DNA of 64,000 bases from Laburnicola sp. R22_1 (Eukaryota; Ascomycota; Dothideomycetes; Pleosporales; Didymosphaeriaceae), in the NCBI GenBank assembly GCA_014281115.1, contig JACONQ010000002.1, forward strand, positions 2,666,001 to 2,730,000, given 5' to 3'. Position 1 is the first letter of the stretch. Each line of letters starts with the position of its first letter. Positions 1-64,000 of this stretch are shown piece after piece. A model generated the notes under the pieces. It worked only from the letters and a program-made list of their open reading frames with translations, ran no database searches and was not told where the DNA came from. The translations under genes and the position numbers were made by a program.

Positions 1-500
1 TAATTTTTACGCGGGTCTATAGCATTTTAGCCAAAGAAGAGTAATAAGAATAACATATAAAATAAAGAGAATATAGCAGCTATAATTATAAATTTATAGG
101 CAGGGCACATAGCGTATATAGTAGAGTTAATATACGCATAAGGTAGTATAAAGTAGGTCGAGACTATGGCAGATAGGCGACAGTAGTTCTAGATATTAAG
201 CATAGATTAGTATTAATTTTTAAAGTTTCTACTAGATACTAAGAATAATAGGTATAAGAAGTAAAAGAGAGCGCTATTTAAAAGCAAAGCAAACAAGACT
301 AGAATTAATTAATAGGGACAATTAAAAAAGATAAACACTACTAAGCAGCTATAATAAATAATAGGCAAGATAGTAACATTTTAAAGCGTGTAGAAAGAAG
401 CCATTAAAGCTATTATGGCTAAAGAGACCCTAGTAGTGGCGGTAATACTAATGGGGGTAGGCAAGAGCATATTGTTTATATTACCGGCGTAGGCTAAGTA
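1..500 (+). pseudogene. TLH copy A, segment 1: recombinase box III to helicase Walker A
   Basis: This is the 5' visible part of a RIP-mutated helicase gene that enters from outside the window. Read beside copy B (minus strand, about 30,130 downwards) it follows codon by codon, with TAG/TAA where copy B has Gln or Trp. Near 100-135 it encodes a GH-x8-Tyr motif (His at 106-108, Tyr at 133-135), matching box III of tyrosine recombinases. It then runs into the start of the RecQ domain, with the P-loop reading MGVGKS at about 450-470 in place of GGGKS. The sequence breaks at the TA target site at 499-500, where a Tc1/mariner element sits. The N-terminal zinc-finger half lies outside the window. 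It cannot be expressed as a protein. Confidence 0.85.
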
Positions 501-1824
501 TAGTACTAAGCCAAAAGTCTGTTCCCCGTAGGGGTAAGCGAGGTTCGCCATCATCACCATCCCGTCGCGCAGAGCGCTCCGGCATCCCCAATATCGCTCC
601 CAGAGAGTTAATAATTAATATAGAGATAATTATTTAATTAATATTTTGTTTAATACCCGCGCGCACGCTAGAGAGTAAGTAGGCGGCGTAGTATACTAAG
701 TATAAGCTTACAAATTAGCGAATTAGGAATACTATGCCAGCAATCTTTTAACGCCGCACAGAAGGTCTTAAAGTCCTTATTGCTATCGCTAAGGTCGCCT
801 ATATTAGGGTAACGCTTATGGAGTTCTCTCTTAAGAGACTACTAGAGATGTTTAATAGGGTTAATGTTAGGGAAATAACGCGGCCACTTAATTAGTTGTA
901 TGCTGTGTTCCGCTAAAAAATCGAGCAACTATCGCGTCCTGTGGATGGGCGCGTTGTTGTGCATATAGATATCTCCTGCGTAATAATTATAGAGGAGTCC
1001 TTCGCGTAGAGCTTTAATATAACTCTATGCGCTGTATCCTTTACAATAAGCTGCTAGGTCCCTAGGCATAATTACTAAGGGACTCCGCTAAACCCGCCCT
1101 CTCTAATTAAGCCAGATACCTGCCCATACTATTGCCGCGCAAGATTTTAATATAACTATCTTCTTAATTATCTTATGTCTCTATTTCTTATGTGGGAGGC
1201 GAAAAACCTATATAGATGTACCGCCAGAGTGTCTTTAAATAGAGCACTTATCTAAGAACTAGAAGGGCTGTCCGCGCTAATCCTAATTGCGATATTCCCA
1301 TTTAAATTAACGCCTCTCCTAGGCCACCACGCGAGTGATCTTGGGCTTCTGCGCTGCCTAGAAGTTAGTTAGGCTCTCTGCCTTTAATGCGCGATATGCA
1401 GTTGTTTAAGAGATGCGGCAAAGAGAGGCCTTATAGAGAAGGGCTAAGTATTTAATTCTTAGGTTTTTTCGTGCCTCTTAATAGAGTACACGCTTGTTAT
1501 GTGTATTAAGCGCCTAAGAACGCCCTAATTAAGGTCGTAATTAATTGTAGTATTGTTCTCTATATCTCTAAAGTGTTTTATTAATGTAGCGACGCGTATA
1601 GTTAAACTTCTTAGCCAACTCCCGCGATAATGCGCCCGCCTCACACTTCGCGATAATTAAATCCCGTTGCTAGACAGATAATTCGGCATTGTGACGACAA
1701 TTTCCTAAAATTTCTACACTAAAAGAGCTTATATTAGTGGAGTAATATAGTGTTAAAAATAGGGTGTTAGTGTTAGTGTACGCGCGTTAGCGTGTTAGGG
1801 GAACAGACTTTTAGCTTGGCACTA
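501..1824 (-). mobile_element. Tc1/mariner-type DNA transposon (impala-like), nested in TLH-A
   Basis: The two ends are inverted copies of about 23 bp (TAGTRCYAAGCYAAAAGTCTG followed by TTCCCC), differing only by C/T or G/A changes. They are flanked by a TA duplication at 499-500 and 1825-1826. Removing the element rejoins the helicase reading: the host protein reads LPAWA before it and, in copy B, EQGGTT after it. The length of 1,324 bp fits Tc1-like elements with one transposase gene. The element is oriented with its transposase on the minus strand. It is younger than the helicase copy it interrupts. Confidence 0.9.
690..1689 (-). pseudogene. Tc1/mariner transposase (DD34E type), RIP-inactivated
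   Basis: The transposase cuts and pastes the element through an RNase-H-fold DDE site. A Met codon at 1689 opens a reading MPNYLSS, and the best-kept part is GDIYMHNNAPIHRT, which aligns with the family's QDNAPIHRT block, followed by WPRYFPNINPIKHL for WPPYSPDLNPIEHL. The second catalytic Asp is Asn here (codon at 956-958) and the final Glu is Lys (851-853). Exactly 34 residues lie between them, so the family is DD34E as in Tc1 and impala. Several TAG/TAA stops and at least one frame slip in the N-terminal half add to the damage. The protein is certainly dead. Confidence 0.85.
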
Positions 1825-1970
1825 TAGAGCAGCACTACTATTATTATTATTTTATTAATTGCGTTATAAGGCGACATAAAGTAGTAGTTTAGGAAGTTAG
1901 AAATATTATATATAGAGTAGAAGAGCCGTCGCCTACTTAACGTAGCCGCTATAGTATTAATAATGCCTAA
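1825..1970 (+). pseudogene. TLH copy A, segment 2: helicase motif Ia region
   Basis: This 146-bp piece carries the helicase reading between the Tc1/mariner and Harbinger insertions. It translates as STTIIIILLIALxGDI and so on, which matches copy B's GGTTVVVIPLIALRGDI, the segment just after the P-loop of RecQ helicases. The differences are C/T and G/A type. It ends at the TAA target site (1968-1970) of the Harbinger element. Confidence 0.85.
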
Positions 1971-2294
1971 GGCAGTGTTTACCTCCCGCTTAGCAGTTTG
2001 CTAGCAGTTTCTAAGAAGCTGCTAAGGGTCTAGTGTTTACCTTCCATGCCCCTGGCAGTTTCTAAGAAGCTGCTAGCGGCCTAGTGTTTACCTCTGGAGC
2101 CAATCTAGTAGAAAATTCTACTAGGGTGGCGTATTGGTGGCGTTTAGTGGCTTCGCACGGACAATAACCTGCCTAAAACAGCAAAACTGCTGGCAGTTTC
2201 TACTAGTGCCCTAGAGGTGTAGAAAAAACTGCTAGTAGAGGCTGCCAAACATTGCTATAACGTTACTTCATACTCTTGCTATTATTATTACCCT

Positions 2295-3640
2295 ATGGCT
2301 GGCATTCGCAGCTCCCCACATATTCGTTTACGCAGAACCCTCCCTATTATACTAGTAGCAATTGCTATAGACCTACAGCAGCAATCTTAATTGCGCGCCA
2401 TGCAATTGTTTCTTAATAAGGTGCTCTATAGGCCCACTAGCCTACGTGTGGATAGGATAGAATATGGCTGTGGATTAGAGTGGGTAAAGGCTATGCGCGA
2501 AGGCTACTAGGATAGAATCTATAATATTACTAGCTTGTATAAGGAGCAATTTAAGGCCCTTCTAGAGCTACTAATTAACGAGGAATTAACGGCTTTGGGG
2601 GAGGTGGATGCTAACGAGAAGCTAGGCATCTTTATAGTAGTTGTTAGCAAAGATTAGTTATATTGCTACCTGTGCGAACAATTCTAGCACAGCACAAGGA
2701 CTCTATATCGCGCTTTCTATAAGGTACTTACTATCCTGCGCAATAACCTCTATCCTAAGGTAGTGTAGCCCCTAGAGGATAAGGTACCCTTGCGGATTTT
2801 AATATTAAAAACCTACTCGCTATTCTTTAACAAATGCCGCGAAGCTATAGATAGAACCTATATACCTATCTCTATTAGTAGGAATACTATTAAGTCTGGC
2901 AAGAAGTTTCCTATTAAGTTAGTATAGCGGTGTAGGAAGGGTTATTACTTATAGAATGTTTTCGTCTGTGTAGACTTTGACCTTAACTTCTAGTTCGTTT
3001 TTGCTAGATAGGAGGGCTCCGCACATAATGCCTGTGTTTTCTAGAATGCCTACTTTAAAGGATTTAAGGCCCTGGCTCTAAATACCTATTTTCTAGCGGA
3101 TGGTGGCTACTCTTTAATAGATAGGCTACTACTTATTCCCTATTAAAAAACGCGTTATTACATTAGCGAGTGGGATATTAATAGTAGGAATTCGAAAACG
3201 TCTTAAGAGCTGTTTAACTTATAGCATTTATTGTTAAGAATAGCTATAGAGAGGGCCTTTAGCGTGTTAAAAAGACAGTTTAAGATCCTCTAGGGGGCCT
3301 AATTAGGCTTTAGTATTTAGACTTAGGTGTTTATTATATACGCTTGTATAGCCCTTTATAACTAGCTTAATAGCCAGTAGGGTATTAATGTTACTGCGGA
3401 GGCGAATAAGGCGGAGGCGGATAGGTTAATATGCTAGGATGACACTAAAATAAAGGATAGGTAGCGATTAAGGCTTACTAACAACGAATTTCGCACGGAA
3501 TTAGCCAAATGTATGTGGGAATCCTATTAGGAACATAGACGGGCGCTTAGATTATAGGCTAGAGACATTCTAGGAGAACAATTGCCCTAGCTTATATTTA
3601 ATCTATTTAGCTTAGCGTTTCGGCTTTATCGCGAGCATAG
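2295..3640 (+). pseudogene. Harbinger transposase (DDE_4-like), RIP-inactivated
   Basis: This is the DDE transposase of the element. A Met codon at 2295 begins MAGIRSSPHIRLRRTL. The recognisable core holds AIDRTYIPI (family AIDGTHIPI, first Asp), then VDFDLNF with a following EGSAHNACVF (family DFDLNF and EGSAHDxRVF, second Asp), FLADGGYSL, and IAIERAFSVLKRQFKIL (family NVIERAFGVLKRRFKIL, catalytic Glu). All three acidic residues survive, but several CAG/TGG codons are now TAG, so no full-length protein is possible. The C terminus is uncertain, between about 3,500 and 3,640. Confidence in the family is high because four motifs appear in the right order in one frame. Confidence 0.87.
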
Positions 3641-3689
3641 CGCTTGCCTTCGCCTTATCTTAAAGTAGAGAGATAACCTAGTACACCTC

Positions 3690-5063
3690 CGCCTTAAACT
3701 CTCTAGCTAACTATCTCTTAAATAGTTTAACAGCCTACTAGCTTAGGTTCTTTATATTCTCGTCTAGCTTCTTTATAAAACCCTCTAGAACCTTAGCTAA
3801 TTGCCCATTAAACTTACTTAGAGATCGCGCTAATAGATTGGACTTCTTCTTACCCTTTTTACGTACACGACCCTCCCTTCCCTTCTTAGCCTTCTTCTCT
3901 GCCATATACTTACGTATTCCACCTTTGGCTTGCTTCTTCTAACGCTTCTTCTTTAGCTTCCTATATTGTGCGGCTATAAGAGACCTATTAGAGGTTAATA
4001 ACAAAGTAGCTATAATAGACAACGATTGTAATGTGGCTACTAATTAAGAACGCTTAATTAAAGACTGGCTCTTATTATTCTTGCTTTCCTCGCTCTCCTC
4101 TTTATTATTAACGTTATTAAATAGAAGCTCTAATACCTAGTTATTACTATCCTCTGCCTCTGTATTAATTGCAAACTCGCCTGTTGCAACATAATCTCTA
4201 ATAATATTAATAAGGTATTTATAGCCTAGAGGGGATTCGAATTAAAACGCCTTAAACTTAGAATGCTCGCTAAAGTAGCTATCCATAACCTTCTTACTTA
4301 ATTAAGGTAAGCCCTTCTTGTTATCCTCCTATCTAGATAATCTAGAACCTAGGTAATCTTGCCACAAACTTTAGGACTTTCGAAATATCTTATACTTCGA
4401 TTTATAGTTCTTACTAATTACTACCACTCTACCCATATATACCCTATAAATCTTATCTGTTATCTTATTCTAGTGCTTTGCTTTAAAGCTATTAGCCGTT
4501 TTTTTATATTTAATAATCTCTTTAAGAGCCTAAAGCAACACCTCTTCTATTGTCTTAGTCTATTTTATATATGGCGGCTTGCCGCCTAGCGCTATATCTA
4601 GAGTTGGAGTAGCAGAGTCTCGTACCTTAAAAGAAGGAGCTGGCGTGCTAAAAGAGTTTAGTGTGGCAGAAGAGCGTAGAATAGGATTGGCTAGGTTTAT
4701 AGGCACCTTCTAAGTGACTTTAGAGTTAATAGCAGGTCTAACTAGGAGTAGCAAAGGTACTATAATAACTAACAGATCTTCCTTATTATTAACAATAGGA
4801 ATAGGATCTTCTGGGTTGTTACCACTATACTCTGCAGGTTCCGCAGGTTTAGCAGGCCTACTATTACCTCTAGACATATTAACACTATTGTCTAGAGTGG
4901 GTAGGTTAATTAGCTAGGCCTCTTTCTTGCCCTTTGTAGTCCTAGGCCTCTTTTTAAGAGAAGATAATGCCTCTAGGCGTGCTGGGCGCGAACTACCACG
5001 CAGAGGGGTCTTCTAGAGATCGGATTCCTGGGCCTTTTGAGTCCTCTTGCGGGTTCTGGCCAT
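3690..5063 (-). pseudogene. Second Harbinger gene (probable DNA-binding accessory protein), degraded
   Basis: Harbinger elements usually carry a second Myb/MADF-like protein that works with the transposase. A minus-strand frame opens at 5063 with MARTRKRTQKAQES. It continues through a basic stretch (KKRPRTTKGKK), a long Ser/Pro/Asn-rich middle, and a Lys-rich C-terminal half with a probable coiled coil (RKLKKKR, EKKAKKGREGRVRKKGKKSN) ending near 3,690. Internal stops are mostly TAG/TAA in place of Gln or Trp. I do not see a clear Myb tryptophan pattern, so the accessory role is inferred from position inside the element and its basic composition. Two short plus-strand open frames here are shadows of this gene. 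Confidence 0.6.
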
Positions 5064-5272
5064 TTTTAAGGTGGATTGCGACAAAAACAGTGCCAGATTA
5101 GGAGCCTATTAATTTTAAGATTTGGAGTGCGCTAATTAACGCCACTAACTGCCAGACGGAGGTAAACACCACGCCTTCGGCAGTTTACTATATATAGAAT
5201 AGCTAAAAACGCCTCTTAGCACGTGCATATAAAAACTGCCAGCAAATTGCTAAGTAGAAGGTAAATAATACC

Positions 5273-6470
5273 TAAGTTAGTAGTTATATAGGAGTTTGCA
5301 ATATTTATAAACTATTTAAGAATAATATTATAGTTAGACTAAATTATAATTAATAAGTGCCATATTATATTAAACTAGTAGTACACGTTCTATAAGTAGA
5401 TATAGTAGTTAGATAAGTTAGTTACTACTAAGACGTAAATAGTGTTATTAATAGTAATATTACTACCTAGCAAAGAGAATAAGTTATTCTAGCAGATATA
5501 TTTTAATCCTAATTAGGTTAAAGTATTCTATATAGAGACAGCACGGACAAACGTGGCATACTAGGTAATTAAGGTAAGAAGAATAGCTAGAAAAAAAGAG
5601 GTAGAGAAGATAGTGTTAGACGTTGTATAGCAGAAGTTGCGTAGATATAAGAAGGGTAAGGTTATAATATATAGCAATTTAGTACGCAAGATTAAGGCGT
5701 TAGCGTAGAGGTTAGAGTACTATGCGTATTACTATAATATAATTAGTAAGGTAAGTATATTAGAGAATTTTATATTAGGTAGAAAGTAGGTAATTATAAT
5801 AATAAGCGCGTTAGGTATTGGCGTTAATATTCCTAATATCTAGTGCATTATCTATATTAATTAGCTATTTTCTATATTAGATTATATATAAAAGAGTAGT
5901 AGAGTAGAATAAAATAGGTTGTATAGCAAGGCAGTGTTAATAGTGTAAAAGGGGGCACAGCAAGCGACTAAGAATAAATAAGAGAAAAAGAAGCATAAAT
6001 TAGTGCAAGCGTTAGTAGAAAAAGGCGAGAAAGCGTTATATAGGCGGGTAGTGTTAAGTAGATATTTAGATAGCTAAGAAATAGAGCGGGTAGAATGCAA
6101 AGAGAGAGAAGAAAAGTATAATATATATAGGGAAGCTAAAGAGAAAATAAAAAAAGAGGGAAGTAAGAGTAGTAGCAATAAAGAAGAGACAGACGTGGCC
6201 AAAGTAGAGAGGAAGATAGAGAAGAAAATAAAGAGGAAGATAGAGAGGAAAATAGAGAAAAAGGAGATATAGCGTACGTTTTAGTAGTAAGAATAAATAT
6301 AATAAGATTTATAGTAGAGGTTTATATAAGACTAGTAAAAGGTATATACTAGTATAGGATATATAAGACTATAGGTAATAGATAAAGCGCATAGAACGTC
6401 TAGTAATATTAGCGGGTAGAGAGTTAGCAAGTATAGAAAATAATTAAGAAGATTAAGTAGGGAATTTAGT
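5273..6470 (+). pseudogene. TLH copy A, segment 3: rest of RecQ helicase to C terminus
   Basis: The helicase reading resumes after the Harbinger insertion with EFAIFINYLR and IINKCHIIL, matching EFATFLNWLR and INECHIVL of copy B (the DECH box, here with further damage). Near 5,750-5,880 it reads LENFILGRK and ISALGIGVNIPNI, aligning with the helicase motif around SALGIGVDIPNIQC. From about 5,930 the sequence corresponds to the Lys/Glu-rich C-terminal region (repeated KIEKK/KRKIE words at 6,200-6,270). Homology becomes untraceable about 6,470, where a Fot-type element starts. Damage is heavier than in copy B. Confidence 0.82.
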
Positions 6471-6484
6471 TTACACTATTTTTA

Positions 6485-8262
6485 GGTTATTTTTAGTGTA
6501 GAGTGGCCACCCCACTAAAACGCAACACCTGCATAAAACACGCCACATCTCTCTATAACACTTATTAATATAAATGCCCATAAGCATACTATACAATTAG
6601 CTATTAGGGATTTTAATACAGGTATTTATTCTAGTTATCGCGCTGTGGCTATCGCGTATAGTATTTCTTAATCGACCCTATTAACGCACATTAATGGTGT
6701 ACAAAACCGACGCGTTAGTTACTAATACTAGCAGCGTCTAACTCCTCTACAGGAGAACTTCCTAGTAGACTAAATTCTTAAAGAAGACGTACGCGCCTGC
6801 CCTCCCTCGCACGCTCGCGCTTAAGAAATAGTAAATTAAATTCTGCGTATAAATGGCAACAACTAGCCTATTAGCAAGCTCTGGCTCTTACACTTCCTCT
6901 AGCGCTAGCTACGCGTTGCCTCTATAGTTAGTAAAAAGCTAGAGGCTTAGAGAGCTAATGCAGTAACACTAGAGTAGCTACGCGCGTTTCTAGAGCTCTA
7001 TAAGCAGACTTAATAGCAGATTAATATATAGGCGGAGAATATATATAATATAGATAAGACTAGCATTACTCTAGAGGTATATACTAACACTAGAGTACTC
7101 TCTAGTAGTTAGAAAAAGAAGGCTTATATACAATCTCTAGAGAATTATAAGTAGATCTCTATAATTAAGTGTGTATCTGCAATAGGACAAAAGCTACGCT
7201 ATGCGGTTATTTTTAAGGGCCAAAGCCTATAGATAATATAGTTCTTCTTATCCTACGTACCTAACTAGATTTATACAACCTCTAAGAACAGATAGACATT
7301 AAAAGCAATAGGTGTAGAGTGGCTGCAGCGTATATTTATACCTAAGATAGCTATATCTAATAGCCAGCACAGGCTCCTAATACTTAATAGTTATGGCAGC
7401 TATAGTAATATAGACTTTCTATAGCTTTATAGGCTGTATTGTATATAGCTCTTATATCTATCTACGTACACCTTACACGTCCTACAGCCTCTAGATCTCG
7501 CTTCTTTCTCTATAATTAAGTCTAGTTACAAACGTTAGATCTAGAAGCTTATATTACTTAATAACACTACGCCTATTAAGAAGGAGCGCTTTATTACCTA
7601 CTATTATTAAGCTAGGGAGGAAGGCTGTATAGAGCGTGTGATTCGAGCTAGCTAGTAGGCATCTAGTATCTGCCTATTTAATATTAATTACGTGCTTAGC
7701 TTATTATAGGTCTCTTAGAGGCCTACTACGCCTACATATTAGTAGCAGCCTTAATAGTAGCTCTAGAGCTTCCTTTCTACTTCTTAGGGTCCTCGCAATC
7801 TCTATATAGCGCAGCGCAGCGTCTAGAGCGTTAAGAATCTAGATTATACAACCTGGCTACTCCTATAGAAAGTAGGTAAGGCTCTAGCAGCTATAAATAC
7901 TAGAGCTATAGGCCTAGAAGTAGAGAAAAGACAACTTAAGTAGTAGCTAGAAATATCTACCTCTTAGTGTTAGCGTAAGCGCGTTTGAGTAGACCCAAAT
8001 TAACGCTTTGTAGAGGTAGAGAGTATTAGGGAGGCTATGCGCGTAGCTAAGGCTTTAGCAGCTTAACTACGTAAATCTACTATATTAAGTACTTTAGAAA
8101 TAGCTAATATAGCTATAGTAACTATAGCGCTTAAATCTATATATAGTTAATAGTAATTATAAGTAGTATTACTAAGAAATTGTATATTTTGTGTAGCTGT
8201 CGCGTTTTAGTAGGATGGCTAGCTTACCTAGGTAGCTAGCTTACGTATTAGCTAGCTTATAT
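6485..8262 (+). mobile_element. pogo/Fot-type DNA transposon, copy 1
   Basis: The left end carries GGCCACCCCACTAAAACGC (about 6,504) and the right end carries the inverse of CCATCCTACTAAAACGCGAC (about 8,200-8,220). The right edge extends to about 8,262 as three spaced AGCTAGC words. The inside is a plus-strand transposase relic. The outermost left bases do not match the right edge well, so I could not fix a TA duplication and the limits are approximate. The same subfamily recurs truncated at 24.5 kb, and a sister subfamily is at 44.6 kb. Confidence 0.75.
6570..8160 (+). pseudogene. Fot/pogo-type transposase relic
   Basis: This is a cut-and-paste transposase with an N-terminal helix-turn-helix DNA-binding half and a DDE half. 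The N-terminal part reads QLAIRDFNTGIYSSYRAVA and LLTHINGVQNRR, then RLTPxQENFLVDxIL, which line up with the Fot copy at 46.2 kb. The C-terminal part holds TPIKKERFITYYYQAREEG, ERVIRASxxASSICLFNINYVLS and a basic ending with VQVDPNQRF. It aligns residue for residue with copy 2 at 24.5 kb, allowing for TAG in place of Gln. The DDE triad is not intact: the DGHGSH block reads roughly NSYGSY. It is inactive. Confidence 0.78.
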
Positions 8263-9080
8263 ATTATATATTAAATCTTTCTACTATATACCTTTACTTT
8301 TTACTTTTTTTATACTATAATTCTTTTATATTTACTTTCTACCTACTAGAATATATAAAAACTTCTAGAACTTTATCTTAGAAGTTAGTATAAGTATAGT
8401 ACCTACCTAAGTAAGCAAGACTAGCAGCTCTAGCTAGATACTATACTACTTCTAGCCATTAGTAAAATTATAAATAACTTAACTCTAATATTATATCTTC
8501 CTACCTCTAAGAATAATACTAGTAGGGGAGTAATAGTAGCATTAGTAAAGATATTAAAGTAAAAAAAAAGACGCAAAAGTAGCTCTTAGCGTATAGACTA
8601 TAGCACTAGTATCTTAATTTACTATAAACTACTATTCTTAAATAGATTACTAAAAACCCTAGCTTAGATTACTTTAATAACGCTACCCTATTTATATATA
8701 TAAAGAACACTAAGCTTATATATATAATAAACAATCTAAGCGTTATATATAGGCGCTAGACGGGGGCCTAGATAAAGACTACTTATTTATAGTTTTATAG
8801 TAAAGATTGTACCTTTATAGATATTACTAAGATAATTATATTAGAGGACTATATCTATTTATACAACTCTATCCTAGCTAAATTTAAGGCTAAGACTTTT
8901 CTCTAAAAGTAGTATTATCTAGAGTCGTACGCCCGTACGCGTGTAAAGCTGCTCAAAGATAGTAAGCGTATAAAAGGTAGTTTTTAAGTACCTATAGGCC
9001 ACTATAAAAAATTTAATAGGTTAGACGCTATTTACTATACCGCGTAGATAGAAAAATATAAATAGACTAGTATACTTATA
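8263..9080. other. AT-rich spacer, no supported gene
   Basis: I see AT-rich, TAG-dense DNA with no convincing coding frame in the first 300 bases. From about 8,560 plus-strand coding-like stretches appear (for example YARTRVKLLKDSKRIKG near 8,930-8,980). They may be an upstream exon or N-terminal part of relic R1 but stay in no single frame with it. Confidence 0.5.
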
Positions 9081-9082
9081 GT

Positions 9083-10660
9083 TTTACGCTAATATTAAGA
9101 CGCTATTTAATAATTTTAAAGTATATATATTTAATAATAAGGTAGTAGAGAATCTAGCGCTAGATTCTAGCTATATTCGCTTACTGTAGTAGCAAAGTAA
9201 AAGCGTCACCTTCTCTAAGACTATTTATAAGGGCTCCTATCTCTATAGTAAGAGTCGTGCGTTTTCTAACCTTAGAGATAACTAGCGGAAATTATATAGA
9301 ATCTAAAAAGAGTATTAAGTCTCTCTTCCTATAATAGATAAGATTTATAAGTAGTGGCGCGAGTGAGATCTTTATAATAATAGTATTAATAATGCTTACT
9401 TACTATTCCCCTACTATATTATTTTTTTATAGAAGCTATTTAGCTTCCTCTATACACAAATTAATAAGTACTACTTTCTATTTAAGCATACGCTTACATA
9501 TACTACTAGGACCTACTTACTACTAAAGACTATAGTTATAGTAATCGCGCTATAAGCGCTCTAGTTTTACTATAGTAGTACTATACTAGCTAGAAAGTTA
9601 CTTTTATATAAAGATTACTAGAAATAGAGACGTGGGTAGAATCTTATAGTAAAAGAGGGCCTTAGTATATAGGAGACTATAGAGAAGTGCGGTATAGGCT
9701 AGTCTTTACCTAAGTTTAGCTAGGCGACTATGCAACTAGCGTAGCCCTATAGTAATAATATACTTATTAGGAATCTGCTAATATATACTAAGTATAAGTA
9801 TAGATAGAAAGTAATTAGAAATCTATAGAACGTGTTTATTTAGTTTAATTAGGCAATAGGCTAGTTCTAGTAGTATAGTGTCTCGTAGTATTCTTAACTA
9901 CTTTAAAAGTAGCTAAAGTGTCTATATATTATTTGCCTAGAGTAGTTTAATACTAATATATAGTTATCTATACTAGCAGTCTATAAGAGCTATCTAGAGC
10001 TATTACTAGCTACGCTTAGGCAGAATAGCAACCTAATATTCTGCTATAAGGGTATAAAACGCATATTTCTAGAAGAGGATATAGTTGCGTCGCCATATAT
10101 AGTTATAGAAAATAAAATACGCTTCTTTATAATAAATAAGCTACTAGACCTTCTCTTCCTCTAAGATAATAGCTAAGAGCGCATAGAATAAAAAGGCAGG
10201 CCCTATTATTTTATTCTATAAAAGAGCTTCGAGTATATAAAGAGCTAACTAGACTACCTATAGGCAAGTAGGTAGCTAGACAAGTTCTTATATCTAGTTT
10301 ACCTAACGTATTAGATTCTACTATACTTATTAAATAAGGCGCTAATTATATCTACTAAAGAAAGCCGTACGTAAAGCTTAACTAGACTAATAATATAGTT
10401 TTTAGCTATCTTTATAGATTCTAAAATTAGTGCGTTACTATTTAAAAAACTGCCTAGCACGCTCTTTAATCTCGTCTACTAAGCATACTAGCGCTCTAGT
10501 TAAAGGGGTCTATATAATTAAGCTTAGGAGACGCTAGCGCTTATTAAAGCAGCTAGAAAGTAGGGGCTACTAATACTAGGCTAAAATAAAATAAAGAAAT
10601 ACTAAATTACTAGCTAGAAGAGCGCTAGTATAAAGAAGTTCCTACCTCTATAAAAGTAAA
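9083..10660 (+). pseudogene. Coding relic R1, unknown fungal protein family
   Basis: I do not recognise this protein. If TAG and TAA are read as Gln or Trp, one plus-strand frame stays coherent for about 1.5 kb, with hydrophobic and charged residues distributed as in a real protein. Landmarks are NIKTLFNNFKVYIFNNK at about 9,090, LPKFSxATMQLAxPYSNNIL near 9,705-9,760, LEEDIVASPYIVIENKIRFF near 10,070-10,130, and a Lys-rich end. The middle looks largely alpha-helical (long runs of Leu, Ile and Tyr). No catalytic motif of a transposase, reverse transcriptase or helicase is visible. No terminal repeats could be found, so it may be a cargo gene or a host-gene duplicate caught by RIP. Function is left open. 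Confidence 0.45.
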
Positions 10661-11703
10661 AAATGCCTCCTACTCTATTAATGCAAAAAAGGACCAGAGG
10701 CCTAAGTCTAGATAAGTTAGATAGGCTAATAGTAACCTTTATATAAGAGTAAGGCGCTACTACTAAGAAAGGGGGCATTCGCGTAAAGGCTATTCTAGTA
10801 GCAAGTGCAACGCTATTAAGAAGGCCCTAAAGAAGTATTATTAAAAAATTTAGTACACTAGAAAAGAGTATAGTAAAAGTAGTAGTGTGCTTATATTATC
10901 TACTAGTAGTAATTAAACACATTATAAAATAGAAGCTAGTTTCTATAATACTATAAAAGGTAGACTACCCTTAAGAGCTTGCATATAGTTACTAAGCAAT
11001 ATAGAATATAAAAGAAATACCTCTATTAATTAGTCTACAAATACTATAGCTTATACTTAAGCTCTCTTAGATTCTAACTATTCTATAGTAGCACTAAATT
11101 ATCTTAAGCTTTATCTATACACTCTACAAAACATATTTCTTTAAAAAAATATTATAGTAGACTAGTATACTAAATTTTATACTTAAATTTAGTTTATAAT
11201 TTTAGCTAATATTAAATTCTTATCTATAAGTATTTTTACTAGTAGAAGATATTTTTATATAGTTTATTAAAGACGCTAAATAAATACTTTACTATAATAT
11301 ACTATAAGCTATTTATATTAAAAGGCTTATAAAGTAAATTAAAATTCTAAATAAGTATATAATATAGAAAGGAAAGTAAATTAAGAAAAAAATAACTAAA
11401 TTACTAGAATATAGTATAACTTAATAGTAAATTTAGTTTCTATACGTTTTTTTATAAAGACTAAATTGTTTAAAAAGATATATAGTAGTAGTATATTTAA
11501 AAAAATTACTAGTAACTTAACACTACTATAATAAATATAAAATAACTAAATATTATATTATTATATAAATCTATTATAAGCCTAAAAAGCTATTTTTTAA
11601 ATTAGGTAACTGGTATTTTTAATAAGCTATTTTTAACGTGTTAATAATAATAATAATAAGTATAATGCTTAAATTAGTAGTACTTAGAAATTTTTGTATA
11701 ACA
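10661..11703. other. AT-rich spacer after R1
   Basis: The first 250 bases hold a basic, low-complexity tail that may still belong to R1 (for example KKGGIRVKAILVASATL near 10,770). The remainder is TA-rich sequence with no recognisable gene. A short trinucleotide run of AAT lies near 11,641. Confidence 0.5.
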
Positions 11704-11705
11704 TA

Positions 11706-13550
11706 CTATATAGGAATTTGCACTATATAGAGATTTGTATTATCTAAGCGAGTCTCGTCTTTTTTAACTGCGTTCTACTCACTACCACATTATCTAATTC
11801 TTTCTCTAATACTTTAGATTAATTTTTAAACGTATTAGTTTTATTGCTATTATTAGCTTTCTTTACTAGCTGCTTTTATAGGCGGCTGCGTAGTCGTTTT
11901 GCAATTAGTGTTGCCTTAGCATCTTAAGCTACCTCTAATACCTTTATCGTGCTATACACGTATTTACTCTCTAATTAGACTCTCTTTCCTTTAGTTCTTT
12001 TCTTTTATAACTAAAGTATTTAATTCTTCTCTTCTAGCTGCTAATAAAGTAAAACTAGCTTAGCATTCTATATTTCTACTATATAGGTTACTGAGTTAAC
12101 GTAGCGCTTTGCCTCTAATAGAACCCCTAGTACTTCTATAAACATAGCATTAAGTCGCATATTTAATTCGCAAAGCTTAGTACTATCTAGAGGCGAGCTT
12201 TATAATAGGGTAAAGTCTAGGTCGTCTTGTTTTATTAGTGTGTGTGGCTTTAAGGCTCATTATAGGTCTAATAAGTGTAGCTACTTTAGGAACTTTCCTA
12301 AATTTAAAGGGATTAGGCTAGCTTCTCTTTATTTACCTAGAATATTATTAACTATAATAGCCTTTTTATAAGCCCTTTTAAACATCCGCACCTATTCTGA
12401 ATATAAGATACACTACTAGCTAAGTTAAAAGATCTAGTTAGTCTTAAATACGTACGCACACTTAAATACAGAGAACATCCTAATATTAATTAGTTAAAGA
12501 ATATGCGAGTAGTGCGGCAGTATAATAAAGAAATTAATATTATTCTCTATATAGTGCGCAATAAAATTAGCTTAAATATAGCTCCTATAGCCATCTGCAA
12601 TTAACAGTTATTAATAGGTAATCTTTTCTCTCCGCGTTAATAGCTTAAATATCTTAACTAGCTAATACAGACTAAGCGCATTTTATGTCTAGCTATTCTT
12701 ACTAACTTCCTAGTGCTAGTTAATAGGTGCTTTAGGTAAAATCTAGCTTGTGTTAAGGTTCTGACCCTTAAAGATAAGAAGTAGTAGGAGAGCTTAACTA
12801 GCAGCATTAATACATTTAATATTAGTTATCTACTTCTACTTCCCTTCTATAACCTTGTTCTTCTAGTTATAGTTAACAGAAATAAGTACGCGCGTTATCT
12901 AGCTCTCTCTAACTCTAAAACTTAACTTATCTATATTCTATATATCTTAAAGTTTATATAAATACTTATTAAATAGCGTAGTAATAGTATTAAACTAGTC
13001 TTTTACTACCTTAAACATAGCTTTATTAAATCGCGTATTATCTAGCTAGCGGGTATAAATATCTTATATTATAGGATAGTGATTTAGGAAGTAATACATC
13101 TATTTGTGGCCAATAGGCGTAGTTATTTTGGCAATAGCTTTAGATCTAGAGTCGTCTTAGACGCAACGCGCGCGTAGTAATTTAGCCATTTCTAGTAATA
13201 ATAATAGCAAAAGAGGTATTCTAGCTATAGTATAACGTATAATCAATCTAATTAATAATTTCTCTTCTATAATTAAGAGGATTTGTTAGTGTATAGCGGC
13301 CTATAAGTTTAATTATCCTCTAGCCATTCTCTAGCTTAAAGTATAACGCGAAACTTTAAAGTGTGTAGTAGTAGTATATAGTCTAGAGAAGTCTCTTTTT
13401 TTAATTGCTTAGATTGCATATTATATCTTAGATTTGTTTTAAGTTGCCTTAGAGCTTTTTTTATAGCCTATAGCAAAAGTTATAGGGTTGCAAAGTAAAT
13501 AGATCTAACTTAAATAGTGCAAATCTCTATATAGTGTAAATCCTATATAG
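11706..13550 (-). mobile_element. pogo-type DNA transposon, copy 2, TSD TA
   Basis: The ends are an inverted repeat of about 50 bp. The left reads CTATATAGGAATTTGCACTA and the right, inverted, reads CTATATAGGATTTACACTA, each continuing TATAGAGATTTG. TA duplications lie at 11,704-11,705 and 13,551-13,552. The 1,845-bp length and one minus-strand transposase fit the pogo/Fot superfamily. The outer motif ACTATATAG is itself nearly palindromic. The surrounding DNA is AT-rich and otherwise empty. Confidence 0.85.
12150..13440 (-). pseudogene. pogo-type DDE transposase relic
   Basis: The diagnostic block is LLIADGYRSYIxANFIAHYIENNINFFIILPHYSHILxL, shown here in pieces: ADGYRSY (Asp codon at 12,593-12,595) stands for the family's DGHGSH, and LPHYSHIL for PPHSSHLLQPLD. 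The His-to-Tyr changes are CAT to TAT, as RIP predicts. The later Asp of the triad is not preserved (Asn-Ile-Arg where Asp-Val-Gly is usual). The N-terminal HTH half is too eroded to outline. Stops are frequent, so the gene is dead. Confidence 0.75.
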
Positions 13551-13552
13551 TA

Positions 13553-15150
13553 TATTACTTAATAATAAAATATATTATAAAAATAACTTAATAAAGCTTA
13601 ACTTACTATAACTTACTATAACTTAATATAAATAAGTATAATCTTATCTTATAATATATAATATAATAAGGCTAATATAATAAATATACATATTTTACTA
13701 TATAGTATCTAGTATAAAAAGTTTAAAAAAAAGTTAATAATATAAAAGAGTATAATTATAAATTAGAAATAATTATAGAAATATAAAACATATAAATTTT
13801 TTTATAAAGAAATAATAGTAAATAACTAAAAAAAAGTAAAATACTATAGCTATACTAAAGTAAATATACTAAAGTAAATACTAGAAAAATTAAAATAAAG
13901 TAAGTTAAGTAAATTAAATAATATACTATGGCTAAAATAAAGTATATAAAATAAAATAAAGAAAGTATATAATAAAGTATAGTATATTAAATAATTCTAA
14001 TTCTAGATTAGTTATTAGGAAATCTAGTCTATAAGTAGTAAGGCATAACATAAAGTAAACGTATAATAAATTTAGCTTAATATTAAAATTACTATAATGT
14101 TAATTTTAATAGTAAATCTAGAAAATAACTTTATAAACCTAATCTACACTACATAGTCTAAAAGTATTAAAATACTTTATACTAGAGTTATTTATTTATT
14201 TTTTATATATCTTATTTTATATTCTAAACTAGTCTATAATACTTATTTCTTTATTTATATTATCTATTCTAAGATAATATACTACTATCTAGTAAGCTTT
14301 TTTCTCTAGCTACTATAATATAGTAAGTAATTTACTTTTATTTATTACTATATTTTTATTTAGCTATTAATAAGATTTCTTTATTTAGTAACTAATTATA
14401 TATTTTTAATATTATATTCATTATAATCTTAAACTTACTAGGACTATAATTTTAATATACTCTTTTTATATTATAGAGGGCGTTATTTTTTATACTTTTA
14501 TAAGTTTTACCTATACTTTTATTCTTATTTATCTACTTATTAATAGTATAGACAAAGCAACTTAGCGTAAACTAGATAGTTATGCTATGGTGCAAGGAAC
14601 CACTTAGTATATAGTTAGTAGTAGGGTAAAAGTAACTTAGTAGTCACATAACTAATATCCCGCCAAAATAGACACTAGAAGAGAGGTTTAATATTTTGCT
14701 AAGGACGAGCATCCTAGAGAGAATAAGATAACTCGGGATAGATATAGTCTATAAAAATTATAGAGCGGCAAAGATTAGGACTATATAAATCTAGGAAATC
14801 TTCTTAGGTTTAAATTTTTATAGTTAATTCTTTATAGTGCTATCTTCTATATAGATTAGTACAAGTTATTTTATCTTATTTATTTTGTAGAATTGGAAAA
14901 GCCTTGCCTAAGATAGTTAATAGCTTACTTAATCCCTCCTAAAGCCTCTAACACAGCCACCTTAAGTTTACCTTACCTTCTCTAACCTAAACTAGAATAA
15001 GGTATATAATTTTGTGTTAACACTACTATTATTTTTTTACTATATTATTATAAAGGCTATTTATATTATAGACCTACTACTATTACTTCTTTCTATTAGT
15101 ATAGATTCTCCTTAGTAAGAATAAGAAATATAGACTAATTTATAGATTTT
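13553..15150. other. AT-rich spacer
   Basis: This stretch is mostly TA-rich, with short homopolymer runs and no coding frame I can support. A slightly GC-richer segment at 14,570-14,760 (around GGTGCAAGGAACC and CCCGCCAAAATAG) resembles the edge of an old element such as a solo LTR, but I found no partner copy in the window. Confidence 0.5.
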
Positions 15151-15179
15151 ATTATATAATATAATAAGACGTTACATAT

Positions 15180-17505
15180 TCTTAGTACGCTAGATATCTT
15201 TTCTATTAGTGCTAGAGCACTAGACCTAGACTATATTGCTGCTATTATATTTACCACTAGATAGAATAACTAAGTAGGCGTCTTTTCTTTTATTACTAAT
15301 AGCACTGCCTTATATAGTACTATAGGCTTTATTGCAGATAGTATATAGCTATATTAGCTACTACTATTTAAGTATAAGACTATTATCTTTATAGATATAG
15401 GCATCTATCCTATATTACTAAGTAGGGTCGAGACTGTTAGTATTATAACTCATACTAACTCTAGTCTTAACGCCTTATATAATAGGGTTAATGGCGAAGA
15501 CGCCACTATGCTATTAATAGTATAATTACTACGCATCTACTATTAAGTGCTAGAAATACTTAACTTACTAGGTAGTAGGAATATAATAAGGCAATAACTT
15601 ATATATAGAATCTATCCTTCTTATCCTATGCACTTTTATAGTATTAGTCTTAAGCGTAATTTTGGCTTTGTAGATGTAGTCTTAAAGCTCCTTAAATGGC
15701 TTTATAGGCTTACTAGGCTAGTTCTTAGTAGCTTTGTAGTAGTCTATAGCAGTCCCCTATATCTTAAGGGGTCTGGGGTACTTATAACGCAAAGATATAA
15801 TAGTATTTAGTAGGCATTAGTAGATCTAAGCTTACTTGCGGATTTGGATAGGCCTTACGCAGACTAATACTATGCCTATAATTATTACTACACTAATAAG
15901 CGTGTCTCCTAGGACTATATTAGGCTTAGGACACGGCTGCAGTTATATTAGGGAAGTATAGTAGTAGGTGTAAAGGAAGAAGAAGGTAGAGGCAGAATAT
16001 AGTACTAATATATTACTAGGCAATTTTATTCTTATCTTGTTTTCCCTCCGCCTCTTCTACTTCTATATAATAGGGTAATTAGTAACCTGTTCTCCTCCTA
16101 CACGCAACTACTATACTGTCTTTAGAGATAGATAGTAGGAGGCTTTAGCGTCTAATACGCCTCTCTTAGTAGGAGCTCTCTATAATATTTTAGCTGCGCA
16201 GTATAGACATATCTTTCGCGCTAGTATAGAGTAGACTAGTAGGAAATGCAAGGGGTGCAAACGCATAGTAGGGCGCAGAGAGCTTTCTAAAAAGGGAAGG
16301 AGGTGTGGCTAGCACTTAGATTTTAGATATACATACCCTAGAAGGAAATCTTAAAGCTCTAGAGCCTATAAAGATGCCCTAAGCTGTGTAACTAAGCGAA
16401 ACTAATAATAGTTCCTACGTGCCAGGAATAAAAAAGAGTAATATAGTAGGAGACTACTAATAGTGCCTCTACTTTATTATAAATATAGACTTAGTTTTTT
16501 CTACCTAAGCATATAAGTGTAATAGACTGCTAGCAAGATACTATATTTAAAAGACCATATAGACTAGGGGCCAGCGTACCACTATATTAGTAGTCTATCT
16601 TAGCTAGACAGCTTCTATTCTATCTATTACTACCGTGCTTAGTACGCTACGCTAAGCCTTCTGCGTAGGTAGAGTCTAGATTATTATAGAGAAGGAGGTT
16701 AAATAGATAGAGGACGAATTGCAAGCGCTTACTTAACTCTAGTAGACTAGTTTAGCCTTAGGCAGAAGTAGTGGCTACGTAAGCTAGTCTAGTACCTAGA
16801 TTATATTAGTCTTGGCTAGCAGCGCTGGCAATATCTTTCTCTACTAGTACTAGTAACTCGAGGGGCGTAAGAGAGGTCGCCTTACCCTAATATAAGCTTA
16901 ATATTAATATACCGCGACTAGATACCTTATACTAGCAGCATAGATAAAAAGCACTATAGTAATATATCTAACTATAAGCATAGCTACCTATAGGCTCTAG
17001 CACTATTCTTAGACTATAGTTTATATAAGGGCAATATAAATAAGAAATAAATTCTTTTTATAAAAAAAGAAAAGAGAGTAGTACTAGCAGTATAAAGAGG
17101 TAATAGATTACTAGACAGCTAGCCTTAACTTTATATATGGCCTTATAGTATAATTTTATCTATAACTATAATAGTAATAAAGATAAAATAAGGAGAGAAA
17201 AAAAAAACCCCTAAGTATTTTAAATTAATAGTGCTATAATAAGCGCCCATAAAGCCATTTGCTACATTGCAATTATATAGCCTATAGCTTAGTAGTAGTG
17301 CTACTCACACTACTACTCTAGATACCTCTAGTAATCTCTATCTATACTATAGAACACCTACTAGTTATTATAGTAAATAAGAGGGATCTTAACTAGGCCG
17401 TATAGAAAGTTAAGGCTATACTTAATTAAGAAGCGTTTACTCCTATTCTAGATAAGGAGTAAGCGCTAGTTATTAAGCTTATTACTAAGATAAAAGTTAT
17501 AGGCT
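15180..17505 (+). pseudogene. Coding relic R2, left part, unknown large protein
   Basis: I do not recognise the family. Reading TAG/TAA as Gln or Trp, a plus-strand frame is coherent from about 15,180, with ALDLDYIAAIIF, TIIFIDIGIYPILLSRVE, and a stop-free stretch at 15,628-15,810 (MHFYSISLKRNFGFVDVV and following). A second coherent frame at the right edge (EHLLVIIVNKRDLN, EAFTPILDKE, KLITKIKVIG) stops at the Copia insertion and resumes beyond it at 22,635, so R2 existed before the Copia element landed. No zinc finger, RT, integrase or DDE motif is clear. Total length across both parts would be about 1,400 codons, large for a TE protein. Confidence 0.45.
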
Positions 17506-17678
17506 TGTTAGATAGAACGAGCTGTGGTAAGGTTGGATCTGTACAATCGAGCAGGGACCACCTGGCTTAGCACACTAGCGAAGAAGTCAGAACCAGCTAA
17601 ATATAGTTGGGATAGAACACAATATAATTATTATTATCTATTAAGACGCTACATCGTATTTAACTATTAAATCTAATA
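17506..17678 (+). repeat. 5' LTR of Copia-1
   Basis: This LTR differs from the 3' LTR at about a dozen sites, all C/T or G/A except one 3-bp indel in an ATT run. The terminal CA is TA here. The promoter for the element should lie inside, but no reliable TATA assignment is possible. Confidence 0.93.
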
Positions 17679-17759
17679 ATTAAGAGTCTTACTACCTTAA
17701 CTAATACGAAATGGCGCAACAACTATACTGCAATCCCATAGTAACGCTGAGGGATTATA

Positions 17760-20700
17760 CCGACTATATGGGATAAATAACGCAGCTATAGGCGAGATGT
17801 GTTGTCTACAATATTTAGGATAAGGTTAATCCAAAGTTAATAGTCCCGCTAATATTAAGACTAGTAGTTGTTAGAGCTCTAGTAGTCGCTGATTACACAC
17901 TAGCCGCGAACGTCGAAATTCTAACAAGACTAACCGCGCTGTTAGCAACTAGACAGAAGGCGTTTAAGAAAGACCTTAAATATTATAAGATTCTTATTAA
18001 ACAATACAAGAATAACTAGCACGACTTTAAGAAGGAATAAGTAAGCCTCTAACACATTATAGCATTTATCTAGTTAACTATATCCCCACACCTATTACGC
18101 ACGTGCTGCCTACTAGAGAAGCCACTGCGACAATGGATTACAGACCTACAACTAATAGTTGGAGTCGACGAACAAATTAAGTAAGAACGAGCTCGCGAGC
18201 GATATCTTGCCTCACTAAGGCCAATAAGGAGCGCGTTGTAATGGGACACATGGCTAGTAGAGTACGACTAAGCAGCCACTAAGGCGGAGACATATTAAGT
18301 CGCCGAGCTATTATAATTAAATGTGATTATAAAAGACTTCCTAGCAGCTATAAACAAAGTTACTCCCATATAGTCTATAAACTTTTAAGATAATAGTCGA
18401 TTTGCAACTGGCATAAGCTAGAAAGAGATAATAAAACGCTTCTAAGAATACATAATAACAAACTATCCCCTTAGATTAGGGAAGCACAAAGCAGCTTTTA
18501 TAACTAATAATATATTATTTCTCGCTAAAGGTAGTGCAACCACCCAGGGCAATAACAGGGGCGCCTCTTATGCCAAAAGCGCGCCATCCAACTAAAACCG
18601 GGGCAGACCCCATAATCAACGTACAGCTAATAAGAAAGATGTTAAGCTCAAGCGGCCTTTAGATTAAGAGCTAGCTATAACAGAAGGAGCAAAATGCCCT
18701 GCCTATAGACAATGCCACAGTATTAGGGACTACTATTATATTAACCTAGACAAAGCTCCCAAGTAGTAGAAACCTAATAAGATTATAAATAAGCTTATTA
18801 ACTTTAAGCGTAAGAACAACGCAACTTTTCAAGAGCTAATTCGCGGACAAAGCAGAACCCAATCACGAACACTAATTATTAAACAATCGCACACGCCCAC
18901 ACCTAAGATCCTCGAGTCCCCTAAGGACTAACTAGAGGGGCGGAGAATATTAAACGTCAACGCTGCGTTTATATTAGCGCTAATAGGAATAAAAGTGTCT
19001 AACTACCTACTAAAGCGCTTATTTATTCTTAATTTAGAATTAACTTGCCATATTATAAATAACCCTAACCGTATCTACAACTTCTATCTACCTACATCTA
19101 GGGATTATATATAGGCTAGGAATATAAAAATATAGATAAAAGGCTACAGCTCTATTAACTTAACACTAAGAGGTTAATATAGAACAACTATATTAGTTCT
19201 ATATAATATAGCTATCTATTCAGACCTCCTGTGCAACCTAGTCTCCTTTTAACTACTAAGAAATAGAGGAATCTGGTAGGATACGCAAACGGACCCAACT
19301 ACGCTAAAAGAACTAGACGATAAGGTTATTAGAAAACTATCTAAGATACACAGTTAATGGGTACTTAAGTATAATCCGCTACCACCCACTTTATATTATA
19401 TCTATAAGAATATATTACAAACAAAAGGAGCACTATAAAGGGCCTTAGCCAAATTATAGTATAAGAGACTAGGACACCCTAGACTAGTAGCTATCGAACA
19501 TCTTATACAGCAAGCTAAAGGGGTGCGAGTTAAGGGAGTTATAATAGTTTAATACAACTTCTATAGGAAAGCAAAGATCTGGCAACAAATTAGCCAAGCA
19601 CTACGAATTAACAATAAAGGACTAGAAGAAAGACTAACTATTAACTTTTATGCCTATAAGGCGCAAAGTAGCACTGGCGAAAGGAGCCAGATGCTTGTCA
19701 CTAATAGGTACTTAGGCCTACAATGGGATTTTTATTTTAAAGACAATTAACTAGCAAAGTCGGTTATTAAAGTTCTATTAAACTTCTTTCTTTTCCTTAA
19801 AAACTATTACAATATTACGGTTAAGGTTATTAAAGCGGACAACGAGATCACGATAGTAAAACCGGAAATTAAGCGCTAGTTAGCATTACAAGGAATTACT
19901 ATTAAGCCTTCTACCCTAGATACACAAGCTTAAAATAGAGGTGCCAAACACTTAGGGAGTGTAAATAAAGAGAAATCGCGTGCAATGCGACTTAACGCCA
20001 ACCTATCCTAGAAACTGTGGCCTAAAGTAACAAGAGCCGCAGTATACCTCTATAATTAAACACTAAATTATGCAAACCACTAGAAAACGCCATACAAGAT
20101 ATTCTTTACACAAGTTACGTTTAGTAATAGGATTGTCACTTTACTACGAAAACCCAATCTCGCCTATCTAAAGGCGTACGGCTGCAAGGCATTTGCAATG
20201 ACTAATAATACTTACTAAGGCAAATTACGCCTATAACGCCTTAATCTAAAGGCATAAATTAGTTATCTAGTTAGATACTAATTATTAAACATCTACCAAA
20301 TATAGATACTGTCGCTTGGCAAGGTAATAAGCACCCAAGACGTTGTCTTTAACGAAGAGTTAGTATTCGACGGGAGGGTTAAGGACCTTATGGACAGTCT
20401 TATGCACAGCACGCTTTAAGAAATAGCAACGCACGTAAGAACCATTAAGCTACTAACTCCTACCCAACAATTACAGATAGACTCCTTTTTTGAGGATAAA
20501 GCCGCTATAGATTCGTTAGAACAACAAGACAAAGCAGATCTACTAGGCTACTATTAAGGAAGGAAGATTAGGGATAGCTACCCAACTCCTCTAATAACAC
20601 CGCCACCCGTAGCGTTACTTGCATGGTTAATGGCTAGAGACTAAATAAGTCTAATGCAATAAGCGTTCTTAACAACTGTCCCCTAGGCAGCAGCTTTTAT

Positions 20701-22440
20701 AGCGGGAACCTAAGCCGGCCGTGTTAGAAAATATAAAGAAGAAGTTATAGACAAGGCTAAGATAATAAGAATGCTTACCAAAGGCTTAAAGCCCTATTAA
20801 AGTTAACTTCTACCTCTGCTAACGTGCCGGACCAAGCTTAAGGATCACCCAATAGGCGAGATGTTCTAAGAGGCTAAATAAGTGCACCTCGCAAGCCACT
20901 AAGAGATAAAATCATAGTTAGAAATACTATTAAAGAAGATTAAACTAATAGGACAATAGATTCTTAACTATATATAGGTATACACCTATAAACTTAATAA
21001 GCACCATCGCTTGCTAAAGTGCAAGGCGCGACTAGTCGTCCAAGGCGATTAATAACGCAATATTACCTCGCAAGACACTTACGCAGCCACGCTTACTAGC
21101 CGGTTATTTTAAATAATAATAGCAATAGCAGCTCACTATAATATAAAGCTTAAGCAATACAATGTAATAAATGTGTTCGTCTACGCAATAGTAGATTAAG
21201 AGGTTTATATAAGAATGCCTTAGGGCTATTAAAAGCCTAGAATAATACTATAAGTAAATAAGGCACTATACAGCCTTCGCATTTTACTACTCCTCTAGTA
21301 GAAAGAATTTACAACAACGCTTAAAGCACTAGGCTTCTAGATAGTGCCTTATAAGCTATGCTACCTAATTAAGGATAGAGTTATTATATTCTTCTACGTC
21401 GACAACATCATACTCGCGTATTATAAAGAGAAAGAAGAAGAAGCTTAATAAGCAATTAAGCGCTTATAAGACAAGTATACTTTCACTAGAGGAAACAACC
21501 TCTAATGGTTTCTTGGCATAGAAGTTGTACGGGACTAAACAAACCGCAAGATTTAACTATCACAGGCTGCCTACTTAGACAAGATTAGCCAATTAGCAAA
21601 CAGAACAAATATTTCACATAACACTCCTATGGCTGCAATTAAATTACGGCCAAGGAAAGGGTTGGTAATGCCAACTAAGATTAACAAATTTTAATATAAG
21701 ATTAGATTATTGCTCTTTACTACAGTTACTACAAGACTAGATATTGCCTTCGCAACTTTATAACTGGCTTAATTTCTATTAAACTTAGGGCCCAATTACT
21801 AAGACGCAATAGACCGAGTTCTTCTATACCTTTAAAGCACAAAGCAGCGAGCCCTATAGCTTAGAGGTAACACTAGACTTTAGATTGCAAGCGACGCATC
21901 CTTTGCTAATAATATAATAGACTGTAAGAGCTTCTAAGGCTACACTATTAAGCTCTTTAGCGGACTTATTGCCTAGAAGACTAACAAACAAGATACTGTA
22001 ACAATATTAACTACTAAGGCTAAACTACTAGCTCTTTCTTAGGTAGCTAAGAAAGTACTCTTTATCTTAAGACTACTCCGCGAACTCCAGATCAAACTAG
22101 ACGCACGCACTATCACTATTTAGTGTGATAATAAACAAACTATACGCTTGGTAACTAAGGTTTCCTACCTCCAAACTAAGCTTTGTTATATAGACATCTA
22201 TAACCACTAGATCTAATAAAAAGTATCTAAGGGCAGAATTAAGGTAGAGTATATATAGTTAGTAGATATAATCGCTAACAGCCTTACAAAGGTGCTCTCT
22301 AGGAGCAAGTAGGAGGGTTTCCTCCAACAACTTGGATTGGTTAATATGGAGACTAAGGAGGTAACGAATACCGTATCTCTTAAGAAGATTTAAGAGCAAC
22401 TTAAAGACCTTACAATCGCATAAGTACTAGCTTAAAGAGT
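17760..22440 (+). pseudogene. Copia-1 gag-pol polyprotein, RIP-inactivated
   Basis: This is one long plus-strand frame with TAG/TAA at Gln and Trp codons. Gag is helical and Lys-rich (TRQKAFKKDLKYYKILIKQY near 17,950), with a zinc knuckle at about 18,690-18,750 reading CPAYRQCHSIRDYYY, where two Cys are Tyr. The integrase region starts with RLGHPRLVAIEHLIQQA (19,465) and includes the core near 19,630-19,930. RT runs from about 20,860 (KARLVVQGD, YVDN at 21,395-21,406) to 21,700, where YVDD has become YVDN, which destroys a metal-binding Asp. RNase H follows (IASDASFAN, FSGLIAQKTNKQDTVTILTT near 21,950-22,010), ending near 22,440. The element cannot move on its own. Confidence 0.9.
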
Positions 22441-22458
22441 TTCCAACCTAAGGGAGTG

Positions 22459-22634
22459 TGTTAGATAGAACGAGCTATAGTAAGGTTGGATCTGTACAAT
22501 CGAGCAGGGACCACCTGGCTTGGCACACTAGCGAAGAAGTCAGAACTAGCTAAACACGGTTGGGACAGAACACAATACAATTATTATCATTATCTATTAA
22601 GACGCTACATCGCATTTAACTATTAAATCTAACA
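22459..22634 (+). repeat. 3' LTR of Copia-1
   Basis: The 176-bp LTR starts TGTTAGATAG and ends ATCTAACA, so it keeps the canonical TG...CA ends. At most sites where the two LTRs differ this copy keeps C or G and the 5' copy has T or A. At the CTATAG versus CTGTGG site the reverse holds. Confidence 0.94.
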
Positions 22635-24520
22635 AGGCTTTGGCCATATTAGCGCCTTTAGAGTATAGGCAAAGTGTAATATAGGGCCGCTTCTAGCTAT
22701 CTATAGTAGCCTAAATAGCGCAGATTAAATTAGTAGTTAGGTTATTATACTGTATCTTATACATATTAAAGACTATACTAGTAAGAAAGTTAGTAGGCAT
22801 AGTGCTCTATATAGTAACTACCTTAAGCGTGGCCTAGTTAAGCGCTAGCTTAAGCCCGCTAAGTATAGTTGTTGTGTTATGCTTAAATATAATAGTTAGG
22901 ATAGTAGTTAAGTAGTTAAGAATAGCCAACACCTACTTCTATAAGATCTCTTTCTTATTACTAATTAATACTATGGCTTTACACTCTACTAAGAAGTAGA
23001 GATAGTTAGTAAAATAGTAGCTAGTTAATATAAAGACGGCACTCTACTTAGCTCTAATCTGCGCGCTAGCAGTATTAGTAAGCGGTTAGTATTTCTTAAA
23101 GATATATAGAGACTGCTTAATAAATTAGCTAGGGCTAGCTGCAGCACGCCGGTGTCTAGCCTATAGATATTAGCTAGAAGAATCTAGATGTTGCCTACTA
23201 CTCTGCATAGTAGTATAGCGTCTTTAGTTAGAGAAGATAGCAAAGCTATAGTAAGAGATATATAGGTAGGTAGGAGAGCGTAGATTTAGTAGTAGTTAGT
23301 ATAGGTAGATAATAATAGCGCGCCTATAGCGAGCGTAAATGCCCTACTATGGCCTTTATAGTAGTAGTTATAAAAAGGCAATAGTAGTTAGTAAGTAAGA
23401 AGAAAAAGAGAGCTAGAGCGCGTTATTAAGGGAATAGTAGAGAGAAAGCTCTTTACACTGTCGCTTCTTTATACACGTCTTCTATTAGTATTTTAGACTT
23501 CTAATATTGTATTCTCTTTCCTAGCTTCTATGTCTCATCCCTATTATATGCTATAATGGCATAGATTTTATAGTTATTACAGAATTACAGTTTAACTAAA
23601 AGAATCTAGTTTAAATAATAGTACTAGCATAAACTATAGGCGGCGTAGTAAGGCGAACTTAATTACTATATAGTAATAGTCGCTTTATTATAAGAAATGT
23701 TGTGCTATAGCTAGTAGCAATAATATAGTAGAAGGTAAGACTATACCTATAGGCGATAAATATAAGCGTAGGCGCTAAGTAATAGTAGTATAGTCCGAGA
23801 CTTGTTTAGCAACTATACTATAGTAAGCGCTAGTGTCTAGACTAGGTAGGTCTATGTCTCTAGATAAATAGACGCCGGGACTAGGCGCATTCTAGCTATA
23901 CTTAAAGAAGGCCCTATCTTTAGCGTGGCTTATTTATAAAAGTAGCCGTAGTAAGAGTAGCTATACTATTATAAGTATGCGTAAGACTTATAACTATATA
24001 TACACTTTAGACTAACTATACTACTACTATAATATTATCTCTAATTTTTAATTCTATAATAGTACACGTCTAAGTATCTTATATAACTATAACTATAGCA
24101 TAGAACGCTCTCTTTATAGGGGCGAGCCTCTACTACTACACGTCTAGTATTCCTATCACTATAGTAGGAGCTCTTCTTTTTATAGGCGTGGCGATTATCT
24201 ACCTCTGGCTACTTATACGCTATTACGTATGGCATTTCTAGGCTATATATATTAGTCTATTTAGTAAGTATATCCGATTATAGGGTATATAATGTGTTTA
24301 CCATATTTGCAGTAGAATACGTTAGATTTATAGCTTAGTTAGTCTTAGTCCGTATCCCTAGTAGTGTAGGTCTATTTATTATTAGCTATCTTGCACTTCT
24401 ATAAGCACGCCTCTACTCTCTTAGAAGAGCTAAAAAGCTAATTATTATATGCTGTATAGGCTAGCTCCTTCGTTTATGGCTGCAGCGTGCTACGCTACGT
24501 TTAGTCGGCTTCTATAAGCT
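22635..24520 (+). pseudogene. Coding relic R2, right part
   Basis: The frame left open at 17,505 continues here: GHISAFRV, ALNSAD-like SLNSAD, then HIKDYTSKKVSRHSALYSNY (about 22,765-22,830), LKRGLVKR, KPAKYSCCVMLKYN, and further to an Arg/Lys-rich part near 23,730-23,790. A second coherent block (DAGTRRILAILKEGPIFSVA at about 23,875 and SDYRVYNVFTIFAVEYVRFI at about 24,270) reaches the Fot element near 24,520. There are no signature motifs of known transposases. Because a Copia insertion splits it and the frame survives, this is a genuine old coding sequence of unknown function. Confidence 0.45.
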
Positions 24521-24524
24521 AGCG

Positions 24525-25548
24525 TATACAGATACGAGTCACATAGGGTTTCGAGTCACCCCACCAAAACGCGACACCTGCACAAAACACGCGGTTTCTC
24601 TCTACAACGCCTTTATAATTGCCATTGAGTACACATAGATTTAAGCGTTGTAGCTGCTATAACTACTGCAGCCCTTTCTAAAGCGCTTGCTATAGTAGAT
24701 CTACGTTGCTAAGCTACTAAAGCCTTAGCTGCGCGCATAGCCTCTCTAATAGTCTCTACTTCTGTAAAGCGTTAATTTGGGTCTATCTAAATGCGCTTTC
24801 AACGACGCTGAGAGCTAGCAGTTTGTAGGTGATGCTTAAGGCGTCTTTTCTCTGATTTAAGTCCTGCAGCTCTAGCATTTGCAGCTGCTAGCGCCTTACC
24901 TGCTTTCTGTAGGAGTAGCCAGGTCCTACGACCTAGATTCTTGACGCTCTGGACGTCGCGCTGCGCTATATAGAGATCGCGAGGGCCTTAAGGGGTTGAG
25001 AGGAAGCTCTGAGGCTACTGCTAAGGCTGCTGCTGATGCGTAGGCGTAGTAGGCCTCTGGGAGACTTGCGACGAGCTAAGCACGTGATTGATGTTGAATG
25101 GGCAGATACCAGCAGCCTGCCAGCCAGCTCGAATCACACGCTCTGTGAAGCCTTCCTCCCTAGCTTGATAGTAGCAGGCAATAAAGCGCTCCTTCTTAAC
25201 AGGTGCGGCGTTGTCGAGCGATGCGAGCTCCTGGATCTGGCGTCGGTAACTAGACTTGATTACAGAGAATGGAGCGAGATCTAGAGGCTGTAGGACGTGC
25301 GACGAATGCGTAGGTAGAGAAGCTTAATTCGATGCTGTTTGCAAAGCTATAGGAAGTCTATGTTAATATGGCTGCCGTGACTGTTGAGGATAAGGAGGCG
25401 GTACTGGCCATTACCTACAGCCGTCTCGGGGATAAAAATGCGCTGTAACCACTCAACACCTATCGCGTTTAACGTCCATCCATTCTCTGAGGTTGTATAC
25501 AGCCAGCTAGGTACGTAGGACGATAGGAACTAGGTAGTTTGTAGGCTC
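24525..25548 (-). mobile_element. Fot-type transposon, copy 2, truncated (C-terminal half only)
   Basis: The outer end at 24,530-24,590 has two iterations of a CGAGTCAC word followed by CCCCACCAAAACGCGACACC, the same terminus as Fot copy 1 at 6.5 kb. The element then runs as minus-strand transposase C-terminal half and is cut off at about 25,548, where purine-rich minisatellite DNA begins. The opposite terminus and N-terminal half are missing. It is one of the least mutated sequences in the window. Confidence 0.82.
24610..25545 (-). pseudogene. Fot-type transposase, C-terminal fragment
   Basis: The reading opens at the truncation with TSENGWTLNAIGVEWLQRIF and YRLLILNSHGSHINIDFL. The family's catalytic DGHGSH or DSHGSH is NSHGSH here, so the Asp is lost by G to A. 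After one small frame break it continues NAAPVKKERFIACYYQAREE, ERVIRAGWQAAGICPFNI, a Gln/Pro/Ser-rich linker (HQQQ), a coiled-coil-like Arg/Lys stretch (GLKSEKRRLKHHLQ) and a tail with IQIDPNQRFTEVETIREAM. Few stops occur. Its quality makes it the best guide for decoding copy 1. Confidence 0.82.
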
Positions 25549-25639
25549 TAGAAAAAAGAATAGAGAAAAAAAAGAGAGGAAAAGTAAAAAGTATAATAAG
25601 AGAAAATTATAATAGAATAATAGTAGAGTAGAATATATA

Positions 25640-25995
25640 AAAAGAGTTAGAATTTTATAGTAAAAGAGAGTTAGAATTTTAAAGTAAGAAAAGAGTTATA
25701 ATTTTAAAGTAGTAAGAGAGTTATAATTTTAAAGTAAAAAGAGGGTTAGGATTTTAAAGTAAAAAAAAGGTTAGGGTTTTAAAGTAAAAGAGAGTTAGGG
25801 TTATAGTAAAAGGGAGTTAGAATTTTAAAGTAAGAGAAGAGTTACAATTTTAAAGTAGAGAGAGAGAGTTAGAATTTTAAAGTAAAAGAGAGGGTTAGGG
25901 TTTTAAAGTAGAAAAAGGGTTAGGATTATAAAGTAGAAAAATAATTAGAGTTTTAAAATAAAAAGAGGGTTAGGATTTTAAAGTAAATACAAAGT
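25640..25995 (+). repeat. Minisatellite with GTTAGGRTTTTAAAGTAAAA core
   Basis: About 14 imperfect units of roughly 24-30 bp repeat the core GTTAGRRTTTTAAAGTAAAA separated by GAGAG spacers. Several units keep GGGTTAGGG-like words (25,770-25,800, 25,900-25,925). Units vary mainly G/A, consistent with decay of a G-richer ancestor. Confidence 0.85.
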
Positions 25996-26690
25996 TTTAA
26001 AGAAAAAAAAAGTTAAAATTTATAAGTATAAAGAGATTTAGTATCTAGAAATATAGTAAGTATTAGAATTATTAAGTAAAAAAAAAGAAATTTAGTTAGA
26101 ATAAAATAATAGTTTATAATATTTAAGAATATATTTAGTATTAGCGTTATATATAAGAAAGAAAAGAAAAAAGTAATATTATATAAAAATTAAAAGAAAA
26201 AATAATAAAATAGTATAGAGTATAATATAAGAAAAGAGAAAGGTATAATAAAAACAGTATTATAAAACTAGTAGAAGAAAAAGAAAGAATTTATAAATTA
26301 GAAAAGTAAAAAAATTACAAAGAAATAAAGAGAGAATTATACAGTAGAGTTAGAAGAAAGAAAAAAAAAGTAAGAAAAGAAGAAGGTTAAAAGAAAGAAT
26401 AAAAAATAGGAAGAGAAATAAAAGAGTATAATAAAAAAAGAATAAAAGAAGAAAAAGAAAAGTATAAAGTAAAAGAATAATAGTAAACAAAAGAATAGAA
26501 TTAAATAGTATAGAGAATAGAATAAGATAGAGGAGGAATAAAGAATAAAAATAAATAAAGATAAATAGTAAAGAAGAGTAGATAAAGAAAAGAAAGCAAA
26601 ATAGGAAGAAGAAAAAAAGAAAAAAAGAAAGTAAAGATAGAAAATATTATAGAAGAAAAGAATAATAAAAAAGGTAAAAGAGTAGTTTTA
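25996..26690 (+). repeat. Purine-rich (A/G) low-complexity tract
   Basis: The plus strand is almost entirely A and G with scattered T for about 700 bases (for example AAGAAGAAAAAGAAAAGTAT). No gene is supported. It ends at a sharp switch near 26,690. Confidence 0.8.
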
Positions 26691-26729
26691 TTTTATGTTA
26701 TATGCACTCTATATGATTCTTACTCTACT

Positions 26730-27480
26730 TTCTTATATTAATTTTTTATCTTTTTTACTCCTATTTCTTTAAAACCCTAACTTTGTTTTTACTTCTTATT
26801 TTATAAACTCTTTTTACTTTTTTTTCTTTTAATTACACTCTTCTATATAACTTTTTTATATATACTCTTTTACTTTTTCTTTCTATTCTCTTTTATCTTC
26901 TTTTTAGTTTTTCTTTCTTTTCTATTTTTATTATCTTATACCTACCCTATAATTCTACCTTTTTTTTATCGTTTTCTTATATTATATTATACTTTATACT
27001 CTTCTATTCCTCCTTACTCTTTATTATTTTTTTCTTTAATTTTTATTTTCTTATTTTCTACTACTCTCTCTTATTATAATCTTTTCTATTTTCTATTTAA
27101 CTTTAACTTTAATAAAATCTTTCTACTTTTTAAACTTTTATTTTATTTTATTTAAATCTCTTTTACTTTTTCTTTTGTATATTTCTTTTATCTTCTCTTT
27201 CTATATTATGTTTTTTATCTTTTCTTTATTTTCTTTTATTTCTAAACTCTAAACTTTCTTTCTAATTCTTTACTTACTTTTAACTTATATTACTTTCTTA
27301 TAACTCTTTCTTATAAACTTTAATTATCTTTTTACTTAAAAGCTCTACCTCTCTTTATACTTAAAAATCCTAATCCTCTTTTTATATTAAAATTCTAATT
27401 CTTTCCCTATATTAAACTCCTAACTCTCTCTATACTAAAAATGCTAATACTCTCTATACTTAAAAACTCTAACCCTTTCT
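26730..27480 (-). repeat. Pyrimidine-rich tract with inverted copies of the minisatellite core
   Basis: Composition flips to C and T on the plus strand. At about 26,770 and at 27,345-27,475 the inverse of the 25.6-kb core appears (ACTTAAAAATCCTAATCCTC and relatives, about six units). The same minisatellite family therefore lies in opposite orientation on the two sides of 26.69 kb. Confidence 0.75.
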
Positions 27481-27649
27481 TATCTATTTTATATATAATT
27501 TTTCTTTTTTTTCTTTACTATTTATTCTATTATATTCTTAACTTAATAAAAAAATTTCTTAATTTTATATTCCTTTATTTTCTATAATCTTATCTATATT
27601 TTACTTTATTCTATCTTACTTTTTTATATTTTATATTACTTAATAATTC

Positions 27650-27790
27650 TATTCTATTCTATTATTCTATTCTATTATTCTATTCTATTATTCTATTCTA
27701 TTATTCTATTCTATTATTCTATTCTATTATTCTATTCTATTATTATATTCTATTATTCTATTCTATTATTCTATTCTATTATTCTATTTT
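27650..27790 (+). repeat. 13-bp tandem repeat TTATTCTATTCTA
   Basis: About eleven near-perfect copies of a 13-mer stand in a row, with one ATTATATTC variant near 27,740. The array lies between the pyrimidine tract and the 3' end of TLH-B. Its low divergence suggests recent expansion. Confidence 0.92.
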
Positions 27791-27949
27791 ACTACGCTAT
27801 TCTGCCTTATATTTTATACTATACTATTAATCTATTTTCGGCTTATTTTCTATACGCGACCTATATAAAAACGCTCATTATAAAAAAAAATTATCTTGTA
27901 ATCTAATATTATTCTTTTACTACGCTAATTAATGCTAATCTCTTAAACG

Positions 27950-30900
27950 TCGTTACGTCCTCTACTCTACTACTAATCGCGTTATCCAACAAAACTCTCC
28001 TGCCAAATTATTACTTTCAACCGTTTCTAACACTCGCTTCTTTCCTAAAAACGCAACTAACGTCTGCCCTGCTCCCGAATTGTCTACTCTAAATCTCGCT
28101 AACCGTGCTGTCTACCACTCTTCTACTTCGGTGTACCCTAATGCCACGCCTATTAACCCGCCTACCAACACCCCTCTGTGCTGACAATTCCCGTCTTTTG
28201 CTCTCTAATACCGCCCGTAACTATTCCTCTCCCACTGGTTACATATCTCCTGCGGCACCCCGCACTAAAAACACCCCAAATAACTCTCAAACTTGATCTG
28301 CTCCTCGATTGTCTTAATTGCTTCTTTTGTACTTTGGCTCTTCTGTCGCCAACACCACCGTACATCGTGCTCGCTCTGCCCATCCCCCGCCGCCTCGCAT
28401 ATCCCGCATCGATTCGCCTACCATACTAACTGCCTACGCAACCACTCTATATCTGCAAACTCCTGTTGCCGCTGCTGTATCAACGTCTGCTGCGGGCCTT
28501 ATTGCTCCTGCTCCTGCTGCTAGAACGCTCGCTGCGCCTCCTTGCCTCTCGTCTTAACTATATCTATCTTGTTGTCATCGCTGCTGTCTTCGCTGCTGTC
28601 CTCTTTTGTCTCTTTGTCTGCTTCTCTGCACATGTTACATCTCTCCTCCCCTTCTTTACATCCCTCTTGGCCCTCTTGCCTGTCTAAATACGCGTTTAAC
28701 ACTCGCCTTTGGCACTATATTGTTAACCCTTCCCCTTCTATATACAACTGAACTAATTGCTGTTCTGCCTTAGTTGGCTTGTTATCACACGCTTGTTTAT
28801 CCCCTTCCTGCCCTATGATGATGGCCTCGCTCTACAATCCATCTCGCCTTGCCCTGCCGCTCTCTTGTGCGTAATCCAACATCGTCCGCGGCCAATCTAT
28901 GTGAATGATGCACTGGATGTTGGGTATATCCACCCCTATCCCTAATGCGCTTGTCGCTACAATTACCCGCTGTTTGCTAGCTATAAAATCTGTTAATATG
29001 CTTGCTTTGCCTACTGCGTTGTAATAATACGCGTTGCATGCTAACTGCTTTGCCAACTTCTTGACCTTCGGCACGGAATTGCCGTATATTACTACCTTGC
29101 TGGTTCGGTACTGTCTCAACTTCTGCTGCGCTATCTTTACTACGACGGCCTCTATATCCTCTTTTGTTAACGCCTTGTCTACCTTGACTATCTAATATGC
29201 CACGTTCGTCCGTGTTGTCCTTGCTTGGAATATCTTAACCTGATCCCGCTCGAAATGCATCTGTTGAAACAACTCGCCCTCCTTGCTTGGCGGCAACATC
29301 GCTGTTAACAACACTATCTGCGTTTTGGCGGCTACTAACTTGCCTAACTGCTGTATCTGCTTGCGGAACGTGTACCGCCGGTTCAACACGATATGACACT
29401 CGTTGATTACGATCCGGTCCAACTGCCGCGTCGCCCGCAACCAGTTTAAAAACGTCGCAAACTCCTTTCCTACCGCCGACTCGGGCGTCACCAACACCAC
29501 CGCGGCTGCGTCGGGCGGACGGCGTCCCTCCCACGCTGCACACGATATCCCCAACAACTTGCACCGCCGCATTATGTCTCCCCGCAACGCAATTAACGGA
29601 ATTACGACGACGGTGGTCCCGCCCTGCTCTGCCCACGCCGGCAACATGAATAACAAACTCTTTCTACCGCCTGTTGGCATCACAGCCACAACGGGGCTCT
29701 CGCCTGCGATAATGGCGTTGATGGCTTCTTTCTGCACGCCATAGAACTCCGCTGTCCTGTTTATTATCTGCTTCAACTGCGCTGTCGTGTCCATCTTCCT
29801 TAATCGCCCCTATCAATCGATCCTCGCCTCGTCCGCTTCGCTCTCAAACGGCGCTCTCTTTCGCTTCTTGCTCGTCGTCTCCTCCACGTCGGCTTGGAAC
29901 CCTAAAAATCGATGCCAATCCGTACTTGACGTCCGGAACTGCTGTCGCTTGTCTGCCACCGCCCCGGCTTGCTCCATAATCCCTCGCGCGTATATTAATC
30001 CTGCAACGTGCGCGGTATGTCCTGCCTACTTGTTGGCAATCGACGCGCCTATATTCTCCTTATCCCACTCCTTATTCTCGTCTCCCTCTTCTGTCCGAAA
30101 TGCTGCGGATCCACGTAAAAATCGCCGGCTTATGCTAATGGCAATCTTGCGGTACGCGGCAATCGTCAACTTCTGTCCTATCCCGATCTGGCTCTCGCGC
30201 TTTAACGCCTCCCGCAACCTCTCTGTCGTCCACTTGCGTTCGTTGGGGTCCGCCGGCCACATGTGTGACGACACGCTCTCCTTTTCCTATACTAACGCCT
30301 CTAACCGCTGCTGGAACAGCAACACTAACTACATATACAACACCACCAACTCGCCTACCTTGCGCGGCAAATATTAATAAATAATCTTAATGTCGCCGCT
30401 AACGTTGTATCCCTTGTAGTAACGCGTTACAAGCACTACTATGCCGTCCTTAATGAATATATTGCGGTGCCCCCCTTTTATGGTATTGCTATGCCGGACG
30501 CTTATTATTTCTAGTCCTTTTACTAGCTGTCCGCCTGCGATGTGCATTAACACGGCCAACTTCTTCTGAAACTTAACGATGCGCCCTATGTACCGCTCAA
30601 CGGCCTTTTAGTCCACCCCTAAACGCGTTCCTGGCTTTATGAACCTGTCCCAGATGCTGGCATCTCTCCCTACCTGCTCAAACAACCACCTCTCTTTATC
30701 TACGGGCATGCGGGTGCGATGGTCCTTTAAAAAATTCCATTCGGGCTATTTGTTGGTCGGGTTGTCTCGCATACTCTCCTATAGGACGCTGGGTATAGGA
30801 TCGGCGGCCTTGCTGGTGCCGAATATTAACTCCTCCACTAACAACCGCTAGCTTTCGGTCGCTAACCCATGCACTATGCCGCGGAACTAGGCCATATTAA

Positions 30901-32674
30901 ACTGCAACCCCTTGTACAACAACTTGTCCCCGCCTATCCACTTAACATAGCCGCGCGACGTCGTGTTGTAATGGATCTTTAACCTGTACGTCCGCAAATC
31001 CAACATCTACTGTATGGGTCCGTAGGTGCCTCGCACCATAAACTTGTCTATTATCTTTTGCACAAACTGCAAACACCCCTTGGGCCGGCGCGGGCGCGGG
31101 CGGCTACTGTCGCTCTTGTACGCGCTGTTGTCGTCGAACTCGTCCTTATTCTTGTCTAATGGCTCGGATAACTCTAACGCCTATTGCACGACTATAAAAC
31201 AGGCCACTTTAATAACTGCTAACAATATTGGCGGATACTACTTAGGGCCCTTCCACCTGTCCTCTTTAACGCCTAACACCGCTAACGCACACACTAATAG
31301 GCTGTCGTACTCCTTGCGCGTAATAGACTAGTTTAACAACGCGATGCAAAACTCTAAACACGCCTTTTGGATTTTCGATAAGTTTTTAGGCTTACTGCGC
31401 TCGGCACCTTCTGCCTAACACTGCTCCTCCCTAGCGTCTCCCTCCTCTATTGACTTATCTACGTCCTCTGTCAACTCCTCTATTATCTCCTTGTCCCTAT
31501 CCCCTGTCTCTTCTTCCACTTCTTCTTCTTCTTCTTCTTCTTTTTCTTCTTCTTCTTCTTCTTCTTCTTCTTCTTCTTCTTTTTCTTCTGCCGCCTCCCC
31601 CTCTACTTGCCTCTCTGCCTGTTAGACCAACGCCTCCTATGCCTCCTACTGCCGGCGCGTGAACCGATATCGGGGGCTCTTCTATATATACTCCTTCTGC
31701 GTGCGTGCAAAAAACATTAACATCTGCTGCCACAGCCACGCGTGCTTAATAATGGCCTCCTTGTCTATATACGGCTGCAATAGCTAGAACCGCGTCTGGT
31801 GCTTCTCTGTCCAGATCGCCTCTAATCGCACAAACACGCCAATACGGTGGATAACAGACGCCTGGCTAAACCGCGCTAACCTATCTATAGCCGCCCAAAT
31901 CACTGCTTCTACTAGCTCTGCCTCCTCGTCTTTCCTAGGATTGGCGTCAGCAATGGGCTCTTCAACGCACGCCAACAAATTAGGCCTCTCTATACCCACT
32001 AAATACGGCAGCCACTGCGTCCGCTTTAACTATAGGTTTACCTTATCTCTTTTGCTGTCTTAGATAGTGTTCTACGCCCGCCTCTCGATATTCTCCCACG
32101 CCTCGGCCATCTACTCGCCCACCTGCGCCCATACTGCGTCACCGTCTACAGGTACGGTGTCAGGGCCGCCTTCGCTGGGCTGCCGCACCTTGAAATACTG
32201 CGAACCCTGGCCCTGGACAAAAAATCGCTAGCAATAGACAATTTGGGAACTATTGCTGATGCGGTCGCGTATCTTCTTCGCCTCTAATCAACTTGGACGG
32301 CCACCTTTGTCCATCAGCGACTAATTATAGGCGTCTCTCCAATGGTTCTTCATCACGCGCTCGCTTCGGAATATCTAACAGCAATGCTTTGGCTCAATCC
32401 AACACATTAACCCGTCTATATACACTGGTAACTGCTGTATAGGCTTAATAATCTGGCTGGGCACCTCTAATTCGCTAGCATACTTAATTAACCCGGCCTA
32501 GCTGCGGACTTTGTCTGCTATTAATTTGGCCTGCTTGCGTCTAACAGGGTGGGCACGCTGCAAATAACTTGCTACCTAACTAGGCAACACTGCGTGCCTG
32601 CACTCTTAACATATAGGCAACGAATACTTAGCTAAATGCTTAAAACAATTGTCTGCAACGGGTTTCTCTGCCAT
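27950..32674 (-). pseudogene. TLH copy B: OrsD-like zinc finger / tyrosine-recombinase-like / RecQ helicase
   Basis: This is the best copy of the repeat, about 1,570 codons from Met at 32,674. N terminus: C-x2-C (codons at 32,609-32,611 and 32,600-32,602) then a QRAH end, and a second Cys/His finger near MKNHWRDA, resembling the OrsD (DUF3505) finger pair. An acidic Glu/Lys tract lies at 31.5 kb. The centre has AGGQLVKGLEIISVRHSNT, VVLVTRYYKG, AAYRKIAISISRRFL and AGHTAHVAGLIYARG, with spacing as in tyrosine recombinases (Lys 30,518-30,520 and Glu 30,509-30,511; Arg 30,149-30,151; His 30,017-30,019; Tyr 29,990-29,992). The C terminus is a RecQ helicase: MPTGGRKSLLF, INECH for DECH (29,402-29,404), ALGIGVDIPNIQC, QESGRARRDG, then a Cys-containing tail. 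Scattered TAG/TAA stops disable it. RecQ assignment is firm, recombinase is inference. Confidence 0.85.
31513..31588 (-). repeat. GAA trinucleotide run coding a Glu/Lys tract in TLH-B
   Basis: The plus strand shows a TTC run with a few TTT interruptions. In the TLH sense this is (GAA)n, giving a poly-Glu stretch with some Lys between the zinc-finger and recombinase-like parts, probably a flexible acidic linker. Copy C has a shorter, decayed run near 52,620-52,680. Confidence 0.85.
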
Positions 32675-32741
32675 AATGGCGGCGATAGAATGGCTTGCGG
32701 CGGACTGGTGCTAACAACGGGTAATAACAACGGGTATAATA
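32675..32741 (-). promoter_or_regulatory. TLH-B 5' region, proximal part
   Basis: These 67 bases upstream of the TLH-B Met codon contain two copies of ACAACGGGTA. They are separated from the rest of the upstream region (34,855 onward) by the pogo insertion, which would have cut any promoter from the gene. No TATA box is certain. Confidence 0.45.
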
Positions 32742-32789
32742 CTGTGTCCGTGCACTCAACGCCCGGATTCAGTCAACGCCCCGCTGAAC
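32742..32789 (+). repeat. Left terminal inverted repeat of pogo copy 3
   Basis: This repeat is identical to the inverse of 34,807-34,854 and begins directly after the TA target. Perfect identity in a RIP-prone region points to recent arrival or to escape from mutation. Confidence 0.95.
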
Positions 32790-32830
32790 GCAAACCACCC
32801 CAAATTTCAACACGCCATAACGCCACCAAT

Positions 32831-34750
32831 ATGAGCTCAATTGAGGCTGCAATTAAAGAAATAGAATCGCTAAGGTCAGAAGAATCTTTCTCTTATACTA
32901 AGATCGCTAGCAAGCATGGCGTTGATCGAAGTACGCTGTCGCGAAGGCACCAAGCGATTCAAACGACGCGTGCAACTGCGGGGTTTAACCGACGGAAACT
33001 CAGTCCCCAACAAGAGCAGGAGCTTGTACAATACATTGAAGGGCTTACAGCGCGTCACTTGCCACCCACAAGAGAGATGATACGAAATTTCGCGTTAACA
33101 ATAGCCAAGGAGCCAGTGAGCGAGAGCTAGGTTACTCGCTTCATTAACCGACACAACATCCATCTGATCTCTTGATGGGCAGCTGGTATGGACAGCAATC
33201 GCCACCAAGCCGACTTAGGGGATAAATACAGCCTGTATTTTGATCTCCTGGGTGCCAAAATCAAGGAATATGACATCGAGCCTCGTCACACGTATAATAT
33301 GGATGAAAAAGGCTTCTTAATTGGTATCACTAGCTGATCAAAACGAGTGTTCAGCAGACGAATGTGGGAGAATAAGGAGGTTATAGCATCTCTCCAAGAT
33401 GGCTCTTGTGAATGGATTACCCTCCTAGCGTGTGTTTGCGCTGATGGATCAGCCTTGCCGCTAAGCCTCATCTATTAGGCTACCAACAAGGCTATACAAT
33501 CAAGCTGGGTAGAGGATATTAAGGCAGGAGAGCACTTAGTACACATTTCCTCGTCGCCTTTAGGCTGGACAAACAACGATATCGGCCTTGCCTGGCTTGA
33601 ACAGGTGTTTGATCGCTACACCAAGGCAAAAGCTCGACGGTCTTACTGGTTACTCATCCTTGATGGCCATGGATCTCACGTTACTATGGATTTTATCGAC
33701 TATTGCGACCGTAACAGGATACTCCTAGCCATCTTCCCCCCTCATTCAACCCACACGCTTCAGCCACTTGATGTGGTTCTATTTAAGCCTCTATTAACTG
33801 CGTACTCAAAGGAGCTATCAGATCACCTCCACCAGAGCCAGGGACTCCTCCCTATTAAGAAAGGGGACTTCTTCCCTCTATTCTGGGAGGCCTGGACGAG
33901 CTCTTTTAAGGAGGAGACGATACTTAAGTCTTTTAAAGCAACAGGCATATCACTATTCAACCTAGAGGTTATACTCAAAAGGTTCACCAACACTACCCTA
34001 GATGAGCAGGAATCGCGAGAGAGCTCTACGTTAGTACTCAGCGGATCTAACTGGCGTAAACTAGACCGCCTTGTACGATCCGCAGTAGAAGATCAGAGTA
34101 GTAAGGACGCGCAGAAGCTTAGCCGCTCACTCCACCACATCTTAGTTCAAAATGAGTTACTTTACTATAAGATTGCTGGGTTAAGAGAGGCTCTTACTAC
34201 GAAAAAGAAGCACAAGGAGAAGGGAAAACCTCTAGATCTGCAATAACGTCAAGAGTACTATGGGGGGGCGGTTTTCTGGTCACTAAGGAAGGTTAGGGAG
34301 GCTCGCGTACGTTAGTCTGTAAAGGAACAAGAGGAGAAGGAGCAGAAGCTTCAAAAAGCTAAGAAGGCTGAGTTAAAGAAGGCAGCTAAGCTATGCAAGG
34401 AGAAAATTGCAGAGGAGAAGCGTGTGGCAAGGGAGGCAGCCAAGGTAGCCAAGGAGAAGGAGAAGGCTAAGAAGGCAGCAGAGCGTGCTCGCCAGAGAGA
34501 AGCTCGCGACGATGTAAAAGCTCTATAATCTACCCAAAAGGGTAAGAGAAAGGCCTTGCAGCCATCTATATAGAGCAACAAGCGTTAAAAACGCGTAGTT
34601 AATACTATAACTACTTAGGAGGCTTTAGGTGCCGCATTAGCAGCTCCACCTAAGACCACGCGGCACGGCCGCAACGTTAAGCTTCTAAGTAAATATAAGT
34701 AGCACAGGTGAATTGCAAGCATCAAAATAGTACTCTACTACAAAATCTCG
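32831..34750 (+). pseudogene. pogo-type transposase (HTH plus DDE), few inactivating changes
   Basis: One frame runs the full length from MSSIEAAIKEIESLRSEE. A helix-turn-helix follows (SYTKIASKHGVDRSTLSRRH), then a second CENP-B-like DNA-binding part (LSPQQEQELVQYIEGL). The DDE core keeps all three acids: YNMDEKGF, LLILDGHGSH and LQPLDVVLFKPL. The C terminus is a Lys/Glu/Ala coiled coil (KKAELKKAAKLCKEKIAEEK). In-frame stops are TAG at 33,128-33,130 (Trp expected), TGA at 33,173-33,175 and 33,335-33,337 (both where Arg CGA is likely), TAG at 33,476-33,478, TAA near 34,244 and several further on. The catalytic residues are intact but no full protein can be made. The true stop lies between about 34,697 and 34,755. 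Confidence 0.9.
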
Positions 34751-34806
34751 TAATAATAGCGATTTTGTGTGGCTCTGCAGCCTTATTTTAGTTAAGCTGC
34801 TATGGT

Positions 34807-34854
34807 GTTCAGCGGGGCGTTGACTGAATCCGGGCGTTGAGTGCACGGACACAG
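34807..34854 (-). repeat. Right terminal inverted repeat of pogo copy 3
   Basis: This is the inverted partner of 32,742-32,789, identical over 48 bp, followed by the TA duplicate at 34,855-34,856. Confidence 0.95.
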
Positions 34855-34856
34855 TA

Positions 34857-35325
34857 ACGGGTTACGGGTGCGCGCGGATGGGAAACGGCTATATATATAA
34901 AATATATTAATTCTACGGCCTTATTTACTACGCATACTATATACCGCCCCAGCCTCCTCTATCCTACTATGCAACTAAACGCATATTTGGGTTTCGTGGT
35001 TGCGACTCATCATCTCGGAACGTCCTCCGACCCCGGACAGTTAACGTTCGCTGCATCCTCGCGGCCTTGCTAGCTTAACCCTAACCACGAATACCAAACC
35101 CTAATATCCTTAACCACACGCGTCCTATACGCGAAAATAAGTTGCATAATACAACCTACTGCGCCAAATAACATACTTAAATTTCAGCTCTATTGGCCTA
35201 CAGGAACCTAACGACACCGACCCCTTAAAGTTAACGACATAGAGCCTATGTACCTGTATCTACGCAGGGGAACAAATATTTCATCACTAACAAATCTGAA
35301 ACAAAAACGACATGGAGGGCTGGAT
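34857..35325 (-). promoter_or_regulatory. TLH-B 5' region, distal part, with telomere-like motif
   Basis: This non-coding, GC-moderate stretch was continuous with the TLH-B start before the pogo insertion. It contains TTAACCCTAACCACG at about 35,078 and AAACCCTAATATCC near 35,097, which resemble telomeric CCCTAA. The last part (GGAACCTAACGACACC to about 35,360) is alignable with 54,100-54,270 upstream of TLH-C, so this is a shared 5' region of the repeat family. Its regulatory role is inferred from position only. Confidence 0.5.
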
Positions 35326-35329
35326 GTCG

Positions 35330-35730
35330 TTAACGCCCTGGGATAGGGCAACTATCTTGTCGAGATTCGCCTTCTGTTATTCGTACCTTCGGTCGAGTAA
35401 CTTGAAAGTTTCGAGTTAATCCTTATAGAGGTCGTAATCCTCTCTGTACGCCCTTACGCCAGTCGTCGACAGGTCTAACGGCCTTGTTGGGCGTGCGCGA
35501 GGGTTGTTAGTATTCGCGTTAATAAACGCTAGACTTAGTGCATAGCCAACACTAATGTTTAGTGGGATTAGAATAACTAGTTGGGTCATAGGTTAGATCT
35601 CTTAGTCTGGGTCAATAATATCCCAGATCCCTAGAGATTGGGCGCGGGCTTTAATTTGCCTTAGCCATGGTGTATAGTTTGAGTAATCGAATAGAATCAC
35701 TATGGGATCTCTAAGCGTCGATAAAGACAT
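35330..35730 (-). pseudogene. Copia-type gag N-terminal fragment
   Basis: A minus-strand frame from Met at 35,730 reads MSLSTLRDPIVILFDYSNYT, then PWLRQIKARAQSLGIWDIID, then SVGYALSLAFINANTNN, VRAYREDYDLYKDxLETFKL, and ends about 35,330 at VALSQGVNDIQP. The opening (a short target loop, Trp-Leu-x-x-Ile-Lys, Leu-Gly-Ile-Trp) is the classic start of fungal Copia gag proteins. Only about 130 residues remain, with no zinc knuckle or pol. Two or three TAA/TAG stops replace Gln. It lies directly upstream of the TLH-B 5' region in the same orientation. No LTR could be identified beside it. Confidence 0.75.
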
Positions 35731-35909
35731 AATAATCAGCTTAATTAAGGTAGTAAGACTCTTAGTTGTTAAATATACGGGTATTCTTAATAAGTTAAGA
35801 TGGAAAAGTAGTAGGTTAATTAATTAATTGTGTGTATTCTGTCGGAGAAGCTTGGCTACCGCGAGAAGTAACTATCTAGTACTAAGCCGCACTAGTACTA
35901 TTTAGAATA

Positions 35910-37550
35910 GTATAGGAGCAGTGTAAAATAGTAGTACGCTAGCCTCCTTAGTGTATTTTATAGTAAAATCACTATAATTTACACTAATTACCACTGTAAG
36001 GGGCCATATAATCGTACACACCTACCCACTAGATTTTATAGTAACTATTTATCTAATATATATATTATAGCTACCTTATTTACTCTTTATAAAGTAGCTA
36101 TCTTCTTATATATAAGCACTATTAAATGCGCCATTTTCTTAGTACCTCGTATAAGCCAATTAAGCGACTAGATAACTAAGGTAGGAGAGGATCCCTAATG
36201 CCTTCGAATCTGCTCACAAACTAGAGTTAACTAAGCGTCTAGCTTACGTGCGTTGCTTAGTGTTGCAGACTCCTATAGGGTCTCTAGTAGGGCTACTAGC
36301 GCTAGCGCTAGCAACAGTGTACGAAGCTTAATATTAAGCTTTAAGAGCACTGCCTCTAGATTGTGTAGGACTAGCCTAGAGCCTTAAAAGCTTACGCAGA
36401 TATTCTCCTTTATAATTAACTAGTTATAGGCGGCGCGAAAGGCTAGTAGAAACTTAAGCTTAGTAATATAGTTAATATAGCTACGTATTAGGCCCTTAAC
36501 CTAGCGCCCGTACGCCTGCTTTAATAGCGAGAAGCAGCCTATATTAAGTGGCTGTAGGAGGTGTAATAAATATAGTGGCATACATAGAGTATAAATCTTA
36601 TTCTCTCTATAGATCTTCTAGAATTTAAGTAAGTTATAGCTCTTATAGCTATTAAGTATTAGGAGCTAATACGCGCCTACTCTACGCTCTACTATATACT
36701 TAATAAAGTACTATAGCTAGGTAACACTAAGCTTATTTATAGTCTACCTATTATTACTAAGACTAATAGTCTAGTTACCTAGTATATTATCGCCCTCGTA
36801 CTAGGCTAAGAGGTAGTACTTGCTAGTAAAGATAACAAAGGGTAAAATTACCCACCTAGTAGTATTAATACTATAAATTATTGTTACCTACTTATAATTG
36901 CCTGGCTGGATTGCTTTTAGCTAACTACGTCTCTCTAAGCCTATAATAACTAGCTAGGAGAATATCTTGCCTATTAGAAAGCTAGTCTTATTAAAGTTAA
37001 AGGTGTCCTTATTATAGATACTGTAGGTGGCCTTTATACATACTACTAGCTTAAAATAGATCTATATAGCTATTAGGTCCTTATAGAGGGCTCGCTATTA
37101 ATTATAGGCTTAATTAAATCGCGTTATAAGGCTATCTATTCGCTTAATAAAGTTTCTAGGCCACTGCTAGCTAATATGGCCTGCGCTACGCTTAGTAAGC
37201 AGCTTATTCGCTATATTTTATATAGCACCTAGAGTAGCCGCAAAGTCTTACGAATCTAGGTTAAGTATATACTTAATAATAACCTCCTCTTCTAGCTTAG
37301 TAAGCTTCTTTAATTTAGGCTTATAATTGTGTTGCGTAGTAATTCTAGCGTATTAGCTACAAAGCGTGCTTTTAGGAACGTTAAACGTCGCTGTAGCGCG
37401 ATTAACGCTCTGAATATAATTCTAATTAATAGCTAAGATAGCTAGAGAGACATTTACTTTATTATAGGGCAATTAAATAAGTGTTAGTTAAGCCATTATA
37501 GTTAATAGGTAACGCGTTATAGAAAGTTAGTAGGGTTTACAGCTCGCTTA
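35910..37550 (-). mobile_element. pogo-type DNA transposon, copy 4
   Basis: A minus-strand pogo-type transposase relic fills this stretch. Possible ends are GAGCAGTGTAAAATAGTAG at about 35,920 and, inverted, GAGCTGTAAACCCTACTA at about 37,540. They match only loosely, so limits are approximate and no TA duplication is claimed. It separates TLH-B and the gag fragment from the Gypsy fragment. Confidence 0.7.
36520..37500 (-). pseudogene. pogo-type transposase relic
   Basis: The frame begins near 37,500 and reads LPYNKVNVSLAILAIN, NRATATFNVPKSTL (helix-turn-helix of the psq type), KLTKLEEEVIIKYILNLD (CENP-B-like part), WPRNFIKRI, then FNFNKTSFLIGKIF for the family's NFDETGFMIG, and YTLCMPLYLLHLLQPLNIGC for PPHSSHLLQPLDVGCF. 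First and third acidic residues read Asn, so at least two of the triad are lost by G-to-A changes. Stops are frequent. The same order of parts is seen in pogo copy 3, but the sequence belongs to a different subfamily. Confidence 0.8.
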
Positions 37551-37569
37551 TATTTGCAGCTTACTTATA

Positions 37570-40310
37570 AACACGTTATAGAGTTTTTAAGAGTAGCTCT
37601 ACCCCTTACTAAACTTACTTAGAAGAAGTCTAGTGCTGCCTAGGACGAGTAAGCTTAAAGAAGGAAGGAAAGCTAATCCTTACACCTAGATGCGTAGGCA
37701 AGAGTAGCTTTTAAAGAGTTAAAGATTGCATTTATAGTAGTGCCTATATTAGTGTACTTTAAGTCTAATAGAGAGATAAGACTTAAGGTAGATACCTTAG
37801 ATAGCGTAATATCTAGTATATTAAGCTAGAATATGCCCAAATCTAATAGAACCCTATAATAGCGACCTATTAGTTTCTTTTTATAAAAGCTAAATAGCAC
37901 ACAACTTTAATGTAATACACATAATAAGGAATTACTAGCTATTAATAGAAGCGTCGAATATTAGCGATACTACTTATTAAGTATTCTATTTACTATCCTT
38001 ATAGATTACAATAACTTGCGATAGTTTATAGATATAAAGAAATTAAACTACTAGTAGGTTAGAATCTATAAAAGGCTAGCAGACTATAATTTTATTATTA
38101 TCTACTAGTTAGAGAAGGAAAACCCGGCGGATAGACTATTAAGACGCCCTAACTATATAAGCGAGGCGCAACACCTAGTAGAGAAAGAAAATAGGACTTA
38201 TATAGAGCCTTTGGAAACAATATTAAGTAGGGATACTTTTAATAAACTAACTACCTAATTAATTAGTGCGATTATAAGGTCCTAGTAAGCGGCACCCTAG
38301 GGACAAAGGCGGCTAAGAAGGCGCGAACCTAGGAAAGTAATTATAGAAGAGCTAATATTGTTAATAAATAGTAGCTCTGAATCTAACTTAGAGACTAAGG
38401 ATAAAGTTAAGGCTCTAGAAGAACCTTAGCCCTAATAGTTAGGTAAAGAGTTGTTAAAAGAAGGCGTAATAGAGTAAAATAGAATTAAAGTGCTTATAAT
38501 AAGTGCGAAGAAGGCGAAGGCCCTCTAAACGTGCTATAATAGCCCTATAGGTAGGCATTTTAGGTCGAAGAAGACGTTAGAGAAGTTAAGAAGGCATTTC
38601 TAATAGAAAGAAATGCAACGTAAAGTTAAGAACTACTATTATAACTATTTAAAGTGCAGAATGTTTATTATACCTTAATACTAACTATATAGTCTTTTAA
38701 ATTTTTTGCCTATGCCAAATGGCCCTTAGGAGGATGTTACCTTAAATTTTATTATAGACTTACTCTCTAGCCAAATAATTAGCCAAGTCTATAATACTAT
38801 TCTAGTAATAGTAGACTATTTAACAAACATAGCTTATTATATACCTACTAGGATAGATTAGAACGCAAAGAACTTAGCGAAAGTCTAGATTCGAGATATT
38901 ATTAGGTTATATGGCACTTCTAAGACAATTTTATTAGATAGAGGTCTAATAATAAACTGTTGCTATTAGGACTCTTTTTATTATTATATTAACACTATAA
39001 GAGTATTATTATTAGCCTATTACCCGCAAATAGACGGGTAAACTAAAAGGTAGAATTAGACGCTTAAATAGTAACTTTAGTGCTTTTGCTACCTAGAATA
39101 GGATAACTAGATAAGGTAGTTACTAATTACGAAATTTACGTATAATAATAGCGTAAACGTAGTAACTAAAGTAACTCCTTTTTACGCATACTACAAAGCG
39201 GATTCTTATATACTAGAATGGCCCGGAATACCGCTTAGCGATAGAGAATTACCACTAGGCATATTAATTGTAGTAAGAGTTATTGCACTATAGGCTTAAT
39301 ATAGAATAAAGATTGTAGCGGCGAATAAGTACTAGAAGAAGTACGCTAATAAGAAGAGAAAGCACCTTAGTCTTAAACTAAGAGATTAAGTATTTATATT
39401 TACTAGACATCTAAACTCTACTTAACCTAAGCGTAAACTTAATTAGAAGTTTATTAGACTAGGCATAGTTAAGTACTCTATAAGAAAAGGAGCCTATAGA
39501 GTTAACTTCCCGAAATTAAATATATACTCGGTCTTTTATATATTATTGTTAGAGCTATATAAATAAAGAGGAGCTATTAAGTCTTAAGTAGGTCCTATTA
39601 TAGATACCCTACGTATGTTCGGCAATAACGTGTACTATATAGAGAAAGTGCTAGAGAGTAGGTAGTTATTAGTTAGAATCTAGAAATACCTTATTAAATA
39701 GGAGAGTTACCTAAAAGAAGAAAATTTATAGAAGCTAGGCACTAATCTAAGTGCTAATACTATTAAAGAGTTCTAAAAAAGAAAAAATATTCTAGAACGA
39801 TATTAAAGAGGCTCTTGTTCGGGTTAAATAATTGCAGAAGGGGGATAAAGGAAGAAAAGAACCTTTTTAGAAAATTTTAATAGGGAATTTTAATTTCTTG
39901 TTTTTATAAATAAGAAATCGGACTTAGGTTAACTATATAGTTAGAGAATTACTATAGAAAGTATACTTACTATCTTTACTTATTTTTCTCTATAGAGAGT
40001 TTTTTTTACTATAATTATAGAGGTGTTTAATAGCGCAAGGTGTTGTAAAGGTAATATAAACTTAGAAAGATTATAGTATCTCTAGAGGTTAGTTAAAAAG
40101 AACTATAAAGGACTATAAGAGTATATTACACTTTGCTTAGAGCCAAAAGAAGAGAATATTCTAAGAATCTGGGTTTAAGATATTTTAGGGCGTTGCCGCC
40201 CGCCAAAAGGCGCTATCTAAGTCCTAACAGACTCCTATATTATAGGAAGCTATTATTCCTAGGGACCCTAAGGCATAATGGCCCTAGAGGTCCCTCTTAT
40301 ATATATATAT
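37570..40310 (+). mobile_element. Ty3/Gypsy chromovirus, 5'-truncated fragment
   Basis: Only the 3' half is present: end of RT, RNase H, integrase, a chromodomain-like tail and probably the 3' LTR (starting somewhere after 39,830, where a purine-rich GAAGGGGGATAAAGG tract lies). The 5' part (gag, protease, most of RT) is missing and the left edge abuts pogo copy 4. I found no matching LTR upstream, so the element is truncated rather than nested. Confidence 0.82.
37580..39780 (+). pseudogene. Gypsy pol 3' part: RNase H, integrase, chromodomain
   Basis: RNase H reads AFKELKIAF, EIRLKVDTLDSVISSIL, KELLAINRSVEYxRYYL and RLADYNFIIIY with KENPADRLLRRP, the standard chromoviral sequence with a few changes. 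The integrase zinc part is eroded (KCRMF), and its core reads DVTLNFIIDLLSSQ, VDYLTNIAYYIP, LLDRGLIINC and YYPQIDGQTKRQNQTLKQQL, where TERxNQTLEQ would be normal, so the catalytic Glu is Lys. The tail near 39,640-39,770 (YYIEKVLESR, KYLIK, ESYLKEENL) fits a chromodomain (YEVEKILDSR, YLVKW, EENTWEP). Stops throughout. Dead. Confidence 0.85.
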
Positions 40311-41850
40311 TAGCCTAAGACCCCTAAAGGGGCTAAAAGCACTACTAAGAAGCTAAAAAGGCACTATCCGCAACTATGGCTACGAGTGGGACTTTTACTA
40401 TTACCCTACAACTTCTAATAATACGTTAGTCTATATTTATTCTATAACCGCGTTAGTATATAATATAATAGAATAAAAAGCGAAATTATAGATTTTGTCT
40501 TACTTTAGGGTCCCACCCTTATAAGTTACGCGGTTAATAGCCTTCTTATAGTAATATTACTTAGTCTCGCGCTTTATATTAGTATGAGCGCGCTTCTTAG
40601 TAAAGTAATAGGTTAATTAATAGATATTACTACTATTATAAATATAGAGATTCTGTGCATAGGGCTTAAACAAGCTAAGAAGTAATTAGTTAATAATAAG
40701 CGCCATAAGAATAACTACACCTACTTAATATAGTTTATAAGCCTCTTAGTAGCCTTATAGACGCGTTTCTTATTCTTATTAGAATTACTACTATAGAGGA
40801 TAACCTAAGTAGTTATAAAGTGGTTAAGCTTAGTGTTAAAGTTAATAGGGCACTATATTATCTTAGTTAGCGGTATAATGGCGCCTAATAAGGGCATATA
40901 TTACTATAAGGCAATATTTATTTCGAATTAAGTAATCTCTATATCTAGACAGCTAGACTCTATTAATCTAGATTAATAGGATAAGCTTTATATCTAGGAA
41001 ATAACAAGTGTATAGAAGATCCCCCTTATAGATAAGTTTAACGTAACAAACGCACGAATTAGCACTAGCGTGTTAGTTATAAGCCAACTCTGCTCGCTAT
41101 ATAGCGAGCGTCTTCTTAAGGACCATCTTACTATAGAGAGGAATATTAGGACGTATTAGGATAATAAAAGCAAGATGGTATATATTAAATTAACTAGTTA
41201 AGGCGTGAGGAGCAAGGGGAGTACGAGGGTAGGCAAAAACCAAAACAACTACGCTAAGCCTTGCTTAATAGCACCTTTGGCTTCCGAACTAGTCAGGTGC
41301 CCTAGAGCACCTTAATAGCGTAATAGCGCCTAACACAACAATAATTATTATTATATAGTTATAAGACTGGCAATTGTTTACTTTTTAAGCAAAGATAATA
41401 GGATATTACACGTTTTAATCTCCTAGGGCAACCTAGATTAGGTTAATTCTAAAAGGGGAATACTATAAGGCCTTCTTATTGCTTAGGTGGCCAAATAGGG
41501 ACTTATGTCTCCTTTAGGCCTAGTGGGGGTTTAGATAAAAACTCCCTTACTTTGGATAAAAGTGGGTAGCAATTCGTCTTATTACTACTTACCTCCTAAT
41601 ATTATTCTATTCTGCCTTATTAACTATTAGGCGTTCTAGTAGCACTCTTATACCTATATAATAAGTATATTATAATGCGCTAGTGCGCTAGTGTACTTGC
41701 GCTAGTATAGATGCGATATATCTGCCTATACCCTAGTGTAATATTGCGCCTTAGGTTTAATATTATCTTTAGTGTAGGTTAGCTAGTGCAGTATCCTTCC
41801 TATAGCCCTAGCGTGATAATGCCCCTACTAGTTTAATATTCCTACGTTTT
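40311..41850. other. Unassigned region, possible old LTR-element remains
   Basis: This is mixed AT-rich and GC-moderate sequence with no coding frame I trust. At about 41,215-41,345 the inverse strand reads TGTTGTGTTAGGCGCTATTA, which looks like an LTR start, and CCTTTAGG/CCTAAAGG words recur at 40,320 and 41,510. No second copy is present in the window to confirm it. Confidence 0.4.
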
Positions 41851-41854
41851 AAAA

Positions 41855-42390
41855 GGGTTAGTCTCTAGAAATATACGCTAATAGAGTGTCTAGCCTTTAG
41901 GGTATAAATTAGAGTATTTCTTTAAAAGGGTGCCCTTTTACTACACTCTCTAATCTAAAGATACTAAAAAAGAGTGTACTAAATACCTATAGAGTAGGTA
42001 ATTATATCCTCTATGGCTAAAATATATAAATAATATAATTATGCCCTATATAGCTAAAATATGTAGAAATTGCCATTATAACCTATATAGAGGCTTTAAA
42101 AATAGTAATTAAGGAATAAAAATAGAGAAGTAATTCTACTAAAAAAGGAAGATAGAGAAGTCTATATAGATATAAGGCTAGTTAGCTAAAAGTATAGTAA
42201 ATTCCCACCTATACTATAGTACTAATAGCTAGCCTATATTAGAAAACCTCTAGAGATAAAGATATGTTGCACCTAGGTTAAGTCTCTAAAAGTATACGCT
42301 AATAGAGTGCCTAGCCTTTAGAGTATAAATTAGAGTATTTCTCTAGAAGAATGCTTTTTTACTACACACTATTAAGTGTAGTTTTACTAA
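41855..42390 (+). repeat. Two direct copies of a ~115-bp unit about 420 bp apart
   Basis: The segment at 41,860-41,975 (GTCTCTAGAAATATACGCTA, AGAGTGTCTAGCC, TTAGAGTATTTCT, TTTTACTACAC) recurs at 42,280-42,395 with only small changes, mostly C/T and G/A. Between them, related words (TAATTATATCCTCTATGGCTAAAATATA) also repeat at shorter spacing. This is probably a decayed tandem duplication. Confidence 0.75.
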
Positions 42391-42595
42391 AAATCCATAT
42401 TAGCTTTCTATATATTATAGTAAAGAGATACTAAAAAAAATAAAAAGTGCTTTATATAGGAGTAAAGGCACTAAAAATAATAGTAAATAGATTTATATAG
42501 AAAATAGAGGTACTTAGCTATAGGTATAGTAGACTCGCTATATACTAGTAGTAAAGTACTACTAAAAAGCTAAAATTCTACCTACTACCTCTATT

Positions 42596-42850
42596 ACGCA
42601 ACTAGTAGCTAACCTATATAAAAAGGTTAGCTACTTTAATCTAATATTATGGCACTAGCAGCTAGCCTATATAAAAATTAGAGGATATTCTATTAATATT
42701 GCGGTATTAGCGACTTGCTTATATTAAAAAATTAGAATATTTAACTAATATTACGGCACTAGTAGCTAGTCTATATAGAAGTATAGAAGGTTAAATTCTA
42801 TATTGTAGCACTAGTAGTTCGCTTATATAAAAAATTAGAATATGCCTAAA
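42596..42850 (+). repeat. 52-bp tandem repeat, five units
   Basis: Five units of 52 bp (the first 53) repeat the pattern CGGCACTAGTAGCTAGCCTA then TATAAAAAATTAGAATATT and TAATATT. Units start near 42,596, 42,649, 42,701, 42,753 and 42,805. The last is cut short. Differences are largely transitions. Confidence 0.85.
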
Positions 42851-43700
42851 AAGTAATAGTTGCTAGAGGATATTTAAAATATACTTATATTAGTAGACTA
42901 GGTATAAAGAGCACACTTATACTATTAAAAAAATATATAATGCTATACTATACGTTATATTATTAAAAGATAGAAATATATTCTTTTTATTTTATCTTTA
43001 CTAGTATATTCTACTAAAAATTAACTGTTACTATAATAATTATTACAATCGACATAATTTTATTAGTAGAAGCGGCCGAATTTTTTTCGAGTAATAGTAA
43101 CTTATAAGAAGCTAAACTAAAGTTTAATATAACTATACTTTTATTATATATTACTATATACGTTATACTTTGCTAGTAAGCGAAGTCATAGTAATATAAA
43201 AAGCTACTTATACGCTAGTATGTCTCTAATTGCTATATTTGCTTATTTATAACTACTATTCGGATAATAACTTATTTAGTTTATTATAATAAGTTTAACC
43301 TTAACTTTACTATACTTATTAACGCTTATATATAATATAGATAGGTTTAAAATTAATACCCTATTAAGTATATTAAAGATAGTAATAGTCTCTATCTAAA
43401 GTATAGAAAGTATATTCTAGAGCTCTATAAGTATTATAGGAGGAAGTAATAGTTGCTAGGTCTACTAATTATCCTTTTATAGGTTAATTATAAGAGAAGT
43501 GTTTAGTACTACTTTATCTAGCTTTATTATAGGTTTAGTATCTTAAAATTAAATAGTTTAGCTTAAAAAGTAAAATTAAATATATATTAAGTATTTTATA
43601 GTAATATAACCCTATTACTATAATAATATTAGCAGACTAGCTATCTAATCTATATAGGCAGCTTACCCGAGTGGCTAGCTTACGTATCGGCTAGCTTATA
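42851..43700 (+). other. Decayed element with Fot-like right terminus
   Basis: The end at 43,645-43,700 (GGCAGCTTACCCGAGTGGCTAGCTTACG and on) matches the right edge of Fot copy 1 at 8,215-8,262 over about 45 bp, with the three-AGCTAGC layout. The 700 bases before it may be transposase C-terminal coding in plus orientation, but I could not align it. No left end was found. Confidence 0.5.
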
Positions 43701-43704
43701 AAAG

Positions 43705-43998
43705 AAAAAAATATATAAAAATATATATAAAAATATAAAAAAATATATAAAGAAATATATAAAAAATATATATAAAAATATATAAAAAATATATAAAAAT
43801 ATATAAAAAAATATATAAAAATATATAAAAAATATATAAAAAAATATATAAAAATATATAAAAAATATATAAAAAATATATAAAAAAATATATAAAAATA
43901 TATAAAAAATATATAAAAAATATATAAAAAAATATATAAAAAATATATAAAAAAATATATAAAAAATATATAAAAAAATATATAAAAATATATAAAAA
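43705..43998 (+). repeat. AAATATATAAAA microsatellite array
   Basis: About 25 units of 10-13 bp alternate ATATATA with A5-A7 runs over 290 bp. The array directly abuts the Fot-like terminus at 43,700. Confidence 0.95.
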
Positions 43999-44599
43999 AA
44001 TAGATAGATTTTTAATAGTGAAAATAGAATTATAAATAGATAGTAAGAGAAAAATATAGTATAGAATAGAGTTAATTAATAAAAAGAATAGAAATATATT
44101 ATAAAATAGTAGAGATAATAATAGGGTATAGTAAGTATATAGAAAATAAAATAAAGAATAGGTTAAAGAATAGAAAAGAATAGTTAAAAGAATAGAAAAA
44201 AGCTATAAATACATTATAAGAATATAATAAATTAGAAGTAAAAATAGATAAGTAGATTTATTATATAATAGATAGTAAAATATATACTTTAGTGTATTTT
44301 TACAATAGAAAATATAGTAGATAAGATAAAATTAAATTAAATTAGTAGATTTAAGAATATTGAAATATAAAAAAGTTAATTAAAAGAAAATAAAGAAAGA
44401 AAATATATTATAAGTATAATTTAGTATAAAATAATTATAATTAAGAGTTAGAGTTATAATAACTATAAAAAATAGGGTTATCATAATAAAATATAAAAAA
44501 ATTTAGGATTAGAGTTATTAGTTATTATAATTATAAACAATATAAGAAATATATTTTATATTAGAAATTTAATATATAAAAAAATATTAAGAATATATA
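43999..44599. other. AT-rich spacer
   Basis: This is A- and T-dominated sequence with AATAGA/TATAAA words and no coding frame or inverted repeat. Fot copy 3 is inserted at its right edge. Confidence 0.6.
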
Positions 44600-44601
44600 T
44601 A

Positions 44602-46392
44602 AGCTCGGCCATATAGTGGTCGGCCACATATAGTAATCGGCCACCCCACCCAAAGCAGCCACACAGTTTGGAGTCGCGATTTCTTAACAACAATAATTAC
44701 AATTGCCATTTAGTACACATAGAACTAAGTTTAAGTGCTGCTACTGCTGCTGCTACTTTTTAAGCTTCTTTCTCTAGTGAACTACTTGCCTGTTAAGCCT
44801 GTAAAGTAACTGCTCGGTCAATAGCAGCCTTTATAGCCTTAACATTACTAAAGCGCTTATTTGGATTAACTTGAACGCGCTTTCTGACGCGGGTGATCTT
44901 AGCACTATCTAGTTAATATTTGAGTCGTTGATTTTTAGCCTTAAGTTAGGCTGCCCTAGTGTTGGCTTCTGCAATAGCCTTGCCTGCCTTGCCAAGCACT
45001 ACGCGGGTGCTTTGTAAGAGAGATTCTAATAATAGTAGCTGTTGTTAAGCCTTATATAGAGCCTATAAGCTTTAAGGGGTGTTAAAGACTTGATCTGCAG
45101 TTACTAGCCCCTAACTGCTCGCTGGAGGGGTGACTAGCCGGCCAGTTACTTGAGATGAGAGCAGTATAAGGTCTAGGTTGTATGGGCAGAGCCCTGCAGC
45201 CCTTTAGCCAGCTCGGATAACTCGCTCTAAGAGTCCTTCTTCTCTAGCTTTGTTGTATAATATAACGAAGCGCTCTTTTTTAATAGGTGCTGCGTTATTA
45301 AGGGCTAAGAGAGCTCGTATCTCACCACGGTACTTAGATTTAAGTACTAAGAAAGGAGCAAGATCTAACAGCTAAAGCAGGTGTAAGGAGTAAGCTAGAA
45401 GATATAAGAGGTGGATCTTGTTGACCTTGCAGAGCCACATAAAGTTAATAGGGATGTGGGAGCTATAGCTGTTAAGAAGGAGGAGCCGCCAGCCACTGTT
45501 AGATAGTGAAGTATTTAGAATGAAAATACGCTGCAACTATTCATAGCCAATTAAGTTTAACATCCATCCATTCTCTAACGTTGTATAGAGCCAATCTAGT
45601 GTGCCTTATGCTGGAAACTATATTAACTGTAGATGCTTGCCCTTAAAGATGACTAGGCATTGAAGCTTGACGCCGACAGCTAAGATAGTCTCAATAATTA
45701 ATACCCACTCGCGATCCTCTAGGGATTTAATATAAGCCTTCTTCTTTAATAAACTAGTAACAACCTAGGAGTTTATACATACTCCTAGTGCGCACCCAGT
45801 CTTATCTATATTCTATATGTCTTTATACTGTATGCCTAGCTCTATTCTTGTCCGCTCAAACAGCTCAAGAAAGGCTTGTATAGTGTCTTAACTGGCTGCA
45901 GTAGTCCTTGCACTCTTAATTGTTTAGCCGACAATAGAGGCGACGCGTGGGTTGCGTGTAATAAAATAGGGTACCTATAGTTGCCCCAGAGGCTCGTGGT
46001 CACCATTTATGTGCAGGATTCAGGTGGCCATCTCTCGCACACGGGGATAAGATGGAGGTTGTGCGCGTGAGTCCTCTTCTAGTATCCACTCTACTAGAAA
46101 GCGCTCTTGCTCCGGAGTTAATCGCTGTTAGTTAGAGTGAGCTATCGCGTTGGGTTGGCGACCGTTAATGCGCTCTTGGAGAGTTGATTAGGGCACGCCC
46201 TAGGCCTTAGCAGCCTTCCGTTGGCTTATATAAACACCAGAATTAAGATCGCTAATAGCAGATTGTATTGCTAGTTCACAAGGATCCATTTTAAACGCGT
46301 GGTGTTAAGAGTATAGATGATCAAAAAGTGAGTAACGCGTTATGGTGGGGTGACCGATCACTATATGTGGCCGAACACTATATGGCCGAGCT
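44602..46392 (-). mobile_element. Fot-type DNA transposon, copy 3, TSD TA
   Basis: Inverted repeats of about 50 bp (AGCTCGGCCATATAGTGKTC then GGCCACATATAGTRATCGG) flank 1,791 bp, with TA at 44,600-44,601 and 46,393-46,394. Each terminus is itself built of three direct iterations of a TCGGCCAnnTATAGTGR word, which are likely transposase-binding sites. The transposase is on the minus strand. It is moderately mutated, much less than its AT-rich surroundings. Confidence 0.93.
44697..46289 (-). pseudogene. Fot-type transposase, RIP-inactivated
   Basis: Met at 46,289 begins MDPCELAIQSAISDLNSGVY, followed by SQRKAAKA and a QERINGRQPNAIAH helix-turn-helix, then RLTPEQERFLVEWILEED (CENP-B-like DNA-binding part). 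The core reads NIDKTGCALG for the family's NxDETGFxxG (Glu to Lys), then NGWMLNLIGYE, and SYSSHIPINFMWLC where DSHGSH is expected. The end holds NNAAPIKKERFVIL, a Ser/Pro linker and VQVNPNKRFSNVKAIKAAID. It aligns with Fot copies 1 and 2 along its length. Stops are TAG, TAA and one or two frame slips. Confidence 0.85.
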
Positions 46393-46394
46393 TA

Positions 46395-46715
46395 AAGGTT
46401 AGAACCGTAGTTAAGATTAGGAAATTTCGAGAAATAATTTTCTAGTTTTAAGAGTTAAGAATATATAGGCCTATTGTACAAATTAAATACACTTTTCTAA
46501 TTTTTAATTAAGGTTATAGTTATTAAGTTATTAATATTAAAAGGTAGTGTTTCTATTAAGATAAGGCCTAAATTCGGTAAGGCGTGCAAAGTAAGACGCT
46601 AACCTATATTAGAGTTTAATTTAGAGTACGCTAAGCTAAGATTATTAGCTTCTAAATCTCTTTACTTACTTATAAAGTATTCTTAATAATAATAATAACG
46701 TAGTATCTATAGCTT
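46395..46715. other. Short spacer between Fot copy 3 and relic R3
   Basis: I see no gene here. A short ATA run lies near 46,690. Confidence 0.5.
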
Positions 46716-46717
46716 AT

Positions 46718-48900
46718 AATATGCCTAAAGAAAGGCTAAAGAGACATTATATAGTAAAAGCCAAGGCTAAGGTAATATAAACCCAGGATCGCGAAGAAGA
46801 AGAAAATTTATATAGAAAGGCCTATTGTCTCTAGACTATAGTAGTTCCTAGCTAACTATAAAAAAGCGAGAAGGGAAGAATAGTAGAACGCACTATTTTC
46901 TCCTTATATAATAGAGCTTCTAGTAGGCCAAGAAAATATCCTATAGCTAAAGTTTAGGTAGAGGCAAAGTAAAGATAGAATTGCAAAGAATATTTGCGTA
47001 GAAAGAACTCTAGTTTCTAGTATAAGACTTGTCCTAACTTTATTTACTATAAGTCTACACCTTTTATAGGCATTCTAACTAGTATCTATCTAGCTATTAA
47101 TTTTTAAACTAGCACTAATATTCCTATCCTTTAAGATTCTATTATGCAGCCAAATATATTAATAAATAATAAGAAGGTATATAGACCGCTACTAGAAGTA
47201 AATAATATAGAGGCCGCGATGGTTCTTAGCTAACTATAAGAAAGTAAAAAGAAATAGACAAATAAGTGTACTAAGTTCTTTAAGCAGCGCATTCTATAAT
47301 AAATAAAAAACCTAAATATAAAGACTTTAGAAACTCTACTTAAGATATAAATAGGTATTACATAATTATATATAAGTATAAACTAAATTCTAGACAACTT
47401 AGAAATTATAGAAGTGCTAGTAGAAGGTAGCTATTAGACTCTACCTAAGGGTCTAAAGTATGGAGTAGAAGTTTATAAGCTAATCCTAGTTTTTAGATTT
47501 ATAACTAAGACTATAGAAGTTAAATCTATCTATATTAAAAGGCGGTGCCATCGCGAAGGGAGGCCCTAGTTTGCTAAGGCGGGCAGAAGAGAGGATTACA
47601 CTAAATCTAAAATGGCTTTAATTTAGAATTTTATTAAGTTAAGCCCTAATCCCTCTATAATTTATATCCTCTAGCTATATATCTACGCTATTATTATAGT
47701 AGGTAAGTCTAACTCTATGCTATATATAGTTTACACTAATAGCGTAATATCTTTAATATATAATTTTATAAAAATAGGTTAAGCTTCTAGAAGGCCTTAA
47801 AAGCACCTAAGCATAGCAGCAGTAATAGAAGCAAAGAGAAAAAGTAACTATTAATAATATCTATAGAGCCAAGGCCTAGGAGAACTGGCTAAGTTTATTA
47901 CCTACGTACCTGCGCTTCTAGGCGCGCTAACTACTACCTGCTCTAACCTTAGTCTTTAGATTAGCGCCGCGTTTCTTTAGCTTAGTTAAGTATAAGATGC
48001 GGCTAATATAAAACCTTTTTAGTCTAGAGTAATATACTACTATTCTAGGTTAAACTTATATCTAGATAATTATCTAAGAGTAATAATACACTATAGCTAG
48101 CATAATTGTCTCTTAGCTATAGCACACCTCTACTATTACTACTATTACCTAATTATAGTACACCTTGCCTGCCACAACTATCTAATAGTAATAGTACTTT
48201 TTAGAAAGCCATATATAAAATAATAGTCACTATATTACCTTTTCTCTTTACCTATTCTAAAAATATACCTAGGCTAGACACTATCTAAGCAGCGTTACTA
48301 GTGCACTTAACCTCTTAAATAAGTAGTTCGTTTACACTACCTACTAAGTAAACTGCCTACTAACTTACTAAGTAGCTGCGAAATTTCTAAGACTGCACAC
48401 ATAAAAAGTACGTAGAGACAAATAGATACTACTAGAAGCACTACTAGCGCCCTAATATACACTCTATATACTTATTATTTAAGAAGATTATACGCCTGCT
48501 TTATAGAGTGTATAATAGGAAAATACCTCTTCTAAATATTCTTAGTAACCTAAAGCTAATATAACCCTCTACTTTGCCTAAAGGCTTAGACCTAAAGACT
48601 GCGTTTAAGGGTATAAGTCTTACAGCTTTTTCTAAAGATGTTAGTACTCCTAATAAGAAGCTGCCCTATAATCTCTATCTATAATAGCACTATAATAGTA
48701 GTAGAAAAGAATATACTACTAAGGTAAGATTTAATATAGATAGTATGTGCTACTTTCCTAGCAGCCTAGCGTTTGCTTAAAATAGTATTAACTATTACTC
48801 TTAGGTATATCTTATTCTAAATCTAGATATAAATATATATTTCTATCTTATAATATTTATATATAATTATTGCGGTAACCTAGCGATAAGGAACCTACTA
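46718..48900 (+). pseudogene. Coding relic R3, unknown family
   Basis: I do not recognise it. A plus-strand frame begins MPKERLKRHYIVKAKAKV (from about 46,718) and stays coherent with TAG/TAA as Gln or Trp: KVYRPLLEVNNIEAAMVL (about 47,175-47,230), LPKGLKYGVEVYKLILVFRF (near 47,445-47,505), YAIIIVGKSNSMLYIVYTNS (about 47,685-47,750), AAVIEAKRKSNY, GLGELAKFITYVPALLGAL. After about 48,000 the reading becomes Leu/Tyr/Ile-rich and less certain. GKSNS resembles a loop but is not a true P-loop. No TE signature or terminal repeat is visible. It sits just past the 3' end of TLH-C, in the opposite orientation. Confidence 0.4.
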
Positions 48901-48984
48901 CTATACAAGATTTCTTATTACTACTTTAGTTTTATTATAGGTAGTATTAATTCGCTACTAATATTTTTTTAATTCTAATTAACT

Positions 48985-51900
48985 CTTTATAACCTTAACT
49001 CTAAATCCTTATATACCTACTTTTCTAATAATTAGGTTACCTAATAAAACTTAGCTACTAACTTAGTTACTTTTTATAAAATTAAATAGCTACTTTATTC
49101 CTAAATACTAAATAAACCTATTTATAGACGCTATATTAGCCCTTTACTCTACTAATTGCCTGCCCTAATACAACACAATAAACGCCTTATTTCCTAATAT
49201 AATTCTAATTAACCCACCTACTAAAATACTATAATTCTAATAATTGCCGCCTTTTACACGCTAATATTACCTATGCCTATTCTCTTTCTATTAATTATAT
49301 ATTTTCTACAGCACCCTATACTAAAAATAACCTAAAAATAGTATAATCTAAATCTTCTACTTAATCTTCTTAATTATTTTCTACGCTTACTAACTCTCTA
49401 TCTACTAATATTACTAAATATTATATATGCTCTATCTATTGCCCGCGGCCTCGTATATCCCACACTAATTTGCCTACTATACTAACTATCTACGCAACTA
49501 TTCTATACTAGTATATACCTTTTACTAGTTTTATATAAACCTCTATTATAAACCTTACTATGTTTACTCTTACTACTAAAACCTATACTATATATTTTTT
49601 CTCTCTATCTCTCTCTTTACTTCTCTCTTTATCTTTGTCTTTTTTTCCCTCTTCCCCTCTACTTTAACCACGTCTAACTCTTCCCTATTATTGCTATTAT
49701 TACTACTATTCTTCTTAGTCTCTTCTCCCCTCTTATATATATTACACTTTTCTTCTTCCTCTTTACACTCTACTTACTCTACCTCTTAGTTATCTAAATA
49801 CCTATTTAACACTATTTGCCTATATATTGCTATCTTGCCTTCTTTTACTAACACTTATACTAATTTATACTTCTTTTTCTCTTATTTATTCTTAGCTACT
49901 TACTATGCCCTCTTCTACACTATTAATACTATCTTACTACGTAACCTATCTTATTCTACTCTACTACTCTTCTACGCATAATCTAATATAGAAAATAGCT
50001 AAATAATATAGACAATATACTAAATATTAGGAATATTAACGCCTATGCCTAATGCGCTTATTACTATAATTACCTACCCTCTACCTAATATAAAATCCTC
50101 TAATATACTTACCTTACTAACTGCGTTATAATAATACGCATAGCACTCTAACCTCTATGCTAACTTTTTAATCTTATGCACTAAATTGCTATATATTATA
50201 ATCTTGCCCTTTTTATACCTACGTAACTTCTACTATATTATACCTAATACTATCTCCTCTACCTCCTTATTTCTAGCTACTCTTCCCATCTTAATTACCT
50301 AGTATACTACGTTTATCCACACTATCTCTATATAGAATATCTTAACCTAATTAGAATTAAAATATATTTGCCAAAATAACTTATTCTCGTTGCTAAACAG
50401 TAACGTTGCTATTAATAATACTATCTATATCTTAGCGGCAACTAACTTGCCTAACTACTATATCTATTTGCAAAATATATACTACTAGTTTAATATAATA
50501 TAGCACTTATTAATTATAATTTAGTCTAACTACTATATTACTCTTAAATAGTTTATAAATATTATAAACTTCTATATAATTACTAACTTAGGCTACTAAC
50601 ACTATAGTAGCTATATTAGGCAGGCGCTAGCTCTTCTACTTTGCATATAATATTCCTAACTTTCTATACTACTATTTTATATTACCTTATAACGCAATTA
50701 ATAGAATAATAATAATAGTAGTGCTACTCTACTCTACCCACACTAGCAATATAAACAATATACGCTTACTTATCCCTATTAGTATTACTGCTATAACTAG
50801 GCTCTCTCTAGCCATAATAACTTTAAGAGCTTCTTTCTACACGCTTTAAAACATCACTATCTTGTCTATTATTTATTATAGCTACTTAGTAGTGTCTATC
50901 TTCCTTAATTGCCCCTATTAATTAATTCTGGCTTTATCTACCTTACTTTTAAATATCGCCCTATTCCACTTCTTATACCTATTATCCTCCTTAGCGTCTA
51001 GTAGAAACTCTAAAAATTATTACTAATCTATACTTAATATCTAAAACTGCTACTATATATCTACTATAGCCTTAGTCTACTTTATAATACCTTATATATA
51101 TATATTAACCCTACTATATACGCTATGTGCTCTACCTATAAATTTATAATTATAACTACTATATTCTCTTTATTCTATACATTATTCTTATTACTTTCCT
51201 CTGGCTAAAATGCCATAGATCCGCGTAAAAACTATTAACTAATTCTAATAGTAATTTTGTAGTATGCCGCAATTACTAATAGCTAGCCTAACCTAACACT
51301 AGTCTTACGCTTTAATACCTTCTATAATCTATTAGTTATCTACTTACATCTACTTAGATTAGCTAGCCATATATATAATAAAATAGCCTTCTTCTCCTAT
51401 ACTATTATCTTTATTTACTACTAGAATAGTAATACTCACTATATATAATATACTAATCACTTGCTAATTTTATATAGTAAATACTAGTAAATAATCTTAA
51501 TATTACTACTAATAGTATAATCCTTATAGTATCTTATTATAAATACTACCTTACTATTCTTAACAAATATATTATAGTGCGCCCCTTTAGCCATATTACT
51601 ATACTAAATACTTATAATCTCTAGTCCTCTTACTAGCTATCTGCCTATAATATATATTAATATAATTAACTTCTCTTAAAATATAACTACCTAGTCTATA
51701 TACTACTTAACCTCTTACTAGTTAATGCCTAAATAAGTGCCTGGCTTTATAAACTAGTTTCTAATCTAGGCGTTCTAACTAACCCGCTTAAATAACTACC
51801 ACTTTCTATCTATAGGTATATAGGTACGCTAGTCTTTTAAAAAATTCTACCTAGGCCACTTATTAGTTAGATTATTGCGCAAACTTGCCTATAGGATACT

Positions 51901-53699
51901 AGGGATAAGTTTAGTAGATAGGCTATTACTAAATAATAAATTCTCTATTAATAACTACTAACTCGCAGCTACTAACCTATACACTATACTATAGAACTAG
52001 GCCATATTAAACTATAACTTCTTATATAATAACTTATTCTGCCCTATTTACTTAATATAACCACGTGATATTATATTATAATAACTCTTTAGTCTATATA
52101 TTTATAAATCTAATATCTATTATATAGGCCTATAGCTGTTGCGTACTATAAACTTATTTATTATTTACTAGACTTACTATAAACTTATTTATTATTTACT
52201 AGACTTACTATAAATACTCTTTAGGCTAGCGTTACTATAAAATACTATTACTATTAATATTATCTTTTATAAATAAGTCTAATAAGTCTAATACTTACTA
52301 TATAACTATAAACTAGGCAACCTTAATAATAGCTAATAAAATAGGCAAGTACTACTTAGCGCCTTTCTATCTATTCTTTTTAACCCTTAATATAGCTAAT
52401 ATACGCACTAATAGGCTATTATACTCTTTATAAGTAATAGACTAGCTTAATAATATAATATAAAATGCTAAATATACTTTCTTAATATTTAATAATATTT
52501 CTAGCTTATTACCTAACGCACCTGTCTTTACTTAATTCTAGTTATTAGCCTCTATCTCTCCTACTACACTATCTATATTATCTATTATCTTCTTATCTAA
52601 ATTTTTATCTTTTATCTTTTCTATATCTTCTTCTTTTTCTTTTTCTTTCTTTTTCTCTTTTATTACTCTCTTAGCCTTCTTTACTAACGCCTTTTATACC
52701 TTATGCTACCGCTTAGTAAATTAGTACTTAGGGCTCTTCTATACGTGCTCTTACTATGTTTGCTAAAAAAAATATTAATATTTACTTTTATAGCCAGGCA
52801 TACTTACTAATTAACTTCTTATCTATATATAGCTATAATAGCTAGTACTATATCTAGTACTTTTTAGTTTAGATAGCCTCTAATCTTACAAATACCCCTA
52901 TATAGTAAATAATAGACGCCTGGCTAAATTACGCTAATTTATCCATAGTCTCCTATATAGCTACTATAATAGGCTTTTCTTTAGCTTTAGGCTTCTCTAT
53001 ACTTACTAATAATTTAGACTGCTCTATGCCTACTAAATATAGTATTTATTCTATCCACTCTAGCTATAGGTTTACCTTATTCTACGCGCTATTCTAGATT
53101 ATTATCTCTGTCTACTTCTATATATTAGCCCACGCCTTATCTATATTTCTACTAATTTACACCCACCCTATCTTGCTATCTATAAGTTTAGGAGTAGAAT
53201 TAGATTGCTAGATTTTAAAATACTGCAACCTAGCGCCTTAAGTAAATAATTACTAGCAATAAATAGGCCTATAACCCTGCTTACTACGCACCTATATACC
53301 TTTCTACTCTATTTAACTTAGATAGTTACCTTTACCTACTAGTAACTAGTTGTGTACCTTTTGCTAATATTTTCTTATTACCTTTGTGCTTTAAAAAACC
53401 TAGTAGCATTAGTCTAGTTCTAATTAATATATTAACCTATCTATATATACTAGTAACTGGCTAATAGGCTTAATAGTTTAATAAGGCACTTTTAGCTCGC
53501 TAGTATACTATATTAATCTAGCCTAACTATTAATCTCTATTACTATGTATTTAGCTCTCTTATAGGTAATCTAGTAGTAACGCTATAAATAATTCTAAAT
53601 ATAGCTAGGTAAAACGCTGTACCTACATTCTCTATAGACTACTAATAAATATTTAGGCAAATGCTTAAATAACTTGCCTACAACACTACTCTCTACTAT
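48985..53699 (-). pseudogene. TLH copy C, full length but heavily RIP-mutated
   Basis: This copy aligns with TLH-B throughout, in the same order and orientation. The start codon is ATA at 53,697-53,699 (Met in B), followed by LFKHLPKY and RECRYSVLPSY for the first zinc finger. The central part keeps box I as LVRGLEIISI, with Arg at 51,628-51,630 where B has Lys. Box II reads AAYYKITIRIS, so its Arg is lost. Box III reads EHIAYIVGLIY with His and Tyr kept at the same nine-residue distance (about 51,110-51,145). The helicase P-loop is GISKR and most Trp/Gln codons are stops. The C-terminal limit near 48,985 is approximate. It has no transposon inserted near its start. Confidence 0.83.
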
Positions 53700-54275
53700 A
53701 ATAGTAGATTTAACGCGATACTGCTATAGGTAATTACTAATAATAGGTTCCTATAATAAACTATAGGCGCTGCAATAGGTTATAGGCTATATTATAGATA
53801 ATATTTAGTGCTAGTAATTAAATACATATTACTACTACTACCTATGCCCTACCAATTATATTATATAAATATTTTAACTTCTAAAATTCTTTGCAATGCA
53901 ACACGTGTTAGCTTTTAGTATTCTATTCTTCTTATCTTAAAATATACTCTAGGGTGTGATTGCCGCCTTATTAACTTTACTCTAACCCTAACGCGCAACC
54001 CTAACACCTATAGCTATATAGGTTTTAGGGCTGCAAATTTGCTAAAACGTGCAACTTAACGCGCTAAATCTTTAAGCTAAATTTAGGGAAAATTAGTCTT
54101 TAGGAACCTAACTAGACTAGTACCTAAATATTTACTAAACTTAGCCTATATAATAAAATAAACGTATAGGATTTAGGCTAGTACAAATATTTTATCTCTA
54201 AGAGAACTAACTTTAAAACTAGACTTAGTCCTTAGTCTAGTTACCGCCCTAGAATAGGCTATTATACTATTAAAC
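53700..54275 (-). promoter_or_regulatory. 5' region of TLH copy C
   Basis: This sequence upstream of the TLH-C start matches in outline that of TLH-B. It contains TCTAACCCTAACGCGCAACCCTAAC-type telomere-like words near 53,975, and from 54,100 to 54,270 words such as AGGAACCTAAC, ACAAATATTT and GTTACCGCCCTAGAATAGG align with 35,205-35,360. Homology ends at about 54,275, within what is the gag fragment in copy B. Confidence 0.5.
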
Positions 54276-55250
54276 TTTAATTTTTAATTTTTTTATATAT
54301 ATTCTCTATAAATAAACTATAAATAAACTATAATAGTTATCTAATTTTCTTTATATATTTTTACTAGTAGGTAAGCTAAAAAAAGATTTTAATTATTATC
54401 TAATACTTTTATTTAAAGCTGCTATTTTAGCTTTTTAGTTAATATAGTTACTAAAAGTTCTAGAGTATAGAAAATCCTTTCTATACTAATATATAATATA
54501 TACTCTATATTTATATTTAGAGTAGAACCTTTTTTAATAGGTATAAGAACTAGTTTTAAGAAACTAGTAAAGTTTAGTTTATTTAAGTATAAATAGAACT
54601 TAGCCTAATTAATAGAAAAGGGTATTTCCCTATTATTTTAATTACTAAAATTTACTAAATTAATTTTATTTATTCTTTTTAGCTTCTCTTTATAATTACT
54701 AACTAGATTATAGTTTTAGGTAAAAGTAATAATATTTTTAGTAGTTTCTATAATAAATTAACTAGAACTAAATATAGAACTATTTTTAGTAATAACCTAA
54801 CTTTATTAAATTACTTTTAGTAAAGAGACTTTAAATTTAAATAGTACTAGTAAAGTATTTATGTTTATTTATTAAGTTTTCTATCTTTTTATTATAGTAG
54901 TGCTTAGTTAGATATTTATAAAAATATCTATTTTTAGTAAATAAGAAAATATTTTTTTACTATATAGAAGTATTTTTTCTAGATTCTAGTAATTTTTAAA
55001 GTGATATTTATTATTCTTTATACCCTTTAATATATATATATATACCTATACCTATATATATATATATATACCTATTATCTATACCTTTATATATATTTTT
55101 ATACCTATACTTTTATTTATACTATACCTATACCTATAAGAATAAGTTAGTAGTATATACTAGTTTAGGTATAGGTTAGCTAACCTATTAGGGCTAAGGC
55201 TAATTAAGATGTAGTAGAGTCTAGATTAGTAAAATAAAATAAGTAGGAAG
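54276..55250. other. AT-rich spacer with TATACC microsatellite
   Basis: No gene is supported. At 55,026-55,140 there is an irregular run of TATATACC/TATACCTA units on the plus strand. The last five bases, GGAAG (55,246-55,250), are the target duplication of Copia-2. Confidence 0.6.
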
Positions 55251-55447
55251 TGTTGGATAGGCTCTCACTAGTGAAAGGAAAGGAACTAAAAACGGATTAC
55301 ATTTAAAGATTAATTCTTTTTCTTGTCTTCGTGTGGATGCTACAGAGGTGTACATGCTCTTGTCTAAGTAGGACCAAAGTAGGATCGAGGCAGTCTATTA
55401 GGCATTGTTGGGCAGCTAATGTATCTACTAATGCCTATAATCTAACA
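55251..55447 (-). repeat. 3' LTR of Copia-2
   Basis: This is the downstream LTR for the minus-strand element. It has the same length as its partner, and differences are C/T or G/A type. On the coding side it is preceded by a purine-rich stretch (AGAAAGAAAAGATTT). Confidence 0.94.
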
Positions 55448-55540
55448 CTAGAAATCTTTTCTTTCTAGATAGCTTAGTAGTGACTGTGTGTGTTCATATT
55501 AACTGTGTGTAAAGCATTAAACATTAGAGCCTATTAGCCT

Positions 55541-58500
55541 CTATATCCAGCCCTTAACTCGGACTGTTAACTTATTCCTGTTAATAAGGTGCTTAAGGGC
55601 GCGGTTTAGTAATGTCTTAGTAAAAGCGTCCGCAGGATTGTCTTCACTATTAATCCAGCGGATCTTAGTGATCTTGCAACGCTTATATGACTGGCGCAAC
55701 GCCATAATATCGATTATAAGGCGCTTTTCCTTTATTGTCCCAAGCTTCACTAGACACTCGTACAGCGAGTACGAATCTGTGCAGATAACCAAGGGAATTA
55801 TAGGTAGTCTAAGGCGTTCTGTAATCATCCTTAAGGTGGTTGCAATAGCGATGCCGATGTTAAAACTGTTAACTATACTATAGATTTCTGAGGCCAGTAC
55901 GCTTTGTGTGACGCGTTTGCATTTCGTAGAGCTGTAGTAGATTATATTGCCACAGATTGTAAAGGTGTTATTAACGTCTGTAGACTTATTAATAAGCATT
56001 AATACAAAGCCTAGCTGCGAACTAAGGTCCTTATTGTTGGCAAATGAGCTATCTACAAAGACTATTAACTTGGCATTAATAAGGTCAACGGGTACGTAGC
56101 GCAGACTGCGGTTAAGGTTCTTTATCTACTATTTAAGGCGCTTGTTAAGCGCCCTAATGTCCTTATCTAAAAGTTGCTGCGCTTGCGCGGCTATAGACAA
56201 ATTAAAAGAAGCCTCTAGTTGGCACGTTAAGGCGATATACGCCCTGCAGGCGCGCTGTTTTATATACTATTGCGCGCGATTATACGCCTTAATATTTACA
56301 AGCCTAATCTTTTCTTCTTATCCCTTCTGCTTAAAGTTTAAGATCGCTTTGCTATTTTCTATTATAAGCGTGCAATTGTTAAAGTCTAGTTACACGTCTA
56401 GCGTTAGGATAGTCTTTGGCTTTAATTAGAACTGTGCGTTCTTAAGCTTTTTCTCTTTAAGCGACGAGAATGCGGCTGTCCTAAGTATAAGGGTATTGTT
56501 GGTCTATATACTAACGAGTCCGAAGGCGTCTACGTCCCTGTTTGTGACTAATAAGTAAGGGTTGTACGTTGATGTGGACATGTTTAATTTCTTACGGTAA
56601 TGTCCGTGGTACGTTGTCCACTAATGAACCCCTGCCTTCGCGATCCCATACAGCGGTTTAATCACGTGAAGCAGCGTGCCTTTCGGATATTTTAACACTA
56701 GTTCTAAGGGGAGATATGCAAGAATTATCCTCTGGAAATTTGTCTGCGCTTAAGGGTATGCCTGCGTTATATTGCGCAGCTTAATAGTTATCTTATGTTG
56801 TACAAGTATAGGCGCTAGGGCCATAATTAGACGCTAGCTACAGCGTTAAATAGTTAGAGACTGTGTTAAGATAGCTTCCTTATCGTGGTCCTAGTAGCCT
56901 TAGATAACTAGACAGGATTTCTTATAGGGCTTAGTTGTTATTCCTTTAACCTCTTATACAAGACGCAATTTAAAAATTCGGATTCCGCTGTGCAATTCCT
57001 TATTGTATAGTTTAAACTTAAATACTCTATAGTCTATAAGGTTACTAATCTCTTAATTATTGGACGCCTTAAAGGGTGCGCCTAGGGTTGTGATAACCCC
57101 ATTATTGCGTAGCTTAATCGCTAGCTTATAGTCGGCCTCCTTCTTCTTAGTTATGTACACATTTGCCTTGCGCTTGTTTTTTAATCCTAGAGGATAGCCT
57201 CTCTTACTTAGTTGCGCTACCATAGGTACTTTCACATCTATAGGTGGCTTATATAGTGCGTGTGGCACATTAGGGTCGCTTTAAAGGTGGTCTGGTCTAT
57301 AGTATAGCTTAATAATAGTTAATCTAAATATTGTTAGACTATTAATTATATTAATAGTAATGTTATGGCCATCTATGCTGGCGATTTTATATAGGCTATT
57401 CTAGCTATTACTTTCTCTCTAGATTAAAACCTCGCTTTATAGCGGGAGTGCGAGTACGTCTTTAGTAGTAGGTCTATTCTAGGTGTTTAGGGCGTCCGCG
57501 ACCTAGCGCTCTGCAGCAATCTTATATAGGGCTTTTGTTGCCTTTTGAATGGCCTTGCTACGCTTAACTATTAATAGTAATGGCGGTGACTCTATTGTTA
57601 TATATGGGTACGCCCCAAAGACTAGTAGAGTCGGGACTAGCCTATTAGGGCTGGCTGTATTGTTAACGGCTTTCACAGCCATCTAGAGGATTGCCTTATT
57701 AGATATGGTGCTAGCGAGCTTAATATGAAGTATATCCTATACGCGGCGTAGGGGCGCATAATACCTCTTAGTCTTGCCTATAGACTAGTGCGCCTCTATA
57801 GGCACTTATTTATACGTTACTCCTATAATCTTTACCTTAGCGCAGAACTTTGCGCTTGCGAAGTTAGTGCCTATATTATGTGTAATGATATTTGGTAGGC
57901 CTTAGTAGGTGTTAATTTATAATATCTATAGTGCCTTCTATATCTTCTTAACTAAAATAGCGCTAAGGAACTTTGCGCCTTAAAACGTAATAAACGCATC
58001 GACTACGTGCAGTATAGGCTTGTTGCCTAGGTACATTACGTTAATAAGGATTTTGTAATTAAAGTAGCGGTTGTCCTTAAGGGTGAACTTAAATTGGCGC
58101 GGCGCGGAGCTATTTAGTTAACAATAATAATAGAATCTTATAATTTCCTTAAGAGTTCTTTCTTTAAAGTTATTATAACTAGTATTTTTTAATAGCTTGA
58201 CAAGTCGTATAATAGCTAGGTGCCCAAACTAGCAATACAGCCATCTTAACTTAGTCTTTGTTAGAAACATTGTTGCGCGCTCTCTCTTGTTAAGATAGAA
58301 CTATAGATATCCCCATTTTTAGATTACTAGAGTGTAGTGTTCTCCTTATACAAGCTCATCTGTGGTGTTATTAAAATAGACATTTAACCTATCTATATCT
58401 ATAAGGCATAGTAGGAATAGTATGGGCGCTTTAAGCACCTTAAAATCGATTTTCCTAATCTTTGTAGGGACCTGCGCAGTGCTAATAGACGCGATAACAT

Positions 58501-61250
58501 AGCCCTTGCCGAATTTAATGGACGCTTTTCCTACTATAGATATGTCCATTATAACTGTTAGGTCTTCTTATATTAGCGCGAGGTATTATTCCCTACCAAC
58601 TGTGGATATATTAGCGGCGCTAGTATTAGGCAGGATTTTCTAGTATATAGATTGCGCGTATTAGTCCTTAATAAGAAACGGCGACGCTAGCGTTAATAGT
58701 GCACGTCTGCTGTAAATGTTATTACTAGAGATATAGTGCAGGAATGCTTAATCTGCAAGGCATTATTTCTTAAAGAATTGTTATTTAACGTACGCGGCTA
58801 TGACGCTATTATTATTGTCCTTGTTCTTATAAGCTTCCTCTTCTCTCTAGCCTTCTTAGTTATACTAGGTTGTGTGTTTAATCCCTTTATACTCTGCGAG
58901 GTATATAAAGAAGTCTATAGGCGGTTATGTGTCTACAAAATAATATGTGGAAAAAAACTATATATAGGCGGCCTTGCGTTCTTTGTCTATATGGTTAGTT
59001 AACTAGCAGCCTTCCTTCTAGCAGACAAAACACTTCTTCTTCTAGCGTGGCGTGAATCCACGTGCGCTGTCATAGCTATTAAAGCGCTAACTGCCTCTAT
59101 TACTTGCTTAGCCTTCTTGGAATCTACCACTAAATCTACCTTCGCCTCTAAATCCTTCTCTAAATCCTCCTCTAAATTCCCCTTGATCTCTTCTATTGCT
59201 GTTGTAGCGGTAGTCTAGGTAGTACTAGTTCTCTATAACTGTATTGCTCCCTATTAGCATTTATGTTGTGTGCTAACGTGTAAGATACGTCTTAATTATA
59301 GACCATAAGTCTAAAAAGAGCCCTTCGCAGATTAGGGCTGGCTTAAATAGTGCTATTTTAAGTATAGGAACTCTACAGCACGCATTAATGACTATTGTAC
59401 GCAAAGCATCCTCGCCTTTAAAGTTCTTCCTAAGCGCGCGTTGGCACAGCTGCAGCTTATTTAGTAGGATCTGCAACACCTTGTGTAGGCCTTTTTTAGG
59501 GTTCTCTATTTGTGTGCGAGCAAAGCTTGTAGTAGTCTAGTCCGTGTAGTAATGCTAATGGTGGACATTATGGTTAAAATGGTTCTTAATCGCTATATAC
59601 GCACTAGCAAAGCTGTTGTCCCTTTGTACAACCTAGATGTAGAACATCTCTACGCGTCTGGTAAGAATACGAGGAAACACCATATAAAACTCTTCCTCTT
59701 TAATGTTGACCTGCTAATAGATACTAAAGAAGATTTTAATCTTGTTATCTAGAAGATCGTACGCGTCCCCTATATACTTCTTGCTATTATTCTAGATCTT
59801 TAAGAATTGCGTAATCGTGCTGGCGTTAAGCCTATTGTTGCGTGACTATCGTGGCGGCAGCGTCTTGTATGGGTGTGGGGAAGTTCAGGTGGTCTGTAGG
59901 GTATGCTAATTGTCGGCTACTATGGAAATGGCGTAATTTCGCGATACGCGGTTGCTAGTAGTTATGTGTGAGTTTGGGGTCGCTATTGTTGTGATTGGTC
60001 GCCTTGTGCCCACTATTATTAAGGTTAATATCCTCTAAGCGCATCGCTTATGTACGGCGACTCCGGACTATTAGGGCTCTAGTGTACTAGTTGTGGCTCC
60101 TGGCTTTAAGCGCCTTGCCTTGCTTTATACTACTTGTCTTATTGCAAGCCCTGTGAGACCTGCCATAATAGTAGTGGCTATATGTGCGATTGTGGTTTCT
60201 GTGTACCAGCTACTAGGCTAGCCTGCTGTGGTTGTTCGGCCTTAGGGGCTATCTGTTGCGTGTTCCTTTGGCGTTCGTACGCTCTAGACTAGTAGTTAAA
60301 CTTTATTGCTTAAAACTCCGCAGGGTCCTATTTGGGGGGGTTTTCTATAGCCAGTGTCTTATATAGGGAATCTACTACCCTAGCGCGGTTGTTGCCAGTG
60401 TAGACTCCTCTATTTTGCAGCATAGTCTTAAGAGACTTTAGAGTATTTCGCTTAATCTTAAGGAACAGGTCTCTTGTCTATCCTTTAAAGTCCACTTTAT
60501 AGTTGTTAAAAAGCTTATTGTCCCAGACTATTGCCATGTTGTAGTTATAGACCATCTTAGCGATCTAGGTTGTTGTGTGCGTCTTGTTTGCATCCGCTAG
60601 TATAGGTACATTCCAGAGAGATGTGTTAATAATATTGAGCGCGACTGTAAGATCGTGGGTACAATGCTTAATCTATCAATTTACTATTAAGGCGATCCCT
60701 TAAAAAAAGGAAAGTAGGTCTAAAGGCTACAAGGCCTAAGAAGAAAACTCTGCCCTAGCCAAGGCTAATCTAGGCCAGTCTAGGTTAACTAGGGGGTTAC
60801 GCTGCCACAGGGGACGCGTTGTGATAGCGACTGTGTATAGATAGTCTCTTATAAGATGCTTGGCGGTAAACTTAGCCTAAAGGGAAGGAGCTTCCTCGCG
60901 TTCGCTTATGCCGTGCTCTAATAGTTTGTTAAGTAGCTAATTCTAAGTATTTACCGCATCTGCGGCGCTTGTATCGCTTTAGTTGTTCGCTATTGTGCTA
61001 ATATGTGTTAACGCGTTGTTAGTGTTGTCTTGCTAGTTGGTTATTTCTAGCACTTGTTGTGGTTGTACATAATTAGGTCGTCTAGAGACACTTGTACTAA
61101 ATTAGTATGCGTTGCTAACGCGCTCTATGTCCGCGAATCGGCCTAAACTAGTAGCTTAGAGGGAGGTTAAGAGTGCTTTGTGTTATCTCTGCCTCGCTCT
61201 GTTCTTAGCATATATGTCTTGTTCCGAGATTTCTTACGTTGGGGTGTTGA
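55541..61250 (-). pseudogene. Copia-2 gag-pol polyprotein, RIP-inactivated
   Basis: Gag (about 61,250-59,100) includes NYNMAIVWDNKLF and LKSLKTMLQNRGVYTGNN. The zinc knuckle at about 59,070-59,020 reads KKKCFVCxKEGCx. The protease end shows DISIVGKASIKFGKGY and YFNNTTDELV. The integrase core reads VVDAFITF, GAKFLSAILVKKI, THNIGTNF (Asn for the second Asp) and VPIEAHxSIG with its Glu kept. RT has LYGIAKAG and TNNTLIL at about 56,490-56,506, where TDDTLIL is normal: both metal-binding Asp are Asn (56,495-56,500). RNase H is open from 55,999 to 55,541 (VDSSFANN, YSLYECL, INSEDNPADAFTK). It is inactive because of RT and the stops. Confidence 0.9.
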
Positions 61251-61305
61251 CAGTCTGTCTCTTCTATCTTGCTGTTTGTGATTACCTTAAGCAATTACTA
61301 ATTAG

Positions 61306-61502
61306 TGTTAGATAGGCTCTCACTAGTAAAAGGAAAGGAACTAAAAACGAATTACATTTAAAGATTAATTCTTTTTCTTATCTTTGTGTAGATGCTATAG
61401 AGGTGTACATGCTCTTGTCTAAGTAGGACCGAAGTAAGATTAAGGCGGTCTATTAGGCATTGTTGGGTAGCTAATATATCTACTAATGCCTATAATCCGA
61501 CA
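61306..61502 (-). repeat. 5' LTR of Copia-2
   Basis: This is the upstream LTR of the minus-strand element, 197 bp, ending at 61,502 before the GGAAG duplicate. It carries more T/A at variable sites than the other LTR on balance (TATCTTTGTGTAGATG versus TGTCTTCGTGTGGATG). Confidence 0.94.
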
Positions 61503-61507
61503 GGAAG

Positions 61508-62290
61508 GGTATAAATTAGTAGAGTTAGGCTTAGGGCTAAGACTAGTATTCTAAATAAGCTAGTAGTTTATAAGTTACACCCTCTATAATTATAATACTA
61601 CTTTAGTACTAAGTATTCTATTTTTATTTTTATTTTACTTTATTCTATTTTAGTTAAGTTTAATTAGGTTTATTTTAGTTTAGTTTAGTATAGTTTATTT
61701 TCTTATCTTTTTTTTATACCTTAACTAGTTTTTAGTATAAAAATATTCTTAACCTACTAATTCTTTTTTAAATAAGTAAGCTATATATAAAGGTTAGATA
61801 TATATAATAATATAGTATATAGTTTTACTCTAATAGATAAATAAAAATTAAGACTCTTATACTAATTTATATACTTAGTTGTAATTTCTATTTAAGTTTT
61901 TAAAATATTTATTTATTTATATATTTAACTTAAACTTATATCTATAATATAATAAATTCTTTTCTACTATATTTATTTAAATATAAGCTTAGTTATAAAA
62001 TCTCCCTTATATTATATATTTAAATATAAGTTTACTTAGCTAGTTATTAATAATCTCTAATATAAATATATAATATAGATATTCTTTTTACGCTCTTTTT
62101 AATTACTAAGCAGAGGGCTCTACTTTTTTATTATATTATTTAAGATAAAAGCCTTTATTATACTACCCCTAGATAGTTAATTTAATACCACATATATATA
62201 ATTTTGTATAGGCAGTGTTTTATAAACCTAATATGTCTTCTATCTAAATTCTAGATATTTACTATATGCCTAAATAAAAATCTTTTATAA
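61508..62290. other. AT-rich spacer
   Basis: No gene. A run of TTTTATTTTA and TTTAGTTTAG words lies at 61,615-61,705. The rest is TA-rich. Confidence 0.6.
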
Positions 62291-62294
62291 TATA

Positions 62295-62770
62295 GTTTTT
62301 ACTTTATCTAGTAGTTTTACTTTACCTAGTAGGTTCTTACTTTACCTAACTAGTTTTTACTTTATTTACTTTACTTACTAGGTTTTTACTTTATTTACTT
62401 TACCTAGTAGGTTCTTACTTTATTTAGTAGGTTCTTACTTTACCTAGTAGGTTCTTACTATATCTAGTAGGTTCTTACTTTACCTAGTAGGTTCTTACTT
62501 TACCTAGCTAATTCTTACTTTACTTAGTAGGTTCTTACTTTACCTAGTAGGTTTTTACTTTACTTAGTAGATTTTTATTTTATCTACTAGGTTCTTACTT
62601 CTCTTACTTTATCTAGCTAGTTCTCTTACTTTACCTAGCTAGTTCTCTTATTTTATCTAGCTAGTTCTTTTACTTTAACTGGCTAGTTCTCTTACTTTAC
62701 TTAGCTAGTTCTCTTACTTTACCTAGTAGCTAGACTTTTATCTTACCTAGTAGGTACTTCTAGGTCTAAT
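62295..62770 (+). repeat. 20-bp minisatellite TTTACCTAGTAGGTTCTTAC
   Basis: More than twenty units occur in two blocks: a 20-bp form ending GGTTCTTAC (to about 62,590) and a 22-bp variant with CTAGCTAGTTCTCTTACTTT (62,600-62,730). Several units hold the palindrome CCTAGTAGG. Units differ mostly by C/T transitions, so RIP-like decay followed or accompanied expansion. Confidence 0.92.
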
Positions 62771-62779
62771 ATTAGAGTA

Positions 62780-64000
62780 TATAAAAAGCTCTCTAACTAT
62801 CCTACTTCTAACTTTCTAAACTAAACTTTAACTTTCTACCTACTAAAGTTCTAGGTAAGACCTACTCTACTTACTTATTTCTAGGTATAAAACTCTAACT
62901 AACCTAGCCATTCTAGAATTTCTCTACCTCTACTACTACCTAGTATAACTAGCTTCTAGCTCTCTAATACTCTAATAAAGAGGGCTTAGTAAATAAAGAA
63001 TATTCTTCTTATCTTTATTAATTCTATACTACTTCGTATAGTAGCTATATAGAGTAATATTAATCTAAATAACTTAGCTAATACTCTGGCTACTCTCTCT
63101 ACGCTTCTACCTACTTTAGTTAGCTTTTTTAATATCTAAGCTCCTCTAGCCAACCTTACTTTTATTCTTCTATTTAACGCCTACTATCTAGACCTAAATA
63201 CTAACTCTAGTATTCTACTTAGTATAACTATAAATAGGCCCTATAACTAGTACTATTATTAGTAGGCTTATATAGTCTATAGTAAAGTTTAAGATAAGGT
63301 TTAGGTCTATATTAAGTACACCTAGACTCTTTATTATAGTAACCTAACTAATCTTACTATTACCTATAGTCCTTCTAATAAGTAAAAGACTCTATAGGAG
63401 AGTTACTAGATTTCTCTTAACAGCCTTTATAACTAGTTTTTCTCTTTCCTCTTTACTATTAACACTAATTAATTCTATTCTATACTATTTTTTCTCTTAC
63501 TATCTATTTATAATTCTATTTCCACTACTTTAGCTATACTAATAATAGACACTCTTAGTTTTATTATAAGTACTTATTTTCTTCTTACTCTATAATTAAT
63601 AATTTTAACCTATACTAATTTATCTTTATAAGGCACTACTAGACACTTTAACTATTCTATCCTTATAACCTAGTTTTGCCTAGTTTGCTAGGCTCCTAAG
63701 GTTAATAAGATTATTTATTTAGTCTAGTATACTACCTTAGTACCTTCCTAGCTAAATATAACCTAGCGTAAGGCCTAGGTTAGTACTAATTACCTTTCCC
63801 TTCTAGTAGATAATAAGAGTAGTAGTGGGTATAAGTCTAAGAAAGAACTCTAAGAAGTCTTCTAACCTAGACTCTGTAATAGATCCCTAGGTTATTCTAC
63901 TTCTCTACTTCCTATACTAGGACTACTACCCTAGAACTAGGATATATAGTAATAGTATTATAACTTAATATAGTAGCTATATAGAATAGTTTTAAGCCTA
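62780..64000 (+). pseudogene. Possible coding relic R4, runs off the window end
   Basis: With TAG/TAA read as Gln, a plus-strand frame is loosely coherent from about 62,900 to the end: NILLIFINSILLRIVAI, LANTLATLSTLLPTLVSFF, then in the last 300 bases SLLVDNKSSSGYKSKKEL and RSLGYSTSLLPILGLL. The composition resembles an LTR-element gag, but I see no zinc knuckle or other marker. The assignment is weak and the region may be non-coding. Confidence 0.25.

Follow-up and report, generated by a model that had tools for sequence, protein, structure and literature searches.

A tyrosine-recombinase domain predicted in the telomere-linked helicases of Laburnicola sp. R22_1, and an exact 5' end of their repeats

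The TLH gene of the window and its surroundings

The window, a 64,000-nucleotide stretch of the Laburnicola sp. R22_1 genome (63.9 Mb in 26 contigs), contains a telomere-linked helicase (TLH) gene on the minus strand, from about 32650 to 27900, with Pfam matches to OrsD, DEAD and Helicase_C. The OrsD zinc-finger region (PF12013; 32333..32647, minus strand; E 6.7e-16, residues 18-122) forms the N-terminal part of the gene. The helicase is represented by the DEAD domain (29291..29737, minus strand; E 5.2e-14, residues 988-1136 of the read-through frame) and the Helicase_C domain (28838..29125, minus strand; E 1.5e-12, residues 1192-1287 of that frame), and RecQ helicases were the first matches when the family profile was searched against PDB sequences. 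Between OrsD and the helicase lies a stretch of 398 aa with in-frame stops (29894..31087, minus strand), which was assigned to a tyrosine-recombinase (YR) domain and its N-terminal part by AlphaFold2 model m216ec32a3781 and structure matches.

The original prediction had quoted four motif strings for a recombinase-like domain. All four were recovered in a single minus-strand frame and in the proposed order, from 30535 to 29984, between OrsD and DEAD/Helicase_C. Alignment with homologues and a frame check placed box I (R..E, string GGQLVKGLEIISVRHSN) at 30485..30535, the beta-hairpin Lys (VVLVTRYYKG) at 30410..30439, box II (AAYRKIAISISRRF), with the Arg kept and Ala at the His position, at 30119..30160, and box III His and the presumed nucleophilic Tyr, nine residues apart (AGHTAHVAGLIYAR), at 29984..30025, all on the minus strand. 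For box I, Lys or Arg followed by Glu had been proposed. The Glu was borne out, but Lys occurred only in decayed copies and the family has Arg. The window copy, which carries Lys at this Arg position, is itself decayed, with 13 stops in 1401 bases around the YR domain; the best of 20 fetched copies (L010) has one stop there. The dinucleotide indices of the 20 copies showed the variation expected from RIP.

The gene is part of a copy of the TLH-B repeat (subfamily A; 26687..35347, minus strand), which was delimited by its junctions and by blastn against 19 genomic copies, five of which were compared with the window. The copy begins, at its 5' end, with the C of CTATCCC at 35347. Inserted in its 5' part is a DNA transposon of the DDE_1/Tc5 kind (32741..34855, plus strand), which shows as a gap against other copies and whose ORFs include DDE_1 and HTH_Tnp_Tc5. 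The copy is joined head to head with an inverted piece of the 3' AT-rich region of another copy (25549..26686, plus strand), which matches L018 element positions 4847-5988 at 95% identity. Positions 24515-25549 belong to a DNA transposon that appears to be about 1.8 kb long, with 96-bp inverted ends and many copies at 85-97%, and that is cut off here at 25549. Further TLH remnants lie within 3-5932, pointing right, and within 49193-53704, pointing left. This head-to-head arrangement in the interior of contig C12 resembles two chromosome ends that fused long ago, or else a misassembly; an old fusion would account for the location of the window copy away from a contig end.

The outer part of the 5' flank of the window copy is a multicopy repeat, which we read as a putative retroelement. 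The 84 bases adjoining the element have one 76% paralogue, on C12, and the continuation of this paralogue was not found beyond the 3' side of the copy. A simple insertion of the window copy is therefore unsupported. Empty sites of the whole repeat had been suggested as a test of mobility, and in the one genome searched none was found for the window copy.

Catalytic residues of tyrosine recombinases are conserved in the TLH family

A homologue search with the central part of the protein gave 572 proteins, and the best 120 of these were taken, of which 118 were aligned. Box I Arg, box I Glu and the hairpin Lys were present in all 118. Box II Arg was found in 116 (2 gaps), box III His in 116 (1 Tyr, 1 gap) and the Tyr in 117 (1 gap). 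Repeating the search with an 11-row profile gave 710 proteins, and again the best 120 were taken; any one position could be a gap in up to 46 of these, many of which are short gene models. For the 240 proteins taken from both searches, gaps excluded, the counts were 236/239 for box I Arg, 238/238 for Lys, 203/208 for box II Arg, 190/196 for His and 192/193 for Tyr.

The 118 homologues are rather closely related and share many conserved columns, so 26 non-redundant relatives less than 50% identical to the reference provide the stronger test. In this distant set Glu, Lys, box II Arg and Tyr were kept in 26/26, box I Arg in 25/26 and box III His in 23/26, while 13 of the 392 columns were invariant. 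The R, K, R, H and Y residues were thus kept almost without exception in homologues down to 38% identity. Homologues without the conserved Arg and Tyr would have counted against the YR reading, and both residues were kept instead.

The weak point named at the outset, Ala in place of His in box II, proved to be real and family-wide, the position being mostly Ala, Gln or Ser. Among the 118 homologues it was Ala in 74, Gln in 31, Pro in 5, His in 2, Arg in 2, Ser in 1, a gap in 2 and another residue in one; in the 26 distant relatives it was Ser in 13, Gln in 6 and Ala in 4. TopoIB enzymes are not known to have the box II His either, so this residue does not define the tyrosine recombinase/topoisomerase IB superfamily, and the conserved R, K, R, H/W, Y set of this superfamily is present in the TLH family.

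The predicted fold is that of a tyrosine-recombinase core

The original prediction had named a fold that is not recombinase-like as counter-evidence; the fold predicted here is YR-like. For the predicted models of the YR domain, alignments with XerH, XerA and Cre ranked above those with unrelated folds, so that the catalytic-core fold of the tyrosine recombinase/topoisomerase IB superfamily is present in predicted models. The structure matches also included topoisomerases, and telomere resolvases appeared as weak matches. In the structure alignments 5jk0 and 4crx, the TLH-family His falls on XerH 335 and Cre 315, which we take to be active-site residues; this His lies in a low-pLDDT stretch, and pLDDT was low around the Lys, His and Tyr stretches in general.

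No YR was among the matches listed by Pfam, PHROGs or PDB sequence searches, the matches listed by the PDB search with the TLH family included no recombinase, and none was listed for the PF00589 (phage integrase) profile. For DUF3435, Phage_integrase and GCR1_C likewise no match was listed, up to E 10, in 5 full-length homologues or 11 trimmed YR domains. The conserved residues together with the predicted fold confirm that the domain between OrsD and the RecQ helicase is a YR domain, and they support the proposed recombinase-helicase fusion. They also suggest that the TLH protein may carry out YR catalysis.

The motif could instead be kept for structure or DNA binding in a domain with a YR-like fold and no catalysis. 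The loss of the box II His in nearly all members and the topoisomerases among the structural matches agree with this, but the Tyr is retained in 192/193 and there is hardly any variation at the other catalytic residues. Domesticated Crypton YRs (DUF3504), unlike the TLH family, have lost the Tyr and the second Arg, according to a passage of PMC3212892. We regard a non-catalytic domain as very improbable.

TLH repeats share an exact 5' end and point toward chromosome ends

Across the genome, at least 41 matches to the DNA of the YR domain were scored, a lower bound because 40 of 60 candidates were scored. Thirty-nine of the 41 are no more than 200 kb from a contig end, toward which they are directed. 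The remaining two are the window copy, which stands 2.70 Mb into a contig of 4.77 Mb, and one on a contig outside the length comparison. The system is that of the telomere-linked helicases of filamentous fungi, with which it shares the defining feature, a RecQ-type helicase gene repeated at chromosome ends. The names 'telomere-linked helicase 1' (P0239) and 'Telomere-associated helicase' (P0172) occur among the homologue matches listed.

The repeats have an exact 5' end, which is 5'-CTATCCCAGGGCG in subfamily A (also given as 5'-CTATCCCAGGGCGTTAACGAC) and 5'-CTAACCCAGGGCG in subfamily B (also given as 5'-CTAACCCAGGGCGCTAAATC). Subfamily A thus starts with CTATCCC and subfamily B with CTAACCC, one C-strand telomere unit. 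When every position of the 20 fetched stretches was scanned, this end was found 22 times, at 19 distinct places in 17/20 loci, a count that is blind to copies whose whole end is lost, such as L016. The other loci outside the 17 are L010, where the end is beyond the stretch, and L018, where the stretch starts inside the copy; in L016 no end is present. The 5' junction of L022 on C26 is among the places. The sequence ahead of the end differs among the 19 places, and the flanks are either older TLH copies, interrupted at varying points, or other sequence. An exact 5' end in many contexts is a mark of mobility, as had been supposed for the repeat.

Several observations were made at individual ends. 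By eye, the flank directly upstream of the 5' junction of L011 resembles another gene with an OrsD-type zinc finger, interrupted by the TLH end. L047 (C13:371900-372400) is a second 5' end in an internal position, 372 kb into a 1.73 Mb contig, and none of the YR-region matches listed is on C13. The 5' end of subfamily A (window 35304-35347) contains an 8-bp inverted repeat, AACGACAT/ATGTCGTT, around 10 bp, which resembles a small YR core site; no comparable inverted repeat was seen by eye in the 5' end of subfamily B.

The joined target mostly begins with C-Y-R

At 11 places the element lies inside an older copy (alignment score >70), and the intact target was read from copy L010. Seven of the 19 places, whose target is outside a recognisable TLH copy, were left out of the C-Y-R count. 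The joined target began with C-Y-R in 10/11 places, the background frequency being 3.8% (binomial P 6.5e-14), a P value that is post hoc because the motif was chosen from the same sites, so that slid offsets are the fairer control. When a twelfth, lower-score site was added, C-Y-R was found in 11/12, versus 0, 1, 0, 0, 0, 0, 0 and 0 of 12 at eight slid offsets. The single miss is at C6 40315 (ACA); RIP acting on the targets could blur the C-Y-R letters. Neighbouring target positions had no such preference, except for a purine at +6 in 12/12 (61% purines in the region). Target position 953 was used both by a subfamily A copy on C8 and by a subfamily B copy on C3.

When the element start CTA is compared with the target C-Y-R, position 1 matches, and positions 2 and 3 match or differ by a transition. 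This pattern is expected from a wobble-tolerant pairing of a three-nucleotide strand swap.

Two other explanations of the repeat have to be weighed against these results. In the first, the domain would be a true YR descendant with host work at telomeres (e.g. joint-molecule or end processing), the repeat would not be self-mobile, and the arrays would result from ordinary subtelomeric recombination and break repair. The location of 39/41 matches near contig ends is consistent with such work, and passages of PMC12857005 and PMC11893274 suggest that TLHs bear on telomere maintenance or genome stability. Homologous exchange, however, does not produce the same non-homologous 5' boundary at many different targets with a bias to C-Y-R, and we consider an immobile host role rather unlikely. 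In the second, the element would also exist as a linear extrachromosomal DNA with telomere-like ends (5' CTAACCC, 3' TTAGGG), which broken chromosome ends would take up through microhomology end joining, and the YR would have another task there or none. The telomere unit at the start of subfamily B and the short target matches, which resemble microhomology, would fit this idea. Yet end joining should give variable trimming and repeat numbers, whereas 19/19 places start at the same base, and the CTATCCC of subfamily A is not writable by telomerase. Such capture we hold to be unlikely. The exact end at 19 places speaks against both explanations.

The outer part of older copies was not found at four junctions

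The outer side of the repeat has no sharp end. It is an AT-rich stretch of variable length, followed by TTAGGG repeats where the contig end was read. TTAGGG repeats ended 6 of the 8 copy-bearing stretches scanned, plus C7, an apparent difference from telomere resolvases (protelomerases TelK/TelA), which make hairpin ends. At the right end of C7 (L046, C7:2530400-2530859), unrelated DNA is followed by 36 bp of the TLH 5' end and then by telomere repeats; junction scans showed that this remaining part corresponds to the 5' terminal 36 bp of the window copy (35312..35347, minus strand). On C23, telomere repeats cut a TLH copy inside the recombinase region. In L046 and L014 the contig end carries about 40 bases beyond the telomere repeats. 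These are presumably an Oxford Nanopore barcode, which suggests that the reads really ended at chromosome ends.

At four subfamily A junctions in the helicase part (C15, C3, C5 and C23), the older copy stops no more than 13 bases from the 5' end of the next copy, and a search of the same arm gave no separate match for the outer part that it lacks. As a positive control, this search did detect such a remainder on C1, on the far side of a 10-kb insertion that has a 5-base overlap. Nested insertion was rejected as a general rule because the outer remainder was not found on the four arms. In the 12 arms with at least 2 copies, the outermost copy reaches the helicase end in 9/12, and in 7 of these 9 all inner copies are cut. 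The exceptions are C6 left and C8 right, which have a complete inner copy as well, and C3 right, C5 left and C6 right, where the outermost copy is incomplete. With these exceptions, the arrays fit tip replacement by a telomere-reaching unit better than mid-chromosome insertion. No two-ended insertion or empty site was found in the one genome searched.

A possible one-ended mechanism

On balance we favour, with moderate confidence, the reading that the three-part TLH protein (OrsD zinc finger, YR and RecQ helicase) moves its own repeat as a one-ended, chromosome-end-replacing element. The YR would be the junction maker: it would cleave at two places, the 5' end of the element (CTAWCCCAGGGCG) and, at ^CYR, the top strand of a target in the subtelomere. 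About three nucleotides would then be swapped, an exchange in which C-Y-R fits CTA provided that T-G and A-C wobbles are tolerated, and the 5' end of the element would be joined to the target. The junction could be resolved or copied outward to the donor telomere, perhaps with the aid of the RecQ helicase, by which the target chromosome would lose its old tip and gain the element and a new end. Incomplete copies would be capped by new telomere repeats.

It is conceivable, and we propose it tentatively, that TLH repeats constitute their own class of mobile DNA, namely one-ended YR elements with C-Y-R joining, a discarded tip and RecQ-driven copying to the telomere, the TLH genes being the transposases. 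If true, there would be a YR element without need for a second end, and a DNA-based counterpart of target-primed telomeric retrotransposition with fungal TLH genes as its transposases. The near-invariant recombinase active site gives TLH genes a testable enzymatic role. A YR role would explain the exact repeat boundary and offer a mechanism for the rearrangement of fungal subtelomeres.

Relation to known systems

The TLH family shares with XerH, XerA and Cre the predicted catalytic-core fold, the R-K-R-H-Y set and the nine residues from His to Tyr. It differs from them in lacking the box II His in nearly all members, in a longer stretch between boxes II and III and in its fusion to OrsD and RecQ. 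A 'novel TLH-specific protein motif' was reportedly noted by Rehmeyer in 2009. TLH genes have been described, in passages of PMC11893274, as helicases of unclear function at the chromosome ends of many filamentous fungi. In the literature searched, which consisted of titles, the starts of abstracts and passages (including PMC12857005, PMC8381367, PMC11893274, PMC11231334 and PMC3212892), no description of a recombinase domain or an exact element end in TLH was found, and to that extent the YR domain and the exact end of TLH repeats are new.

FoTeRs co-occur with TLHs at fungal chromosome ends (passages of PMC12857005). FoTeR and MoTeR telomeric retrotransposons thus reside in the same place as TLH repeats, but they have a reverse transcriptase and insert in telomere repeats, whereas the resolved TLH targets are C-Y-R sites in older copies.

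The repeat had also been proposed to be of a Crypton- or Starship-captain-like kind. This part of the proposal was not supported: no DUF3435, Phage_integrase or GCR1_C match was listed, no two-ended insertion was found in the one genome searched, and by sequence the TLH element appears to be neither. CryptonF elements are fungal YR elements too. Passages of PMC3212892 state that CryptonF proteins carry GCR1_C and that a Crypton is bounded on either side by short direct repeats of 4 or 6 bp; in contrast, TLH has no listed GCR1_C match and a single defined end, and no target continuation was found beyond the copy. Starship captains (DUF3435, PF11917) are fungal YRs that mobilise DNA, with boundaries set by empty insertion sites (passages of PMC11231334), and TLH proteins differ from them in having no listed DUF3435 match. 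None of the DUF3435 matches in the genome was on a TLH place when read off the rows, and 27 of them were also compared by script. The genome holds 88 such matches to Starship captains, several of them without stops.
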